Source of the DNA: Kordiimonadales bacterium IMCC3096
GTDB taxonomy: Bacteria > Pseudomonadota > Alphaproteobacteria > Minwuiales > Minwuiaceae
Direction: 5' to 3'
Assembly (NCBI GenBank): GCA_016865035.1
Contig: CP018227.1
Location: forward strand, 3,439,501 to 3,503,500
DNA length: 64,000 nucleotides
The first letter of the stretch is position 1; each line of letters begins with the position of its first letter. Shown one piece after another: positions 1 through 64,000 of the stretch. The translations under genes were made by a program, and so were the position numbers. The notes under the pieces are model-generated. The model saw only the letters and a list, made by a program, of their open reading frames with translations, was not told the origin of the DNA and searched no databases.

Positions 1-517
1 ACTTGGCCAGGGAGATGTTATCCATCGCCGCATGGGCCGCGGTGCGGAAGACGTAGTTGTAGGAGCCTTCCTCGAAGACGCGCGGGGTGCCGCAGTCATA
101 GAGCACCAGGAATGCCTTCAGTTCCTCCGCCACCGGCGGAACGGCGAGGCAGTCGCCGGAACTGACGTAGCCCAGCACGGCGTCGACCTTCTCGCGCTGC
201 ACCAGGTTGCGGAATTCCTGCACCTGCTTGGTGGCGCCACCGGCCTCATCGATCTCGATGGCCTCGATCATCATGCCGCCGAAGCCCTTCTGGTCGTAAG
301 GGGCAGGCAGTTCGCCCTTGTTCAGCATGTCGATCATCAGCTTGCCGCCGTTCCATGCGGGCACGCCGAAGCTTTCGGCCGCGCCGCCGGACAGGAACGT
401 CACGACGCCGATCTTGAATGTCTCTGAATGCGATGCCGCCTGTGCGCCTGCCGCAATGCCGAGCTACAGTGCTGCCGCTGCGGTCGCGCTGACGAGGCGC
501 TTGACCGTAGTTCTCAT
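1..517 (-). pseudogene. ABC transporter substrate-binding protein, 5' part, in-frame stop in signal peptide
   Basis: The minus strand from ATG 517-515, with a strong GGGAGGG ribosome site before it, encodes a lipid- or Sec-type signal sequence (MRTTVKRLVSATAAAAL). Codon 18 is TAG (466-464). The same frame then continues without further stops to the window edge as a typical branched-chain amino acid type periplasmic binding protein (FKIGVVTFLSGGAAESFG, NGGKLMIDMLNKG, EIDEAGG, VLGYVSSGDCLAVPP). The stop lies in the hydrophobic core of the signal peptide, and one base change would restore a leucine or tryptophan there. It is therefore either a recent nonsense mutation or a sequencing error. No good start codon follows the stop that would still give a signal peptide. 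The 3' end lies outside the window, so the solute is unknown. Confidence 0.75.
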
Positions 518-581
518 TTTTTCCCTCCCGAGGATGGACGCTTTTTATCCAGCGCCTTGATCGGCACAACAGTAAGTCAAT

Positions 582-610
582 CCGGGGGGCGGTCAACCAC
601 CGTCCCCCGG
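582..610 (-). terminator. GC-rich hairpin downstream of the monooxygenase gene
   Basis: The arms 582-593 and 599-610 pair at 11 of 12 positions around a 5-base loop. The hairpin sits 45 bases past the stop codon of the monooxygenase gene and before the solute-binding protein gene, both on the minus strand. No clear T-run follows, so it is a terminator-like or RNA-stabilising stem rather than a textbook intrinsic terminator. Confidence 0.5.
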
Positions 611-654
611 GCCTGTCTCGACAGGTTGTTGTGCGAAGCCCTCAGGAGAGGGAT

Positions 655-2346
<1,692 letters not shown>

Positions 2347-2646
2347 GGTGATCCCTCCTGACGGATTTTCTTGCGCCCGAACTCTGATCCGGACGCAGAT
2401 ATTCACTGTTTGGAAAGACCGTACCATACTTTGGCGGATGAGAAAATACCCATCAGTAATGTTAATGAAATCAGTGTATTATGCTGAAATCATGGGAGAA
2501 TTCGGGTGGCAGTTCACCTGGAGAGCCTGATCCGTGTCCCATCGTGCGCCGCCCGGCAGCAAAGGCTGGCTGCACTTCCCGGCTCCTGACAGGTAGGCTG
2601 CAGGGATCAATCCGCGCGAAATCCGTTCGAAGGTTCCGACACCACC
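2347..2646. other. Intergenic region between divergent genes
   Basis: This 300-base stretch separates the divergent monooxygenase and metallophosphoesterase genes. Its middle part (about 2400-2500) is clearly more AT-rich than the surroundings and probably holds promoters for one or both genes. I see no RNA gene and no convincing coding frame in it. Confidence 0.6.
2466..2492. promoter_or_regulatory. Direct repeat TGAAATCA, possible regulator site
   Basis: The octamer TGAAATCA occurs at 2466-2473 and again at 2485-2492, 19 bases apart start to start, about two helical turns. It lies in the AT-rich part of the divergent intergenic region, 120 to 150 bases upstream of the monooxygenase start. 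This placement would suit an activator or repressor of that gene, but no regulator gene is next to it. Confidence 0.25.
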
Positions 2647-3540
2647 ATGCTGCTTGTCCAGATCACCGATACCCACATTGTCGCGCCTGGCGCGCTGGTC
2701 TACGACCGCTATGATTCCGCTGCCGGGTTGCGGGCAGCCGTTGCGCGGATCAACACGCTCCCCGTCCGGCCGGAACTCGTGCTGGTGACCGGTGATCTGA
2801 CCCACCACGGGCAGAAGGCGGAGTACGATCATTTCCTGGAGATCATGACCGGTCTGCAGGTGCCATGGCACGCCTTGCCGGGCAATCACGACACCCGTGA
2901 CCCCTTCCTTGACGCCATGGCCGGGCATCTGGGCGACACCCGCCTTGCGGGTTTCGGCCAGTTCGCCATCGACGCGGGGCCGCTGCGGGTCATCGGGCTG
3001 GATACGCTGCACGACGGGCATCATGACGGCACCTTCTGCGCCCAGCGTCTGGCCTGGCTCGAATCCGAACTGAAGGTGACGCAGGGGCGACCCGTCGTTC
3101 TGGCCATGCACCACCCGCCCTTCGCCACCGGTGTGCGCTGGATGGACGTGATGAACCTGGACTGGGTCAGCCCGCTGGAGGCGCTGGTGGCCCGCTTTCC
3201 GAACGTGCAGGCGGTGCTCTGCGGCCATGTGCACAGGCCCATCACCACGCGCTGGGGCGGCACCGTGGCCCGGATATGTCCCGGCACGTCATATCAGGTG
3301 GCACTGGATCTGACCGGACCCGACCCGCATCTCTGCGCCGATCCGGCCGCGATTGGCCTGATCTCCTGGGACGGGCAGCGCGTGATCTCGGACGTCCTGC
3401 CGATAGGTGGGGACCCGGAACCGCTGCAACTCATGCAGCCCGACATGATGGCGCGGCTCGCCGCCTACGCCGAAGCCCATCACGGGATCATCCCGAAGGA
3501 CGTTAATGACCGTGTCCGGGGCCTGTCACCGGGCGGATGA
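2647..3540 (+). CDS. Metallophosphoesterase, cyclic-nucleotide phosphodiesterase (CpdA-like)
   Basis: The 297-residue protein is a class III cyclic-nucleotide phosphodiesterase or close relative, a cytosolic enzyme with two metal ions. All calcineurin-type metal motifs are present in order: DTHIV near residue 8, GDLTHHG near 49, GNHDTRD near 80, a single His in AMHHPPF near 155, and GHVHRP near 197. Full length agrees with CpdA proteins. It may hydrolyse cAMP, but this family also includes enzymes with other phosphodiester substrates. No strong ribosome site precedes the ATG. It is the last gene before the AT-rich left edge of the inserted element. Confidence 0.85.
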   Translation: MLLVQITDTHIVAPGALVYDRYDSAAGLRAAVARINTLPVRPELVLVTGDLTHHGQKAEYDHFLEIMTGLQVPWHALPGNHDTRDPFLDAMAGHLGDTRLAGFGQFAIDAGPLRVIGLDTLHDGHHDGTFCAQRLAWLESELKVTQGRPVVLAMHHPPFATGVRWMDVMNLDWVSPLEALVARFPNVQAVLCGHVHRPITTRWGGTVARICPGTSYQVALDLTGPDPHLCADPAAIGLISWDGQRVISDVLPIGGDPEPLQLMQPDMMARLAAYAEAHHGIIPKDVNDRVRGLSPGG

Positions 3541-3611
3541 TCTGCCGGTTCATGGCGAACTGCTTGTGGATTGCGACTCGAGCCAAAACTGCTGCGGTTA
3601 GCTTGGATTGG

Positions 3612-3640
3612 TTGAGTTTTGATCAATTGAGAATTATAGA
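3612..3640 (+). promoter_or_regulatory. Putative promoter of the nucleotidyltransferase gene
   Basis: TTGAGT (3612-3617) and TATAGA (3635-3640) are separated by 17 bases in a markedly AT-rich stretch, and lie 32 bases upstream of the nucleotidyltransferase start codon. Each hexamer matches the sigma-70 consensus at four of six positions. Confidence 0.4.
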
Positions 3641-3672
3641 AATGAAGAAATTTTTGAATCTAGGTGGCAAAT

Positions 3673-3919
3673 ATGACCAATGATTTCAGAAATATCGCTA
3701 GCATACTTGCCGATTGGTCGCACCCACACTCAGGTATTGTTATATACTTGTTTGGCAGTAGAGTTCGCGGGGATCACCGTTCTGGCAGCGATGTCGATGT
3801 ACTTTTTGACTTTGCGAGCCCGAGCGACTCGTCGACTGCTTGGCTGACGGAGATGGAAGCAGAAGACTACGCTTCGTTGAAGATTCAATTGCCTGGGCCG
3901 TTGGAACTATTGGAGCGCA
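3673..3919 (+). pseudogene. Minimal nucleotidyltransferase (MNT) gene, 5' part, interrupted by an IS element
   Basis: The frame from ATG 3673 (AGGTGG five bases upstream) encodes the N-terminal part of a small MNT-fold nucleotidyltransferase. The catalytic signature is clear: a Gly-Ser pair then GSDVDVLF (LFGSRVRGDHRSGSDVDVLF, residues about 26-45). Such proteins are often antitoxins or partners of HEPN toxins, but no HEPN gene is present here. From 3920 the sequence is the left inverted repeat of an IS5-family element, so the last 16 codons of the open frame (to the stop at 3969) belong to the IS. The missing C-terminus appears to resume after the IS at 5228. Base composition is AT-richer than the neighbours. 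Confidence 0.7.
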
Positions 3920-3940
3920 GGAGCCAGCTGGACACCCGCA
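3920..3940 (+). repeat. IS left inverted repeat
   Basis: This 21-base stretch is the reverse complement of 5207-5227 with one mismatch (fifth base, C against T). The similarity continues loosely inwards for about 18 more bases with a small gap, as expected for IS ends. Confidence 0.85.
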
Positions 3941-4002
3941 AAATCCTGGCCGATTTTGCGGCGGTCTGATTCACTACCTCCCTGATGGTACGGGAGGATC
4001 GG

Positions 4003-5082
4003 ATGCGTCAGCGGGGACTGTTTGGACTATCGGAGCATCTGGAAGCATTGAGCCGGGACGGCGATCCACTGGAGGTGCTTGATGCGACGGTCGATTTCGA
4101 GCATTTCCGGCGCTGGCTGGTTGAAGGGTTGGGCTATGGCGATGGTCGCAAAGGCGGTCGCCCGCCATTTGATCCGGTATCGATGTTCAAGGTTCTGATC
4201 CTGCAGGCGCAGCACAATCTGAGCGACGCGCGGATGGAGTTCATGATCCGGGACCGTCTGTCCTGGATGCGCTTTCTCGGCTTCGATCTCGGTGCGCCGA
4301 CGCCGGATGAGAACACCATCCGGCTGTTCCGCAACAAGTTGACAGAGACCGGCACGCTGCAGCGGGTGATGAAGGCGTTTGACTGGCAACTGCACAAGAA
4401 GGGCTATATCCCGATGTCAGGCCAGATCGTGGATGCGAGCCTGGTCCCGGCACCGAAGCAGCGCAATACCGACCCCGAGAAGGAGGCGGTGAAGGCTGGC
4501 CGCACTGCGTCCGAGATCTGGCCCGACGAACCGAACAGGGCGGCGCAGAAGGATACCGACGCGCGCTGGACGCTGAAGGTGGGCGGCAAGGTCCGCACCC
4601 GGCCCGACGGCGTGCCCTTGCCGATGATCGCGTTGCCGGTCTTCGGCTACAAGTCGCACATCAGCATCGACCGGCGGTTCGGCTTCATCCGCGGCCAGGC
4701 CGTGACCTCGGCCTCGGCGCCGGATGGCCGACAGTTACAGACCGTGGTCTGCACAGACAACACGTCCGGCGAGGTCTGGGCCGACAGCGCCTACCGCTCG
4801 CGGCGCAACGAGAAGTGGCTGGCAAGCCGGATGCTGGTCAGCCGCATCCACCGGCGCAAGCCCGCAGGCAAGCCGATGCCGAAGGCCACGGCCCGCGCCA
4901 ATGCGAAGAAGTCCTCGATCCGCGCCCGCGTCGAGCATGTCTTCGCCCACCAGAAGAACCGCTACGGCCTGTTCATCCGGACCATCGGGATCAAGCGGGC
5001 CGAAGCCAAACTGACCCTGGCCAACCTCGCCTACAACTTCGACCGTCTGATCTTCCATGAACGCAGAGCCGCCACAGGATGA
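4003..5082 (+). CDS. IS5-family transposase (DDE type)
   Basis: The 359-residue protein is a complete DDE transposase of the IS5 group. The N-terminal part has the usual DUF772-like region (VSMFKVLILQAQHNLSD, DENTIRLFRNKL). The first acidic residue is in IVDASLVPAPKQ, the second in VWADSAYRS, and the glutamate in RVEHVFAHQKNRYG followed by a typical LTLANLAYNFDRL tail. ATG 4003 is chosen over an in-frame ATG at 3985 because GGGAGG lies five bases before it. The reading frame is intact and both terminal repeats are present, so the element may still be active. Confidence 0.9.
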   Translation: MRQRGLFGLSEHLEALSRDGDPLEVLDATVDFEHFRRWLVEGLGYGDGRKGGRPPFDPVSMFKVLILQAQHNLSDARMEFMIRDRLSWMRFLGFDLGAPTPDENTIRLFRNKLTETGTLQRVMKAFDWQLHKKGYIPMSGQIVDASLVPAPKQRNTDPEKEAVKAGRTASEIWPDEPNRAAQKDTDARWTLKVGGKVRTRPDGVPLPMIALPVFGYKSHISIDRRFGFIRGQAVTSASAPDGRQLQTVVCTDNTSGEVWADSAYRSRRNEKWLASRMLVSRIHRRKPAGKPMPKATARANAKKSSIRARVEHVFAHQKNRYGLFIRTIGIKRAEAKLTLANLAYNFDRLIFHERRAATG

Positions 5083-5134
5083 GTCCGTCCAGAACGCCGG
5101 TCACCCACCAGCCCGACGCCAGATCAGGCCGTCG

Positions 5135-5154
5135 GAACCGGAAACCACCGGTTC
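5135..5154. repeat. Small perfect inverted repeat inside the IS 3' end
   Basis: GAACCGG (5135-5141) and CCGGTTC (5148-5154) are perfect complements around six bases, between the transposase stop and the right terminal repeat. It may form a short RNA hairpin at the end of the transposase message. No T-run follows. Confidence 0.35.
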
Positions 5155-5206
5155 AGAACATCCGGGTGCAGGCCGTGTCTTCCACTCGGCGAAATCATCG
5201 GGTTAA

Positions 5207-5227
5207 TGCGGGTGTCCAGCTAGCTCC
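5207..5227 (-). repeat. IS right inverted repeat
   Basis: This 21-base stretch is the inverted partner of 3920-3940, with one mismatch. Directly outside it the open frame continues into a sequence that reads like the C-terminus of the interrupted nucleotidyltransferase. Confidence 0.85.
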
Positions 5228-5309
5228 AAAGGTAAGGCAAGCTTCCAAGAATTCCGTTCACCGAGACCGCAACGTCATATGTGTTTGGCTACCTTCGGCG
5301 CGCGGCTAG
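5228..5309 (+). pseudogene. Nucleotidyltransferase gene, 3' remnant beyond the IS
   Basis: The frame that runs out of the right IS end reads KVRQASKNSVHRDRNVICVW and stops at TAG 5307-5309. A short terminal strand of the type NVICVW is what I would expect for the last strand of small MNT-type nucleotidyltransferases like the one cut at 3919. Joining the two parts would give a protein of about 110 residues, a normal length for this family. The assignment rests on position and on family memory, not on an alignment. Confidence 0.5.
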
Positions 5310-5348
5310 CGAGGGCAGCTTCGCTGTATACCTAGTATTGCGGTGGGC

Positions 5349-5453
5349 ATGTGGCTGCCGTTCCTGAACACGTATCGAACCATGTGCGTTGCGCCTGAGC
5401 CGGATTTCAGACGCTTGCTTGAAGATATCCGAGAACTTCATATCGCTGCCTGA
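5349..5453 (+). CDS. Small open frame or 3' gene remnant, function unknown
   Basis: A 34-codon frame (MWLPFLNTYRTMCVAPEPDF and 14 more residues ending IAA) lies between the interrupted nucleotidyltransferase and the regulator gene. Its composition resembles a real amphipathic protein C-terminus (DFRRLLEDIRELHIAA) more than random sequence, but there is no clear ribosome site. It could be the tail of a larger gene lost when the element or the IS rearranged this region. I do not recognise it. Confidence 0.25.
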   Translation: MWLPFLNTYRTMCVAPEPDFRRLLEDIRELHIAA

Positions 5454-5470
5454 TGGCATGTCGACCATCG

Positions 5471-5522
5471 TTTAGTGGATAGTTGACATCTGTGCCGAAT
5501 CAAGTGTAGAGTGACCGCTAAA
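5471..5522 (+). promoter_or_regulatory. Promoter and imperfect palindrome upstream of the XRE regulator
   Basis: TTGACA (5483-5488) is a perfect -35 hexamer, followed after 18 bases by TAGAGT (5507-5512). The promoter is flanked by the inverted pair TTTAGTGG (5471-5478) and CCGCTAAA (5515-5522), which match at seven of eight positions. Such bracketing is common at operators bound by the adjacent XRE repressor of mobile elements. Confidence 0.55.
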
Positions 5523-5543
5523 CAGGAAACGGAGACAGGAGCC

Positions 5544-5897
5544 ATGACCAGCGGGAGGGAGAAGTTCGGGGCGTTTATTCGCCGCGAGCGTGAGGCGCGG
5601 GAGATCGGCCTGCGCGAGATGGCCAAGAAGATCGGGGTGAGCCCGACCTATATGTCGAAAGTGGAGCGCGACGAGTTCGCGCCGCCGACCGAGGACAAGG
5701 TTCGGTCGATCGCGCAGATCCTCGAATGCGATCCGGACGAATTGCTGGCGATGGCGGGGCGTGTGCCCTCCGACCTCGCCGATATCATCAAGCGGCATCC
5801 TGTCGAAATGTCGGCGCTGCTGCGAACCGCCAACGGTCTGAGCGCCGAGGAACTGGTCCGGCTTTCTCGGGAGGCAGGAAAGGCCAAGGGCAAGTGA
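5544..5897 (+). CDS. XRE-family helix-turn-helix regulator of the integrated element
   Basis: The 117-residue protein has an N-terminal lambda-repressor-like HTH (FIRREREAREIGLREMAKKI, then GVSPTYMSKVERDEFAPPTE, residues about 9-50) and a short C-terminal tail. The start ATG 5544 is preferred over GTG 5511 because GGAGACAGGAG lies just upstream. It is followed by an ImmA-type peptidase gene after 44 bases. That pairing is well known from ImmR/ImmA and IrrE-type switches in integrative elements, where the peptidase cleaves the repressor. It probably represses its own promoter and the element's excision or replication genes, which is inference. Confidence 0.85.
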   Translation: MTSGREKFGAFIRREREAREIGLREMAKKIGVSPTYMSKVERDEFAPPTEDKVRSIAQILECDPDELLAMAGRVPSDLADIIKRHPVEMSALLRTANGLSAEELVRLSREAGKAKGK

Positions 5898-5941
5898 AGC
5901 CACGGGGGCATGGCCCCACTGATGCAGATGAAGGATGACGG

Positions 5942-6709
5942 ATGAGCCGATTTGTTCCCTATCTTGCCGAAGAGGCTATCGAGCGCGACGCCGCTTCCCT
6001 GATCGGCGAGTATGAGCGCGCTCGGGGCGTGACGATCGAGCCGCCCATCCCCGTTGAGGACATCGTGGAAAAGTACCTCAAGCTGCGGATCGAGTTTGAC
6101 GACATGCACGCGCGCCACAATGTTCCACGCCCTCCGAACGGCCAGCCCGACATCCTTGGCGCAATCTACGGCGACGGCAGCATATTCATCGACGAAAGCC
6201 TCGATCCTGAGGAGAACCCCTCGCGGGAGGGCCGCTATCGCTTCACGCTGGCCCACGAGGGCGGCGGGCACTGGCGGCTGCATCAGCACCTGATCGTGCA
6301 GGATACGGCGCAGACGTCTTTCCTTGATGCCGTGAGCGAACCCAAGTTCATCTGTCGGTCGAGCGAGGCAAAGGAGCGAGTGGAATGGCAGGCCGATTTC
6401 TATGCCTCCTGCCTGCTGATGCCGCACAAGATGGTCTTTGCCGCATGGGACGAGTTCTTTCCTGACCGGAAGCAGCGGGTCCTCCAACCGGAAACGCCAG
6501 TTGCGCACTCCTTCGTCGAGATTCCGCGCATCCATGCTTCCGTTGGCGATTTCGATATTTCTGAAACAGAAGACGAGGCGCTGGAACGGTTCTGCAAGCC
6601 GCTGGCCGAGCGTTTCGTTGTTTCCCCAATCGCCATGCGTATCCGGCTGGAAAAGCTTGGCTTGCTTCATCGTATGGTGCCGCTCCAGCGGCTTCTGTCC
6701 GGCAGGTAA
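5942..6709 (+). CDS. ImmA/IrrE-family metallopeptidase
   Basis: The 255-residue protein has the zinc site HEGGGH in TLAHEGGGHWRLH (residues about 100-112), a variant of the usual HExxH, and the downstream family motif EWQADFYASCLLMP (about 149-162). Members of this family are cytosolic proteases that inactivate a partner XRE repressor after a stress or quorum signal. The partner here is most likely the HTH protein encoded directly upstream. The N-terminal region (EDIVEKYLKLRIEFDD) is also family-typical. Confidence 0.88.
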   Translation: MSRFVPYLAEEAIERDAASLIGEYERARGVTIEPPIPVEDIVEKYLKLRIEFDDMHARHNVPRPPNGQPDILGAIYGDGSIFIDESLDPEENPSREGRYRFTLAHEGGGHWRLHQHLIVQDTAQTSFLDAVSEPKFICRSSEAKERVEWQADFYASCLLMPHKMVFAAWDEFFPDRKQRVLQPETPVAHSFVEIPRIHASVGDFDISETEDEALERFCKPLAERFVVSPIAMRIRLEKLGLLHRMVPLQRLLSGR

Positions 6710-6739
6710 TCCGGCCCCTTTTTTTGAGGAGACTGTAAA

Positions 6740-7006
6740 GTGTCAAGTGGACAGGCGAAATACGGCGCAGCGGCGCGGGAGGACGGGTTCGAGACCCGAG
6801 ACTTCTATCTCGCCTGCTTCTTGCGCTGCACCGGATACGAACTGCTCGATCTGCGCGCCGAGGGACGGCGCAAGGTATTCGTCTTCCGCGATCGGCCGTG
6901 CCGGCGCGATGACGTGCTGTCGTTCTACGGCGACGGGGCGACGGTGCCGCCCCTCGCGTTCTCCACCACCATCAAGGACATGAAGGCGCTGCTGCACAAT
7001 GCTTGA
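6740..7006 (+). CDS. DUF5659-like small protein
   Basis: The 88-residue protein begins at GTG 6740, with GAGGAG eight bases upstream. Its core, ETRDFYLACFLRCTGYELLD, followed by a KVFVFRD strand and a C-terminal YGDGATVPPLAFSTTIKDMK, matches the pattern of DUF5659 proteins found on mobile elements. No enzymatic motif is visible. Its place right after the XRE/ImmA pair suggests an accessory role in the element, but the function is unknown. Confidence 0.6.
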   Translation: MSSGQAKYGAAAREDGFETRDFYLACFLRCTGYELLDLRAEGRRKVFVFRDRPCRRDDVLSFYGDGATVPPLAFSTTIKDMKALLHNA

Positions 7007-7220
7007 GAAAACTCCCCATACCAACGACGGCCTGTCCAGCGGCCCTCAACTGCGCCAGGCGCTCGACCAGATCGGCCAGATCGTTCTCGACGGTCTACGC
7101 CACGGTCATTTCCGCTGCGCCATTTCCAGCGCAATCGGAAAAAACAATAAGCGCGACCTCGTGATCGAGGCGGGCAAGTCCCACAAGTTCACGATCCCCG
7201 AGGACGAGCTGCCGCGCTGA
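6999..7220 (+). CDS. Hypothetical mobile-element protein
   Basis: A 73-residue protein whose ATG overlaps the end of the preceding gene by eight bases, indicating translational coupling. The sequence (LRQALDQIGQIVLDGLRHGH, then KNNKRDLVIEAGKSHKFTIP) looks like an alpha-beta small domain with no cysteine or catalytic motif. I do not recognise it. Tight packing with the DUF5659-like gene supports its being real. Confidence 0.55.
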   Translation: MLEKTPHTNDGLSSGPQLRQALDQIGQIVLDGLRHGHFRCAISSAIGKNNKRDLVIEAGKSHKFTIPEDELPR

Positions 7221-7345
7221 CGAGGCGCGCGAACCGGCGATCCCTGCGATTGGGACGCCGAACATGCAAATGACGACACGATCCTGCGTTATCGGTGCGA
7301 GTCCGAGGCCGGAGATCAGGGGCACGGAACGGCGAGAAGCCGACC

Positions 7346-7591
7346 GTGAGATCTTCGGTGAAAGCTGCAAACGACAATCTGAATGACGAACTGATCGCCC
7401 GGACCCGCGAGGTCTGGCAACCGCGCCTCGGGCGCGATGTGACCCGCGACGAGGCGAAGCAGATCGCCGCCAGCATGACCGGTTTCTTTGCCGTCCTGGC
7501 GGAGTGGTCGCGGGCCGATATGCCGGCCCCAGCGAATGATAACGGTGACACGGCGGCCTCTGGCGATGAGGAGGTGCGCGATGACCGCTGA
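7346..7591 (+). CDS. Hypothetical protein, small conserved mobile-element gene
   Basis: A protein of about 81 residues with the central segment IARTREVWQPRLGRDVTRDE and a downstream helix (GFFAVLAEWSRADM). Both are typical of short proteins encoded before primase genes on alphaproteobacterial elements. The start is uncertain: GTG codons at 7295, 7346 and 7358 are all in frame and none has a strong ribosome site. The end overlaps the start of the primase-like gene by 11 bases. Function is unknown; a helper of the adjacent replication proteins is a guess from context. Confidence 0.55.
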   Translation: MRSSVKAANDNLNDELIARTREVWQPRLGRDVTRDEAKQIAASMTGFFAVLAEWSRADMPAPANDNGDTAASGDEEVRDDR

Positions 7592-8471
7592 GACCATCGC
7601 CAGGGCGCTTGGCGGCCGCAAGGTCGGACAAGGCTGGACGGCGCGCTGCCCGTCCCATGACGACCGCGAGCCCAGCCTCTCCATCCGTGATGCCGATGGC
7701 AAGGTGCTCGTGCGCTGTCATGCCGGATGCGACCAGCGCGACGTCATCGCGGCCCTGAAGGAACGCGGATTGTGGGACGGCAAGGCGCATTCGTCCCTCC
7801 GGAAATCGCGTCACCGCAAGGTGTCGCCACCGCGACCCGATCCGGATCAGGCTGAGCGGAGTGCGGTGGCGCTTTCGATCTGGCACTCCGCGATTCCCGC
7901 CGAGCGCACGCCGGTCGAAGCCTATCTCGCCTCGCGCGGGCTGACCTGTTCGTTGCCACCGTCGCTTCGCTTTCATCGCGGCCTGAAACATCCCTCGGGC
8001 GGAACCTGGCCCTGCATGGTGGCGCTGGTGACCCGGGGCGCCGACAGCGCGCCGTTGGCCATCCACCGCACATTTCTTTCCCACGAGGGCCGGGGCAAGG
8101 CGCCGGTCGAACCTAAAAAGATGATGCTCGGTCCCTGTCGGGGCGGGGCGGTTCGCCTTCGCGCACCCGGCGAAGTCCTGATGATCGGCGAAGGCATCGA
8201 GACCTGTCTCGCGGCCATGCAGGCGACCGTACATCCGGCATGGGCGGCGCTGTCAACCTCCGGGCTGCGGGCGCTCGTTTTGCCCGGCAGCGTCCGCGAC
8301 GTGATCGTTCTGGCCGATGGCGACGATCCCGGCGAAGCGGCAGCGCGCGATTGCGCCCTGCGCTGGATGCGGGAGGGGCGGCGAGTGCGCATTGCCCGGC
8401 CTCCGCGTGGTCTGGACTTCAACGACGTGCTGCTCGGCGGCGCGCGCGGCATCGAGGGGGGCGCACAATGA
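7581..8471 (+). CDS. Primase-like protein with zinc finger and Toprim domain
   Basis: The 296-residue protein starts with a CHC2-type zinc-binding module (CPSHDD near residue 23 and CHAGC near 45). The C-terminal half is Toprim-like, with GEGIETCLA near residue 200 and VLADGDDPG near 238, the acidic residues expected to bind Mg. This is the layout of phage and element primases that prime replication. The start ATG 7581 has GAGGAGG upstream. Its end overlaps the next gene by four bases (ATGA), so primase and ATPase are coupled and probably act together. Confidence 0.8.
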   Translation: MTAETIARALGGRKVGQGWTARCPSHDDREPSLSIRDADGKVLVRCHAGCDQRDVIAALKERGLWDGKAHSSLRKSRHRKVSPPRPDPDQAERSAVALSIWHSAIPAERTPVEAYLASRGLTCSLPPSLRFHRGLKHPSGGTWPCMVALVTRGADSAPLAIHRTFLSHEGRGKAPVEPKKMMLGPCRGGAVRLRAPGEVLMIGEGIETCLAAMQATVHPAWAALSTSGLRALVLPGSVRDVIVLADGDDPGEAAARDCALRWMREGRRVRIARPPRGLDFNDVLLGGARGIEGGAQ

Positions 8472-10429
8472 GCGACGAGATTGACGGTGAAGACCTGAAC
8501 CCGATCCTCGACGCGATAGACTCGGCCGAGGAGATTCCCGATCCGCTTGACGGTCTGGTCGAGAAATCCGCCGAGGATCCCGGCGCGGCATTCACACCCG
8601 AGGTCCTGGAACGGCTGGTCGCCCTCAAGTCGGAGGATCGCGCGGCTTTCGAAGCCTTGCGCGCGAGGCTCAAGAAGGCTGGGTGCCGGGTGACGGCGCT
8701 CGACGAGGCCATGGCCGAGGAAAGCGGGGATGGCGGGCGCGGTCCGACGCAGGCCGACATCCTGATCGATCTCGCAGGTGCGGCCGAGCTGTTCCATTCG
8801 GCGGACGGCACCGCCCTTGCGGACATCCTGATCAACGAACATCGCGAAACCTGGCCGGTGCGCACGAAAGGCTTCCGTCGCTGGCTGGCGCGGCAGTTCT
8901 TCGAGCAGACCGGCGGCGCCCCAAGCTCGGAGGCGCTTCAATCCGCGCTCAACGTGATCGAGGCGAAAGCTCACTTCGACGGACCGGAACGGCCTGTATT
9001 CATCCGGGTGGGCGGTCTCGACGGACGGCTTTACCTCGATCTCGGAGACGAGGCCTGGCGGGCGGTGGAGATCGACGCCACCGGCTGGCGGATCATAGAC
9101 GAGCCGCCGGTTCGCTTCCGCCGCGCTGCTGGCATGCAACCCCTAGCCGTCCCGATGCCCGGCGGGTCGGTCGAGACGCTACGTGCCTTTCTGAACGTCC
9201 AGTCCGATCAGGATTTCGTCCTGGTGGTGGCTTGGGCGCTCGCTGTCCTGCGCAACAAAGGCCCTTATCCGGCGCTCGTGCTGTCGGGCGAGCAGGGTTC
9301 GGCGAAATCGACCTTCTCGGCGATCCTGCGGGCGCTGCTAGATCCCAACACCGCACCGCTGCGCGCCCTGCCGCGCGAGGACCGCGACCTGTTCATCGCC
9401 GCCAGCAACGGCCATGTCCTGGCCTTCGACAACGTGTCGGGCCTGCCAGCGTGGATTTCGGACACGCTCTGCCGATTAGCCACCGGCGGCGGCTTCGCCG
9501 TGCGCCAGCTCTACACCGACCAGGATGAGGTGCTGTTCGACGCCGCACGCCCGGTGATCCTGAACGGCATCGAGGACATCGTGACCCGGCCCGACCTGGC
9601 CGACCGCGCGGTGTTCCTTACGCTGGAGCCGATCCCAGAGGAGCGCCGCCGACCGGAGGCGGAATTGTGGGCATCTTTCGATGCGGAACGCGGGCGTATC
9701 CTCGGCGTCCTTCTCGACGCGGCGGTGGAAGGCTTGAAACGCCTTCCCGACACCCGCCTGCCCAAGCTGCCGCGTATGGCCGACTTCGCATTGTGGGCCT
9801 CGGCCTGCGAGAACGCCATCTGGCCTGCGGGCACATTCTGGGCGGCCTATTGTGGTAACCGGGACGAAGCCGTCGAGGGTGTCATAGACGCCGATCCGGT
9901 CGCCGCTGCCGCGCGCGCCGTCATGCTGGAGCGGACGGAGTGGACGGGAACCGCCTCGGACCTTCTGGGTGCCCTTGGAGAAGCGGCGGGCGAGCGAATC
10001 GCCAAATCCAAGACCTGGCCAGACAGTCCCCGCGCGCTTTCGGGACGGCTACGCCGTGCTGCCACCTTCCTGCGCAAGATCGGCATCGAGGTGTCATTCG
10101 AGCGCGAAGGCCGGGCGCGCACCCGTGTCATCCGCATCACCGCCGCAGGCGCGGAATCGGTGCCGGAACGCGGCGGGGCGCAACCGTCCGGACCGTCCGC
10201 ACCGTCCGCGCCAAGGCCGAAATCCGTTCCTGACAATGGCTTCGGGGCGCCTAACCCGCGGACGGTTGCCAACGATGCGGACGGTAGGGTGAGCGGGCCG
10301 GTCGATAGCGCCCGTGCCAACCCGCTGAAATTAAAAGACGAGACCGTTGCGGACGGTGCGGACGCAAACCGCGCTGCTCATTCCGGGCCGGACAAAATAG
10401 CAGGCACCAGCTGGAGGGCACGGCTATGA
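8468..10429 (+). CDS. P-loop ATPase, primase-associated helicase-like protein
   Basis: The 653-residue protein has a Walker A site near residue 277 (LSGEQGSAKSTFSAILRALL) and a Walker B-like strand (HVLAFDNVSGL) in which the usual DE is DN. An arginine-rich downstream region (VILNGIEDIVTRPDLADRAV) is typical of phage D5-like and superfamily 3-like ATPases found next to Toprim primases. The N-terminal 200 residues are acidic and unrecognised. The C-terminus from about residue 560 is low-complexity, rich in Pro, Ser and Ala. The likely role is as replicative helicase or loader of the element, a context inference. Confidence 0.7.
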   Translation: MSDEIDGEDLNPILDAIDSAEEIPDPLDGLVEKSAEDPGAAFTPEVLERLVALKSEDRAAFEALRARLKKAGCRVTALDEAMAEESGDGGRGPTQADILIDLAGAAELFHSADGTALADILINEHRETWPVRTKGFRRWLARQFFEQTGGAPSSEALQSALNVIEAKAHFDGPERPVFIRVGGLDGRLYLDLGDEAWRAVEIDATGWRIIDEPPVRFRRAAGMQPLAVPMPGGSVETLRAFLNVQSDQDFVLVVAWALAVLRNKGPYPALVLSGEQGSAKSTFSAILRALLDPNTAPLRALPREDRDLFIAASNGHVLAFDNVSGLPAWISDTLCRLATGGGFAVRQLYTDQDEVLFDAARPVILNGIEDIVTRPDLADRAVFLTLEPIPEERRRPEAELWASFDAERGRILGVLLDAAVEGLKRLPDTRLPKLPRMADFALWASACENAIWPAGTFWAAYCGNRDEAVEGVIDADPVAAAARAVMLERTEWTGTASDLLGALGEAAGERIAKSKTWPDSPRALSGRLRRAATFLRKIGIEVSFEREGRARTRVIRITAAGAESVPERGGAQPSGPSAPSAPRPKSVPDNGFGAPNPRTVANDADGRVSGPVDSARANPLKLKDETVADGADANRAAHSGPDKIAGTSWRARL

Positions 10430-10932
10430 GCGCCGCGAACGCCTTGCGGGCCGCCCGTGATGCCGGAATTGGTCTGCATGTGGATGGCCTCGATCTTGTT
10501 CTGGAAGCATCGGCGCCGCCGCCCGCCGCCGTCCTCGATCTGCTGACCCGCCACAAGGCGGACTTGATCGTGCTCTTGCGAGGCGACGATGACGGCTGGT
10601 CGGCCGAGGACTGGCAGGCGCATTTCGATGAGCGCGCCGGCATCGCCGAGTTTGATGGCGGGCTGCCACGCCCAGACGCAGAGACATTGGCTTTCAAATG
10701 CTGCGTCGTCGAATGGTTGAACCGCAATTTCGAGCGCTCGCCGCCCGGCCGGTGCCTCGCCTGCGGAGGTGGCGATACCGCCCATGACGCCCTGCTGCCG
10801 CACGGCGTCGAGCCAACCGGCCATGTCTGGCTGCATTCGCGCTGCTGGCCTGCATGGCATGCGGGCGGAAGGGCAGATGCGGTCATCGCACTCAAAGCCA
10901 TGGGGATTGAAGACAGGAGCAAAGGGACATGA
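10426..10932 (+). CDS. Protein with TubC-like N-terminal domain and zinc-binding cysteines
   Basis: The 168-residue protein begins with a segment that resembles the TubC docking fold often seen in element-borne proteins (ANALRAARDAGIGLHVDGLD, then APPPAAVLDLLTRHKADLI). A C-terminal cluster CLACGG plus a later Cys could bind zinc. The ATG overlaps the upstream stop codon (ATGA) and its own end overlaps the next start by four bases, so it belongs to the primase-ATPase operon. Function is unknown; DNA or protein binding is plausible. Confidence 0.6.
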   Translation: MSAANALRAARDAGIGLHVDGLDLVLEASAPPPAAVLDLLTRHKADLIVLLRGDDDGWSAEDWQAHFDERAGIAEFDGGLPRPDAETLAFKCCVVEWLNRNFERSPPGRCLACGGGDTAHDALLPHGVEPTGHVWLHSRCWPAWHAGGRADAVIALKAMGIEDRSKGT

Positions 10933-11603
10933 CGAAAAGCAAGGTTAAGAAGGCCAATGAACCCACGACCGTTGTCGCCAACGATCCGGAGGACCGGAAG
11001 GGCGCGCTCAAAACGATCGGGGGATCGCAGTCCGACCACTGGAACAACACGCTGGCCAACCAGGCGGTGCAGGCGCTGTGGGTGAAGAACTCGGACGCGC
11101 AGGAACGGGACCGCCAGTTGAGCGCTACTGTCGCCGGGCTGGCCGGAATCGGCCCGAAGGATGAACTGGAAGGCATGATGGCGGCGCAGCTGATCGCGGC
11201 TCACAACGCCGCCATGGAATGCTACCGCCGCGCCATGATCGGGGAGCAAACCTTTGAGGGCAGGCGCGAGAATCTCAACCAGGCGAACAAGCTGTCCCGC
11301 ACTTGGGCGACGTTGCTCGACGCGCTGAACAAGCATCGCGGCAAGGGCCAGCAGAAGGTGACAGTCGAGCATGTCCATGTTCACGCGGGCGGCCAGGCGG
11401 TGGTCGGGACCATCGAGCGACCGGGGGGTGGGGATCAGACCAAAATGGAGGAACAACCCCATGCAAAGCAGATTGCCCATGCACCTGAGCCCGCGCTGTG
11501 GGGCGCGGACGCGGAAAGGGACGCCGTGCCGATCGCCCGCGATGACGAACGGCCGCTGCCGGATGCACGGGGGAAAGTCTCCAGGCGCGCCGACCGGGAA
11601 TGA
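10929..11603 (+). CDS. Hypothetical mobile-element protein with helical core
   Basis: A 224-residue protein with a lysine-rich N-terminus and a long helical central part (DELEGMMAAQLIAAHNAAME, then RRENLNQANKLSRTWATLLD), followed by HVHVHAGGQAVVG. Comparable proteins sit next to HGG-motif proteins in prophage-like islands. The C-terminal 48 residues are encoded by DNA that also encodes the next gene in another frame. Both frames look coding, so the overlap appears genuine. No function can be assigned. Confidence 0.65.
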   Translation: MTKSKVKKANEPTTVVANDPEDRKGALKTIGGSQSDHWNNTLANQAVQALWVKNSDAQERDRQLSATVAGLAGIGPKDELEGMMAAQLIAAHNAAMECYRRAMIGEQTFEGRRENLNQANKLSRTWATLLDALNKHRGKGQQKVTVEHVHVHAGGQAVVGTIERPGGGDQTKMEEQPHAKQIAHAPEPALWGADAERDAVPIARDDERPLPDARGKVSRRADRE

Positions 11604-11712
11604 CAATGCGCGCAAGCATGGCCTCTACACTGCGGACGCCATATCCGAGCGACGAGAGCTGGCGGTGCTCCTGCGATCGATGCGCGGCATCATCGAAGAG
11701 GTGGAGGGATAG
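11461..11712 (+). CDS. Small HGG-motif protein
   Basis: An 83-residue protein starting at ATG 11461, with TGGAGGA upstream. It carries the conserved pattern CGARTRKGTPCRSPAMTNGR, then MHGGKSPGAPTGNDNARKHG, seen in many small phage- and island-encoded proteins. The two cysteines and basic residues suggest nucleic-acid binding. It overlaps the end of the preceding gene by 143 bases in a different frame. Function is not established for this group. Confidence 0.7.
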   Translation: MQSRLPMHLSPRCGARTRKGTPCRSPAMTNGRCRMHGGKSPGAPTGNDNARKHGLYTADAISERRELAVLLRSMRGIIEEVEG

Positions 11713-12018
11713 GGCATCGGTCCTCGGGTGCTCCTCACGGTTCCTCGCGGAGGATTCCGAATGCGGGTAGTCCAGGCGCAAGGCCGCTACAGCGTGGCGG
11801 CGGAGATTGCCTAAACTCAACCACGCCCTGAGGAAATCGGCGGTTCCTTCCTGGCGACATTCCTATGCTGGCGGGCGAAGCGCGTGACATCGCCAGCGAC
11901 TGGCTTCCTTTTTTGGGAATCCACCAGAATCCGGAATCCAGCCTGTCCACGCTGGACGATCTCGGTTGATTGCACTGCAATCAGCGCCTAATCTTACACG
12001 AAGCCGATGGAGGGCATC
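11713..12018. other. Non-coding spacer before the toxin-antitoxin operon
   Basis: About 306 bases with no convincing coding frame. It holds a perfect 17-base palindrome near its right end (11967-11983) that probably serves the toxin-antitoxin operon. The rest shows no RNA gene or repeat that I can support. It separates the replication-type genes from the cargo genes, so it is a natural module border. Confidence 0.6.
11967..11983. promoter_or_regulatory. Palindromic operator of the toxin-antitoxin operon
   Basis: TGATTGCA-C-TGCAATCA is a perfect 8-1-8 palindrome 35 bases before the antitoxin start codon. FitA/VapB-type ribbon-helix-helix antitoxins bind as dimers to such inverted repeats and repress their own operon together with the toxin. 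The site and distance fit this use. Confidence 0.6.
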
Positions 12019-12261
12019 ATGGCCAGCATCACGATTCGAAATCTCGACGACACGTTGAAGCGCAGTCTGCGCATACGCGCGGCCGAGCACGGCCGCTCAA
12101 TGGAAGAGGAGGCGCGGGAAATCCTGCGCCAGGCAGTCGGCAGACGGGCACCGCCCGAAAACCTTGGTGAAGCCATTCATCGCCGCTTTGCAGCCCTGGG
12201 CGGAGTGGACCTCGATCTGCCGCCCCGCGAGCCGATGCCCGAGCCCCCGCGCTTCGATTGA
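12019..12261 (+). CDS. FitA/VapB-type antitoxin (ribbon-helix-helix)
   Basis: The 80-residue protein opens with a classical ribbon-helix-helix (ASITIRNLDDTLKRSLRIRA, then AAEHGRSMEEEAREILRQAV), the DNA-binding part of FitA-type antitoxins. The C-terminal tail (PREPMPEPPRF) is the sort of extended segment that enters the toxin's active site. ATG 12019 has GGAGG upstream. The PIN toxin gene begins right at its stop. Autoregulation through the palindrome at 11967-11983 is likely. Antitoxin action by binding the PIN protein is known for the family. Confidence 0.85.
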   Translation: MASITIRNLDDTLKRSLRIRAAEHGRSMEEEAREILRQAVGRRAPPENLGEAIHRRFAALGGVDLDLPPREPMPEPPRFD

Positions 12262-12272
12262 TGCAGGCAGCC

Positions 12273-12704
12273 ATGATCCTGATCGACACCAATGTCATCT
12301 CCGAGCTTATGCGGTCGAAACCCGCCCCGGCCGTGCTGGACTGGTTCGGCCATCAAGACGCCGCCGCCCTTCATCTCAGCGCGGTGGGGGAGGCCGAGTT
12401 GCGGCGTGGTGCGGTGATCCTGCCGGAGGGCAAGCGCCGCGAGCGCCTGATTGCAGAGATCGACGCCATGGTCGGCGAAGACTTCGCGGGACGGGTGCTG
12501 CCGTTCGACAGCGCCGCGGCAAAAGCCTTCTCCGACATCTTCGCCGACCGCCGCGCCGCGGGTCGGCCGATCAGCTTTCCTGACTGCCAGATTGCGGCCA
12601 TAGCCCGCGCCTGCGGTGCTGCCATGGCAACCCGGAACGTCGGCGATTTCGCGGGCTGCGGTGTCGAGGTGATCGATCCATGGCAGCATCCGGAGGGCGG
12701 CTGA
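12273..12704 (+). CDS. FitB/VapC-type PIN-domain toxin
   Basis: The 143-residue protein is a complete PIN-domain ribonuclease: MILIDTNVISELMR at the start with the first Asp, the E in LSAVGEAELRRG, the later Asp pair near FPDCQIAAIARA, and the conserved ATRNVGDFAGCGVEVIDPW ending. Such toxins cleave RNA and stop growth when the antitoxin is lost, which stabilises mobile DNA. ATG 12273 is taken as start; an in-frame ATG at 12261 overlaps the antitoxin stop and is also possible. It lies between the spacer and the restriction operon. Confidence 0.88.
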   Translation: MILIDTNVISELMRSKPAPAVLDWFGHQDAAALHLSAVGEAELRRGAVILPEGKRRERLIAEIDAMVGEDFAGRVLPFDSAAAKAFSDIFADRRAAGRPISFPDCQIAAIARACGAAMATRNVGDFAGCGVEVIDPWQHPEGG

Positions 12705-12709
12705 ACGAC

Positions 12710-15169
12710 ATGGACAAGCGAAGCCTCACCGAACGCGACATCTGCACCAAGTTCATCCTGCCGGCCGTCAAACGCGCCGGCTGGGACGAGATGGTGCAAG
12801 TTCGGGAGGAGGTCTATTTCACCAAGGGCCGCATCATCGTGCGCGGTAAGCTGGTGACGCGCGGCAAGGCGAAGAAGGCCGACTTCGTTCTCTACTACAA
12901 GCCGAACATTCCGATCGCGCTGATCGAGGCGAAGGATAATTCCCACAGTGTCGGTGACGGCATGCAGCAGGCGCTCGACTATGCCGAAACGCTGAAGATC
13001 CCTTTCGTCTTCAGCTCGAACGGTGACGGATTCGTATTCCATGACCGCACCGGCGGCAGCACGCCGCGCGAGTCGAACCTCGGCCTAGACGCCTTCCCTT
13101 CACCCGCCGACCTCTGGGCGCGCTTTCGCTCCTGGAAGGGACTGGACGGCGCATCCGAGGAGATCGTTCTTCAGGACTACCACGATGACGGCAGCGGAAA
13201 GGAGCCGCGCTACTATCAGGTGAATGCCGTCAACGCGGCGATCGAGGCCATCGCCAAGGGACAGGACCGGGTTCTGCTGGTCATGGCGACCGGCACGGGC
13301 AAGACCTACACGGCATTCCAGATCATCTGGCGGCTATGGAAATCGCGGCGCTGGAACCCCGAAGGCAACAAGCGCGTCCTGTTCCTCGCCGACCGTAATG
13401 TGCTGATCGACCAGACGATGGTGAACGACTTCCGCCCCTTTGGCGCGGCAATGGCAAAGCTTTCAACCAATGCCAAGACCATCGAACGGCAGGACGGCAC
13501 GTCGGTCGACCTGACCCTGGCGCTCGACAGGAAACGGCGCATCGACACCGCCTTCGAGGTCTATCTCGGCCTCTATCAGGCGATCACCGGGCCGGAAGAG
13601 CGCCAGAAGCTGTTCAAGGAGTTCTCAAAGGACTTCTTCGATCTGATCGTGATCGACGAATGCCATCGCGGCAGCGCCGCCGAGGATTCCGCCTGGCGTG
13701 AAATCCTGGCCCATTTTTCCGGTGCGACGCAGATCGGCCTGACCGCCACGCCGAAGGAGACCGAATACGTCTCCAATACAGAATATTTCGGCGAGCCTGT
13801 ATTCACCTATTCGCTGAAGCAGGGGATCAGCGACGGATTTCTGGCTCCCTACAAAGTCATCAAAGTTCACATCGACCGTGACGTAGAAGGCTACCGGCCC
13901 GAGAAAGGCCAGCTGGACCGCGACGGCAACGAGGTCGAGGACCGCATCTACAACGCCAAGGATTTCGACCGCACGCTGGTTCTGGACGACCGCACCCTTC
14001 TGACGGCGAAGAAGATCACGGCCTTCCTCAAGGAAAGCGGCGACCGCTACCAGAAGACCATCGTGTTCTGCGTCGATCAGGAACACGCAGCCCGCATGCG
14101 TCAGGCGCTGATCAACGAGAACTCCGATCTGGTGACCGAGAACGCGCGCTACGTCATGCGCATCACCGGCAGCGACAAGGAGGGCCAGGACCAGCTTGGC
14201 AACTTCATCGACCCGGAATCGAAGTGGCCCGTCTTGGTCACGACCTCACGCCTGCTGTCCACCGGCGTTGATGCGCAGACCTGCCGCCTAATCGTGCTCG
14301 ACCGTGAAATCGGCTCGATGACCGAGTTCAAGCAGATCGTCGGGCGCGGCACCCGCGTGCACGAGGACACCAGGAAGTTCTATTTCACGCTGATCGATTT
14401 CCGTGGCGCGACCGCGCATTTTGCGGACCCGGACTTCGACGGCGATCCCGTGCAGATCTACGCGCCAGGCGCGGATGACCCGATGACGCCGCCCGACGAG
14501 GAACCAGCAACGCCCGAGGGCGAGGACGCGGTCCCGCCGACGCCGGGTGAGGACGAGACCATCGTCGATCAGCCCGGCCTGCCGCTGCCGACGGGCGATC
14601 CCGTGCGCAAGATCTACGTCGATGGCGTCGGCGCACGCATCATCGCCGAGCGCGTGGAATACCTCGACGAGAACGGCAAGCTTGTCACCGAATCCCTGCG
14701 TGACTTCACCAAGAACGCCCTCAGGAAACGCTTCGCCAGCCTCGACGAGTTTCTGAAGCGCTGGAATTCCGCCGAGCGCAAGCAGGCCATCGTTGAGGAG
14801 TTGGAGGCCGAAGGTCTGGCGCTCGATGCCATCGCTGACGAACTTGGCAAGAACCTCGATCCGTTCGACCTGATCTGCCACGTTGCCTTCGACGCCAAGC
14901 CTCTCACCCGCCGCGAGCGGGCCGAGAGCGTCAGGAAGCGCGACGTGTTCACCAAATACGGGCCGCAGGCCCGCGCCGTCCTCGATGCGCTGCTGGAAAA
15001 GTACCGCGACGAGGGCGTGCTCAATCTCGACGATGCCAACGTGCTGAAGGTAACCCCCTTCACCGAAATGGGCAGCGTTGTTCAACTCATCAAAGCGTTC
15101 GGCAACAAGGCAGGCTTCGAAAAGGCCGTCCACGAGATGCAGGTCGCGCTTTACCAGGAGACCGCCTGA
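12710..15169 (+). CDS. hsdR: Type I restriction enzyme, R (motor and nuclease) subunit
   Basis: The 819-residue protein is an EcoEI/EcoAI-like HsdR. The nuclease core lies at residues about 50-90 (KADFVLYYKPNIPIALIEAK, with Asp and the EAK pair). The superfamily 2 translocase motor follows: Walker A MATGTGKTYTA near 200, DECHRG near 315, TATP near 346, and VGRGTRVHEDT near 545. A C-terminal EcoEI-type domain follows an acidic Pro-rich linker (about 590-625). With HsdM and HsdS it would cut unmodified foreign DNA after translocation. Only three bases separate it from hsdM. Confidence 0.95.
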   Translation: MDKRSLTERDICTKFILPAVKRAGWDEMVQVREEVYFTKGRIIVRGKLVTRGKAKKADFVLYYKPNIPIALIEAKDNSHSVGDGMQQALDYAETLKIPFVFSSNGDGFVFHDRTGGSTPRESNLGLDAFPSPADLWARFRSWKGLDGASEEIVLQDYHDDGSGKEPRYYQVNAVNAAIEAIAKGQDRVLLVMATGTGKTYTAFQIIWRLWKSRRWNPEGNKRVLFLADRNVLIDQTMVNDFRPFGAAMAKLSTNAKTIERQDGTSVDLTLALDRKRRIDTAFEVYLGLYQAITGPEERQKLFKEFSKDFFDLIVIDECHRGSAAEDSAWREILAHFSGATQIGLTATPKETEYVSNTEYFGEPVFTYSLKQGISDGFLAPYKVIKVHIDRDVEGYRPEKGQLDRDGNEVEDRIYNAKDFDRTLVLDDRTLLTAKKITAFLKESGDRYQKTIVFCVDQEHAARMRQALINENSDLVTENARYVMRITGSDKEGQDQLGNFIDPESKWPVLVTTSRLLSTGVDAQTCRLIVLDREIGSMTEFKQIVGRGTRVHEDTRKFYFTLIDFRGATAHFADPDFDGDPVQIYAPGADDPMTPPDEEPATPEGEDAVPPTPGEDETIVDQPGLPLPTGDPVRKIYVDGVGARIIAERVEYLDENGKLVTESLRDFTKNALRKRFASLDEFLKRWNSAERKQAIVEELEAEGLALDAIADELGKNLDPFDLICHVAFDAKPLTRRERAESVRKRDVFTKYGPQARAVLDALLEKYRDEGVLNLDDANVLKVTPFTEMGSVVQLIKAFGNKAGFEKAVHEMQVALYQETA

Positions 15170-15172
15170 CCC

Positions 15173-16630
15173 ATGAATGTCCGCACCACAGTAAAATCCA
15201 TTCAGGACATCATGCGCCAGGACGTCGGCGTCGATGGCGATGCGCAGCGCATCAGCCAGCTCACCTGGCTGTTCTTCCTCAAGATCATCGATGATCAGGA
15301 TCAGGAACTCGAAATCACGCGCGACGACTACCACTCGCCCATCCCCGAGCGATTCCAGTGGCGGAACTGGGCGGCGGACCCCGAGGGCATCACCGGGCAG
15401 GCTATGCTCGATTTCGTCAACGACGACCTGTTCCCGGCGCTCAAGGGCCTCCAGATCACCGGCAAGCCGGGCGACCGCCGCCGCGTTGTCCGTGACGTGT
15501 TCGAGGACGCCTACAACTACATGAAATCCGGCCAGTTGCTGCGCCAGGTGGTCAACAAGATCGCGCAGATCGACTTCAACAACCTCTCCGAGCGCCAGCA
15601 CTTCGGCGAAATCTACGAACAGATCCTCAACGACCTGCAATCGGCGGGCAATGCGGGCGAATACTACACGCCCCGCGCCGTCACCGCCTTCATGGTCCAG
15701 ATGATCGACCCGCACCCCGGCGAGACGCTGTTCGACCCCGCCTGCGGCACCGGTGGCTTTCTGACCTGTTCCATCCGCCACATGGAGGAGAAATACGTCC
15801 GCACGCCCGCTCAGCGCGAGACGATGCAGGGCGCCCTCCGCGCGGTGGAGAAGAAACAGCTTCCCCACATGCTCTGCGTCACCAACATGCTGCTGCACGG
15901 CATCGAGGACCCGTCATTCGTGCGCCACGACAACACGCTGGCCCGCCCCTATATCAGTTACACCAAGTCTGACAGGGTCGACATCGTCCTCACCAACCCG
16001 CCCTTCGGCGGGCGCGAGGAGGACGGGATCGAGTCGAACTTCCCGCAGCACTTCCGCACCCGCGAGACCGCCGACCTCTTCCTCGCCCTGATCATCCGCC
16101 TGCTGAAACCCGGCGGCCGTTCGGCCGTCGTCCTGCCCGACGGCTCGCTCTTCGGCGAGGGCGTCAAGACCCGGCTCAAGGAGGCGCTGATGGAGGAATG
16201 CAACCTCCACACCATCGTGCGCCTGCCGAACTCGGTCTTCCGCCCCTACGCCTCGATCGGCACCAACCTGCTGTTCTTCGAAAAGGGCGCGCCCACGCAG
16301 GACATCTGGTTTTGGGAGCATCAGGTGCCCGAGGGGCAGAAAGCCTATTCCATGACCCGGCCCATCCGGCTGGAGCATCTGGCCGACTGCGCCGCCTGGT
16401 GGGGCGGGCCGCGCCGCGAGGGGCGAGAGGAGACCGAGCGCGCCTGGAAGGTCAGCGCGGAGGAAGTGAAGGCCGGCGGCTACAACCTCGACATCAAGAA
16501 CCCCCATACGGTGGCCGAGGATCACGGCGACCCAGAAACGCTGGTGGAGGATCTTACGAACGCCGAGGCCGAGGTCGCGGCCCTCCGCGACCAGTTGAAG
16601 GCGATCCTGTCCGAGGCGCTGACCCGATGA
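15173..16630 (+). CDS. hsdM: Type I restriction enzyme, M (adenine methyltransferase) subunit
   Basis: The 485-residue protein has the full N6-adenine methyltransferase layout: an HsdM N-terminal helical domain (residues about 5-130), the AdoMet-binding motif LFDPACGTGGFL near 188, and catalytic NPPFGG near 273. With HsdS it methylates the recognition site to protect the host, and it is needed for restriction by HsdR. The last base triplets overlap the hsdS start (ATGA), so subunit ratios are probably set by coupling. Confidence 0.95.
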   Translation: MNVRTTVKSIQDIMRQDVGVDGDAQRISQLTWLFFLKIIDDQDQELEITRDDYHSPIPERFQWRNWAADPEGITGQAMLDFVNDDLFPALKGLQITGKPGDRRRVVRDVFEDAYNYMKSGQLLRQVVNKIAQIDFNNLSERQHFGEIYEQILNDLQSAGNAGEYYTPRAVTAFMVQMIDPHPGETLFDPACGTGGFLTCSIRHMEEKYVRTPAQRETMQGALRAVEKKQLPHMLCVTNMLLHGIEDPSFVRHDNTLARPYISYTKSDRVDIVLTNPPFGGREEDGIESNFPQHFRTRETADLFLALIIRLLKPGGRSAVVLPDGSLFGEGVKTRLKEALMEECNLHTIVRLPNSVFRPYASIGTNLLFFEKGAPTQDIWFWEHQVPEGQKAYSMTRPIRLEHLADCAAWWGGPRREGREETERAWKVSAEEVKAGGYNLDIKNPHTVAEDHGDPETLVEDLTNAEAEVAALRDQLKAILSEALTR

Positions 16631-18270
16631 ACGCGGAACGGCTTCTCGCCCTTTATGAGAAGGTGGCCGAGGCGCCCGACGCGGTTCCCCGCCTGCGCCG
16701 CTTCGTGATTGATATGTCCATCGCCGGGGGATTTACTAAAGGACGCGCTTCCTGGGCCAATCAGCCAATTGAAGACTGTTTAGATTCTCTCGATGACGGC
16801 AAATCGATACATCAAGGATGGAGCCCTCGCTGTGAAACGTTTCCGGCGAGCACCGCTGAAAATTGGGGCGTCCTAAAGACCACAGCTGTCCAAGATGGCT
16901 TCTTTCTCGAAGACGAGAACAAGGAGCTTCCGGACCACCTCTCGCCGAAGGAAAATCTCGAGATTTCGGCTGGCGATGTGTTGATGACATGTGCAGGACC
17001 GAGGGCTCGGTGCGGTGTTGCATGTTGGGTTCCAAGCGTCCGGCCCCGGTTGATGATCTCCGGCAAGATGTATCGATTTAGAGCGGACCAGTCGCAAATC
17101 TTCACGGAGTATCTGGCGCTCTTTCTGCGCTCTACCGAGGCATGGACTGCAATTGATGCCATGAAGACCGGCAGCAGCGAGAGTGGTTTGAATCTGACTA
17201 AGGACCGCTTTCGCAAGCTGAAGGTCTCTTTCGGTACTTTGGATGAGCAGCGGCAGATCTTGGCGAAGGTGGAGGAGCTTATGGCGCTGCTGGACCGGCT
17301 AGAGGCGGCCCGCAATGCGCGCGAGGCCACCCGCGACCGGCTGACTGCCGCCAGCCTCGCCCGCCTGACCGCGCCCGACACGGCCTCAGAGGACTTCCCA
17401 ACGAACGCCCGCTTCGCCCTCGCCACGCTCCCCGCCCTCACCACCCGCCTCGACCAGATCAAACCCCTCCGCCAGACCATCCTCAACCTCGCCGTCCGAG
17501 GCAAACTGGTGGAACAGGACCCGAACGACGTACCGGCGTCGGAATTGCTCGACAATCTGCATTCGGAATCCGGCAAGAAGAAAAAGACGGCGCGGACTTC
17601 GCCAGCGAAGCAGGGGGCGGAAATGCCGTTTGAATGCCCTCATGGCTGGGCTTGGGCTCAGGTCCGGCAAATTCTCGCCCCCGATCGAGACATTTCATAC
17701 GGCGTCATTAAGCTAGGCCCAGAACCTACGTCTGGCGGCGTTCCGACGCTTCGGTGCAGCGATGTCAGACCCGGTTTCATTGACCTCTCGGGTGTCCGAA
17801 AAGTCCAAGAGTCCATCGAAGCCGACTACGCAAGGACGCGCCTTGAGGGCGGTGAGGTTGTTATCAACATCCGTGGGACGCTCGGTGGCGTCGCACTGGT
17901 GCCCAACGATCTCAAGGGTCACAACGTCGCTCGAGAAGTTGCTGTCATCCCCATCGCGGCTGACCTCTCCGGGCCTTTCTTGGTCTACTTGATGCTCTCG
18001 CCCTACTTTTGGGATCACATCCAAAATAACCTTCGCGGGATCGCGTATAAGGGTCTCAACTTGGGGATCTTGCGGGATCTGCCCATCCCCCTCCCACCCC
18101 TCGCCGAACAACACCGCATCGAGGCCAAGGTCGATGCCCTCATGGCCCTCTGCGACCGGCTGGAGGCCGCCCTCACCACCACAGACACCACCCGCGCCCG
18201 CCTCCTCGAAGCCCTCCTCTACGAGGCCCTGGACCCGACTGCCGACGCGGTCACGCAGGCCGCGGAATGA
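16627..18270 (+). CDS. hsdS: Type I restriction enzyme, S (specificity) subunit
   Basis: The 547-residue protein has two target recognition domains (about 40-205 and 340-500), each followed by the family's conserved helical region: LDEQRQILAKVEELMALLDR near 201 and LAEQHRIEAKVDALMALCDR near 495. A central LRQTILNLAVRGKLVEQDPN block links them. The DNA of the first recognition domain is visibly less GC-rich than the flanking conserved parts, the usual sign of domain exchange between systems. Start ATG 16627 overlaps the hsdM stop. Its own stop overlaps the Fic start. Confidence 0.93.
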   Translation: MNAERLLALYEKVAEAPDAVPRLRRFVIDMSIAGGFTKGRASWANQPIEDCLDSLDDGKSIHQGWSPRCETFPASTAENWGVLKTTAVQDGFFLEDENKELPDHLSPKENLEISAGDVLMTCAGPRARCGVACWVPSVRPRLMISGKMYRFRADQSQIFTEYLALFLRSTEAWTAIDAMKTGSSESGLNLTKDRFRKLKVSFGTLDEQRQILAKVEELMALLDRLEAARNAREATRDRLTAASLARLTAPDTASEDFPTNARFALATLPALTTRLDQIKPLRQTILNLAVRGKLVEQDPNDVPASELLDNLHSESGKKKKTARTSPAKQGAEMPFECPHGWAWAQVRQILAPDRDISYGVIKLGPEPTSGGVPTLRCSDVRPGFIDLSGVRKVQESIEADYARTRLEGGEVVINIRGTLGGVALVPNDLKGHNVAREVAVIPIAADLSGPFLVYLMLSPYFWDHIQNNLRGIAYKGLNLGILRDLPIPLPPLAEQHRIEAKVDALMALCDRLEAALTTTDTTRARLLEALLYEALDPTADAVTQAAE

Positions 18271-19754
18271 AAGAAGAAAATGAAATGACAGAGCATCCGA
18301 TTTGGAACCCCAAAACCGGCATTACTGATCTCGAAGCCGATCCGGCCCAACTCAGCGCCTCGCAAATACCGGGCATCAAGGCGGTATGGACAGATCAGCG
18401 AAAGCGATTGAAGGGCTCTGCCCAGCTGTCCGATTTCACCGAAAAACTGAGCCGGGAATGGGCCATCGAGACCGGCGTCATTGAGAACCTCTATGAGATC
18501 GAACGGGGCGTTACCCAGACACTAATCGAGCGTGGCTTTCAGGCCGAACTTCTGAGCCATGGCTCGACCAACAAGCCGCGCGAGTATGTGATCCAGCTGC
18601 TGCGCGACCAAAAGGATGCGCTGGATGGGGTCTTCGATTTCGTGAAGAGTGACCGCACCCTTTCTGCGTCTTACATCAAGGAGCTGCACGCCGCGCTTCT
18701 GCGAAGCCAGGATACGACAGAGGGTCTGGACGCGCAGGGGCGACATGTTGACGTCCCCCTGATCAAGGGCGCCTGGAAGACGCAGGCAAATTACCCGGTG
18801 CGCGACGGCATTACATTCACTTACTGCCCCCCCGAGCACGTCGGCTCCGAAATGGATCGGTTGATCCAGATGCATGCGGAACATGTGGCGAAGTCTGTGC
18901 CAAGCGAGGTTCAGGCAGCTTGGCTGCACCATCGCTTCACCCAGATTCATCCCTTTCAGGATGGCAACGGGCGTGTTGCGCGAGCGATCGCGTCACTGGT
19001 CTTGGTTAAGGATGGCTTGTTCCCGCTGGTCGTGACACGGGATGACAAGCCAACCTACCTAGATGCGCTTGAGGCGGCGGACTCTGGCAATTTGATGCCG
19101 TTAATCGACCTCATCGCCAAATTGCAGATAAGCCAGTTCCGCAAAGCTTCAGCAATTTCCGAGTCTCTATTGGTCGAGGAGGATGTCCAGGCCGCGCTCG
19201 GAGGTCTACTCAAGGCCGCCGACAAGGTTGCCGCAGACCAGCTTGCTGCGCTGAGGGGGGTTTTCGATCTTGCTCACGTCGTCGAAGAAGATCTCAGTGA
19301 TCGGCTTGCTGCTATTGCGCCCACTGTCGCAACTGCGCTTCAACGAGTGAGCGATGGAGCGACGGCCTTCGTTACAAGGTCCAGTTCGGAGACGGACCAC
19401 TACTTCCGAGCACAGATCATCGACAATGCAAAAAACCACATAGGTTACTTCGCCGATACCGGCGAATACAGATCATGGGTGGCTCTCAACATGCGGTGGT
19501 CCCGTCGCGGTCAACTCGTGTTCGCGATTCATGGGATTAGCAAGCCGTTCAACGGAAGTCTCATTTGCGCGCCATTCCTTGAGTTCAAGGACACTGACGA
19601 AGAAGGGCAAATGCGGACCGCCTTGGTGCCGGTCACGGAGGAGGGCTTCGTTTTTTTCTACAACGAGAATAGAGAGCGCCTTCTGTCCCGCTTCAGGCCT
19701 TGGCGGGAGAACGTGCTCAAAGTGGCCCTCAAAGAACTGACTCAGAATTTGTAG
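18267..19754 (+). CDS. Fic-family AMP transferase with built-in inhibitory motif
   Basis: The 495-residue protein has the Fic core HPFQDGNGRVAR at residues about 228-239, with the catalytic His and the nucleotide-binding residues all present. The autoinhibition motif [S/T]xxxE[G/N] appears as TGVIEN near residue 69, before the core, which places it in the class II type. The last 230 residues are unrecognised. The ATG overlaps the hsdS stop by four bases (ATGA), so it is translated with the restriction operon. Fic enzymes usually add AMP to target proteins. A role in the restriction system, for example as a controller or second effector, is inference. Confidence 0.88.
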   Translation: MKEENEMTEHPIWNPKTGITDLEADPAQLSASQIPGIKAVWTDQRKRLKGSAQLSDFTEKLSREWAIETGVIENLYEIERGVTQTLIERGFQAELLSHGSTNKPREYVIQLLRDQKDALDGVFDFVKSDRTLSASYIKELHAALLRSQDTTEGLDAQGRHVDVPLIKGAWKTQANYPVRDGITFTYCPPEHVGSEMDRLIQMHAEHVAKSVPSEVQAAWLHHRFTQIHPFQDGNGRVARAIASLVLVKDGLFPLVVTRDDKPTYLDALEAADSGNLMPLIDLIAKLQISQFRKASAISESLLVEEDVQAALGGLLKAADKVAADQLAALRGVFDLAHVVEEDLSDRLAAIAPTVATALQRVSDGATAFVTRSSSETDHYFRAQIIDNAKNHIGYFADTGEYRSWVALNMRWSRRGQLVFAIHGISKPFNGSLICAPFLEFKDTDEEGQMRTALVPVTEEGFVFFYNENRERLLSRFRPWRENVLKVALKELTQNL

Positions 19755-20675
19755 ATGGGTATCAACCTCGTCATCGCCGTCACGGATGGCGACTGGTTCG
19801 ACATGCTGCGCCGGCAGCCGAATCTTGCCGAGGTTAATTTCTGGGCGCCGTCGGCGGCCAACTTCCGCGCCCTCCAGCCGGGTGAACTGTTCCTTTTTAA
19901 GCTACATGCACCGCGCAACGTGATCGTCGGCGGCGGCATCTTCGCCTACGCCAACGCGCTGCCGTGTTCGCTGGCCTGGGAAGCCTTTGGCGAGGCGAAC
20001 GGGGCTCGATCGGCGCAAGAGATGCGCGCCCGGATCGCGCGATACCGACGGGCCGATCCGGGCGATCGGAGCGATTTCGAGATTGGCTGCCGTATCCTGA
20101 CGCAGCCGTTCTTCTTCGCCGAGGCCGACTGGATTCCCGTCCCGCAAAGTTGGGCGCCGAATATTGTGTCTTTCAAGACCTACAATACCGGAGATGCGGA
20201 GGGGATCGCGCTTTGGGAAGCGGTGAACGAGCGGATGAACCGGCCAGACTTCCCCGGAATGGCCGAAGCCCAGGCTCGGTTCGGCGAGCCGCAGCTCATA
20301 CGGCCACGTCTCGGGCAAGGAGCGTTCCGGGTGCTCGTCACGGACACCTACAATCGCCGTTGCGCGATCACACGGGAGCGAACCCTTCCGGCGCTCGAAG
20401 CTGCGCACATCCGACCCTATGGCGATGGCGGCGCACACGAGGCGCAAAACGGGCTGTTGCTTCGGCGCGACATCCACAGCCTGTTCGACGCGGGCTATGT
20501 GACTGTGACGCCCGACCTGCATTTCGAGGTGAGCCGCCGTATCAAGGAGGAGTTCGACAACGGTCGGCATTACTATGAACTGCACGGGCAAACGATCCAC
20601 GCACCTGAAGATGCCTTGCGCCGCCCAGATGCAGAGGCGCTGCGCTGGCACAACGAACATGCTTATCGGGGGTGA
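19755..20675 (+). CDS. HNH endonuclease with PUA/EVE-like N-terminal domain
   Basis: The 306-residue protein starts directly after the Fic stop codon. Its C-terminal part is an HNH nuclease: RCAITRERTLPALEAAHI near 203-220, then NGLLLRRDIHSLFDAG near 230-245. The N-terminal 110 residues (DGDWFDMLRRQPNLAEVNFW, LQPGELFLFKLHAPRN, AWEAFGEANG) resemble PUA/EVE-type folds that read modified bases. That architecture is known in type IV, modification-dependent restriction enzymes. The domain call is by motif memory and should be checked by structure prediction. Position in the row supports a defence role. Confidence 0.75.
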   Translation: MGINLVIAVTDGDWFDMLRRQPNLAEVNFWAPSAANFRALQPGELFLFKLHAPRNVIVGGGIFAYANALPCSLAWEAFGEANGARSAQEMRARIARYRRADPGDRSDFEIGCRILTQPFFFAEADWIPVPQSWAPNIVSFKTYNTGDAEGIALWEAVNERMNRPDFPGMAEAQARFGEPQLIRPRLGQGAFRVLVTDTYNRRCAITRERTLPALEAAHIRPYGDGGAHEAQNGLLLRRDIHSLFDAGYVTVTPDLHFEVSRRIKEEFDNGRHYYELHGQTIHAPEDALRRPDAEALRWHNEHAYRG

Positions 20676-20684
20676 AACTTGAAC

Positions 20685-21548
20685 ATGTCACCCACCTTCG
20701 CCCGCACTATCGGCATCGACTACTCCGGCGCGGAAACGCCAACCGCAAGCCTGAAGGGCCTGCGCGTCTATCTGGCCGAGGGCGGCGGGCATCCTTTGGA
20801 AGTTCTGCCGCCGCCGAGTCCGCGCAAATACTGGACCAGGAAGGGCATCGCGGAATGGCTGGTCGAGCGGCTCGGCGAGGATGTGCCCACGTTGGTCGGC
20901 ATCGACCACGGCTTTTCCTTCCCGCTGCGCTATTTCGAGGTTCACGGGCTGTTGCCCGACTGGCCGACATTCCTGGACGATTTCCAGCGCCATTGGCCGA
21001 CCGATGAGGACCACACGTACGTTGATTTCGTGCGCAACGGTGCCGCCGGCAATGGTGCGGCGCGCACGGGAAATGCCCGCTGGCGGCGCTTGACCGAGGA
21101 AAGGGCCGGCGGTGCGAAATCGGTCTTTCACTTCGATGTGCAGGGCCAGGTGGCAAAATCTACCCACGCCGGGATGCCGTGGCTGCGATTCATTCGCCGT
21201 GAACTCGGCGACCGGGTTCATTTCTGGCCGTTCGACGGCTGGGACATGCCTCAAGGGAAGTCCGCCATCGCCGAAGTCTATCCCGCGCTGTGGAGCCGCG
21301 GCTTCGCCCGCGAGGGACGGACCGGCGACCAGCATGACGCCTATTCCATCGCCGCCTGGCTTTGGCGCGCCGATCGTGACGGCAGTCTTTCTGCTTTCCT
21401 CAAACCCGATCTTCCACCCGCCGAGCGGTCTGTGGCGCAGGTCGAGGGCTGGATCCTGGGTGTTCCAGGCTTGATCCGTTCGGGCGAAGGACGAGATGCT
21501 TCCGTCACCCCAAACGCTTGCGCCCCCAACGTGTTTAGGTTACACTAA
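20685..21548 (+). CDS. RNase H-fold-like protein of unknown function
   Basis: The 287-residue protein has four acidic positions in an order typical of RNase H-like folds (as in DUF429): TIGIDYSGAE near residue 8, VGIDHGFSFP near 70, AIAEVYPALW near 200, and DQHDAYSIAAWLW near 225. This suggests a metal-dependent nuclease or resolvase-like enzyme, but no member of this type is known to me with a proven activity. It follows the HNH gene after nine bases and ends six bases before the recombinase start. ATG 20685 is preferred over TTG 20679. It may be a third effector of the defence row. Confidence 0.6.
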   Translation: MSPTFARTIGIDYSGAETPTASLKGLRVYLAEGGGHPLEVLPPPSPRKYWTRKGIAEWLVERLGEDVPTLVGIDHGFSFPLRYFEVHGLLPDWPTFLDDFQRHWPTDEDHTYVDFVRNGAAGNGAARTGNARWRRLTEERAGGAKSVFHFDVQGQVAKSTHAGMPWLRFIRRELGDRVHFWPFDGWDMPQGKSAIAEVYPALWSRGFAREGRTGDQHDAYSIAAWLWRADRDGSLSAFLKPDLPPAERSVAQVEGWILGVPGLIRSGEGRDASVTPNACAPNVFRLH

Positions 21549-21553
21549 ACGGC

Positions 21554-23131
21554 ATGCCAGCCAGAACCCACACGCCGAAACCATCCGCCCCGCCGCCGAG
21601 CAAGCGGGCCGTGATCTATGCCCGCGTCTCCTCGAAGGAGCAGGAGAAGGAGGGCTACTCGATCCCGGCCCAGCTGAAGCTGCTGAAGGACTACGCCGCC
21701 GCCGAGGGCTTCACGGTCGCTAAGGACTATGTGGATGTGGAGACCGCCAAGCAGACCGGCCGAGGCGCTTTCGGCGAGATGGTGACTTGGCTGAGGGCGC
21801 ATCCCGATGTGCGGGTGATCCTTGTCGAGAAGACCGACCGGCTCTATCGCAACCTCAAGGACTGGGTGACGATCGACGAGCTGGACGCCGAGATCCACTT
21901 TCCGAAGGAAGGCGTGGTGCTGTCGCGCGAGTCTCGCTCTTCGGAAAAGTTCATGCACGGCATCAAGGTGCTGATGGCGAAGAACTACATCGACAACCTG
22001 TCCGAGGAGGCCCGCAAGGGCCAGCAGGAGAAGGCCGAGCAGGGCATTTGGCCAACGAAGACGCCGCTCGGCTACCTGAACGTCACCGGCCCGGACGGGC
22101 GCAAGGTCATCGCCGTCGATCCAGAGGTCGCCCCCATCGTCTCGAAGCTGTTCGAGTGGTACGCGACCGGCGAGTTTGCGTTGAAAGAGGTGGCCAAGAA
22201 GGCCCGCGCTGCTGGTCTCGTCTACAAGAAGAGCGGCGCGCCGGTTCCCACCAGCACCGTGCATTCGATCCTGCGCAATCGCCTTTACACCGGCTGGTTC
22301 GAGTGGAACGGCAAGCTCTATCAGGGCAAGCACGAGCCGCTGGTCTCGGTCGAGGCATGGGAGCGGGTGCAGGGCGTGATGGATGGCCGGAACGCCAGCA
22401 AGCATCGGCGCATGACCCACGACTTCGCCTTCTCGGGCCTGATCGCCTGCGCGCGCTGCGGCTGCTCGGTGGTCGGCGAGATCAAGAAGCAGAAATACAT
22501 CTACTATCACTGCACCGGCTACGCCGACAAATGCCGGGGCGAGCCCGCATCCTGTCGCCGCAAGTATGTGCGCGAGGAATTTCTGGAGCAGCAGTTCACC
22601 GCCATGCTCGGCCAGCTCCGGTTCGACGACGAGGTTCTGGACTGGGTGCGCGAGGCGCTGCACGCCAGCCATGCGGACGAACGCCACGAGCACGAGGAAG
22701 CGATCAAGCGGCTCCAGGCCGAGCACAGGCGGCTCGGCGAGCGGATCAGCGCCATGTATGTCGACAAGCTCGACGGCAAGATCGGCGGCGATTTCTTCGA
22801 CAAGATGGCGGGCGAATGGCGAGAGGAACAGCGCCGCTTGCAGCGCGACATCGACCGCCATGAGGAGGCCGAGCAGTCCTACATGGACGAGGGCATCCGG
22901 ATTCTCGAACTTGCCCGCAATGCTCAGGCGCTGTTCGAACGCCAGCCCGCCCGCGAAAAGCGCCGCCTGCTCAACTTCGTACTTTCGAACTGCTCTTGGG
23001 AGGATGGGGAGGTGGTCGCCACCTTCCGCCAACCCTTTGATCTCTTGGCGGAAACAACGGCCATTGCCGCCCGTTCAAGTGCAGGCATCGGCGGCACATC
23101 CGCGAAGAACGAGATTTGGCTGGGGGACTAG
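21554..23131 (+). CDS. Large serine recombinase (integrase of the element)
   Basis: The 525-residue protein has a serine resolvase catalytic domain (AVIYARVSSKEQEKEGYSIP, nucleophile probably Ser26; EKTDRLYRNLKDW near 98), then the recombinase domain and a zinc ribbon (CARCGC near 299 with two later Cys). A long coiled coil (about 375-460) follows, as in phage and element integrases. The stop codon TAG 23129-23131 lies inside the tRNA-Gln gene, so the attachment site is at the tRNA 3' end. It probably catalyses integration and excision of the segment to its left. Serine integrases using tRNA genes are less common than tyrosine integrases. Confidence 0.92.
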   Translation: MPARTHTPKPSAPPPSKRAVIYARVSSKEQEKEGYSIPAQLKLLKDYAAAEGFTVAKDYVDVETAKQTGRGAFGEMVTWLRAHPDVRVILVEKTDRLYRNLKDWVTIDELDAEIHFPKEGVVLSRESRSSEKFMHGIKVLMAKNYIDNLSEEARKGQQEKAEQGIWPTKTPLGYLNVTGPDGRKVIAVDPEVAPIVSKLFEWYATGEFALKEVAKKARAAGLVYKKSGAPVPTSTVHSILRNRLYTGWFEWNGKLYQGKHEPLVSVEAWERVQGVMDGRNASKHRRMTHDFAFSGLIACARCGCSVVGEIKKQKYIYYHCTGYADKCRGEPASCRRKYVREEFLEQQFTAMLGQLRFDDEVLDWVREALHASHADERHEHEEAIKRLQAEHRRLGERISAMYVDKLDGKIGGDFFDKMAGEWREEQRRLQRDIDRHEEAEQSYMDEGIRILELARNAQALFERQPAREKRRLLNFVLSNCSWEDGEVVATFRQPFDLLAETTAIAARSSAGIGGTSAKNEIWLGD

Positions 23132-23190
23132 GATTCGAACCTAGATTGACGGAGTCAGAGTCCGCTGTCCTACCATTAGACGATCCCCCA
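23117..23190 (-). tRNA. tRNA-Gln (anticodon CTG)
   Basis: The minus strand folds as a complete cloverleaf of 74 bases including an encoded CCA: a 7-pair acceptor stem (TGGGGGA with its complement at 23121-23127), a 4-pair D stem, a 5-pair anticodon stem, and a T arm with GGTTCGAATCC. The anticodon CTG (complement of 23156-23158) reads CAG codons. The discriminator base is G. The 3' half is overlapped by the serine recombinase gene on the other strand, while the promoter side is chromosomal, so the gene stays functional after integration. Confidence 0.95.
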
Positions 23191-23214
23191 GCAGGTGCCG
23201 TCAGGCAGGGCCGC

Positions 23215-23243
23215 TTCTTACGGCCCCGGAACCACGGTGTCAA
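23215..23243 (-). promoter_or_regulatory. Sigma-70 promoter of tRNA-Gln
   Basis: On the minus strand, TTGACA (23243-23238) is followed after 17 bases by TAAGAA (23220-23215). Transcription would start near 23208, about 18 bases before the mature 5' end of the tRNA. A perfect -35 at this position makes the call good although the -10 is weak. Confidence 0.65.
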
Positions 23244-23371
23244 CTGATGCAGCATGCGTTCTATGGACTTAACATTCCTGCGCTCCGGTTGGTATGTTGG
23301 CGGTTGGGTGATCTCATGTTTCACCGCTGCGCGTTCTGCGGCGGAGGAACCCAACAGGCGGGAGTTTACAG

Positions 23372-24370
23372 GTGTCAGGCGGGGTCTTTGATCGGCGACG
23401 GGAGCGGTGTTATGCGGCTGTCGATCTTGGCACCAACAACTGCCGTCTGCTGATCGCGCAGCCGTCAGGCGATTCCTTCCGTGTCGTCGATGCCTATTCG
23501 CGCATCGTGCGGCTGGGGGAAGGGGTCGCGGCCAGCGGCCACCTGCACGAAGCCGCGATTGACCGCACTATCGATGCCCTGAAGATCTGTGCCGACAAGA
23601 TCGCCCGTCGTGGTGTCTGGGACCTGCGCTGCGTCGCCACCGCCGCCTGCCGGGCCGCGGGCAATGCGGAAGGCTTTGTTGATCGCGTGCGCCGGGAGAC
23701 CGGGCTGCGCATCGACGTCATCGATGCGGAGGAGGAGGCGACGCTGGCGCTTTCGGGCTGCATGTCGCTGCTCAGTGGTCACGAGGGTCCGGCGCTGGTC
23801 TTCGATATCGGCGGCGGCAGCACGGAGTTCGCGCTGGCCCAGCCGCATGAGGGGCGGAGCCACCGCCTGTCGCGATTCGCCACCTTTCCTGTCGGCGTCG
23901 TCAATTTCGCGGAGGATTTCGGCGGTGACATCGTTGATGACGAGACCTATGCCGCCATGGTCGCCCGGGCGCGGGAGATCTTCTCCGGGTTTGCCAACTC
24001 GGTCGCCAGCGACTTCGATCTGAACGCGCTGAAGCTGGTCGGCACCTCCGGCACTGTCACCACACTGGCCGGGGTGTTCCTGAACCTGGTGCGCTATGAC
24101 CGCGCCGCCGTGGACGGGCTTTCGATCCCGTCCCGCCGGATGACGGAGATTTCCGGTCACCTGCAGCGTCTGTCGCTGACGGAGCGGGCGGAGCATCCCT
24201 GTGTCGGGCCGGGACGGGCCGATCTGGTGATCGGTGGCTGCGCCATCCTGCAGGCCATTCTGGACCTCTGGCCCGTACCGGACATCACGGTGGCGGACCG
24301 TGGCCTGCGCGAAGGCATCCTGCTGCGCCTGATGCGCGAAGACGCGGCCCTGATGGCCGCCGGAGACTGA
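23372..24370 (+). CDS. Ppx/GppA-family phosphatase
   Basis: The 332-residue protein is an exopolyphosphatase or guanosine pentaphosphate phosphatase of the sugar kinase/actin fold. Visible motifs are AAVDLGTNNCRLLIA near residue 15 (first phosphate loop), TAACRAAGNAEGF near 90, VFDIGGGSTEFAL near 142 (second loop), and LVGTSGTVTTLAGV near 225. It is cytosolic and acts on polyphosphate or pppGpp; which of the two cannot be told from motifs. GTG 23372 is used as start because GGGAG lies eight bases upstream. The rlmE gene follows after four bases, a common pairing in alphaproteobacteria. Confidence 0.9.
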   Translation: MSGGVFDRRRERCYAAVDLGTNNCRLLIAQPSGDSFRVVDAYSRIVRLGEGVAASGHLHEAAIDRTIDALKICADKIARRGVWDLRCVATAACRAAGNAEGFVDRVRRETGLRIDVIDAEEEATLALSGCMSLLSGHEGPALVFDIGGGSTEFALAQPHEGRSHRLSRFATFPVGVVNFAEDFGGDIVDDETYAAMVARAREIFSGFANSVASDFDLNALKLVGTSGTVTTLAGVFLNLVRYDRAAVDGLSIPSRRMTEISGHLQRLSLTERAEHPCVGPGRADLVIGGCAILQAILDLWPVPDITVADRGLREGILLRLMREDAALMAAGD

Positions 24371-24374
24371 CGCG

Positions 24375-25085
24375 ATGGCGAAGAGTACCGCAGGTCCGCC
24401 GGGGGGCGGACGCGATGTCACCAGGCGCGTGAAGACGGCGCGCGGCCGCAAGCTTTCGTCCACCCGCTGGCTGCAGCGGCAGTTGAATGATCCCTATGTC
24501 CAGGCTGCGAAGGCCGAAGGCTATCGCTCCCGTGCCGCCTTCAAGATCATCCAGCTGGATGAGCGTTTCAGCCTGTTCGCGAAGGGCCAGCGCATCGTCG
24601 ATCTGGGGGCCGCGCCCGGCGGCTGGTCGCAGATCGCGCGCAAGCGCATCGGTGACGGCGGCTCGGTGCTGGCGGTGGACATCCTGGAAATGGAACCCAT
24701 GAACGGAGTCGAGATGATGCAACTCGACTTCACGGAGGAGGGCGCGGACACCGAGGTCATGAACGCCCTCGGCGGGCAGGCCGACCTGGTGATCTGCGAC
24801 ATGGCGGCCCCGGCCACCGGTCACCGCCCCACCGATCACATCCGCATCGTCGCCATGGCCGAACTGGCCCACGACTTCGCCCGCCAGGTGCTGACACCCG
24901 GCGGCGGCTTCGTCGTCAAGCTGCTGCAGGGCGGCGGAGAGAATGATTTCCTGCTGCAGGTGAAACGCGACTTCAAGCAGGTCCGCTTTGCCAAGCCCGA
25001 CGCCAGCCGCAAGGACTCGGCGGAGAGCTATCTGGTGGCCCAGGGGTTCCGGGGATCGCAGGAGAGCGCGGCCGACGCGACCTAG
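24375..25085 (+). CDS. rlmE: 23S rRNA (uridine-2'-O-)-methyltransferase RlmE
   Basis: The 236-residue protein is an FtsJ/RrmJ-type enzyme that methylates U2552 of 23S rRNA in late large-subunit assembly. The K-D-K-E catalytic set is visible in YRSRAAFKIIQLDERF, ICDMAAPATGHRPTDHIR, FVVKLLQGGGE and SRKDSAESYLVAQGFRG. The AdoMet site is VDLGAAPGGWSQIA near residue 75. The first 30 residues are a basic, glycine-rich tail usual in alphaproteobacteria. It ends in a four-base overlap with the convergent gene on the other strand. Confidence 0.95.
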   Translation: MAKSTAGPPGGGRDVTRRVKTARGRKLSSTRWLQRQLNDPYVQAAKAEGYRSRAAFKIIQLDERFSLFAKGQRIVDLGAAPGGWSQIARKRIGDGGSVLAVDILEMEPMNGVEMMQLDFTEEGADTEVMNALGGQADLVICDMAAPATGHRPTDHIRIVAMAELAHDFARQVLTPGGGFVVKLLQGGGENDFLLQVKRDFKQVRFAKPDASRKDSAESYLVAQGFRGSQESAADAT

Positions 25086-25588
25086 CCCGGCTCCCCCGAA
25101 TCCGCTGTGCTGAACCGATAGCGGAAGTCGCAGTATGCCGCGCCCGACATGATGGTCTGCGTGCGCTTGAATTCCACGTCCGGTGCGCCGACCTCCGCAA
25201 TGTCGAAGTCGATGTCGCAAAGCAGGAAGCGGCCCAGTTCCGGCTCCCCCAGTGCCTTGAAGAATTCGGCATAGGCGCAGCGGGTCACGTTGTATTCGCG
25301 CACGGTGTCCGTGTCGGTGAGCATCTCGCGGTGGATGGCGTCGCCGATGCGGGGCCGCATGTCGGCCCAGATGCCGTCCCATTGGGCGCGGGCATCGCCG
25401 CCCTTCTCCGCCCCCACGCGCCTGTGCAGATCGCGTGACCATTCGCGGAGCGCATCCTCGATCAGCCGGTCCCCTTCCGCCCGACCCAGCCGTTCGCGGA
25501 TGGCCCGGACCACGGGCAGCAGGACCCTGGCCTGCAGGCGCACCTCGTCCAGCAGTGACAGTTCGGTATCGTGCGGGTTCTCGACCAT
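25082..25588 (-). CDS. L-2-amino-thiazoline-4-carboxylic acid hydrolase-like protein
   Basis: The protein of about 168 residues has the ending typical of the ATC-hydrolase family: NVTRCAYAEFFKALGEPELG, LLCDIDFDIAEVGAPDVEFK and IMSGAAYCDFRYRF. The founding member opens a thiazoline ring to S-carbamoyl-cysteine; most relatives have no known substrate. ATG 25588 has AAGGGGA upstream. ATG 25609 and a start at 25675 are also in frame. It stands alone, convergent with rlmE and 104 bases beyond the end of the TolC-like gene. Confidence 0.7.
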   Translation of the reverse strand: MVENPHDTELSLLDEVRLQARVLLPVVRAIRERLGRAEGDRLIEDALREWSRDLHRRVGAEKGGDARAQWDGIWADMRPRIGDAIHREMLTDTDTVREYNVTRCAYAEFFKALGEPELGRFLLCDIDFDIAEVGAPDVEFKRTQTIMSGAAYCDFRYRFSTADSGEPG

Positions 25589-25692
25589 TTCCGTGTTCCC
25601 CTTGTCCATCACCGCAGCAATCGGCGGAATGCGTGGTTCATTTCGCAGGATGATGGAACCGGGCTGGCACCGCAATCAGGCAGTGGCACGAC

Positions 25693-27012
25693 CTAGAACG
25701 TATAGGCCTCCAGATTCAGGTCGCCGACTTCGAACAGCAGGCGGAAGGTCTGGATGAGGGAGTCGTAGCGCGCGGCGGCGGCGCGGGACCGGGCGGCGTT
25801 CACTTCACGCTCCGCATCCAGCACGTTGACGACCGAGTCGCGGCCTGCGCCACGCAGGCGTGTGCGGGCGACGAAGAGTTCGGAGGCAATGGCCGCCGCA
25901 TTCTCTGCCAGTGCCTGACGTTCGCGCAGGGTGACGAGCGTCTGCCAGGCAACCTCCACCCGTTTCGCGACCTCCCGGCTGAGCGAGGCATGGTTCTCCA
26001 TGGTCTCCGCGATGCGCTGCTTGGTGCGGCTGCTGGCGGCCACGGTGGCGAAGCCGTTGAAGATGTTCCAGTCGGCGCGGACCCCCACGAACAGCTCGCG
26101 GCGGTTGCCGGTGATGCCCTCCGCGTCGTTCTCCAGTCCGCCCTCCGCGACCAGGTTCACGTCGGGCATGAAGTCGGCCATGGCGGACTTGTGCTGCTGG
26201 CGGGCTTCACCGATGCGTTCGGCGCTCTGTTTCATCGCCGGATTGACCTGGAACGCGCGGTCGATGGCCAGGTCGAGGTCCAGCGGCAGCAGCACGTCCG
26301 GTGCCAGTGGCGGTTCCATCGAGCCGATTTCCGGCGCGTGATGGAACACGGCGACATATTCGGCGATGGCGTCACGCAACTGCCCCTCCAGCCGGACGCG
26401 CTGTTCCTTCGCGCCCTGAAGCCGGGACTTCGATTGCAGCACATCGACCGAGAGGCCCGAACCGCGCCGCACCCGCTCATCCTCCAGCGCGAGCTGGCGG
26501 CGGATGGTGCCTTCGGTCTGGAGCGCGATGTCCACCAGTTCCGTCTGGCGCAGCACGGCAAGATAGGCGGTGGTGGCGCGCAGCATCAGCTGCTGCTCCG
26601 CCCGTTCCAGGCCAAAGCCCGCCTGGAATTCCCGATTGATCGCAGCCTTCAGCTGGCCGTCGGTCTCGAAACCGTCGAACAGTTTCTGCGTGACCTCGAA
26701 CCGACCGATCTCGCGGGTCTGCACGACCGCGTCGCCACCGGCATTGCGTCGCACCGGGCTGTCGACATTCTCATAGCCGTATTCGCCGGTCAGCCGCAGT
26801 TGCGGAAACAGTGGGGCACGGGCTTCCCGCACCGCATCGCGGGCCTGGTCGAGCCGTCGTTCCGCCGCGCGTACGTCCGGGTGCGCGCCCATCAGTCCGC
26901 GCAGTTCTTCGACCAGCGGTGCCGCCGAGGCGGCCCCCGCAAGCGGGAACAGGACGGAAGCTATGATCAGACCACGAATCAAACCGGCGAATCTTCCGCA
27001 GACGGGGGACAT
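25693..27012 (-). CDS. TolC-family outer-membrane efflux protein of a type I secretion system
   Basis: The 439-residue protein has a signal peptide (LIIASVLFPLAGAASA, cleavage near residue 30) and two repeated OEP units with long helices: about 40-220 and 240-430 (HPDVRAAERRLDQARDAVRE and MKQSAERIGEARQQHKSAMA at equivalent positions). It would form the outer-membrane and periplasmic channel. The ABC exporter and adaptor genes are divergent from it across a 103-base gap, completing the three-part exporter. A subgroup such as LapE/AggA is possible. Confidence 0.88.
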   Translation of the reverse strand: MSPVCGRFAGLIRGLIIASVLFPLAGAASAAPLVEELRGLMGAHPDVRAAERRLDQARDAVREARAPLFPQLRLTGEYGYENVDSPVRRNAGGDAVVQTREIGRFEVTQKLFDGFETDGQLKAAINREFQAGFGLERAEQQLMLRATTAYLAVLRQTELVDIALQTEGTIRRQLALEDERVRRGSGLSVDVLQSKSRLQGAKEQRVRLEGQLRDAIAEYVAVFHHAPEIGSMEPPLAPDVLLPLDLDLAIDRAFQVNPAMKQSAERIGEARQQHKSAMADFMPDVNLVAEGGLENDAEGITGNRRELFVGVRADWNIFNGFATVAASSRTKQRIAETMENHASLSREVAKRVEVAWQTLVTLRERQALAENAAAIASELFVARTRLRGAGRDSVVNVLDAEREVNAARSRAAAARYDSLIQTFRLLFEVGDLNLEAYTF

Positions 27013-27115
27013 CAGACTGTCGAATCAGCCTGATGCGAAGCATCTTAGCAGGTGTATAACAAGCTCGCCTTCGGGTTAAGTCACTCATTCCCATAATTTG
27101 TGCGCGGGAGCAGTC

Positions 27116-28834
27116 TTGCAGGACAGGGGTTCATCTGACGCAGGAAACGACTGGCTTGCCGACCTGCTGGCTCCGGTGCGACGGCGGCTGGGCGAAGTCG
27201 TGGCGCTGTCCTTCATCGTCAACATCCTGGCCATCGCGGTGCCGATCTTCGTGCTGCAGGTCTATGACCGGGTCGTGTTTCACGGTGGCCTTTCGACGCT
27301 TCAGGGACTGGTGGTTGGTGTTCTGATCGCACTCACCTTCGATTTCTTCCTGCGGCAGGGACGTGGGCGCTTGCTGCGCGCGGCGGCGGTGGAGATCGAT
27401 GTTTCCCTGGCCCGGTCGCTCTATGGGCGCATCACCGGTGCGCCGCTGGCGATGCTGGAGGGGCGGCCCACCGCCTGGTGGCAGGCGCTGTTCCGGGATG
27501 CGGAGACGGTGCGCAACACCTTCTCGGGCCTGTCGGCGGTGCTTGTGGCGGATCTGCCCTTCGCCATCCTCTTCGCGGTGGTGATCTTCGTCGTTGCGGC
27601 CCCTGTAGCCTGGGTCTTTCTGGCCGTCTTCCCGATCTTCATTGCCCTTGCCTGGTATTCGGGCCGGGTAGTTCGCGCGGCCAATGACGCGGAACGCCGC
27701 GCTGTCTTCGACCGTGACAGCATGATTGCCGAACTGATCGGCGGCCGCACCACGATCAAGGCACTGGCGCTGCAGGGACCGATGCGCGCCGGCTGGGAGC
27801 AGCGCCATGCCGGTGCGGTGGAGGAGGGGCTGCGGCGCGGCGCAAGCTCCGATTTCTTCATCCACCTCGGCCTTTCGCTGATGGTGCTGACCACCGTCGC
27901 GACCACCACGGTCGGTGCGATCGCGATCCTGAACCAGGATCTTTCGATCGGCGCACTGGTTGCCGCCAACATGCTTGGCGGGCGCATCGTGCAGCCGTTT
28001 CAGCAACTGGTCAGCAACTGGCGCACCTATGCCGCCACCCGACAGGCGCTGGCGCGGCTGGGCGACGTGATTGCCACCGCCGAGGAACCGGCCCGTGGCG
28101 CGGTCAGTGCCGCACGGGTCCAGGGCACCCTCTGGCTGGATAATGTGACCTTCGGCTACCAGGCGGGACGTCCGCCCGCGATCCGGGAGGCGCGACTGAA
28201 GATTTCCACCGGCCTGCATGGTCTGGTGGGGGCCAACGGATCGGGCAAGACCACCCTGCTGAAACTGATGCAGGGGCTCTATCGCCCCGACGCCGGTCGC
28301 ATCCTGCTGGATGACGCCGACATCAGCCAGTACGGGCGGGAGGATCTGGCCCGCGCCATCGGTTACGTGCCGCAGCACACGTTCCTCTTCGCCGGCACGA
28401 TCCGGGAGAACATTGCCGTCGCTCAGCCGGAGGCCAGCGACGAGATGATCATCGATGTCGCCCATCTGGCAGGCGTGCATGAGGCGGTGTCGGCCCTGCC
28501 CGACGGCTATGGCGCACGGGTGGGGGAGGGCGGCATGGAACTGCCCGGCGGTATCCGCCAGCGCATCGCCATTGCCCGCGCCCTGCTCGGCAATCCGCCT
28601 GTGCTGCTGCTGGATGAACCGACGGGCAATCTGGATGGTCAGGCCACCGCGCGGCTGGCCCGCAACCTTCAGGCCCTGGGGGAGGACCGGACGGTGATCG
28701 CGGTGACCCACAGCCCGGCCCTGCTGGAGGCCTGTCAGAACATCGTGCTGATGGAGGGCGGGCGGATCACCGCCGCCGGTCCGGCAGCCGACATGCGCGC
28801 CCGGCTGACCGCCGGGGCAGGGGGCCGGGCATGA
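27116..28834 (+). CDS. Type I secretion ABC exporter (transmembrane plus ATPase domains)
   Basis: The 572-residue protein has a six-helix membrane domain (residues about 20-310) and an ATPase domain: Walker A GANGSGKTT near 373, signature LPGGIRQR near 478 (an unusual variant of LSGGQ), Walker B LLLDEPTGNLD near 499. It lacks an N-terminal peptidase domain, as in PrtD-type exporters. TTG 27116 is chosen because GGGAG lies five bases upstream; an in-frame TTG at 27098 has none. It overlaps the adaptor gene by four bases. No RTX or similar substrate gene is nearby. Confidence 0.88.
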   Translation: MQDRGSSDAGNDWLADLLAPVRRRLGEVVALSFIVNILAIAVPIFVLQVYDRVVFHGGLSTLQGLVVGVLIALTFDFFLRQGRGRLLRAAAVEIDVSLARSLYGRITGAPLAMLEGRPTAWWQALFRDAETVRNTFSGLSAVLVADLPFAILFAVVIFVVAAPVAWVFLAVFPIFIALAWYSGRVVRAANDAERRAVFDRDSMIAELIGGRTTIKALALQGPMRAGWEQRHAGAVEEGLRRGASSDFFIHLGLSLMVLTTVATTTVGAIAILNQDLSIGALVAANMLGGRIVQPFQQLVSNWRTYAATRQALARLGDVIATAEEPARGAVSAARVQGTLWLDNVTFGYQAGRPPAIREARLKISTGLHGLVGANGSGKTTLLKLMQGLYRPDAGRILLDDADISQYGREDLARAIGYVPQHTFLFAGTIRENIAVAQPEASDEMIIDVAHLAGVHEAVSALPDGYGARVGEGGMELPGGIRQRIAIARALLGNPPVLLLDEPTGNLDGQATARLARNLQALGEDRTVIAVTHSPALLEACQNIVLMEGGRITAAGPAADMRARLTAGAGGRA

Positions 28835-30120
28835 GCGCGCTCGACCAGCTGATCGTGCGTCATCGCCCGGGGTCCGTTGCCTGGATTGCCCGCGCGCTGG
28901 CGCTGGTCATCGTGCTGCTGGGGGTCTGGTCCCTGTTCGCGGACCTGGAGGAGGTCGCCGTGGCGCCCGGGACCGTGGTGCCGCAGGGCGATGTGAAGGT
29001 CGTTCAGCATCTGGAGGGCGGGATTGTCGATGCCCTGCTGGTGGCGGAGGGACAGCTGGTATCGAAGGGGCAGCCGCTCGTCCGGCTGAAGCTGGGGCTT
29101 GCGAGCCAGAATCCAGCGGAGCTGCGGGTCCGGCTGGATGGTCTGGAGCTGAAGCGCGCACGGCTGCTGGCGGAGGCCGGTGGGACGGAACCGGCATTTC
29201 CAGATGGGCCCAGCCAGCGCCGGTCGGAAGTGCTGCAGGCGGAGCAGCGTGCCTTCCGGGCGCGGCAGGATGAACTGCGCAGTTCCGAGGCGGTGCTGGA
29301 TCAGCAGTTGCGCCAGCGTGGCGAGGAAATTCGCGAGTATCGCTCGGCCCGCGATGCCCGCAGCCGGGAACTGGAACTGGGCCAGGAATCGCTGGCAACG
29401 CTGCAGGATCTGGCGCGCGACAATCTGGCCTCGCGGCTGGAGGTGAACCAGAAGCAGGCCGACGTGGCCCGGCTGGTCGGAGAGATCGGCAGCCTGGAAG
29501 CGGCCATGAGCCGTGCCGCATCGGAACAGCGCGAAGCTGCGGAGCGCAAGGAAGAGGCCGCACGCAGCTACCGGCGCGAGGCGCAGGCCGAACTGGCGGA
29601 GGTCGAGGTCCAGATCGCCACGGTGGCCGAACGCCTGTCCGGTGCCGACGAGCAGGAGAGCCGGACGACGATCCGCAGCCCCATCGACGGGGTGGTCGCG
29701 GACCTGAAGGTCTCGACCGTGGGCGCGGTCATCCAGTCGGGCCAGCCGATCCTGGAAATCGTGCCGGTGGGCGGCCCGCTGGTGGTGGAGGCCGAACTCA
29801 GCCCCACGGATCGCGGCTTTGTCACGGTCGGTCAGCGCGCGACGGTGAAGATCTCGTCCTATGACTTCATCCGCTACGGCAGTCTCGACGGCAAGGTCGT
29901 CCGCATCGCGCCGGACAGCAGCCTGGATGAGCAGGGCCGACCCTACTTCAAGGTCGTCGTGCAGACCGACCGGGCCTACCTTGGGAATTCGCCGGAGCAG
30001 TTTCCCATCGGCCCCGGCATGCTGGCCACCATCGACGTCCACACCGGATCACGCTCCGTCGCCAGCTTCCTGCTGCAACCCGTCCTGAAACTGCAGCACG
30101 AAGCCTTCCGGGAGCGTTAG
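28831..30120 (+). CDS. HlyD-family membrane fusion protein (type I secretion adaptor)
   Basis: The 429-residue protein has one N-terminal membrane helix (WIARALALVIVLLGVWSLFA, residues about 19-38). It then has the first half of a lipoyl-like domain (GDVKVVQHLEGGIVDALLVA near 54), a long coiled coil (about 90-275) and the closing beta-barrel (TIRSPIDGVVADLKVSTVGA near 282). It bridges the inner-membrane ABC exporter and the TolC-like channel. The coupled ATGA junction with the exporter gene shows they are one operon. Its last bases overlap the convergent MlrC gene. Confidence 0.88.
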   Translation: MSALDQLIVRHRPGSVAWIARALALVIVLLGVWSLFADLEEVAVAPGTVVPQGDVKVVQHLEGGIVDALLVAEGQLVSKGQPLVRLKLGLASQNPAELRVRLDGLELKRARLLAEAGGTEPAFPDGPSQRRSEVLQAEQRAFRARQDELRSSEAVLDQQLRQRGEEIREYRSARDARSRELELGQESLATLQDLARDNLASRLEVNQKQADVARLVGEIGSLEAAMSRAASEQREAAERKEEAARSYRREAQAELAEVEVQIATVAERLSGADEQESRTTIRSPIDGVVADLKVSTVGAVIQSGQPILEIVPVGGPLVVEAELSPTDRGFVTVGQRATVKISSYDFIRYGSLDGKVVRIAPDSSLDEQGRPYFKVVVQTDRAYLGNSPEQFPIGPGMLATIDVHTGSRSVASFLLQPVLKLQHEAFRER

Positions 30121-31637
30121 GACGCCTGTTCCGGCTGATGTACCGGACCCAGAGGGCCGAGGCGGACGCCGGGGCGGAGATTGCGGTAGGCGTTCTTCGC
30201 CGGTCGGTCGATGAAGGCGCCGGGGGCTTCCACCACCAGAATATCCTCGGCGATGTCGGTGAAGTCGCCCCGGAAATGCACGGATGACTTCAGGCACAGG
30301 ATCGGCACCTGATCCGGTTCGATGCCGATGTGGCGGAACATCTCCTTGTCCGCCGCCTGCATCCGGCCCTCGCAGACGACCACCCGGACCCCGCCGATCT
30401 CCAGCACGGCCGTCTTGCCCAGTTTCGCATTGTTGCCGCCATAGAAGGGGCCGGTGCAGAGGAACTGACCATCCGACAGGGCGGCGACACGGAACGTCGC
30501 CGTGAACGGCGGGTCGCCGCCTTCGAACAGCTTGCCGCCGAGCGACAGCTCGATCTCCGCGCCGAGGCCGGCGGCATGGGCCGCCTTCGCCGCCGCCGGG
30601 TCGGTCAGGTGACCCAGCACCGCACCTTCCGCATTGCCCTCCACCAGGGCGCGCAGCAGGCCGGTGGTGTCGGAAGTGCCACCGGCACCGGAATTGTCCT
30701 GAATGTCGGCCAGCACGATGGTCCGTGACGCGCTGTTGTGCATGCCGCGCGCCTTTGAGACCGCCTCGGCCGGGCTCAGCATCGGCACCGCGAACTCGCC
30801 CTCATGCTCCAGCACCCAGTCGCGCAGCCGGTCGGCGGCAGCGTCCGCCGCCGCCTGATCGTCGGCATAGGCCACCACCGCCGGGCCGCATTCCAGGATG
30901 TCAGCGGGGTGGAAACCGGGTGTGTAGCTGATGGTCGAGACCGGGCCGTCCTGCATGGCGGCCACCAGGTCGTAGAGCGACTTCGACGGATCGACCATCG
31001 TGCACTGACCGGTCAGCGGCCCCAGGAAGTCCAGCTTCCGGAACGCCTTGGCCTGCTGCGGGCGGGCCTCCGCCAGGATCATGTGCATGTGGTCGGCGGA
31101 CCGCTTGCCCGTCTCCGCCATGTCGATATGCGGATAGGTACGGTATCCGATCAGCGCGTCCGCATGGCCAACCATCGCCTCCGTGATGTTCACATGCAGA
31201 TCCAGACTGACGACGACAGGCATCTCGTCGCCGATGCGCTCCCGCAAGCGGCGCAGCAACTCGCCCTCGCCGTCCTGCTGGTGCTGCGCGACCATGGCAC
31301 CATGCAGGTCCAGGTAGATCGCGACCGCACCCTTCTCAACCTCCGCCACCAGACCATCGACGATCATGGTGGTGATGCGCTCATAGGCGTCTTCGGTGAC
31401 ATACCCGGCGGGGACGGCGGCACACCAGAGCACCGGCGCGATGTCATGGCCCAGCGCCTGCGCCTGCTTGATGAAGCCGCCGGTCGCGATGTTGGCGGGC
31501 GGAAACACGCTCAGCATGTCCGCGCCCCGCGTCAGCCCCGGAAAGCCCTCGGCCTGCTCGAAATGCTCATAGGTCGTCAGCACCGGCGCAAAGGTATTTG
31601 TCTCATGCATGAAACCGGCAATGGCAATTCGGGCCAT
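30117..31637 (-). CDS. MlrC-family metallopeptidase (M81)
   Basis: The 506-residue protein matches the MlrC family throughout: IAGFMHETNTFAPV at the N-terminus, YLDLHGAMVAQHQQDGEGEL near 105, ISLDLHVN-type segment VVSLDLHVNITEAMVGHADA near 147, and ADIQDNSGAGGTSDTTGLLR near 307. Family members bind zinc. MlrC itself degrades linearised microcystin, while most relatives in soil and marine bacteria have unknown substrates. ATG 31637 has GGGGAGAG upstream. It is convergent with the secretion adaptor and downstream of a toxin-antitoxin pair on the same strand. Confidence 0.88.
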   Translation of the reverse strand: MARIAIAGFMHETNTFAPVLTTYEHFEQAEGFPGLTRGADMLSVFPPANIATGGFIKQAQALGHDIAPVLWCAAVPAGYVTEDAYERITTMIVDGLVAEVEKGAVAIYLDLHGAMVAQHQQDGEGELLRRLRERIGDEMPVVVSLDLHVNITEAMVGHADALIGYRTYPHIDMAETGKRSADHMHMILAEARPQQAKAFRKLDFLGPLTGQCTMVDPSKSLYDLVAAMQDGPVSTISYTPGFHPADILECGPAVVAYADDQAAADAAADRLRDWVLEHEGEFAVPMLSPAEAVSKARGMHNSASRTIVLADIQDNSGAGGTSDTTGLLRALVEGNAEGAVLGHLTDPAAAKAAHAAGLGAEIELSLGGKLFEGGDPPFTATFRVAALSDGQFLCTGPFYGGNNAKLGKTAVLEIGGVRVVVCEGRMQAADKEMFRHIGIEPDQVPILCLKSSVHFRGDFTDIAEDILVVEAPGAFIDRPAKNAYRNLRPGVRLGPLGPVHQPEQAS

Positions 31638-31660
31638 GGTGTCTCTCCCCGTTCGAAAAA

Positions 31661-31978
31661 TCAGTCCTGTCCAGGACGATCGCGGCGCATCAGGACCTCA
31701 AGATCGTAGTGACGTGCGCCATGCAGGATTGCCACAATGACCACACGCTCACCAGCCTCATCGACGCGATAGAAGACAAGATAGCGTCCCGACACGATCA
31801 CGCGGTAGCTGTCACCGAACCTTTGGCCCATGAACGGGAACTCGGCGAGCGACAGGCATTTCTCCTGAAGTCGGGTCATCAGGCGCAAGGCGGCCTGACG
31901 GTCATCCAGCGCTACATGGTCGCCAATCCGGGCAAGTTCCGCTTCCACGTGAGGCGGAATGACGACTTCAGCCGCCAT
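31661..31978 (-). CDS. ParE/RelE-family toxin
   Basis: The 105-residue protein has the compact RelE/ParE fold pattern: PPHVEAELARIGDHVALDDR at the start, FPFMGQRFGDSYRVIVSGRY in the middle, and the final strand LVFYRVDEAGERVVIVAILH followed by GARHY. ParE-type members poison gyrase and RelE-type members cut mRNA; the sequence is closer to ParE, but this is uncertain. It overlaps the antitoxin gene upstream by 11 bases, the normal arrangement. Confidence 0.85.
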   Translation of the reverse strand: MAAEVVIPPHVEAELARIGDHVALDDRQAALRLMTRLQEKCLSLAEFPFMGQRFGDSYRVIVSGRYLVFYRVDEAGERVVIVAILHGARHYDLEVLMRRDRPGQD

Positions 31979-32174
31979 ATCGTGCTGTCAGGCGGCGAAA
32001 AACGTCTTCTGCCGGGGCGGTGCCTTCGGCTTCGACAGACGCTTCGCCTTCAGCGATCTTCTGTTCGATCAGGGCGCGGGTGGCGGTTTCGAGAAACGCT
32101 TCGCCGAGCGCCTGCTGCCGATCCGCAGGCAGTTGCTCGATGACGGCCAGAGCCTCTGTCAGGCTGCTGTTCAT
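31968..32174 (-). CDS. Antitoxin of the ParE/RelE pair
   Basis: The 68-residue protein is acidic in its C-terminal half (IAEGEASVEAEGTAPAEDVF) and begins with a helical segment (LTEALAVIEQLPADRQQALG). These features and its place before the toxin support an antitoxin that wraps the toxin. GGAAGGA precedes the ATG. No classical DNA-binding motif is obvious, so whether it controls its own operon is unclear. Confidence 0.75.
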   Translation of the reverse strand: MNSSLTEALAVIEQLPADRQQALGEAFLETATRALIEQKIAEGEASVEAEGTAPAEDVFRRLTARYGG

Positions 32175-32220
32175 GTTTCTGTCCTTCCGGCGCGCGATAC
32201 GGGGATACTAACGCAAGATC

Positions 32221-32832
32221 CTATTTCCTGTAAGGCTGCTTCAGGGCGCGTTCGACCATCTCCAGCCGGTCCTGCCCGTAGAACATGTCGCCATCGACGA
32301 AGTAGGTGGGGGAGCCGAAGACGGAGCGGTCGATGGCTTCCTGGGTCCAGCGCTGGTAGATGTCCTGGATCTCCGGCGTCAGGGCGTTGGCGAGCAGGGG
32401 GTCCGGGTCCACGCCCACTTCCCGCGCCAGACGGGCCAGCGTCGGCGCGTCATCCAGGTCCGTGTCCTCCGCCCAATGGGACTCCAGCAGACGGTGGGAG
32501 AGTTCGTCGATGTTCAGGCCCGCCTCCATCCCCGCGATCAGGAAACAGTTGGACAGGGTGATGTCATTGCCGTGATGGGTCGGCGTGTGGCCGATCACCG
32601 GGGCGTTTCGTTCCTCGCTCCAGCGCTGGATCTCGCGTCCGAAGAAATAGGCCTTGTGCCCGTCGGAACGGTTGCCGAAGGGCGACTTGCTGACCTCCGC
32701 CACGACCCGGCGCAGATCAATGGGCCGGTGCGCGATGGTGCGGCCTGCCGCCTTCGCGATCTGCTGGAACCGGCGCGATCCCAGATAGGCAAAGGCGGAA
32801 TAGGCGGCGTAGAAATATTCGATCTCGGCCAT
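32221..32832 (-). CDS. DsbA-family oxidoreductase, 2-hydroxychromene-2-carboxylate isomerase type
   Basis: The 203-residue protein lacks a signal peptide and has a thioredoxin-like start, EYFYAAYSAFAYLGSRRF, in which Ser replaces the catalytic Cys pair. That is as in HCCA isomerases, which are GST-kappa relatives. The cis-Pro region is VFGSPTYFVDGDMFYGQDRL near 171. The known family reaction is in naphthalene breakdown; the substrate here is open. ATG 32832 has GGGGAGG upstream. It is the last gene of a five-gene run with modABC. Confidence 0.8.
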   Translation of the reverse strand: MAEIEYFYAAYSAFAYLGSRRFQQIAKAAGRTIAHRPIDLRRVVAEVSKSPFGNRSDGHKAYFFGREIQRWSEERNAPVIGHTPTHHGNDITLSNCFLIAGMEAGLNIDELSHRLLESHWAEDTDLDDAPTLARLAREVGVDPDPLLANALTPEIQDIYQRWTQEAIDRSVFGSPTYFVDGDMFYGQDRLEMVERALKQPYRK

Positions 32833-32863
32833 GGTTGGGCCTCCCCGGAGAAGTGTCGTCGGA

Positions 32864-33544
32864 TCAGATAGTGCTGCCTGTCGGTTCGACAAAGGACGGC
32901 GGTGTGTCGGGGTGCTTCGGGTTGCGCCACATCATGTGCGCGGCCAGATCGGCCGACTCCGTGTCGCCGGGCATGTAGTTGCGCAGTACACCGAGTGGCA
33001 GGAAGCCGTTGCGGCGCTGGAAACTGATGACCGGATCGCGCACCTTCCGCGCCACCGCCGCCTCCAGATAGGCTTCCGGCGTCGGAAACCGCTTCTGGTG
33101 CCGTGTATAGGCAGGCATGCGACCACCGAAGATGATGCCCTTCAGCTTCAGGCGGGTGGCGAGCCGCTTCCGCGCCACATAGAGGCGCTGTCCGATCCGC
33201 TGGCCGCGCTGATCCGGGTCGACGCAGACTTCCATGCCATAGAGCCAGTCGCCGTCCGGATTGTGGTTGCTGGCCATGCCGTTGTTGGTGATCCCGGGCC
33301 AGGTATGTTTCGACATCGCGGTCGCTTCATCGGTGATGAAGGTGGCGGCATAGCCGATGATCTGGCCCGCATCCTCCACCACGAACTGGCCCTGCGGGAA
33401 GGCTGTCATCGGTCCCAGCACCGTCTCCGCCGGATAGGACAGCTTTGGCGGATAGACCTTGGCAATCAGGTTGGCGATGGCCTGCGCGTCCTCGGGCCGG
33501 GCATTGCGTACGGACAGGGGGGGCAGCGTGCTTCGTGTGGTCAT
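32864..33544 (-). CDS. GNAT-family acetyltransferase
   Basis: The 226-residue protein has the GNAT acetyl-CoA site: VCVDPDQRGQRIGQRLYVAR near residue 111 (motif A, Q/RxxGxG/A variant). Earlier strands are QFVVEDAGQIIGYAATF. The C-terminal part (RRNGFLPLGVLRNYMPGD) is typical of GNAT proteins acting on small molecules. The target is unknown. Its ATG overlaps the modC stop by four bases, so it is coexpressed with molybdate uptake. Confidence 0.82.
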   Translation of the reverse strand: MTTRSTLPPLSVRNARPEDAQAIANLIAKVYPPKLSYPAETVLGPMTAFPQGQFVVEDAGQIIGYAATFITDEATAMSKHTWPGITNNGMASNHNPDGDWLYGMEVCVDPDQRGQRIGQRLYVARKRLATRLKLKGIIFGGRMPAYTRHQKRFPTPEAYLEAAVARKVRDPVISFQRRNGFLPLGVLRNYMPGDTESADLAAHMMWRNPKHPDTPPSFVEPTGSTI

Positions 33545-34674
33545 CGCGGAACTCTCATCTGATTTCTCATGGGAGTATGCCCCGAACCATGTCCGCCGTC
33601 GCGTTCCACGGTGACGCTCTTGATCACGGCGTGCACCGGCTGTCCCTCCGAAAGGCCCAGCCGCGCGAGGGAACGGTGGGTGATGCGCGCAATCAGATGG
33701 TCCGAGCCACAGGCGACACGAACGTCCAGATAGGCCCCGTCGTCGCGCCGGATCGCGCTGATCGTTCCGGCGACGATGTTGTTGGCGCTGATATCGGCTG
33801 GCGGGGCCGTGGCCAGCATGACGTCGCGCGCCCGCACCCGGATGCGCACCTGCGCACCCTCCGGCCGGTCGATGCGCGGAACCCAGAGGCGGCCACCGGA
33901 GATCCCGACCGCGCTGAGATGGTGGTTCGCGTCATGTTCGAGGATCTGCCCCGGCAGCACCGAACCGGCCTCGAAGCGCCCGGTCAGGGGAAACAGGTCG
34001 ATACGGGACGTGATGGCATAGACCGTGTCACTGGCTGCAACGGTCCCGTGGTCCAGCACCACCATGTGGTCCGCCAGCCGGGTCACCTCATCCAGGGCGT
34101 GGCTGACGTAGACCATGGGGATACGGGCCACGTCGCGAAGCTGTTCCAGCATGCTCATGATTTCCTGCCGCCGGGCCTGATCCAGGGCGGCCAGGGGTTC
34201 GTCCAGCAGCAGCAGGCGCGGTGCGGCGAGGACCGCACGGCCGAGCGCCACGCGCTGACGCTCACCGCCTGACAGGTTCACCGGCTTGCGCTGCAGCAGA
34301 TGCCCGATGCCGAGCAGTTCCACGAGCGGATCGAAGCCGATGGCGGCACTCCGTCCGCCGGCCCGGCGGGCGCCGAAGGTCAGGTTGCGGCGCACATCCA
34401 TGTGGGGGAACAGGCGGCTTTCCTGAAACACGTAACCGATCTGCCGCCGTTCCGCCGGGATACTGGTGCCGTCAGAGGAATCGAAAAGGGTTTCTCCGTC
34501 GATCCGGACGTGACCGCTGTCAGGTGTGATCAGCCCCGCCATGGCGGCTATGATGGTGGACTTGCCCGCGCCGGAGGGGCCGAACAGCGCCGTGATGCCG
34601 GGTTCGTCCACGCCGAAGCTGGCATTGACACGGAAGTCGCCGAGGTCGTGGCGTATGGCGATATCCAGGCTCAT
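33541..34674 (-). CDS. modC: Molybdate ABC transporter ATPase
   Basis: The 377-residue protein has a Walker A site GPSGAGKST near residue 32, a signature LSGGERQR near 133, and Walker B LLLLDEPLAALD near 153. The C-terminal molybdate-binding TOBE domain (about 300-360, VAGTISAIRRDDGAYLDVRV) identifies it as ModC rather than another importer ATPase. It drives molybdate import through ModB. Four-base overlaps with modB upstream and the GNAT gene downstream show tight coupling. ModC may also sense molybdate through TOBE. Confidence 0.92.
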   Translation of the reverse strand: MSLDIAIRHDLGDFRVNASFGVDEPGITALFGPSGAGKSTIIAAMAGLITPDSGHVRIDGETLFDSSDGTSIPAERRQIGYVFQESRLFPHMDVRRNLTFGARRAGGRSAAIGFDPLVELLGIGHLLQRKPVNLSGGERQRVALGRAVLAAPRLLLLDEPLAALDQARRQEIMSMLEQLRDVARIPMVYVSHALDEVTRLADHMVVLDHGTVAASDTVYAITSRIDLFPLTGRFEAGSVLPGQILEHDANHHLSAVGISGGRLWVPRIDRPEGAQVRIRVRARDVMLATAPPADISANNIVAGTISAIRRDDGAYLDVRVACGSDHLIARITHRSLARLGLSEGQPVHAVIKSVTVERDGGHGSGHTPMRNQMRVPR

Positions 34675-35354
34675 GAGCCGGAAAGGCTCCGCACCCGGCG
34701 TGCTGCGGCTTCGGACAGGATCAGTCCGGCGAGCGCCAGGGCGATGGCGAGGCCGGCAAGCCGGGCGGCGGCCGCTTCCCCGCCGGGGGACTGGATGGCG
34801 GTATAGATGGCCAGGGGCAGGGTGCGGGTCTCACCGGGAATGTTGGAGACGAAGGTGATGATGGCACCGAACTCCCCCAGGCTGGCGGCGAAGGCGGTGA
34901 TCGCGCCAGCGATGATCCCCGGCAGGGCCAGCGGCAGGGTGATGGAGAAGAAGCGGTCGAGCGGTCCCGCGCCAAGCGTGCGTGCGGCGGCATCGAGGCC
35001 TGGGTCTATCGCCTCCATCGCCAGCCGGATCGCCCGGACCTGAAACGGAAAGCTGATGATCGCTGCCGCCAGCGCCGCACCGGTCCACGAGAAGACAAGG
35101 CGTATCCCGAAGGTCTCCAGCAGCCAGCCGCCGACCGGCGCATTGGTGCCAAGGCTGACCAGCAGCAGATAGCCCATGACAACGGGCGGCAGGACCAGCG
35201 GCAGGTGAACGAGACCGTCAAGCAGCACCCGTCCCGGAAACCGGGTCCGCGCCAGCAACCATGCGACGGCCACCGCAAAGGGCAGGGCACCCGCCACCGC
35301 GACGAGAGCAATGCGCAGACTGAGCAGCAGGGCCTCGATCTCCGCGTCAGTCAT
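34671..35354 (-). CDS. modB: Molybdate ABC transporter permease
   Basis: The 227-residue protein is a five- to six-helix permease of the ModB type. It has LVHLPLVLPPVVMGYLLL near residue 46 and the ATPase-contact loop EAIDPGLDAAARTLGAGPLD near 114, followed by ITLPLALPGIIAGAITAFAA. It forms the membrane channel of the molybdate importer. It overlaps modA by eight bases and modC by four. Confidence 0.92.
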   Translation of the reverse strand: MTDAEIEALLLSLRIALVAVAGALPFAVAVAWLLARTRFPGRVLLDGLVHLPLVLPPVVMGYLLLVSLGTNAPVGGWLLETFGIRLVFSWTGAALAAAIISFPFQVRAIRLAMEAIDPGLDAAARTLGAGPLDRFFSITLPLALPGIIAGAITAFAASLGEFGAIITFVSNIPGETRTLPLAIYTAIQSPGGEAAAARLAGLAIALALAGLILSEAAARRVRSLSGS

Positions 35355-36117
35355 TGGGCGTTGCCGGACTGAACCCGGCGTTCAGGAACGCCTGCCGAGC
35401 GGCGTCACTCCACAGGAATGCCATGAAGGCACGGGTGTCCGCATTGTCGTGTCCGCTGACGATGCCGAAGGGATATTCGATGCGGTCATGCAGATCCGGC
35501 GGCAGGACCTGCAGCAGGATCACCTCCGGCCCCCCCACCTGCACGTCGGTCAGATAGGTCAGACCCAGCGGCGCCTCCCCCCTCGCAACCAGCGCAAGCG
35601 CCGCGCGGACATCGGACGCGAAGGCCAGCCGCTGTTGCTGACCGTCCCACAGGTCCATCGCGGCCAGGGCCTGGCGGGCGTAGATCCCGGCCGGGACATG
35701 TGCCGGATCGCCGATCACCAGCCGCTCCCCCGGATGCAGCGCGCCGAGCGCCTGTTCCAGCGTCTTTGAGCGACCGAACCGCTGTCGGTTGCCGACCAGC
35801 GCCAGACTGTTGCGCACCGGAACGGCCAAGCTGTCGGCAATGATCAGGTCCCGGTCCCGCAGATAGCCCATCCAGGCGGTATTGGCGGACGCATAGATGT
35901 CAGCGGGCGCTCCGGCCTCGATCTGCCGGGCAAGTGTCGATGATGCGGCGAAGGAGAAGCGGACCGTGCTGTCGTGCTCTGCCTCGAATGCCGTGCCGAT
36001 GCGCTGCATCACGTCGCTCAGGCTCGCCGCGGCGAATACGGTGATGCGCTGTCCGGCGGCGGCGGGGATGGCCGCTGCCAGCAGGACGGAAACGAGGATG
36101 AAACCGAGCGCGCGCAT
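35347..36117 (-). CDS. modA: Molybdate-binding periplasmic protein
   Basis: The 256-residue protein has a signal peptide (FILVSVLLAAAIPAAAG, cleavage near residue 22). The ligand-binding layout of ModA follows: ITVFAAASLSDVMQRIG right after, FAASSTLARQIEAGAPADIY near 55, and LVIGDPAHVPAGIYARQAL near 130. It captures molybdate (possibly tungstate) for ModBC. The start at 36117 is set by the signal peptide, since an upstream in-frame extension would spoil it. No ModE box was recognised upstream. The nitronate monooxygenase gene diverges 102 bases away. Confidence 0.92.
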   Translation of the reverse strand: MRALGFILVSVLLAAAIPAAAGQRITVFAAASLSDVMQRIGTAFEAEHDSTVRFSFAASSTLARQIEAGAPADIYASANTAWMGYLRDRDLIIADSLAVPVRNSLALVGNRQRFGRSKTLEQALGALHPGERLVIGDPAHVPAGIYARQALAAMDLWDGQQQRLAFASDVRAALALVARGEAPLGLTYLTDVQVGGPEVILLQVLPPDLHDRIEYPFGIVSGHDNADTRAFMAFLWSDAARQAFLNAGFSPATPND

Positions 36118-36219
36118 GATGCGGCCATGTTTGTGGGCCGCCCGGCGGGGTGTCAATGTTCCTCCCTGCCGGTCAGCGCACTAGATTGGCCGGTAGGTGT
36201 CTTGAGGGAGGTGGGAAAC

Positions 36220-37299
36220 ATGGTCCGGACCGATCTTATGCAGCGACTGGGCATGACCAGTCCGGTGATGCAGGCCCCGCTGGGCGGCGGTGGTGATACG
36301 CCTGCGATGACGGCGGCAGTATCCAATGCAGGCGGTATGGGTTTCATCGGCGCGGCCTACATGACGCCGGAGGCCATCGGGACCGCGTCCGACGCGGTGC
36401 GGGAGCGCACGAACGGTGCGTTCGGCATCAACCTGTTCGCGCCACAGCGCCCGGCCCCGGAGGTCGATGGACAGCTTGCCCTGTCCAGTGCAGCGCCGTT
36501 CTTTGCCGAACTGGGGCTGGATGCCCCCACCGTCCCTCCGGTCGGAGCCGATCCCTTCGAACGTCTGTTGCCTGCGGCGCTGGAGAGTGGCGCCCGCCTG
36601 TTCAGCTTCACTTTCGGGACCTTGCCGGAAGCGGCGATGCAGGCGCTGAAGGCCCGGGACATGTTCATCATCGGCACCGCGACAACCGTGGCCGAGGCGG
36701 TGGCGCTGGAGGTATCCGGGGTCGACGCCATCACCGCGCAGGGCGGTGAGGCCGGTGGCCATCGCGGCAGCTTCGACACCGACGGGCCGGGCGCGATGGT
36801 CGGCACCATGGCGCTGGTGCCGCAGATCGTCGATGCCGTGCGGGTTCCCGTCATTGCCTCCGGCGGCATCATGGACGGGCGCGGCATCGCGGCGGCGCTG
36901 ATGCTGGGGGCACAGGCGGTGCAGATGGGTACGGCCTTCCTGACCACAGCCGAAGGCGGCGTGCCGGAGGTGCAGAAGCAGGCCATCCTTGACGCAGGTG
37001 ACAATGATACACGGATCACCCGCGCCTTCTCCGGTCGCCCGGCGCGCGGCATCGCCAACCGCTTCATGCAGACCGTGGACGCAGGGGGGGAGGGGGCGAT
37101 ACTGCCGTTCCCGCTGCAGAATCAGCTGACGCGCCCCATGCGGACCGCCGCGGCCAAGGCGGGTGATCCCGCCTTTCTCTCCCTCTGGGCAGGGCAGGGC
37201 ACCCGCATGTCGCGGCGTCTTGGCACCGCACAGCTCATGGCCGAACTGGATCGCGAAACCGATGCCGCATTGAAAAGGGCCTCAACCCTGCGCGGCTGA
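36220..37299 (+). CDS. Nitronate monooxygenase (2-nitropropane dioxygenase family)
   Basis: The 359-residue protein is an FMN-dependent TIM-barrel enzyme. Visible are VMQAPLGGGGDTPAMTAAVS near residue 16, AQGGEAGGHRG near 171 with the catalytic His, VIASGGIMDGRGIAAALMLG near 210 and AVQMGTAFLTTAEGG near 232. Such enzymes oxidise nitronates such as propionate-3-nitronate. ATG 36220 has GAGGGAGG upstream. It is convergent with rpoH, and their 3' ends share a hairpin. Confidence 0.9.
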   Translation: MVRTDLMQRLGMTSPVMQAPLGGGGDTPAMTAAVSNAGGMGFIGAAYMTPEAIGTASDAVRERTNGAFGINLFAPQRPAPEVDGQLALSSAAPFFAELGLDAPTVPPVGADPFERLLPAALESGARLFSFTFGTLPEAAMQALKARDMFIIGTATTVAEAVALEVSGVDAITAQGGEAGGHRGSFDTDGPGAMVGTMALVPQIVDAVRVPVIASGGIMDGRGIAAALMLGAQAVQMGTAFLTTAEGGVPEVQKQAILDAGDNDTRITRAFSGRPARGIANRFMQTVDAGGEGAILPFPLQNQLTRPMRTAAAKAGDPAFLSLWAGQGTRMSRRLGTAQLMAELDRETDAALKRASTLRG

Positions 37300-37305
37300 G
37301 GCCCT
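37276..37305 (-). terminator. Intrinsic terminator of rpoH, inside the end of the convergent gene
   Basis: The arms 37276-37284 and 37297-37305 form a perfect 9-pair stem with a 12-base loop. On the minus strand it is followed by TTTTCA, as expected for a Rho-independent terminator of rpoH, 36 bases past its stop. The left arm lies inside the coding end of the nitronate monooxygenase gene, so both genes use the same DNA. Confidence 0.65.
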
Positions 37306-37340
37306 GTCAGTCTCCGGTTTCGAATGTCGGCGTCGGTCGG

Positions 37341-38252
37341 TCAGGCGCCGAAGTGCTCCAGCTCCCGATCCGCATTCATGCGCTGCTGCAGGGCCGCATT
37401 CTTCATGGCCTTCTGCAGCTTCTCGAACGCGCGCACCTCGATCTGGCGGACGCGTTCGCGGCTGACACCATATTCCTGGCTCAGATCCTCCAGCGTCAGC
37501 GGATTGTCCTTCAGACGGCGCTCCGTCAGGATGTGCCGCTCCCGTTCGTTCAGGGTCTTCATGGCCCCTTCCAGCATGGCGCGGCGCTGGTCCAGCTCCT
37601 CCGAATTGCCCAGGGTCGTCTCCTGGTCCTCGGATTCGTCGGTCAGCCAATCCACCCATTCCTCGTCACCGTCGATGCGCAGCGGCGCATTCAGCGAATG
37701 GTCCGGGGCGGCCAGGCGGCGGTTCATGTCCACCACTTCCTTCTCCGACACCTGCAGTCGGGTCGCGATCTTGGTCACCATGTCGGGGTGCAGGTCACCA
37801 TCCTCGATGGCCTGCAACTGGCCCTTCAGCTTGCGCAGGTTGAAGAACAGTTTCTTCTGCGCTGCCGTCGTACCCATCTTCACCAGCGACCAGGACCGCA
37901 GGATGTATTCCTGGATCGAGGCGCGAATCCACCACATGGCATAGGTGGCAAGGCGGAAGCCGCGTTCGGGATCGAAGCGCTTCACCGCCTGCATCATGCC
38001 CACGTTGCCTTCGGAAATCAGCTCCTGCACGGGCAGACCATAGCCGCGATAGCCCATCGCGATCTTCGCCACCAGGCGCAGATGCGAGGTCACCATCTTG
38101 TGGGCGGCATTCATGTCCTCATGCTCTGTCCAGCGCTTGGCGAGCATGTACTCTTCCTCGGGTTCCAGCATCGGGAACTTGCGGATCTGGTCCAGATACT
38201 GGCTGAGGCTTCCCTCCGGACTGATTGCCGGCATCACTGAACGTCCAGCCAT
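37341..38252 (-). CDS. rpoH: RNA polymerase sigma-32 factor (heat shock)
   Basis: The 303-residue protein has sigma regions 2 (LRLVAKIAMGYRGYGLPVQE near 55, with FRLATYAMWWIRASIQEYIL near 100 for -10 recognition), 3, and 4 (TLEDLSQEYGVSRERVRQIE near 258). The RpoH-specific box AQKKLFFNLRKLKG lies near residue 131. It directs RNA polymerase to heat-shock promoters. ATG 38252 has GAGAGGGAG upstream. A heat-shock type promoter lies before it. It is a single-gene unit between hairpins. Confidence 0.95.
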   Translation of the reverse strand: MAGRSVMPAISPEGSLSQYLDQIRKFPMLEPEEEYMLAKRWTEHEDMNAAHKMVTSHLRLVAKIAMGYRGYGLPVQELISEGNVGMMQAVKRFDPERGFRLATYAMWWIRASIQEYILRSWSLVKMGTTAAQKKLFFNLRKLKGQLQAIEDGDLHPDMVTKIATRLQVSEKEVVDMNRRLAAPDHSLNAPLRIDGDEEWVDWLTDESEDQETTLGNSEELDQRRAMLEGAMKTLNERERHILTERRLKDNPLTLEDLSQEYGVSRERVRQIEVRAFEKLQKAMKNAALQQRMNADRELEHFGA

Positions 38253-38403
38253 CGTACTCTCTCCCTCTCGCAAACGAGTCGACTGAAGCCCGGACTTCCA
38301 GCAAATGGTGGAGCCGGACTGCAACAACGTCATTCAGTCAACCGATTGTGGCCGGAATTTGACCCCCGTAAGGCGGGGAAAGTCATTGCAGGCCACCATG
38401 TTC

Positions 38404-38432
38404 ATATGGTCACCGGATCGGTCGAATTCAAG
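38404..38432 (-). promoter_or_regulatory. Putative sigma-32-type promoter of rpoH
   Basis: On the minus strand CTTGAA (38432-38427) is followed after 17 bases by CCATAT (38409-38404). This agrees with the RpoH promoter pattern of alphaproteobacteria (CTTGAA and CCCCATNT). It lies in the 184-base gap between rluD and rpoH, giving an untranslated leader of about 145 bases. Autoregulation of rpoH by such promoters is known in Caulobacter. Confidence 0.5.
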
Positions 38433-38436
38433 TTGT

Positions 38437-39420
38437 TTACAATGGTTCTACGTTTGCCCGCAGCGACTGGATCAGCGCCTCCATGTCGGCGGGTGGCGGC
38501 GCTTCGAAGGTCAGATCCTCGCCCGTGACGGGATGTGCGAAGCCCAGCCGTGTCGCATGCAGGGCCTGCCGGGGAAACCCGGCCACGGCCTCCGCCGCCA
38601 CATCCGACATCTGAGCCAGCCGCTTGCGCCGCATGCGCCCGTAGGTCGGATCGCCGATCACCGGATGCCCCAGATGGCTCAGGTGGACCCGTATCTGGTG
38701 CGTGCGGCCGGTCTCCAGCGTGCAGCGGAGCAGCGATGCAGCCTCCCCGAATGACTCCACCAGCCGGTAGTGGGTGACCGCATGGCGACCGCCGTGCTCC
38801 AGCACCTTCATCCGCTTGCGGTCGCGGACGTCACGTCCCATGCGGGCTTCGATGGTGCCGCGGCTTGTCGCGGGTCTTCCCCGGACGACTGCCAGATAGG
38901 CCCGGTCGATGTCATGCGCCTCGAACAGGGCTGCCAGTCCGCGATGCGCTATGTCGGTCTTGGCCGCAACCATCACGCCGGATGTATCCTTGTCCAGTCG
39001 ATGCACGATGCCGGGACGCCGCACGCCACCGATGCCTGACAGGCTGTCGCCGCAATGGCCGATCAGAGCGTTGACCAGCGTGCCGTCCGCATTTCCCGCC
39101 GCCGGATGCACCACCATGCCGGCGGGCTTGTCGAGCACGATCAGATGCGCGTCCTCATGCAGGACATGCAGTGGAATGGCTTGTCCCTGCGGCACCGGAT
39201 CGACGGGCGCGTCCGGTGCGACGGTCAGCGTCTCGCCCGGTTTGACCCGGTAGGACGCGTCCACTATCGTCCGGCCATCCGCCGTGACGCGGCCCTGTTC
39301 GATCAGGGCTTTCAGGCGGCTCCGCGACATGTCGGGCAGGGTTGCCGCCAGCAGGCGGTCGATCCGGTCGCCCGCCGCGCCGTCGGTCACGGTGATTGTC
39401 TCTTTATCGGGTTGCAGCAT
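38437..39420 (-). CDS. rluD: 23S rRNA pseudouridine synthase RluD
   Basis: The 327-residue protein has an N-terminal S4 RNA-binding domain (residues about 17-75) and the RluA-type catalytic domain: LIVLDKPAGMVVHPAAGN near 93 and GIVHRLDKDTSGVMV near 138, where Asp143 is the catalytic residue. The LETGRTHQIRVHLSHLGHPV motif lies near 243. It makes pseudouridines 1911, 1915 and 1917 in 23S rRNA helix 69. Its ATG overlaps the ATG of the divergent gene in the four-base CATG. Confidence 0.93.
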   Translation of the reverse strand: MLQPDKETITVTDGAAGDRIDRLLAATLPDMSRSRLKALIEQGRVTADGRTIVDASYRVKPGETLTVAPDAPVDPVPQGQAIPLHVLHEDAHLIVLDKPAGMVVHPAAGNADGTLVNALIGHCGDSLSGIGGVRRPGIVHRLDKDTSGVMVAAKTDIAHRGLAALFEAHDIDRAYLAVVRGRPATSRGTIEARMGRDVRDRKRMKVLEHGGRHAVTHYRLVESFGEAASLLRCTLETGRTHQIRVHLSHLGHPVIGDPTYGRMRRKRLAQMSDVAAEAVAGFPRQALHATRLGFAHPVTGEDLTFEAPPPADMEALIQSLRANVEPL

Positions 39421-39787
39421 GTCAGAGCCGGATCAGCCGAATTTCAGGGTGCTCAAGATTGTCGTCATCGTTCTGGGAATCGCGATTCTGGCGATGACCG
39501 GGATCATCATCGTAACCGCGATCAACCGTATGGGCGACAGCGTGGTTGTCGAGGAACCATCCGTTCCGTCGGTCGCTTCCTCGCCCGCGCCGGAAACCAT
39601 CTCCCTTGCGCCCGACGGCGAGACCTGGACCAGCGTGCTGCTGCCCGGCGCCGAGGCCGAGATCATCGAGAGCGCGGTCGAGAACGGTGTCCTGCGCGTC
39701 GTTACCCGCGGTGCCGATGGTACGGTGCGGATCCATCTGATCGATGTACGCACCGGTCGCAGGATCGGCGAGGTGTCAGCGCGGTGA
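39419..39787 (+). CDS. DUF6476-like single-span membrane protein
   Basis: The 122-residue protein has one membrane helix (VLKIVVIVLGIAILAMTGII, residues about 11-30), an acidic/Pro linker and a small C-terminal beta domain (SVLLPGAEAEIIESAVENGV, then LIDVRTGRRIGEV). Proteins of this shape sit divergent from rluD in many alphaproteobacteria, and I identify it as DUF6476 by that context. Function is unknown. The next gene starts four bases before its stop ends (GTGA). Confidence 0.7.
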   Translation: MSEPDQPNFRVLKIVVIVLGIAILAMTGIIIVTAINRMGDSVVVEEPSVPSVASSPAPETISLAPDGETWTSVLLPGAEAEIIESAVENGVLRVVTRGADGTVRIHLIDVRTGRRIGEVSAR

Positions 39788-40236
39788 CGGACCGGTCCCT
39801 GATTCTGCCGATCACCTGCGGGGGCAGGATCATCGCCCACCTGCATGACTGCTTTCCGGAGGAAGGCTGCGGGCTGATCGTCGGGCGCGAAACCGGCGAC
39901 GGCTGGCTGGTGACGGAGGTTGTGCCCAGTCCCAATCTGGCGGAGGCGAGAGAGCGGACGTTCGAGATCGATCCGGGTCTGCGGCTGCGGACACAGCGCG
40001 CCGCGCGGGAACGCGGCGATGCCGTTCTGGGGCACTATCATTCCCACCCCTACGGTGATCCGGTCCCGTCGGAGACGGATACCCGGCGCGCGGCTGATGA
40101 GCCGGAATTGATCTGGGTCGTGGTCGGCATGCGCTGGGGCGGTACCCAGGGGCTGGCGGCCTGGCAGCAGGATGCCGGATCAGTGACCATGAAACGTGTG
40201 ATGGTGGACGTCGTCGAGGGAGCAGGACAGTCATGA
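39784..40236 (+). CDS. JAMM/MPN-type metallopeptidase (M67 family)
   Basis: The 150-residue protein has the full JAMM zinc signature: the Glu in CFPEEGCGLIVGRE near residue 22, and GHYHSHPYGDPVPSETD near 81 (HxHP-x7-SxxD). Bacterial relatives remove modified tails, for example on sulphur-carrier proteins or from small molecules. The start is GTG 39784, overlapping the upstream stop (GTGA). The next gene starts inside its own stop (ATGA), so all three genes are coupled. Confidence 0.85.
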   Translation: MTDRSLILPITCGGRIIAHLHDCFPEEGCGLIVGRETGDGWLVTEVVPSPNLAEARERTFEIDPGLRLRTQRAARERGDAVLGHYHSHPYGDPVPSETDTRRAADEPELIWVVVGMRWGGTQGLAAWQQDAGSVTMKRVMVDVVEGAGQS

Positions 40237-41264
40237 ATTTCGGATCCGACAACTGGGCGGCTGTTCATCCGGCGGTGCTGGCCGCCATGGCGGCGGCGAA
40301 CCAGGGTTTCGCACCCGCCTACGGCAATGATCCATGGACCGAGGAACTGACGCGGACCTTCAGCACCCTGTTCGAGCGGGAGGTCGCGGTCTTTCCCGTC
40401 GCCACGGGTACGGCGGCGAACAGCCTGTCCCTCAGCCTGCTGACCCCACCGACCGGCGTGGTGTTCTGCCACTCGCATGCCCACGTCTATGAGGACGAGT
40501 GCGGCGCCCCCGAGTTCTACACCGGCGGTGCGAAGCTGTTTCCCCTGCCGGGGGAGGAGGGGCGTATCAGCCTGGAGGCCTTGCAGACCGGCCTGAACCG
40601 CTTCGTGCCCGGCTTCGAACACCATCAGCAACCGGCATCGCTGAGCCTGACGCAGGCAACCGAGGCAGGCACCCTCTACAGTATCGACCAGATCACGGCG
40701 CTGGCGGACCTGGCGCACGCGAACGGCTGCAAGGTTCACATGGACGGCGCGCGCTTCGCCAATGCGCTGGCGACGCTGGATGTTTCACCGGCCGAGATGA
40801 CCTGGAAGGCAGGCGTCGACATCCTGTCCTTCGGTGCCACCAAGAACGGCTGCATGGCGGCGGAGGCGGTCGTCGTGTTCGATCCCGAAACGGCGGCGGA
40901 ACTGCACTATCGCCGCATGCGAGGTGGCCACCTCTGGTCGAAGCAGCGGTTCCTCTCAGCCCAGTTGACCGCCTATGTGACCAACGACCTCTGGCTGGAC
41001 AACGCGCATCACGCCAACCGGCTGGCGCGGAAGCTGGGCAACGGTCTGGCCGCGATGCAGGGCTTTCGGCTGGCCGCACCCGTGCAGATCAACGAGGTCT
41101 TCGTCGATCTGCCTGCCGGTGTGGCCGACACGCTCAGGGCGCGGGGCTTCCTTTTTCATGACTGGTCCGCGGCAGGGGCCGGCGGCGTCAGGTTCGTGAC
41201 GTCATTCATGACCGATGAAGCGGACGTCGACGCCATTCTGGAGGCGGCTGCCGATCAGGCGTGA
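40233..41264 (+). CDS. Threonine aldolase-like PLP enzyme
   Basis: The 343-residue protein is a type I PLP enzyme of the beta-eliminating lyase/threonine aldolase family: NFGSDNWAAVHPAVLAAM at the start, VFPVATGTAANSLSLSLL near 56, VHMDGARFANALATL near 168, and the PLP lysine in LSFGATKNGCMAAEAVVVFD near 201. It would cleave threonine or allo-threonine to glycine and acetaldehyde, or a related beta-hydroxy amino acid. It is the last of three coupled genes. Confidence 0.88.
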   Translation: MNFGSDNWAAVHPAVLAAMAAANQGFAPAYGNDPWTEELTRTFSTLFEREVAVFPVATGTAANSLSLSLLTPPTGVVFCHSHAHVYEDECGAPEFYTGGAKLFPLPGEEGRISLEALQTGLNRFVPGFEHHQQPASLSLTQATEAGTLYSIDQITALADLAHANGCKVHMDGARFANALATLDVSPAEMTWKAGVDILSFGATKNGCMAAEAVVVFDPETAAELHYRRMRGGHLWSKQRFLSAQLTAYVTNDLWLDNAHHANRLARKLGNGLAAMQGFRLAAPVQINEVFVDLPAGVADTLRARGFLFHDWSAAGAGGVRFVTSFMTDEADVDAILEAAADQA

Positions 41265-41275
41265 GCTGGTCTGGT

Positions 41276-41470
41276 CTAGCACCGGCCCTTCTTCGCCTGA
41301 CCCGGCGGGCAGAAGGTTCCGTCACCGGACTTCTGGTGGTCGTCGTCCCCGATCGTGACCTTCACACCATCGGTCTCGACGGTCGTCTTCGGCGTGTCGC
41401 TCTCGATCGTGGTCTGGCAGGCCGTCAGCAGCAGGCCAAGTGTCGTCAGCATTGCAAGGGTCTTCAGCAT
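41276..41470 (-). CDS. Small lipoprotein
   Basis: The 64-residue precursor has a lipoprotein signal peptide, MLKTLAMLTTLGLLLTAC, with the lipobox LTAC at residues 15-18. The mature chain is rich in Thr and Asp (QTTIESDTPKTTVETDGVKV) and has a pair of Cys at the end. AAAGGA precedes the ATG, which is chosen because an upstream extension would destroy the signal. The function is unknown. It is convergent with the aldolase-like gene, 11 bases apart. Confidence 0.75.
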   Translation of the reverse strand: MLKTLAMLTTLGLLLTACQTTIESDTPKTTVETDGVKVTIGDDDHQKSGDGTFCPPGQAKKGRC

Positions 41471-41651
41471 TCTTCTTGTTCCTTTCCCAAGTTCACCAGC
41501 TACTTGGCTACCGGAGCGGCACACTGAAAGGCCCGGGCACCGATTGCCACCGGATTGTCACTGATCTGCCGCAGGGCGACGAACGGCCCTTTGATCCCCC
41601 GCGGACAGAAGCGTGCTTGAAACGCACAGCCCGTCCGCCCAAACTTGACGG

Positions 41652-42236
41652 ATGGAACAGGACACAGACGAGACCGGGGATGGCGACAGCCTGCAGGCGC
41701 AATTGCTGATCGCCATGCCATCGATGCAGGATGAGCGCTTTCAGCGCAGCGTCATCTTCATGTGCAGCCATACGGCGGCTGCCGGTGCGATGGGCCTGAT
41801 GATCAACAAGCAATTGCCGAACCTGCAGTTTGCCGATCTGGCAAAGCAGCTTGATATCGAGGCGGAGAATTCCCCGCCCATCACCATGCATTTCGGTGGA
41901 CCGGTGGAGACCGGGCGAGGCTTCGTGCTCCACTCCGACGACTATCAGCGCGAAGCAACGATACCGATGGCGGACGGGGTGTCGATGACGGCAACGGTCG
42001 ACATCCTGCGTGCCATGGCTTCCGGCGCGGGGCCGGGCGACGCGATCCTGGCGCTGGGCTATGCCGGGTGGGCGCCGGGGCAGTTGGAACAGGAGATCCA
42101 GCGCAACGACTGGCTGCACTGCGCGGCGGACAGCGACATCATCTTCGGGGTCGCGCTGGATGCGAAATGGGAGGCTGCGGTGCGCCGTATCGGCATCGAC
42201 CCGGCCATGCTGTCCATGCAGGCGGGCAGGGCATGA
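41652..42236 (+). CDS. YqgE/AlgH family protein
   Basis: The 194-residue protein has the family's N-terminal core QAQLLIAMPSMQDERFQRSV near residue 15, then GLMINKQLP and MHFGGPVETGRGFVLHSDDY near 77. It also has the late motif LALGYAGWAPGQLEQEIQRN near 133. Members are cytosolic and widespread; AlgH was tied to alginate control in Pseudomonas, but the biochemical function is not settled. It overlaps the epoxide hydrolase gene by four bases. Confidence 0.9.
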   Translation: MEQDTDETGDGDSLQAQLLIAMPSMQDERFQRSVIFMCSHTAAAGAMGLMINKQLPNLQFADLAKQLDIEAENSPPITMHFGGPVETGRGFVLHSDDYQREATIPMADGVSMTATVDILRAMASGAGPGDAILALGYAGWAPGQLEQEIQRNDWLHCAADSDIIFGVALDAKWEAAVRRIGIDPAMLSMQAGRA

Positions 42237-43411
42237 GCATGCAGATCAACGCGCGTCCCTTCACCATTGCCGTCGGCGATGAGGTGCTGGAGGACCTGAA
42301 GGCACGGCTGGCGCGCACCCGGTTCCCGAACGAGGTGGAGGGGGGCGGCTGGCACTATGGTGCCGACCTGGCCTACATGCGGCAGATGGTGCAGCACTGG
42401 CAGACCGGCTACGACTGGCGCAAATGGGAAGCCTTGCTGAACGGATTTCCCAACTATGTCGCCGAAGTCGATGGTTTCAATATTCATTTCATCTGCGAGG
42501 AGGGTTCCGGACCCAATCCGACGCCACTTCTGATCACGCATGGATGGCCGGGTTCGGTGTTCGAGTTCCACAAGATCATCGAGCCACTGGCGCACCCCGA
42601 ACGGTTCGGCGGCGATGTGGCGGACGCCTTCACCGTGATCTGTCCGTCGCTGCCCGGCTATGGCTGGTCCAGCGCCCCGGCTGCCCCGATGCATCCGAAG
42701 AAGATCGCGGACCTGTGGGCACGCTTCATGACGGAGGTCTTCGGGCTCGAGACCTTTGCCGCTCAGGGGGGCGACTGGGGGTCCATCATCACCTCCTGGC
42801 TTGCCCACCGGCATCCCGAGAGGCTGATCGGCATTCACCTCAACATGGTGCCGCTGAAGCCCTATCTGGGGAAGGGTACGCCAGCGGTCAGCGCCGACGA
42901 GAAGGAATGGATCGGCAGGTTCCGCGCCCGGACGGCCCGGGCCATGGGCTATTTCCAGATCCAGGGCACGAAGCCGCAGACCCTGAACTACGGTCTCTCC
43001 GATTCCCCCGCTGGTCTGGCCGGCTGGATCACCGAGAAGTTCCAGTATCGGGTGAAGGAGGGGCCGGGAAATCTCAGCCTGTTCGACATGGACGAACTGC
43101 TGACCAACATCATGATCTACTGGGTCAACAACGCCCACAACTCCGCAAGCTGGATCTACACCGCCGTGACCCACGAAGGCGGCATGGAACTGGAGGCGCG
43201 GGCAGACGGTTCCGCCGACAGGATCGAGGTGCCGACCGGGTTCTGCCTGTTCCCCTATGATCTCGTCCCCGCGCCGCCCGAGAGCTGGCTGCAGCGTGCC
43301 TACAATGTACGGAACCTGACGGTGGAGTCCGACGGCGGGCACTTTGCGGCCTGGGAGAAGCCGGAGGAACTGACCCGCGATATCCGCTCCTTCTTCAGGG
43401 GGCTGGAATGA
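42233..43411 (+). CDS. Epoxide hydrolase (EHN domain, alpha/beta hydrolase)
   Basis: The 392-residue protein has the N-terminal epoxide hydrolase lid (EHN, about 5-105) and the alpha/beta hydrolase core. The oxyanion motif is HGWPGSVFEFHKI near 102, the nucleophile Asp is in GGDWGSII near 180, and the catalytic His is in SDGGHFAAWEKPEEL near 370. It would open epoxides to diols, as in juvenile-hormone or microsomal types. It is coupled to the MaoC gene through an ATGA junction, which suggests use in a lipid or xenobiotic route. Confidence 0.9.
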   Translation: MSMQINARPFTIAVGDEVLEDLKARLARTRFPNEVEGGGWHYGADLAYMRQMVQHWQTGYDWRKWEALLNGFPNYVAEVDGFNIHFICEEGSGPNPTPLLITHGWPGSVFEFHKIIEPLAHPERFGGDVADAFTVICPSLPGYGWSSAPAAPMHPKKIADLWARFMTEVFGLETFAAQGGDWGSIITSWLAHRHPERLIGIHLNMVPLKPYLGKGTPAVSADEKEWIGRFRARTARAMGYFQIQGTKPQTLNYGLSDSPAGLAGWITEKFQYRVKEGPGNLSLFDMDELLTNIMIYWVNNAHNSASWIYTAVTHEGGMELEARADGSADRIEVPTGFCLFPYDLVPAPPESWLQRAYNVRNLTVESDGGHFAAWEKPEELTRDIRSFFRGLE

Positions 43412-43899
43412 GCAGGCCCCCGACCGTAGAGGGACCGGACGATCGGGCGCGCCACTACGAGGACTACACGGTTGGTGAAGTGGTCAATGCGCCCGGTGTG
43501 AGCCTGACGGAGAGTGACATCATCGACTTCGCCTTCCGCTACGATCCGCAGGCGTTTCATACCGATGTCGAATTCGCGAAGCAGTCAATTCACGGCGGAC
43601 TTATCGCCAGTGGCTGGCAGGTCGGCGCCGCATCCTTTCGGATGCTGATACAGAGCGGTTTCTTCGGGCGTGCGTCGATGGGGTCGTCGGGACTCAACAA
43701 CCTGCGCTGGCCCAATCCGACGCGGCCCGGGGACACGCTCTATGCCCGTGTCACGGTGCTTTCGAAGCGGGAGAGCCGCAGTCGCCCCGAACTGGGACTG
43801 GTCGAGATCGAATGCAGTGTCGAGAATCAGCGCGGTGAGGTCTGCTGCACTTGGGACACGGTTCAGATGGTGCTGAAACGGCCGGAAGCCGTGGCCTGA
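43408..43899 (+). CDS. MaoC-family (hotdog) dehydratase
   Basis: The 163-residue protein has the MaoC hotdog features: YEDYTVGEVVNAPGVSLTES near residue 17, then FAFRYDPQAFHTDVEFAKQS with the hydratase Asp/His pair (RYDPQAFH), and GGLIASGWQVGAASFRML. It probably hydrates an enoyl-CoA. The ATG overlaps the epoxide hydrolase stop. The next gene is convergent with zero gap. Confidence 0.88.
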   Translation: MSRPPTVEGPDDRARHYEDYTVGEVVNAPGVSLTESDIIDFAFRYDPQAFHTDVEFAKQSIHGGLIASGWQVGAASFRMLIQSGFFGRASMGSSGLNNLRWPNPTRPGDTLYARVTVLSKRESRSRPELGLVEIECSVENQRGEVCCTWDTVQMVLKRPEAVA

Positions 43900-44748
43900 T
43901 CAGCCTTTCCGCAGCACGAAACGACCGCCGCCCAGCCGTCCGGCCTGCACAAGACCGACGAAGGTCTCGTAGTCGTCCATGTAGCGTTCATGAACGCCGT
44001 CACCCAGGGTCTGCCGGGTGCCCCTGTTCATCGCACGATACCACTCCAGCCGTTCGGTCAGGATCGTCACCCATTGCGGGCTGAGATCGTCGTGACTGAC
44101 CAGTGACAGGCCAGCCGCCCGGAACTTGGCCTTGTAGTCAGGAACGGTCTGCAGTGTGCGCATTTCGATGCCCGCCTCCAGCGCAGCACGGTCTGTCTCA
44201 TCCAGCGCCGGACCGGCAATCAGATCGGTGAAACCGAGGCGCCCGCCGGGCTTGAGAATGCGGGCCGCCTCATTGAGCACTGCCTGCTTGTCGGGAATGT
44301 GAAGGAAGGCTTCCTGACTCAAGGCAATGTCGAGACTGTTGTCAGCGAAGGGCATGGCCTGTGCGTCGCCCTGGATCGCATCGATCTGCCGATCCATGCC
44401 GACCACGGCATTCAGTCTCTGCGCCCCGTGGCAGCGTCCGCCATGGAGGTCAAACGCGAGGAATCGCGCATGCGTGAACTTCTCGGCCAGCAACCGGGAC
44501 GGGCCGCCAACGCCGGCGCAGATGTCAATGACCCGGTCACCGTCCTGCAGCCCTGCTGCTGCCGCCAGATCGAATACCGCCGCTTCGCCGCCATAGTGAT
44601 CCTGATCGTGCGGACGCAGGTCGACAGGACGCAGTTGATCCAGATTCCTGCCCTGTTCCTTCAGCGTCAGCAGGATCTGGTCCGCATTGATCGGGTGACG
44701 GTCATACAGGGAGGCGGAGGACGCAATGGTCCCATCTTGCTGGTTCAT
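43900..44748 (-). CDS. SAM-dependent methyltransferase (class I)
   Basis: The 282-residue protein has the AdoMet site VIDICAGVGGPSRLLAEKF near residue 74 and QGDAQAMPFADNSLDIALSQ near 124, as in UbiE, sarcosine and glycine-betaine synthesis methyltransferases. An N-terminal HPINADQILLTLKEQG segment precedes the core. The substrate is unknown. It begins at the last base of the enoyl-CoA hydratase gene upstream and was probably transcribed with it. Confidence 0.85.
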   Translation of the reverse strand: MNQQDGTIASSASLYDRHPINADQILLTLKEQGRNLDQLRPVDLRPHDQDHYGGEAAVFDLAAAAGLQDGDRVIDICAGVGGPSRLLAEKFTHARFLAFDLHGGRCHGAQRLNAVVGMDRQIDAIQGDAQAMPFADNSLDIALSQEAFLHIPDKQAVLNEAARILKPGGRLGFTDLIAGPALDETDRAALEAGIEMRTLQTVPDYKAKFRAAGLSLVSHDDLSPQWVTILTERLEWYRAMNRGTRQTLGDGVHERYMDDYETFVGLVQAGRLGGGRFVLRKG

Positions 44749-45554
44749 CAGGCTGGACGGTCTCCAAAGGCAAGTGTTCCCGCGTTGTAGGCATCCAGCC
44801 TCTCCACGGCCTCGTCCTGAACCATCAGATCCATGAACAGGGTGCGTTCCAGGGCCAGCGCCTCCGGGTCCGCCGGATCGGCGGCTGCACGGGCGATGCG
44901 CTTGATGTGTGCGACGGGCAGGGGCGGGTATCCGGCGATCTTGTGCGCCACTTCCATTGCGCGGGCAACGACATCGCCCTCCACCAGTTCATTGACCAGA
45001 CCCAGTTCCGCCGCCTGCATCGGGCTGAAGGCGTCGCCCAGCAGACAGAGTTCCATCGCCTTCGCCGCGCCGATCATCTTTGCCGTGCGGGCCACGCCAC
45101 CGGCACCCGGCAGGATGCCCAGCGCGATCTCGATCTGCCCCATGCGGTAGCTGCCTGCCTTCGCATAGCGCAGGTCGCAGGCGAGCGCGAACTCGAGCCC
45201 GCCGCCCATGCAGGCCCCGTTGATGGCCGCGATATGCGGCTTCGTGCTGGCGCCGATTCGGTTGAAGATGATGTCGATGTTGCGTTCCGGCAGCATGCGC
45301 TCCGGCGAGAACTTCATCTCGCGCTTCTGCATGTGACGCGCCATGCCTGCCAGTTCATTCGTGTCGTAGTGCTTGATGAAGACGTCGGGCTGGCTGCCGG
45401 TATAGACGACGGCGCGCACGGAATCGTCACTGTCGAACTCCAGAGTCGCGGCCTCCAGGTCCTCCAGCGTGGCGCTGTTCATGAAGCCCTGCGGCGGATT
45501 GTTGAAGCGGACCAGTGCCACCGGCCCGTCCCTTTCGATCAGCAGTTGTTGCAA
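44748..45554 (-). CDS. Enoyl-CoA hydratase/isomerase family protein
   Basis: The protein of about 268 residues has a crotonase fold. The N-terminal segment is GPVALVRFNNPPQGFMNSAT. The second oxyanion site is HIAAINGACMGGGLEFALAC near 105, followed by the catalytic loop MGQIEIALGILPGAGGVART near 138, where the Glu and Gly residues are kept. It acts on acyl-CoA, probably in beta-oxidation or a related route. TTG 45554 is used because GGGGAGA lies before it; another in-frame TTG at 45581 has no ribosome site. Confidence 0.85.
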   Translation of the reverse strand: MQQLLIERDGPVALVRFNNPPQGFMNSATLEDLEAATLEFDSDDSVRAVVYTGSQPDVFIKHYDTNELAGMARHMQKREMKFSPERMLPERNIDIIFNRIGASTKPHIAAINGACMGGGLEFALACDLRYAKAGSYRMGQIEIALGILPGAGGVARTAKMIGAAKAMELCLLGDAFSPMQAAELGLVNELVEGDVVARAMEVAHKIAGYPPLPVAHIKRIARAAADPADPEALALERTLFMDLMVQDEAVERLDAYNAGTLAFGDRPA

Positions 45555-45671
45555 CGGCTCTTCTCCCCTCGCGCGATTCAATCGTCAGTGTGTCATCATT
45601 CTTGCGCGATTTGATGCTTCTTTCATCCGTTGCGGACGCAGGGCTGCATCAACAAGGGGCATGGCCAGGGC

Positions 45672-47042
45672 ATGAGCGCGGAAAATTCGACAATCTGGAA
45701 CGGGCACTGGATGCGCCTGCTGCGGCTTGGATTGTTCCTGGCTGTACCGAGTGCCGCCATGTTTGGTGGCCTGAGCGTGAATTCCGCAATCCAGCCGCTG
45801 ACGGCGCTGGCTTGCTGGGTGCTGCTGAATCTGACGATGCTGGGCATGCTGCATTACCTGCTGCGGGAGAACGCGGCGCTGAAGGCGTGGCAACGGCGCC
45901 CGGCCAACACCCGCGACTATGCCGCCGCGGTCGAACGACTGGGCAGTGATCTGGCGGAGGCGCGGGCGCGCAGCCAGGCTGACGCCGCCGCACTTCGTGC
46001 CATTCTGGACGGGATCGAGCGACCCGTTCTGACGTTCGACGTCCGCCGACGCCTGGAATTCATGAACCTGGCGGCAAAATCCCTGTTCGGATCAGGGCTG
46101 GAGGGGCGCGATATCGCTGCCGCGCTGCGTCATCCCGATGTCCTGCAGGCCATCGACAGGTCGGTCAGTGACCGGGTCTCCCGCGCTGCGGAGTTCCCGG
46201 TGTTCGCGCCGGTCCGGCGCCGGTTCCGGGTATCCATCGATGCCCTGCCGGCACGGTTCGCGGGCGGGCAGGGGTTCGTGGCGGCCGTGGATGATGTGAC
46301 CGACAGTCGACAGGTGCAGGAAATGCGTTCCGGCTTCGTCGCCGATGTCAGTCATGAACTGCGTACACCGCTGGCCGCCGTGCTGAGCATTGTCGATACG
46401 CTGCAGGGCCCGGCGCGCAATGATCCGGTGGCCCAGACCCGGTTCCTCGACATCCTGCGGGAGCAATCCGACCGCATGGCCCGCCTGGTGGATGATCTGC
46501 TGGCCCTGAGCCGAATCGAGATGAACGAGCATCAGCCGCCGCGCGACAGGGTCAATCTGGCCGGTGTGCTGGACGAGGTCTGCGAGAGCCTGGACCTGCT
46601 GGCCCAGGCGCGGGAGATGCGGCTGGAATGTGCGTTTGCACCCGAACTGCCTGTCGCGGGGGATCGGGACGAACTGGTGCGCCTGTTCCAGAACCTGATC
46701 GACAATGGAATCAAGTACGGGGACAGGGGCACACCCGTGCGTGTCACGGCGGCGGTTGAAGACGGATACATACAGGTGGATGTGCGCGATCAGGGGGCCG
46801 GAATCGCGCGCGAACAGATACCGCGACTGACGGAACGCTTCTACCGCACCGACCGGGCCCGCAGTCGCGCGGCAGGCGGGACGGGGCTGGGATTGGCAAT
46901 CGTCAAGCACATCGTTTCAAGGCATCGGGGAGAGCTTTCCATCCGCTCCCAGCAGGGCGAGGGGTCGTGTTTCTCGGTCAGGTTGCCCTGCTGCGAACCG
47001 ATGCTGGCGACCGCGCCGGAGCAGAGACTCGACCAGGCCTGA
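45672..47042 (+). CDS. phoR: Phosphate-regulon sensor histidine kinase
   Basis: The 456-residue protein has two N-terminal membrane helices (residues about 14-60), a PAS domain (about 100-205), the phospho-acceptor helix SHELRTPLAAVLSIVDTLQG near 228, and the ATPase domain with NLIDNGIKYGDRG near 341, DQGAGIAREQIP near 373 and GGTGLGLAIVKHI near 401. It is divergent from the enoyl-CoA hydratase gene and heads the pst-pho block. It phosphorylates PhoB when phosphate is low. Position upstream of pstS is the common alphaproteobacterial order. Confidence 0.92.
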   Translation: MSAENSTIWNGHWMRLLRLGLFLAVPSAAMFGGLSVNSAIQPLTALACWVLLNLTMLGMLHYLLRENAALKAWQRRPANTRDYAAAVERLGSDLAEARARSQADAAALRAILDGIERPVLTFDVRRRLEFMNLAAKSLFGSGLEGRDIAAALRHPDVLQAIDRSVSDRVSRAAEFPVFAPVRRRFRVSIDALPARFAGGQGFVAAVDDVTDSRQVQEMRSGFVADVSHELRTPLAAVLSIVDTLQGPARNDPVAQTRFLDILREQSDRMARLVDDLLALSRIEMNEHQPPRDRVNLAGVLDEVCESLDLLAQAREMRLECAFAPELPVAGDRDELVRLFQNLIDNGIKYGDRGTPVRVTAAVEDGYIQVDVRDQGAGIAREQIPRLTERFYRTDRARSRAAGGTGLGLAIVKHIVSRHRGELSIRSQQGEGSCFSVRLPCCEPMLATAPEQRLDQA

Positions 47043-47051
47043 TTTTATCTC

Positions 47052-47122
47052 GTGTCATGTATCAGAAAAATTACATAACCAATTAAAAAAGAAAGAAAAT
47101 ATAAGCGTCACATTTGTGAAAC
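47052..47122 (+). promoter_or_regulatory. Candidate PhoB-binding region upstream of pstS
   Basis: In the 128-base AT-rich gap before pstS, GTGTCAT (47052-47058) matches the PhoB half-site CTGTCAT at six of seven bases. GCGTCAC (47105-47111) and GTGAAAC (47116-47122) are two weaker half-site-like units in the same orientation, 11 bases apart start to start. The region is where PhoB activation is expected, but the exact sites are uncertain. Confidence 0.45.
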
Positions 47123-47170
47123 ATTGCGTGCGTAGAAGCCTCCTTACTTTCCGATCTCCAGGAGGTTCAA

Positions 47171-48199
47171 GTGATCAAGAAAGTTGTACTCGCGGCGAGC
47201 GTCGCGATGGTTTTTGCCGGTGCCGCACATGCGCGGGACCAGATTCAGATCGTCGGTTCATCGACGGTGTTCCCCTTCTCCACGGCGGTGGCTGAGGCAT
47301 TCGGTCAGAAGACCGGTTTCGCAACGCCGGTTGTCGAATCAACCGGTTCCGGTGGCGGCATGAAGCTGTTCTGCGCCGGTGTCGGCACGGGTCACCCCGA
47401 CATCACCAATGCCTCGCGTCGCATCAAGTCCTCCGAGGTCGAGCTGTGCGCCAAGAATGGCGTCGCGGACATCACCGAGGTCAAGGTCGGCTATGACGGT
47501 ATCGTCATCGCCAACGCGATCGAGGCCCCGGCCTATGACCTGAGCCTGCGCGACCTCTATCTGGCGCTGGCCAAGGACATCCCGACCGAGGATGGCAAGT
47601 GGATCCCGAACCCGAACAAGACCTGGAAGGATGTGAACGCATCCCTGCCGGCCGTGAAGATCGAGGTTCTGGGCCCCCCGCCGACCTCCGGCACGCGTGA
47701 CGCCTTCGTCGAGCTCGCCATGGAAGGCGGCTGCAAGACCTTCGGCTGGGTCAAGGACCTGAAGAAGAAGGACAAGAACGCCTACAAGACCGGTTGCCAC
47801 ACGGTTCGTGAGGACGGCGGTTATGTGGACGCGGGCGAGAACGACAACCTGATGGTTCAGAAGCTGACCTCCAACCCGGATGCGCTGGCCATCTTTGGCT
47901 TCTCCTTCCTCGACCAGAACGCCGACAAGGTGAAGGGCGCCACGGTTGGCGGTGTCGCGCCGGAGTTCGAGCTGATCGCTGACGGTTCCTACCCTGTCAG
48001 CCGTGCGCTGTTCTTCTACGTGAAGCAGGCTCACATCGGTGTCGTTCCGGGCATCGAGGAATATGTGGCCGAGTTCACCAGTGAAGCGGCCTGGGGCAAT
48101 GAGGGCTACCTGACGGACAAGGGTCTGATCCCGATGTCCGATGCCGAGCGGGCCGAATGGAGCGCGTCGGCGAAGGGCAACGCCAAGCTGTCCATGTAA
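47171..48199 (+). CDS. pstS: Phosphate-binding protein of the Pst transporter
   Basis: The 342-residue protein starts at GTG 47171 with GGAGG five bases upstream and has a signal peptide (VVLAASVAMVFAGAAHA, cut near residue 21). The mature protein begins with QIQIVGSSTVFPFSTAV, the phosphate loop, and has STGSGGGMKLFCAGVGTGHP near 58 and GPPPTSGTRDAFVELAMEGG near 169. It is the periplasmic receptor for phosphate. A strong stem-loop follows its stop, which may let pstS be expressed more than the rest of the operon. Confidence 0.95.
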   Translation: MIKKVVLAASVAMVFAGAAHARDQIQIVGSSTVFPFSTAVAEAFGQKTGFATPVVESTGSGGGMKLFCAGVGTGHPDITNASRRIKSSEVELCAKNGVADITEVKVGYDGIVIANAIEAPAYDLSLRDLYLALAKDIPTEDGKWIPNPNKTWKDVNASLPAVKIEVLGPPPTSGTRDAFVELAMEGGCKTFGWVKDLKKKDKNAYKTGCHTVREDGGYVDAGENDNLMVQKLTSNPDALAIFGFSFLDQNADKVKGATVGGVAPEFELIADGSYPVSRALFFYVKQAHIGVVPGIEEYVAEFTSEAAWGNEGYLTDKGLIPMSDAERAEWSASAKGNAKLSM

Positions 48200-48216
48200 G
48201 CAGGTCACGATGATAC

Positions 48217-48247
48217 GGGACCGGAGCCTCCGTCAGGTTCCGGTCCC
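48217..48247 (+). terminator. Hairpin after pstS
   Basis: Arms 48217-48225 and 48239-48247 form a perfect 9-pair stem around 13 bases, 18 bases after the pstS stop. No T-run follows. It may cause partial termination or protect the pstS message from degradation, raising receptor levels over the permeases. Confidence 0.5.
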
Positions 48248-48294
48248 AATCTTCGGGTTCTCGTCCTGAGAATTCTGACGCGATCTGCCGCATT

Positions 48295-48323
48295 TCATAC
48301 CAGCGTCATCCGCGTTGGTATGA
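48295..48323 (+). repeat. Second inverted repeat between pstS and pstC
   Basis: TCATACCAGCG (48295-48305) and CGTTGGTATGA (48313-48323) pair at ten of eleven positions around a 7-base loop. It lies 56 bases before the pstC start. It could be an RNA stem in the operon leader or an operator; the sequence alone does not decide. Confidence 0.4.
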
Positions 48324-48378
48324 TGTTCGGCATGTCAGGTGGCCCGGGCGACTATCCCGTCAATCAGTTTGGACGCGC

Positions 48379-49761
48379 ATGATGATCTACTGGATTGCAC
48401 TCGCCGCGCTTGCCGCGACCTGGCTCTTTTCCTGGAAGCTTGGTCAGGGGCAGGCCCGGGCCATCATCGCCGGCGGCCAGCGCATGCACTCCCTGCCGGG
48501 GCACTACGGCAGCTACAGCGCGCTCTGGGCGGTTGTTCCGGCGCTGATGGTGCTGCTGATCTGGTCGATCTTTCAGCCAATGGTCATCGACGGGATGATC
48601 GTCGCCAGTCTGCCGCAGGACAAGCAGGCCCTCGACGACCTCTTCCTCAACGCGCTGGTCAATGACATCCGCAACATGTCCGTCGGCAATGCGGTGCGCG
48701 ATGCGGACGATCCGGTGGTAATCGAGGCTGCATCGCTGCTTGGCGACTGGCAGATGACATCGAACATCCTGCTCGCTGTCCTGATCGCTGCACTGGTCAT
48801 TCTCGGGCTGGTGATCAGCCGTCGGCAGATCGCGCCCGAACTGCGCGCCCGCAACCGCGTTGAGCGCTTCGTGATGGTGCTGCTGATCATGTCGTCCACC
48901 ATTGCAGTGATCACGACGGTCGGAATCGTCATGTCGCTGCTCTACGAGAGCATCGAGTTCTTCCGTCGGGTGCCGTTCTACGAGTTCCTGTTCGGCCTGC
49001 ACTGGTCGCCGCAGACGGCGCTTCGCGCCGACCAGGTCGGCGGTTCCGGTTCCTTCGGTGCGATCCCGATCTTCATGGGTACGCTGCTGATCAGCACCAT
49101 CGCGCTGGCCATTGCCGCGCCGATCGGGCTGTTTTCCGCGATCTACATGGCCGAGTTCTCGTCGCCGCGCGCGCGCGCCGTCATCAAGCCGCTGCTGGAG
49201 ATCCTGGCGGGCGTTCCGACGGTGGTCTATGGCTTCTTTGCCGCCCTGCTGGTTGCGCCGCTGCTGCGCGACTCCGGTGCGGCGCTCGGCATAGGCATTG
49301 ATTCGGAGAGTGCGCTGGCCGCCGGTCTGGTGATGGGCGTGATGATCATTCCGTTCGTTTCATCGCTCTCCGATGACGTGATCACGGCGGTTCCGAGGTC
49401 GCTTCGTGAAGGCTCCTACGGTCTGGGCGCGACGCGTGCCGAAACCATTCGTCAGGTGATTGTCCCGGCGGCACTGCCTGGCATCGTCGGCGCGCTGCTG
49501 CTCGCGGCGTCCCGCGCCATCGGTGAGACCATGATCGTCGTCATGGCGGCGGGGCTGACCGCCAACCTGACAGCCAACCCCTTCGAGGCGGTGACCACGG
49601 TCACCGTGCAGATCGTCACCCTGCTCACGGGCGATCAGGAGTTCGACAGCGCCAAGACGCTATCTGCCTTTGCGCTCGGTCTTCTGCTGTTCGTCGTCAC
49701 GCTGGCGCTGAATGTTCTCGCGCTCAGGATCGTGCGGAAATATCGGGAAAAATATGACTGA
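48379..49761 (+). CDS. pstC: Phosphate ABC transporter permease PstC
   Basis: The 460-residue protein is longer than the usual E. coli PstC. It has an N-terminal helix plus a periplasmic segment and a second helix (LLAVLIAALVILGLVISRRQ) before the typical six-helix permease domain (about 235-455), with the ATPase-contact loop SSLSDDVITAVPRSLREGSY near 325. It forms the phosphate channel with PstA. Its end overlaps the pstA start by eight bases. Confidence 0.93.
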   Translation: MMIYWIALAALAATWLFSWKLGQGQARAIIAGGQRMHSLPGHYGSYSALWAVVPALMVLLIWSIFQPMVIDGMIVASLPQDKQALDDLFLNALVNDIRNMSVGNAVRDADDPVVIEAASLLGDWQMTSNILLAVLIAALVILGLVISRRQIAPELRARNRVERFVMVLLIMSSTIAVITTVGIVMSLLYESIEFFRRVPFYEFLFGLHWSPQTALRADQVGGSGSFGAIPIFMGTLLISTIALAIAAPIGLFSAIYMAEFSSPRARAVIKPLLEILAGVPTVVYGFFAALLVAPLLRDSGAALGIGIDSESALAAGLVMGVMIIPFVSSLSDDVITAVPRSLREGSYGLGATRAETIRQVIVPAALPGIVGALLLAASRAIGETMIVVMAAGLTANLTANPFEAVTTVTVQIVTLLTGDQEFDSAKTLSAFALGLLLFVVTLALNVLALRIVRKYREKYD

Positions 49762-51082
49762 GACAGCCATGAGCGGAAATCGGGAAGGCCGTGGACGGAT
49801 GAGCCGCAGCGACACCATGGAAACCGTGCGCAAGGGATTGCGTTCGCGATATGCGGCTGAGCGACGCTTCATCTGGTACGGTCGCGGGGCAATTGCCGTC
49901 GCGCTGGGGTTCCTGGTGCTTCTGGTGGGGTCGATCCTGATCAAGGGTGCCTCCGTCGTCACCCAGACACACATCAGGCTGACGGTCGAACTGCCACTGG
50001 AGACCTTCTCGAAGAACGGGGTGGTGACGGCGGAATCGATCGGGGCCGCCAATTATGTCGGTCTGGTGAAATCATCCCTGCGCGATCTCTTCCCCGACGT
50101 GTCCGGTCGCCGCGACAAGCGCGCGCTCGACAGCCTGATCAGTTCCGGTGCGCCCTATGAGCTGCGGGACCATGTCCTGGCCAATCCCGAACTGGTCGGT
50201 CAGAGCATCGATATCTGGCTGTCGGCCAGCGACGACATCGACATGCTCGACAAGGGCTACATCGACCGTGACATCGACTCCACGGGCCGACGCGTCACCG
50301 ACAAGCAGATCGGATGGTACGACAAGTTGATTGCGGACGGACGTCTGGAACGGCAGTTCAACACGACGTTCTTCACGTCGGGCGACAGCCGTGAACCGGA
50401 ACAGGCCGGCATCTGGGGTGCCGCGCTCGGGTCGTTCTATACCCTGATGGTGACCCTGTTGCTGGCCTTTCCGCTGGGGGTGACGACGGCGGTCTATCTG
50501 GAAGAATTCGCGCCCAAGAACAAGTGGACGGACCTGATCGAGGTCAACATCAACAACCTCGCCGCCGTGCCGTCGATCATCTTTGGCCTGCTGGGGCTCG
50601 CGGTGTTCCTGAACATCATCGGTCTGCCACGCTCCGCACCGCTGGCCGGTGGTGTGGTGCTCGCCCTGATGACCTTGCCGACCATCATTATCGCCGGTCG
50701 TGCCGCCCTGAAGGCGGTGCCGCCGTCGATCCGGGAGGCGGCGCTGGGCGTCGGTGCCTCCCGCCTCCAGACGGTGACCCACCATGTCCTGCCACTGGCC
50801 ATGCCGGGCATGCTGACCGGATCGATCATCGGCATGGCGCAGGCCCTGGGCGAGACGGCACCGCTGCTGATGATCGGCATGGTCGCCTTCATCGTTGATC
50901 TGCCGGGGGGGCCGCTGGATCCGGCGACCGTCCTGCCGGTGCAGGTCTATATCTGGGCCGACAGCCCGGAACGCGCCTTCGTTGAGCGGACTTCGGCAGG
51001 GATCATTGTCCTGCTGCTGTTCCTTGTAGTGATGAACCTGAGTGCAGTGATGCTGCGCAAGCGCTTCGAGCGCCGTTGGTAG
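49754..51082 (+). CDS. pstA: Phosphate ABC transporter permease PstA with periplasmic insertion
   Basis: The 442-residue protein has a first helix (GRGAIAVALGFLVLLVGSIL, about 38-57), then a periplasmic stretch of about 165 residues of the DUF3333 type, before the five-helix permease core (about 228-438). Its contact loop is IAGRAALKAVPPSIREAALG. This insertion is typical of alphaproteobacterial PstA. ATG 49754 overlaps the pstC end; a second in-frame ATG lies at 49769. Confidence 0.93.
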   Translation: MTETAMSGNREGRGRMSRSDTMETVRKGLRSRYAAERRFIWYGRGAIAVALGFLVLLVGSILIKGASVVTQTHIRLTVELPLETFSKNGVVTAESIGAANYVGLVKSSLRDLFPDVSGRRDKRALDSLISSGAPYELRDHVLANPELVGQSIDIWLSASDDIDMLDKGYIDRDIDSTGRRVTDKQIGWYDKLIADGRLERQFNTTFFTSGDSREPEQAGIWGAALGSFYTLMVTLLLAFPLGVTTAVYLEEFAPKNKWTDLIEVNINNLAAVPSIIFGLLGLAVFLNIIGLPRSAPLAGGVVLALMTLPTIIIAGRAALKAVPPSIREAALGVGASRLQTVTHHVLPLAMPGMLTGSIIGMAQALGETAPLLMIGMVAFIVDLPGGPLDPATVLPVQVYIWADSPERAFVERTSAGIIVLLLFLVVMNLSAVMLRKRFERRW

Positions 51083-51097
51083 GGATTGGGTGAAGAG

Positions 51098-51892
51098 ATG
51101 ACGATGACAGACACCTTGCCTCAGGACGAGGACCTCCGCACAGCGATCGTCGCCGACGGCGTGAACGTCTACTATGGCGAGAAGCAGGCGCTGTTCGATG
51201 TCGATCTGGATATCAAGCAGAACCAGGTCACGGCGCTGATCGGCCCGTCGGGCTGCGGCAAGTCCACATTCCTGCGGTGCATCAATCGCATGAACGACGT
51301 GATCGACGGCTGCCGCGTGGAAGGCCGGATCGCGCTGGACGGGGACGATATCTACGACCGCAGTGTCGACGTGGTGCAGTTGCGCGCCCGCATCGGCATG
51401 GTGTTCCAGAAGCCCAATCCGTTCCCCAAGTCGATCTTCGACAATGTCTCCTACGGTCCGCGCATCCACGGCATTGCCGAGCGGAAGGCGGATCTGGAGG
51501 AGATCGTGCACGACAGCCTGGTGCGCGCCGGACTGTGGAACGAGGTCGCGGATCGGCTGAATGAACCGGGGACGGGGCTTTCCGGCGGTCAGCAGCAGCG
51601 GCTGTGCATCGCCCGCGCCATTGCCGTGCGCCCCGACGTGATTCTGATGGACGAGCCCTGTTCGGCGCTTGATCCGATCGCGACGGCGCGGATCGAGGAA
51701 CTGATCGACGACCTGCGGGAGAACTACACGATCGTCATCGTCACCCATTCGATGCAGCAGGCCGCGCGCGTCTCGCAGCGCACGGCCTTCTTCCATCTGG
51801 GCAATCTGGTGGAATTCGGCCCGACGGACCAGATATTCACCTCGCCCAGGGACAAGCGCACCGAATCCTACATCACCGGCCGTATCGGCTGA
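51098..51892 (+). CDS. pstB: Phosphate ABC transporter ATPase
   Basis: The protein of about 264 residues has Walker [10 protein letters not shown] near 49, the PstB-type [20 protein letters not shown] near 104, signature LSGGQQQR near 163 and Walker [13 protein letters not shown] near 183. It powers phosphate import and takes part in signalling to PhoR. The start is ATG 51098 or 51104; GAAGAG lies best for the latter. Confidence 0.95.
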
Positions 51893-51921
51893 GGGACGGC
51901 AATCTGCTGGAGGCAGGAACC

Positions 51922-52662
51922 ATGGCGACAAACGAAGGCAATTCCGCGCCGCATATCATGTCGGCCTATGAGGACGAGCTGGAACAGCTCAACAATCTGG
52001 TGCTGGAGATGGGCGGTCGGATCGAGATCCAGCTCTCCGGCGCGATCCGGGCAATGGTGAAACGCGACAGCGATGCCGCAGAGGACCTGATCGCCCAGGA
52101 CAGGGAAGTCGACGTGCTGGAGGAGAAGATCAACGATCTGGCGGTCCGCACGCTGGCCCTGCGTCAGCCCATGGCCGGTGACCTGCGTATCATTGTTTCG
52201 GTCATCAAGATCGCCGGCGATCTGGAGCGCTTTGGCGACTATGCCAAGAACATCGCGAAGCGCACGCTGGTGGTGAACCAGTCCCCCCCCATCCGTGCCA
52301 CCAGCTCCATTCCCCGCATGGCGGAACTGGTGCAGCGCATGCTGGACGGCGTGCTGAAGGCCTTCATCAACCGCGATGCGGAGATGGCAAAGTCCATCTG
52401 GGTACAGGATGCGGAAGTGGACGAGAGCTACAACAGCCTGTTCCGCGAATTGCTGACCTACATGATGGAAGACCCGCGCAACATCAGCGCGGCTACCCAT
52501 CTGCTGTTCGTCGCCAAGAATATCGAGCGGATGGGCGATCTGGTGACCAATGTCGCGGAGACGATACACTTCGTTGCCGAGGGCGAACGCATGGACCAGG
52601 AGCGTCCGAAGCGCGACATGACAAGCCTTACCGATGTTCCCATGACCGAAGACAATGCGTGA
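51922..52662 (+). CDS. phoU: Phosphate signalling protein PhoU
   Basis: The 246-residue protein is made of two repeated three-helix bundles (about 15-120 and 125-225). It has the repeat motifs DREVDVLEEKINDLAVRTLA and DLRIIVSVIKIAGDLERFGD in the first, and HLLFVAKNIERMGDLVTNVA in the second. It links PstB to PhoR and turns the response off when phosphate is plentiful. GGAGG precedes the ATG. phoB follows after eight bases. Confidence 0.95.
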   Translation: MATNEGNSAPHIMSAYEDELEQLNNLVLEMGGRIEIQLSGAIRAMVKRDSDAAEDLIAQDREVDVLEEKINDLAVRTLALRQPMAGDLRIIVSVIKIAGDLERFGDYAKNIAKRTLVVNQSPPIRATSSIPRMAELVQRMLDGVLKAFINRDAEMAKSIWVQDAEVDESYNSLFRELLTYMMEDPRNISAATHLLFVAKNIERMGDLVTNVAETIHFVAEGERMDQERPKRDMTSLTDVPMTEDNA

Positions 52663-52670
52663 GTTGACCA

Positions 52671-53363
52671 ATGCAGGCCCATGTACTGATAGCCGAGGAT
52701 GAGCCGGCCCTGCTCGCCACCCTGAGCTATAATCTGGAAGCTGGCGGGTTTCGCGTCACCCAGGTCGATGACGGTGGCGAGGTGATGATGCATCTGGACG
52801 AGGAATTGCCCGATCTGGTGATTCTGGACTGGATGATGCCCAACATGTCCGGGCTGCAGGTCTGCAAGGAAATCCGCCACCGCGCCGCCACCCGCAACCT
52901 CCCGGTCATCATGCTGACTGCGCGGGGGGAGGAGGATGACCGTATTCGCGGTCTCGATGCCGGGGCCGATGACTACGTCACCAAGCCCTTCTCCACCAAC
53001 GAGCTGATCGCGCGGGTGAAGGCAGTGCTGCGCCGGTTGCGCCCGATCCTGACGGAGGAGCAGATCGTGCGTGGTGATCTCGCCATGGACCTCACCGCCC
53101 ATCGTGTCACCCGTGATGGCCAGCCGCTGCACCTCGGCCCGACCGAGTTTCGCATGCTGCGGCATTTCATGGAGCATCCGGGGCGGGTGCTCTCGCGCTC
53201 CCAACTGCTGGATGCGGTCTGGGGCAACGAGTCGGAGATCGAGGAACGGACGGTCGATGTCCACATTCGCCGTCTGCGCCAGGCAGTCAATGTGGGCAAG
53301 GGCAGCGACGTGATCCGCACCGTGCGCTCTGCGGGCTATGCATTCGAGCCACCTGCGGCCTGA
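52671..53363 (+). CDS. phoB: Phosphate-regulon response regulator
   Basis: The 230-residue protein has a receiver domain with acidic residues at 9-11, the phospho-acceptor Asp53 in LVILDWMMPNMSG, the Thr in VIMLTARGEEDD, and Lys in DDYVTKPFS. A winged-helix DNA-binding domain of the OmpR/PhoB type follows (LGPTEFRMLRHFMEHPGRVL, then VDVHIRRLRQAVN). It is the last gene of the pst-pho block and is probably coexpressed with it. It would activate pstS and its own operon when phosphorylated by PhoR. Confidence 0.95.
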   Translation: MQAHVLIAEDEPALLATLSYNLEAGGFRVTQVDDGGEVMMHLDEELPDLVILDWMMPNMSGLQVCKEIRHRAATRNLPVIMLTARGEEDDRIRGLDAGADDYVTKPFSTNELIARVKAVLRRLRPILTEEQIVRGDLAMDLTAHRVTRDGQPLHLGPTEFRMLRHFMEHPGRVLSRSQLLDAVWGNESEIEERTVDVHIRRLRQAVNVGKGSDVIRTVRSAGYAFEPPAA

Positions 53364-53429
53364 TCATCCATCCGGTTGCCGATTCCGTCTCCCGCATGCT
53401 CTATTCAGCGGCGGGGAGGAACTGGATAC

Positions 53430-54281
53430 TTGGCTGACGAAACCTATCCGGACTATCGCGATCTGCGGGTGGAACGGCGCGGCACGCGCCTGTTCGTAAC
53501 CTTCAACCGCCCTGCCGCGCGCAATGCCCTGACCCACCCGATGATGCGGGAGATCGGCGATGCGCTGTCGCGCGCGAAGGCCGATACGTCTGTGCGCGTG
53601 GTTGTCCTGCGCGGTGCCGGGGGCAATTTCTCCGCTGGCGGCGACCTGAACGCGATGCAGGACATGCCGCCGCCGCCCGAGGCGGGCGAGAAGGATCCGC
53701 TGTTCGCAGAGTACCGCTACTTCGGCGACGTGCTGGCGGCCATGGATGCCCTGCCGAAGCCGGTGGTGGCACTGGTCGAGGGCGGGGCCGCAGGGGGAGG
53801 CTTCGGCATGGCCTGCTGCGCCGATGTCGCCATCCTGCTGGCGGACGCCAAGTTCGCGCTGCCGGAACCGCGCGTGGGTTTCATCCCCTCCCAGATCATT
53901 CCCTTCATTTCCCGCCGGATCGGGTCCGGTCAGTTGCGCCGGATTGCGGTGCTGGGCCAGCGGATCACCGGGCGGGAAGCCTTTCGCCTCGGCGTCGGCC
54001 ACTATCTCGTGGAGACGGTGGCGGAAGCGGAGGCGCAGCTTGATGCCGTGCTGGCCGATGTAGATGCCTGTGACCCTGCGGCAGTGGCTGCGGTCAAGGA
54101 TACGGTCCTGTCGACCGACACCCTGCCTGCGGAAGCGGTCTTCGATCATGCCGCCAACCATCTTGTCCGGTTGCTCAGGCGACCGGAAGCGCCTGCCGGG
54201 ATGCAGGCATTCCTGAACAAGCGCAAGACACCCTGGGCGGAAGAGGCCCAGCGCCTGAACACAACTGATGCCGGAGACTGA
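53430..54281 (+). CDS. Enoyl-CoA hydratase/isomerase family protein
   Basis: The protein of about 283 residues is a crotonase: LFVTFNRPAARNALTHPMMR near residue 16, the first oxyanion site RGAGGNFSAGGDLNAM near 58, PKPVVALVEGGAAGGGFGMA near 109, and ALPEPRVGFIPSQIIPF near 148, where a Glu sits at the usual catalytic position. TTG 53430 is used because GGGGAGG lies ten bases upstream; the start remains uncertain. The next gene overlaps nothing and begins one base after its stop, so the two hydratases form an operon. Confidence 0.85.
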   Translation: MADETYPDYRDLRVERRGTRLFVTFNRPAARNALTHPMMREIGDALSRAKADTSVRVVVLRGAGGNFSAGGDLNAMQDMPPPPEAGEKDPLFAEYRYFGDVLAAMDALPKPVVALVEGGAAGGGFGMACCADVAILLADAKFALPEPRVGFIPSQIIPFISRRIGSGQLRRIAVLGQRITGREAFRLGVGHYLVETVAEAEAQLDAVLADVDACDPAAVAAVKDTVLSTDTLPAEAVFDHAANHLVRLLRRPEAPAGMQAFLNKRKTPWAEEAQRLNTTDAGD

Positions 54282-54282
54282 A

Positions 54283-55191
54283 ATGGCCTACGAGACAATC
54301 CTCTATGATGTCGAGGACCAGATCCTCACCATCACCCTGAACCGCCCTGATCGCCTGAATGCCTTCACCGAGCAGATGCGGGTGGAGGTCATCGACGCGA
54401 TGGATCGCGCCGATGCCGACGACAATGTCCGGGCGATCATCTTCACCGGTGCGGGACGCGGATATTGCGCCGGTGCCGACCTGTCGCGCGGTGGCGGCAC
54501 GTTCAATTACGAGGAGCGCGGCTACAAGCCGGGTGAGGTGGTGCGCGATGGCGGTGGTGTCATGACCCTGCGCATCTATCGCTCCTCCAAGCCGGTCATC
54601 GGTGCGATCAACGGCCCGTCGGTGGGTATCGGGTCCACAATGCAGTTGCCGATGGATATCCGCATTGCCTCGGAGAAGGCGCGTTTCGGCTTTGTCTTTG
54701 CCCAGCGCGGCGTGGTGCCGGAGGCCTGTTCCAGCTATTTCCTGCCGCGCCTTGTGGGTATCTCGCAGGCGCTGGACTGGGGCTTCTCCGGCCGGGTGTT
54801 CGAGGCGGATGAGGCACTTGCGGGTGGCCTGGTGAAGGAAGTGGTGCCGCATGACGACCTGATCCCGCGTGCGCGGAAGATTGCGCGGACCTACATAGAC
54901 AAGTCGTCCGCCGTTTCCGTGGCGCTGATCCGCCAGATGTTCTGGGGCTGCCTCGCCGCCGACCATCCGATGGAGGCGCACCAGATCGACAGCCGCAACA
55001 TGGTCTACATGGGTGCCAATGCCGACGCGCAGGAAGGCGTCAGTTCCTTCCTGGAGAAGCGCGCGCCGAAGTTCTCCATGAAGGTCTCCCAGGACATGCC
55101 GCCCTGGTACCCGTGGGTGAAGGAACCGGACTTCGCCGATGGCGTCGATGCCGACCCGAGCAGGCTGGACGATGGCCTGAAGAAGGGCTGA
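54283..55191 (+). CDS. Enoyl-CoA hydratase/isomerase family protein
   Basis: The 302-residue protein has a crotonase core (ILTITLNRPDRLNAFTEQMR near 13, AGRGYCAGADLSRGGGTFNY near 60, SKPVIGAINGPSVGIGSTMQ near 101, FVFAQRGVVPEACSSYFLPR near 142). The C-terminus is about 40 residues longer than usual, with a PPWYPWVKEPDF tail. It shares the direction of the gene before it and is convergent with the flavin fusion gene, 22 bases away. A role in aromatic or branched acyl-CoA breakdown is a context guess. Confidence 0.87.
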   Translation: MAYETILYDVEDQILTITLNRPDRLNAFTEQMRVEVIDAMDRADADDNVRAIIFTGAGRGYCAGADLSRGGGTFNYEERGYKPGEVVRDGGGVMTLRIYRSSKPVIGAINGPSVGIGSTMQLPMDIRIASEKARFGFVFAQRGVVPEACSSYFLPRLVGISQALDWGFSGRVFEADEALAGGLVKEVVPHDDLIPRARKIARTYIDKSSAVSVALIRQMFWGCLAADHPMEAHQIDSRNMVYMGANADAQEGVSSFLEKRAPKFSMKVSQDMPPWYPWVKEPDFADGVDADPSRLDDGLKKG

Positions 55192-55213
55192 GGCTCTTCG
55201 CGACCGGGTTTCT

Positions 55214-57550
55214 TCAGTCCGACGCCAGGCGATGCATCCTGTGCTTCGGCGGGCGGGCGGCTTCGCGCAGGCTGGCCAGATCGGCCTGCTGCTTCTCCGC
55301 TGTCGCGCGGGCCTGATCGCCGCCGGCCTGATAGGGCAGGGGCCAGACCGTGCCGTCGAAGCCGGCCTCCGCCGCCGCGCGCAGCGTGAAGTAGGGATCG
55401 GCCAGATGCGGGCGGGCCAGGGCCACCAGATCGGCGCGCCCCGAGGCGACGATGGTGTTCACCTGATCCGCCGTGGTGATGTTGCCGACCGCCATGGTGG
55501 CGCGGCCAGTGGTCTGGCGCACCGCGTCGGCGAAGGGTGTCTGGAACATGCGGCCATAGACCGGCTTCTGGTCCGGTACGGTCTGGCCGGCGGAGACATC
55601 GATCAGGTCGACGCCGTGATCCGCCAGCATCTGCGCGGCGGCCAGCATGTCATCCTCCGTCAGCCCCTCCGGCATCCAGTCGGTCGCCGACAGCCGCACG
55701 GACATGGGTTTCGCGTCGGGCCAGACGGCCCGCACGGCATCGAAGACCGCCAGCGGGAAGCGCATGCGGTTCCGGATCGAACCACCGAATTCATCCTGCC
55801 GCCGGTTCGTCAGCGGCGAGATGAAGGACGCCAGCAGATAGCCGTGCGCCATGTGCACTTCCAGCATGTCGAAGCCCGCCCGTTCGGCGCGCTCTGCCGC
55901 CTGCACGAAGTCGGCGGTCACCCGGTCCATGTCCGCCCTGTCCATTTCCTTCGGGACCTGGCTGTCGGGGAAATAGGGCACGGGGGAGGCGGAGATGATC
56001 GGCCAGTTGCCTTCCTGCAGCGGACGGTCGATCTCCTCCCACGCCAGTTGGGTCGAACCCTTGCGTCCCGCATGACCAAGCTGCAGTGCGATCTTCGTCT
56101 CGGATTCCGCATGCACGAAGTCGGTGATGCGCTTCCAGGCCGCTTCCTGTGCATCGGTGTAGATCCCGGTGCAGCCGGGGGAGATCCGGGCATCTGCCGA
56201 GACGTTGGTCATTTCTGTGAACAGCAGGCCCGCCCCGCCCACGGCACGACTGCCAAGGTGCACCAGGTGCCAGTCGTTCGGCAGGCCGTCGGTCGCCTTG
56301 TACTGGCACATGGGGGAGACGACGACACGGTTGCGGATCTGCATGTCGCGCAGCCGGAACGGCACGAACATCGGCGGTGGCGCTGTGCCGTCCGGGACCG
56401 GCAGCCCCTTGCTGCGGGCGTCGTCGGCGAACCATCGGGTCACGTCCTGCACCAGATCGGGATCGCGCAGGGCCAGATTGTCGTAGGTGATCTGCTTGGA
56501 GCGGGAGAGCATGGAGAAATTGAACTGCTGCGGTGGCAGGCTGAAGTTGCGTGCCACATTCTCGAACCACCCCAGGGAGACATCGGCGGCGTGCTGGGTC
56601 TTCTCCACCTCCAGCCTGCGACCGCTGTCATAGGCCTCCAGTGCATCGGGGATGCTGTCGGGGTTGCTCAGGATGCATCGGGCCAGCGCGATGGAATCCT
56701 CCATCGCCAGCTTGGTGCCGGAGCCGATGGAGAAATGTGCCGTGTGGGCGGCGTCGCCCAGGATCACGACATTGCGGTGCACCCAGCTCTCGCACTTGAT
56801 GCCCGGGAACTGGCGCCAGATGGAGCGGTTGGTCAGCAACCGGTGACCCTGAAGCTCTTCCGCGAAGAGTTCCTCCAGATAGCGGGCGGAACCTTCCTCG
56901 TCATCCTCCCGCAGGCCGGCATTGGCGAAGGCTTCCGGTGTCGTCTCGATGATCCAGGTCGCGGCCTCGCCCCGGAAGCGATAGGCATGAATCATCCAGT
57001 GACCGTGCGCGTTCTCCTTGAAGTGGAAGGTGAAGGCCTTCAGCGGTGCCGTCGAGCCCATCCAGCTGAACCTGTTGCGCTTCAGTTCGATGGTCGGACG
57101 GAAGGCGTCTTCCCATTCGCGGCGGACGATGGAGTTGGCTCCGTCGGCACCGACCAGCAAGTCACAATCCCGCAGCTCCTGCAGGTCCGAAATCTCGTTC
57201 TGGAACTCGATGTGCACCCCCAGCGATTCCGCGCGCTGCTGCAGGATGTTCAGCAACTCGATCCGGCCGATGCCGCAGAACCCGTGACCGGTGGAGCGGA
57301 TGACCTGTCCCCGGTAGTGGGTGTCGATCTCCTCCCAGTAGGCGAAGCGCTCGATGATCTGGCTGTAGCTTTCCGGATCCGCCTCCCTGAAATGGGTCAG
57401 GGTCTCGTCGGAGAAGACGACGCCGAACCCGAAGGTATCGTCGGCGCGATTGCGCTCATGCACATGAACGTCGATGTCCGCGCGCGCGCGTTTCAGCAGG
57501 ATTGCCAGATAGAGCCCGGCCGGACCGCCGCCGACCACATTGATTTTCAT
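55214..57550 (-). CDS. Flavin hydroxylase/old yellow enzyme fusion, salicylyl-CoA 5-hydroxylase or 2-aminobenzoyl-CoA type
   Basis: The 778-residue protein joins two flavoenzymes. Residues 1 to about 375 are a FAD monooxygenase ([20 protein letters not shown] at the start, [20 protein letters not shown] near 268). Residues about 395-760 are an old yellow enzyme type FMN reductase ([20 protein letters not shown] near 405, [17 protein letters not shown] near 493, [18 protein letters not shown] near 600). This fusion is known from bifunctional salicylyl-CoA 5-hydroxylase/oxidoreductase and 2-aminobenzoyl-CoA monooxygenase/reductase. The exact substrate is not settled. A palindrome upstream may be its regulator site. 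Confidence 0.92.
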
Positions 57551-57590
57551 AGCCTGCCCTCTTCGTCACGGCTCGGGTGAGCGAAGATAG

Positions 57591-57602
57591 TTTAAGCTTA
57601 AA
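57591..57602. promoter_or_regulatory. Palindrome upstream of the flavin fusion gene
   Basis: TTTAAGCTTAAA is a perfect 12-base palindrome 41 bases before the ATG of the fusion gene on the minus strand, in an AT-rich patch. Such short palindromes are often sites for MarR- or TetR-type repressors that control aromatic acyl-CoA genes. No regulator gene is visible here. Confidence 0.4.
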
Positions 57603-57641
57603 GTAATTTTGATGCCACCGTCTGCGACGCCGTCCGCTGAC

Positions 57642-58079
57642 TCAGCGCAGGGGCGCTTCCTCCCGGGCCGTCGGTTCCGACAGGATCGTCTTCAGTCCGG
57701 CGTTCTGTATCTGGGGGCCGCTTTCGGCGATTTCGGTCAGCCAGGCGCGGATCGCCGCGCCATGGGCGGGGGATTCGAACAGCACGGCGGTACCGTTGCC
57801 ACGGTGGCTGACGATGGTTGCGCGGGCGTTTCGCAGGAACAGTCCGACGCTGACTTCGACCAGGGTACCTGTGGGTACGCCAAGTGCAGGCTCGAAGAAC
57901 AGTCCGCCGTCAGAGACATCGACGGCGATGCGCGACTCGGCGTCGCCTCCCTCCAGTTCGCGAACCTTGATCGGCAGGTTGACCGTGAAGCGCGCGTGGG
58001 CACGGCGCAGTTCGGGCGGCGGGGCGAACAGCATGTGAATCTGGCTGAGCCGACGGCGGACGACCTGGAGTGTGGACAT
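57642..58079 (-). CDS. PilZ-domain protein
   Basis: The 145-residue protein has a PilZ-like pattern: RRAHARFTVNLPIKVRELEG near residue 25 (RxxxR part), DVSDGGLFFEPA near 54 (DxSxxG) and a closing beta region. This is the c-di-GMP binding layout. The domain is followed by a helix that could contact a partner. It is downstream of a second PilZ gene on the same strand with a gap of about 80 bases. Confidence 0.75.
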   Translation of the reverse strand: MSTLQVVRRRLSQIHMLFAPPPELRRAHARFTVNLPIKVRELEGGDAESRIAVDVSDGGLFFEPALGVPTGTLVEVSVGLFLRNARATIVSHRGNGTAVLFESPAHGAAIRAWLTEIAESGPQIQNAGLKTILSEPTAREEAPLR

Positions 58080-58158
58080 GTTCAGTATCCCGACAGATTG
58101 CGGTCACGTTCAGTCCATCATCCATCGTGCTGATGAATCGGAGGTTAACCGGGCAGGA

Positions 58159-58554
58159 TCAACAGATCTGCTGACTGCCGCTCCGGCCTTCTGCCCGCGC
58201 CGTCAGCCAGTCCGCCAGCCGACGCCCCTCTTCGACGTCGGAGAATGCCAGGGCGGTCCCTTCCGGACGCTGGTCGGCGATGAGCGCGCTGATCTGCCCG
58301 TCGAACTCATCGGTGCTCAGGAATACCTGCTCCCGAACCGAGCCATAGAGGTTCGGCGTGATCAGCATGCCGTTGTGCGAGACATCAACAGCCAGACATT
58401 GCCTGTGGGGCTCGTCACGGAACCGGGTTACCGAGACCGGCAGCCGCACCTTGTGGCGCGGACTGCGGCGCCTCTCACGATCCGGTGTCCATGCGTCACC
58501 GCCTCGCCGCCAGATCCCTGATTTCCTGCCAAGTGACCACATCATGGGGGTCAC
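58159..58554 (-). CDS. PilZ-domain protein
   Basis: The protein of about 131 residues has RERRRSPRHKVRLPVSVTRF near residue 26 (RxxxR) and DVSHNGMLITPN near 57 (DxSxxG), so it should bind c-di-GMP. The start is unclear: GTG 58554 or ATG 58545 or 58542, none with a good ribosome site. It ends EGRSGSQQIC. The tandem of two single-domain PilZ genes suggests duplicated c-di-GMP effectors, though their sequences have diverged widely. Confidence 0.72.
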   Translation of the reverse strand: MTPMMWSLGRKSGIWRRGGDAWTPDRERRRSPRHKVRLPVSVTRFRDEPHRQCLAVDVSHNGMLITPNLYGSVREQVFLSTDEFDGQISALIADQRPEGTALAFSDVEEGRRLADWLTARAEGRSGSQQIC

Positions 58555-58593
58555 TCAGCAATGATGATGCCAACCTGGCTGCCACGGACCGTC

Positions 58594-58621
58594 TGCGGTT
58601 CCCTGAAACGCGGGAACCGCA
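58594..58621 (-). terminator. Hairpin downstream of the glutathione transferase gene
   Basis: Arms 58594-58603 and 58612-58621 make a perfect 10-pair stem with an 8-base loop, 7 bases after the stop of the glutathione transferase gene. No T-run follows on the minus strand. It probably ends or stabilises that transcript. Confidence 0.55.
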
Positions 58622-58628
58622 ATGGTGA

Positions 58629-59237
58629 TCACGCCCGCGCTGTCGGCCGGGACGTCACGCGGCCCCACCAGGCAGTCAGGTTCTCAAGCTCTTCCGGGAT
58701 CTTCAGGGCAACGCCCTTGCCCAGCAGGATGCCACACTGAAGCGTGATATCCGCCACGGTGTAGTCGTCACTGGCGACAAATTCGCGATCCTTCAGGTGA
58801 CCGTCGAAGATCGCCATGGCGGCCAGGGCATTGGCCCGGCTGGTCTCGCCCCAGCCCTTGTGCTGTTCCAGACGACCGATCCAGAAGTCACTGGTGTGCT
58901 GGAAACACATGGCAATGGGTATCAGGACGTTCAGCTCGGCCCGGCGGTTCCACATCTCCACCTGTGCCTTTTCCAGCGGATTGCGCCCGAACATCGGCGG
59001 CTCCGGGTTCAGTTCCTCGAAATAGCGGCAGATCGCCATGGATTCGGTCAGGACGGTGCCGTCATCCAGTTCCAGCGCGGGCATCTTCCCGAACGGATTG
59101 ATCTTCCTGTACTCCGGTTGTTCGTTCTCGCGCTTCATCATGTCCACGGGCTGACTGGGAATATCGATTCCCTTCTCGGCCAGAAAGATGCGCACGCGAC
59201 GCGGGTTCGATCCCGCAGCCAGGTCATAGAGTTTCAT
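58629..59237 (-). CDS. Glutathione S-transferase family protein
   Basis: The 202-residue protein has the thioredoxin-like N-terminal domain (LYDLAAGSNPRRVRIFLAEK at the start, GKMPALELDDGTVLTESMAI near 50 with the cis-Pro and the ES pair that binds glutathione) and an all-helical C-terminal domain. Ser9 or Asn10 may replace the usual catalytic residue. It may detoxify electrophiles, in keeping with the epoxide hydrolase elsewhere in the window. GGGGAGA precedes the ATG. Confidence 0.88.
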   Translation of the reverse strand: MKLYDLAAGSNPRRVRIFLAEKGIDIPSQPVDMMKRENEQPEYRKINPFGKMPALELDDGTVLTESMAICRYFEELNPEPPMFGRNPLEKAQVEMWNRRAELNVLIPIAMCFQHTSDFWIGRLEQHKGWGETSRANALAAMAIFDGHLKDREFVASDDYTVADITLQCGILLGKGVALKIPEELENLTAWWGRVTSRPTARA

Positions 59238-59282
59238 CGTTGTGTCTCCCCGTTTGAAATCCTGTCGTTGCGATGCAGTGGC

Positions 59283-61367
59283 CTACTGCCCCTCCCGTCG
59301 CCAGCAGACCAGCAACAGCAGAAGGAGTGCAAGCAGGACTGCCAGCGGCGGTGCCAGAGGTGTTGTCTTCAGACCGGTCACATCAAAGGCACCATTGCGC
59401 AGCAGGCCAAGCCAGTCACTGCCTGCGCCCTGACGGCCCGGCTCCACGCGTCGGATATCGGGCTCCGCGTAGCGCGAAAGCCGGATGATACCGCCATTCG
59501 TGGCCTCAACGAAGGGGCGCAGATGACGGTCGGTCGATACCAGATCGGAGAACTCGACCGGATTGAGGTTGCCCAGCACGGCGATGGTGCTGCGGGTGCC
59601 GTCCCCGATCCGGTAGAGACCGGCGACGTTCAGGTCGATCCGCCCGAAATCGATCCCGTCGCGCCCGGCGGTCAGTTCCAGCCGGTGCTCCACGCCATCC
59701 GGTCCCGTGACCGTGACGGGGGGCTGATCCTCTGCCAGAGACCGTCGGGTCACCTTCAGTGTCGCGCCCTCGACCTCCGCCTGCAGGCTTTCCTCCTCCA
59801 GCGCCGGTTCCTTCATCAGCCAGTGGGCCGTGCGCCGCATGACCTCTGCCTGCGGTCCGCCCCCTTCGAGGCCACGCGACCAGAGCCAGCCATGATCCGA
59901 CATCACCTGCGCCACACGGCCTTCGCCCACACGGTCCAGGATCAGCAGTGGTTTCTGTTCCGGCCCCTGCATCAGGACCTCGGCATTCTCCACCGTGACA
60001 TCAATGGACCGGAACCAGCGTCCCCAGGGCTGCTGCTGCGGCCCCGGCTCCAGTCCGGCGGTGACGGGATGGCGCCTGCCGGTGTCGGTCAGGGCAGGGC
60101 GGAACCCGACCGTCGTGACCTCGCCCGTGGGCTTGCCCGGCAGGATGCTGCGCAACGGCGTGCGGTAGATGCTGGCGGGACCGGCGAAGGTCGGGCCGGC
60201 CGCGTTCAGCAGGGCTCCGCCTTCCTGCACGTAGCGGGCGATGTTCTCCAGATAGGTGAAATGCAGGACACCGCGCCGCCAGAACCGGTCGAAGATGATC
60301 AGGTCGAAGTCGTAGAGCTTGATCTCGAACAGTTCCCGGATGGGGAAGGCGATCAGCGCCAGTTCGTGGATCGGGGTGGCATCCTGTTTCTGCGGCGGGC
60401 GCAGGATGGTGAAATGGACCAGATCGACCGCCGGGTCGGCCTTCAGCAGGTTGCGCCAGGCGCGCTCCCCCGGATAGGGCTCGCCGGAGACCAGCAGCAC
60501 CCGCAGGCGGTCACGCACGCCATTGACGGTGATGGCCGCACGGTTGTTCTCGTCGGTCAGCTCCGCCGGATCGGCCTCCACCTCGAACTCGATCAGGTTG
60601 CGGCCACCGTGGCTGATCGGGACCGCCAGCACCGTCTCGCGCCCGATCGGCACGATCCGGGTTTCCAGTTCAACGCCGTCGCGGCGGATGCGGACCCTGG
60701 CAATGCCGCCCTGTGAACCATCCCCCTGGTCATGGACGATCACCGAGGTCTCTGCGGCCTGATCGACGACGGCGAAGGTCGGCGCATTGACGATCTCGAT
60801 CCGGCGGTCCCGTTCTGCCGGCTCTCCGGTCAGCAGCAGGTGCAGGGGGCCGGGCAGCAGATCAGCCGCAGGACCTTCGGACGCATCGAACTCCGGCAGG
60901 TCATGAACCTGTCCGTCACTGATGACGATGACGCCTGCGGTCCTTTCCGCCGCCACACCCTCCAGCCCGCGACGGATCGCGCTGACAAGGTGGGTGCCGT
61001 CAGCGGGGCCACCGGAGTCCGGTCCGGCCTCCACCACACGCACCTCCAGCCTGTCCTGGGCATCCAGGTCCGCCAGCACGGCGGCGAGGGCTGTCTCCGT
61101 CTGTGCCGTGCGGTCAGCGATGGACTGGCTGGTGCTGCGATCAACGACCACCAGCGCGACGTCATCGTGATAGCGCCGTTCCTCCTCCAGCAGGATCGGG
61201 CCGCTCAGGACGCCGAACAGCACCAGCAGCAGCAGCAGCCGCAGCACCGTGCCGCGCGCCTGCCGAAACAGGCCGAACAGCGTGATGACGGTGCCAAGGG
61301 CACCAAGCGCAATCAGCAGCGCCACCGGCACCAGCGGTTCGAACGCGATCTGCAGGCCGTCGATCAT
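59283..61367 (-). CDS. Large membrane-anchored protein of the BatA/DUF4159 gene pair
   Basis: The 694-residue protein has two N-terminal helices (VPVALLIALGALGTVITLFG and GTVLRLLLLLVLFGVLSG), a VWA-like domain (about 68-190; DDVALVVVDRSTSQSIADRT, VIVISDGQVHDLPEFD), then a long region with a class I glutaminase-like fold (about 270-500; LRVLLVSGEPYPGERAWRNL). A last helix lies at the C-terminus (APPLAVLLALLLLLLVCWRR). It starts two bases after the DUF4159 gene. Pairs of this type go with MoxR ATPase and DUF58 genes in alphaproteobacteria; function is not settled. Confidence 0.75.
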   Translation of the reverse strand: MIDGLQIAFEPLVPVALLIALGALGTVITLFGLFRQARGTVLRLLLLLVLFGVLSGPILLEEERRYHDDVALVVVDRSTSQSIADRTAQTETALAAVLADLDAQDRLEVRVVEAGPDSGGPADGTHLVSAIRRGLEGVAAERTAGVIVISDGQVHDLPEFDASEGPAADLLPGPLHLLLTGEPAERDRRIEIVNAPTFAVVDQAAETSVIVHDQGDGSQGGIARVRIRRDGVELETRIVPIGRETVLAVPISHGGRNLIEFEVEADPAELTDENNRAAITVNGVRDRLRVLLVSGEPYPGERAWRNLLKADPAVDLVHFTILRPPQKQDATPIHELALIAFPIRELFEIKLYDFDLIIFDRFWRRGVLHFTYLENIARYVQEGGALLNAAGPTFAGPASIYRTPLRSILPGKPTGEVTTVGFRPALTDTGRRHPVTAGLEPGPQQQPWGRWFRSIDVTVENAEVLMQGPEQKPLLILDRVGEGRVAQVMSDHGWLWSRGLEGGGPQAEVMRRTAHWLMKEPALEEESLQAEVEGATLKVTRRSLAEDQPPVTVTGPDGVEHRLELTAGRDGIDFGRIDLNVAGLYRIGDGTRSTIAVLGNLNPVEFSDLVSTDRHLRPFVEATNGGIIRLSRYAEPDIRRVEPGRQGAGSDWLGLLRNGAFDVTGLKTTPLAPPLAVLLALLLLLLVCWRREGQ

Positions 61368-61369
61368 GA

Positions 61370-64000
61370 CTATTGTCCCAGCCGGTCGAGAATGGCGGGC
61401 AGGTGCACCTGGTCGGACTTGTAGTTCCCGGTCAAGGCATACATCACCAGGTTGACGCCGAACCGATAGGCCATCTCGCGCTGTCTGCGCCCGCCGCCCT
61501 GAACCGGGGCGACCGGTCGACCGTCACGATCCATGGCCCAGGCGGAGGCCCAGTCGGCCCCGCCGATCAGCAGCGGCGAGACGCCGTCGTTGGCACGTGC
61601 GTTCAGTTGCTCCACCCAGACCCGCCCGGTGGGATAGCGACCGGGGAACGACTCGGTCAGATAGAACGACCGGGTCAGGACATGCCCTTCCTTCACAAGC
61701 TCCAGGGGTCCGATATCGACGCGGGCCAGCAACTGGCGCAGGCGCGCCGTGCCGGGGCTGACCTGCCCGCGCCGGAGCTGCGGGCCACCGGCATCACGGG
61801 TATCGAACAGCACCACGCCGCCGGTGCGCAGGTAATTGTCCAGCCGTCGCACGGCCTTTTCGGAAAGTGCCGGCTGGCTGGCAACCATCGGCCAGTAGAC
61901 GAGGGGGTAGAAGATCATCTCGTCGTTCTCGATCTCCAGCGCCACCGGAATTTCCGGCTCCACCGAGGTGCGTGCCCGCATGATTTCGCTCAGTCCGAAG
62001 ATTCCGGCGGCGGACATGCGATCAACCCGCGCGTCGCCGGTCAGTACGTAGGCGAGGCGGGTTTCGAGGGCGGCATCGATGACGCCGGGATCAACATTGG
62101 CCTGACTGTCCGTTTGCCTGTTGTCTGACCGGCCGCTGTCCTGTGCATGCAGACTGCCCGGCGTGACGAACCCGGAGGCGAGACCCAGCGCCAGTCCGAT
62201 GGGCAGGGCGTAGGCGAGGCGGCGCATGTTCAGCATCCCGCGCAGCGCCAGCGCCACCAGCGCGTCCACCAGCAGCAGGATCAGGGCGGCGGTCAGCAGC
62301 CATGGGCCGATGTCCAGTTCCGGTCGGGCGCCGACAACCCCGCGTGCGACACCTGACGGCAGCGCCTGAAGTGGCTGGGGTTCCGTCGCGCTGGTTCCGA
62401 CGTTGAGCGCACGCAGGCTTGGGCGGGTGCCATACAGGCCCGGTGGGCTGGCAGGTCCGACGACGGTTGCGGACAGCGCCGCCTCCTGCACGGCGCGCAC
62501 ACCGACCCGCGGATCGGTGCGTCGTCCCAGTCCGTCAAGGGTGACGGCGGGTTCCAGCATGCGTTCGGCGTTCGCCGTGGATTCGATGCCGATCGACAGC
62601 GAACTCAGCCGTCTCAGCATGTCAACGAACAGGCCGGAGAGCGGCAGGTTCGACCAGTCCGTATTGGCGGTCGTATGGACCAGCACAAGCCAGCCGTCCC
62701 CGCGCCGTTCGGCGGTGACCAGCGGCGTGCCATCGACCAGACTTGCCCAGGTCTTCTCAGGCAGGTCCAGAGTGGGCTCTGCCAGGACCTGGCGCTGGAT
62801 CACCACGTCGCGCGGAATGGGCAGGCCGGCGAAGGGACTGTCCTCCGGGAAGGGCGCCATGCGGGCCGGCTCGGCCCAGCTCATGGTGCCTTCCAGGCTG
62901 CGACCGCCGCTGCGGAGCCGGACCGGCACCAGTTCGCCTGCGTTCTCCGCCAGTTTCGGTCCCGCGAACCTGACGAGTACGCCACCCCTTTCGATCCAGT
63001 CGCTCAGCCGCAACTGGTCGCCGGCAACCAGGCGCCCGAAATCAGGCAGCATCAGGATGGAGAGGGGGGTGTCGAGCAGGTCACTGACGACACCTTCCCT
63101 GATTTCCGCGAATGGCAGCAACGCGCGCTTCAGATAATAGAGGTCGGCCAGCAGTGGCTGCGCCTGTTCCTGGGAGGGGTTGCCGCTCAGGCCGACCCGG
63201 AAGCGACGAAGGCCGGAATCGATCAGACTGACGGTCGCGGCACTCTGGCGTCCCTCGATCTCCAGCCGCTGGATGGCGTTCATCGCTTCCAGCGGCAGGG
63301 TTTCGTCGAAGGACAGGCTGGTTTCACCTGCAGCGAATGTCAGTTCCCGTCGGAACAGGACCCCGCCATCACCACCCGTGGCGCGCAAGGCCAGGGTTTC
63401 CGGCTGCTCGGCCAGATCACGTTCGATCACCACTTCCAGCCGGGTGCCGCTGCCGGTGGGGGAGCGGAGCAGCATGACGCTGCGGGTCGCATCGCGTCCG
63501 AGGACGGTCAGCGGTCCAAGTCTGCGGGCGACTTCGATCAGTTGCGTATCGGCTTCGGAGGCAATGCCGTCCGAGATCCAGTAGACATTCGCTGACCGCT
63601 CCAGACTGACCGTGCCCAGGGCGGCCACGGCTGCGGCGCGATCCGGTGCCCAGGGGCGGGGCTGCAGGCCGCCGATCGTGGCCAGGGCCTCCTCTGCGGT
63701 GCCGAGGCGTGCCACGGGACCGGTGCCGTCTTCCGAAGCAGTGGTCCGCAGCAGCAGCACGTTGCGGTCCTGCCTGCGGGCGCGGCGCGCGATGTCCGTC
63801 ATGCTCGCCACCTGGTCATCCCAGGACTGGGCGGCGGCCCAGCCGTCATCGACGATCAGCACGACCGGGCCCGGTGTCTCGAAGGTGCTGCCGGGGTTCA
63901 GGACCGGCTTGGCGAGGGCCAGCACGATCAGTGCCGCGATCAGCAACCGCAACAGCAGCAGCCACCATGGTGTCCGGGCCGGTGTCTCCTCCGTCCGGGC
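61370..64000 (-). CDS. DUF4159 protein with BatA-like N-terminus, cut by the window edge
   Basis: At least 876 codons are open to the window edge and the true start lies beyond 64000. The visible N-terminal part has a membrane helix (LLIAALIVLALAKPVLNP) followed by a VWA-like domain (VVLIVDDGWAAAQSWDDQVA). Another helix pair lies near the middle (WLLTAALILLLVDALVALAL, YALPIGLALGLASGFVTPG). The final 210 residues are the DUF4159 domain, with LVYWPMVASQPALSEKAVRR, NYLRTGGVVLFDTRDAG and RFGVNLVMYALTGNYKSDQV. It is coupled to the gene downstream with a gap of two bases. Confidence 0.82.
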   Translation of the reverse strand, partial: ARTEETPARTPWWLLLLRLLIAALIVLALAKPVLNPGSTFETPGPVVLIVDDGWAAAQSWDDQVASMTDIARRARRQDRNVLLLRTTASEDGTGPVARLGTAEEALATIGGLQPRPWAPDRAAAVAALGTVSLERSANVYWISDGIASEADTQLIEVARRLGPLTVLGRDATRSVMLLRSPTGSGTRLEVVIERDLAEQPETLALRATGGDGGVLFRRELTFAAGETSLSFDETLPLEAMNAIQRLEIEGRQSAATVSLIDSGLRRFRVGLSGNPSQEQAQPLLADLYYLKRALLPFAEIREGVVSDLLDTPLSILMLPDFGRLVAGDQLRLSDWIERGGVLVRFAGPKLAENAGELVPVRLRSGGRSLEGTMSWAEPARMAPFPEDSPFAGLPIPRDVVIQRQVLAEPTLDLPEKTWASLVDGTPLVTAERRGDGWLVLVHTTANTDWSNLPLSGLFVDMLRRLSSLSIGIESTANAERMLEPAVTLDGLGRRTDPRVGVRAVQEAALSATVVGPASPPGLYGTRPSLRALNVGTSATEPQPLQALPSGVARGVVGARPELDIGPWLLTAALILLLVDALVALALRGMLNMRRLAYALPIGLALGLASGFVTPGSLHAQDSGRSDNRQTDSQANVDPGVIDAALETRLAYVLTGDARVDRMSAAGIFGLSEIMRARTSVEPEIPVALEIENDEMIFYPLVYWPMVASQPALSEKAVRRLDNYLRTGGVVLFDTRDAGGPQLRRGQVSPGTARLRQLLARVDIGPLELVKEGHVLTRSFYLTESFPGRYPTGRVWVEQLNARANDGVSPLLIGGADWASAWAMDRDGRPVAPVQGGGRRQREMAYRFGVNLVMYALTGNYKSDQVHLPAILDRLGQ

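Follow-up and report, generated by a model that had tools for sequence, protein, structure and literature searches.

Insertion sequences of the IS5 group duplicate a YTAR target. For other elements of the wider IS5 family, the accessible parts of published accounts give a TA target (PMC3832669), a 6-bp target (PMC3606827) and a 3-bp target (PMC2516522). For the gene considered here, the closest described system is MntA of the HEPN-MNT (type VII) toxin-antitoxin modules. According to the accessible text of one report, MntA-type minimal nucleotidyltransferase (MNT) proteins neutralise HepT by adenylylation, MntA requires a GSX10DXD motif, and its residue D71 serves as the third metal ligand (PMC7641770). 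The available part of a second report describes MNT-HEPN as a widespread mobile pair (PMC2701414).

Here we describe a locus in which an IS5-family element has very probably inserted at an AGCT within an intact MNT gene, splitting the gene and duplicating the 4-bp target. The locus lies near the left end of a 64,000-nucleotide stretch from Kordiimonadales bacterium IMCC3096, which we call the window. Like MntA, the window MNT is a minimal nucleotidyltransferase with the GSX10DXD motif, however, it scores under the NCBIfam cut-off for MntA (about 31.3-31.6 bits for the left part, against 60), has a C-terminal tail of its own and has no HEPN partner that we could find nearby, a departure from the MNT-HEPN pair pattern. 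The element shares with the IS5 family a transposase that scores over the curated cut-off, a length of 1288 bp, a single transposase ORF, short terminal inverted repeats and a short target duplication. Unlike the YTAR of the IS5 group, the duplication in this element and its relatives is mostly AGCT (of the form ANNT), and since AGCT, ACCT and other tetranucleotides were found rather than YTAR, we place the element in the IS5 family but not in the IS5 group. In the accessible literature, a scope that excluded ISfinder and most subscription papers, we found no AGCT target duplication for the IS5 family, and such a target may already be described. One paper pairs the term "IS5 family" with AGCT, and in its accessible part AGCT is a methylation site (PMC3925955).

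Results and discussion

An MNT gene lies on both sides of an IS5-family element

The coding sequence that starts at ATG 3673 is split in two by the element (Table 1). An earlier note, made from the letters of the sequence, had proposed that an MNT gene was divided in this way, and the searches agree: the N-terminal part matches Pfam NTP_transf_2 (PF01909) at 36 bits against a cut-off of 21, the element's transposase reaches 184.5 bits against NCBIfam NF033581 (transpos_IS5_4; cut-off 140), and an MNT C-terminus lies to the right. The GSX10DXD motif can be read in the 5′ part, and within neither half is there a further stop or frame lesion. The G+C content of the halves is 51 and 55%, that of the window 64%.

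Table 1. Coordinates in the window of the split MNT gene, the element within it and the surrounding island.
Feature	Position	Strand	Evidence
MNT gene, 5′ part, from its start codon through the left target copy	3673..3929	+	PF01909; sub-threshold NCBIfam MntA; similarity to L041
Spurious end of the truncated ORF, with 13 codons running into the element and a TGA stop at 3967-3969	3928..3969	+	sequence, ORF list, alignment
Putative target duplication AGCT, left copy, 4 bp	3926..3929	.	related copies
IS5-family insertion sequence, 1288 bp	3930..5217	+	ends set by related copies whose flanks differ
Left terminal inverted repeat, 11 bp, perfect	3930..3940	.	sequence
Predicted IS5-family transposase, 365 aa, open frame	3985..5082	+	NF033581, DDE_Tnp_1, DUF772
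Right terminal inverted repeat, 11 bp, perfect	5207..5217	.	sequence
Putative target duplication AGCT, right copy, 4 bp	5218..5221	.	related copies
MNT gene, 3′ part, by homology encoding the last helix and strands and ending in TAG 5307-5309	5222..5309	+	profile match; similarity to L041
Genomic island, ~19.6 kb, at the 3′ end of tRNA-Gln, opening on its left with the MNT gene	3541..23116	.	sister genome G001
tRNA-Gln	23117-23190	minus	

The first 82 residues, used to scan genome contigs, found 84 relatives; 80 were kept, and ORFs were read at 19 of these and at two viral loci (21 in all). Six of the 21, L041 to L046, end in a Cys-x-(Trp or Cys)-x-Pro-Pro-Lys block, which is HRDRNVNCVWLPPKPG in both L041 and L042. 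The window has HRDRNVICVWLPSARG before its stop, with a tail of Cys-Val-Trp-Leu-Pro that then departs from the pattern of the six. These are the closest intact relatives: L041 from Roseomonas, L042 from a contig labelled Asaia, and L043 to L046 from other Alphaproteobacteria. Their genes are uninterrupted, encode proteins of 122-131 aa and sit in neighbourhoods that differ from the window's, and the closest of them are just 45% identical to the window MNT. No uninterrupted copy of the same allele was found. The N-terminal part matched in 9 of 191 genomes, its own included, and the eight others match weakly (best E 6.7e-5); searches of plasmids with the window's left part and with L041, and of phages with L041, returned no MNT match. 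The two MNT loci found on viral contigs (L121 and L122) do not have the C-terminal block and were set aside. The L042 protein is 94% identical to that of the Roseomonas contig, and its contig may be misbinned.

We used a predicted model of L041 (mean pLDDT 80.9, pTM 0.74, 7 sequences) for comparison with solved structures. Its best Foldseek matches are both MNT proteins, HI0073 (1no5; E 1.3e-3) and an MNT antitoxin (8xeo; E 7.4e-3), with none at or below 1e-3. Among solved structures, a sequence profile ranks 2rff and MntA itself (5yep) highest. The NCBIfam MntA scores of L041, L043, L044 and L046 are 24.7-38.4 bits, all under 60. In alignment A1, which has one row for each of the six intact relatives and one, ending at 3924, for the left part of the window MNT, Asp is absent from the strand at L041 residues 74-76, after PGPL, in all seven rows. 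On a putative mapping, this strand is the expected place of the third metal ligand. Two other identities were considered and rejected. PADLOC proposed the candidate PDC-S09 (13-42 bits), and more weakly PDC-M05A and PDC-M70A, for five of the six proteins, however, these matches fall on the general MNT motif and do not count as defence evidence. Matches to aminoglycoside nucleotidyltransferases are likewise motif matches, far under the cut-off.

No HEPN partner was recognised for the window MNT

In the window's own genome there was no match to PF01934 (HepT-like) or PF08780 (NTase_sub_bind), the two families searched, PF05168 being outside the search; in 14 control genomes PF01934 matched in 7 and PF08780 in 1. 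Judged from their ORFs alone, the neighbourhoods of L041 and L042 contain no recognisable HEPN gene, and no partner gene common to L043 through L046 was seen in the same way. The stretch that follows the MNT gene (5316-5450), which could be left over from a partner, has no plasmid match at E 0.01. Directly 3′ of the gene is an open frame of 36 aa (5343-5453), likewise with no plasmid match, which may be a remnant.

One reading of these results is that the window MNT belongs to a partnerless subfamily, with a Cys-x-Trp-x-Pro tail and no Asp in the third-ligand strand, that sits beside tRNA genes as the cargo of small insertions. If true, such proteins would act without HEPN on another substrate. 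The reading builds on the presence of different MNTs at one tRNA-Gln site in two sister species (described below) and on the position of L041 (4986-5565) and L042 (2127-2708), where a tRNA-Gly(ccc) lies ~140 bp downstream of the MNT. Against it, the nearest tRNA found at L043 and L045 is at least 1.6 kb away and there is none in the stretch examined at L044 or L046, and we consider the subfamily unlikely.

The other reading begins from MntA, whose kind neutralises HepT through adenylylation in the accessible text of PMC7641770: loss of the MNT would then expose a cognate HEPN toxin, making the insertion harmful and in need of compensation. As the genome matches neither PF01934 nor PF08780 (PF05168 being outside the search) and the ORFs beside L041 and L042 include no HEPN gene that we could recognise, we regard this as very unlikely. 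Because no HepT-like partner was found nearby or, for PF01934 and PF08780, anywhere in the genome, loss of the MNT probably freed no toxin.

The right-hand piece restores the length and frame of an intact MNT

The earlier note correctly saw a plausible MNT C-terminus beyond the element, but placed its resumption at 5228; the gene picks up again at 5222, or at 5218 with the second AGCT copy included. The left part is 45% identical to L041 over 80 residues and the right-hand part 58% identical over 26. When the halves are joined with a single AGCT, the frame is open for 114 residues to the stop at 5307-5309, and the alignment of the joined protein to L041 (score 271) runs through the junction ungapped. 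The note had suggested comparing the joined halves with intact MNT proteins, and in the relatives from Roseomonas (L041) and the Asaia-labelled contig (L042) the right-hand sequence is indeed present and the junction ungapped. A join from 3919 to 5228, as the note's positions would have it, shifts the frame, and a stop follows two codons later. Among 121 right-hand junction offsets tried against a fixed left side, the one-AGCT join scores highest (the runner-up has 264). With both sides free, joins that use element bases score up to 276, and the L041 alignment therefore supports the length and frame of the joined gene rather than the exact base of the junction.

Alignment A1 also served as the profile for a search of 385 genomes, the window's own included, which returned a second MNT piece to the right of the element. 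In the own genome it matched twice: at 3443173-3443451, corresponding to window 3673-3951, and at 3444720-3444800, corresponding to window 5220-5300, where profile positions 90-116 aligned with E 5.4e-4. A six-frame tblastn comparison of the right flank with L041-L046 found the expected frame (E 5.9e-6 for L041 and 2.2e-6 for L042), while no other frame did better than E 0.015. None of 10,000 shuffles (maximum 46) reached the score of 79 that the 27-residue right-hand piece obtains against L041. These comparisons support the reading that both pieces are halves of what would be one MNT gene, with the IS5-family element between them.

Using the L041 model, with positions mapped from the alignment, the cut falls at the start of the last helix (82-93), before the strands at 96-98 and 101-103. 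Because this helix and these strands are missing, we predict that the truncated product would be inactive.

What remains open on the left is an ORF that annotation could mistake for a complete protein. It has 98 residues if read from ATG 3673, as the earlier note stated, while the mechanical ORF list instead reports 101 aa from GTG 3664. The note counted 16 element codons at its end; we find 13 (3928-3966), the first of which contains two target bases. This tail is unlike all six relatives compared (raw local scores over the 13 residues, 17-22). The relatives thus neither end as the tail does nor lack the right-hand sequence, the two findings that the note had named as refuting its reading. 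A further ORF of 76 aa (5079-5309) begins in the element and finishes in the MNT 3′ part, and is a second likely false annotation. Recognising the 98/101-residue ORF and the 76-residue ORF for what they appear to be keeps two false proteins out of the annotation.

The 98-residue ORF does have a stop and the GSX10DXD motif, and some MNT ORFs in other genomes are ~100 aa in length, which would fit a complete and functional short MNT protein, with the similarity of 5222-5309 due to chance. We find this highly improbable, as its final 13 codons fall within the element, the right-hand piece outscores all of the shuffles, the profile search places that piece exactly at the junction, and a C-terminal block of the same kind is present in 6 of the 21 relatives whose ORFs were read.

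The element ends at 3930 and 5217 and is flanked by AGCT

The element has one match in its own genome (a single contig of 4,291,441 bases), and its terminal inverted repeat is GGACACCCGCA. Judged from the window alone, the 4 bp beside it could equally be an outer inverted repeat, because AGCT is a palindrome. Copies with other flanks are informative here. In genome G036, two copies with 84% identity to the window's element share sequence from (G)AGCTGAACACCC to GGGTGTCCAGCT and diverge beyond these points. G036 contains eight copies (L124, L128, L130, L132, L134, L136, L137 and L138), all complete and 1290 bp long, each with AGCT on both sides. An end pattern containing AGCT, and so biased toward it, matched in 4 of 385 genomes. 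We reran the pattern without AGCT, from the next base inward, in those four genomes only, and recovered the same eight copies in G036. With this AGCT-free pattern, AGCT precedes the repeat at 19 of 28 places. Four of the nine others (L187, L193, L204 and L205) were taken as chance matches, and the remaining five have AGAT, AGGT, ATCT, ACCT and AGGG, the last without a partner end.

Genome G268 has eight left-type ends (six AGCT, one AGAT and one AGGT) and, on the same strand, six right-type ends (three AGCT and one each of AGGT, AGAT and CCCT). Both of the non-AGCT left-type ends have a right-type counterpart, while the CCCT end lacks a left-type one. The ends are on separate contigs, and their pairing and assignment to left or right are presumptive. 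This agreement between rare tetranucleotides supports a 4-bp duplication. Among plasmids, five copies were examined out of 125 matching records. The flanking tetranucleotides are equal in three, ACCT/ACCT in L212 (Acidiphilium cryptum) and AGCT/AGCT in L214 and L215, and unequal in two, AGCT/AGGT in L213 and GTGT/AGCT in L216. From these related copies we infer that the 4 bp flanking the element in the window are a duplication, which gives ends and a putative 4-bp duplication for an alphaproteobacterial IS5-type element. Joining the flanks of the eight G036 copies gave longest frames of 105-154 codons, compared with 48-80 and 55-73 for the single flanks, however, these uncontrolled figures count for little, since G+C-rich DNA often contains frames of this kind. 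The joined flanks of L134 and L137 look protein-like by eye only.

The earlier note ended the MNT match at 3920, where it began the left repeat. The element instead starts at 3930, preceded by AGCT at 3926-3929, and the GGAGC outside belongs to a near-palindromic target, in which five of six bases on each side of AGCT pair. Since AGCT and the six gene bases on each side are near-palindromic, the apparent repeat grows from 11 to 21 positions (3920-3940/5207-5227, 95% complementary). Of the window's 141 AGCT sites, 3 have flanks palindromic at five or six of six positions; the shape of the target can thus be chance, and a special target rule need not be invoked. The 95% complementarity would suit an element without a duplication that spans 3920-5227 and has inverted repeats of 21 bp. 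Such an element has next to no likelihood, because outside the element the copies with other flanks have only AGCT in common and non-AGCT tetranucleotides exist, the empty site it implies is out of frame, and GGAGC outside AGCT at both ends is absent from all eight complete G036 copies. For boundary calling in general the case is a caution, as a near-palindromic target stretches the apparent inverted repeats.

Proposed insertion into a probable cargo gene of a tRNA-Gln island

We propose that the IS5-family element entered an AGCT of an intact MNT gene by transposase-catalysed staggered cutting, which would have duplicated the 4 bp and parted the N-terminal two thirds, with the GSX10DXD motif, from the last helix and strands. 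Apart from the split, the two gene halves and the frame of the transposase are open, and for this reason the insertion appears to be fairly recent. The MNT is probably partnerless cargo at the left end of the tRNA-Gln island, and its loss would thus be tolerated. With its breakpoints corrected, the split of the gene is confirmed, and we read it as an ordinary case of insertional inactivation in island cargo. Gene damage of this sort is common.

The island was delimited by comparing its site in G000, G001 and G002 only, as the other four sister genomes gave no match on the phosphoesterase side. In G001 the phosphoesterase gene and the tRNA are adjacent, with 11 bp from the stop codon to the tRNA (the aligned stretches are 20 bp apart). 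In G002 ~430 bp occupy this site, with a single, different MNT gene on the opposite strand (L003, 1357-1683). At this tRNA-Gln site the insertions of the two sister species differ, as do the MNT genes that they carry, and G001 is empty. Elsewhere in the island (12007-23131) are a FitA-RHH/PIN pair, a Fic protein, an HNH protein and, next to the tRNA, a serine recombinase, along with three type I restriction-modification-like frames (12680, 15173 and 16198), named from their translations alone.
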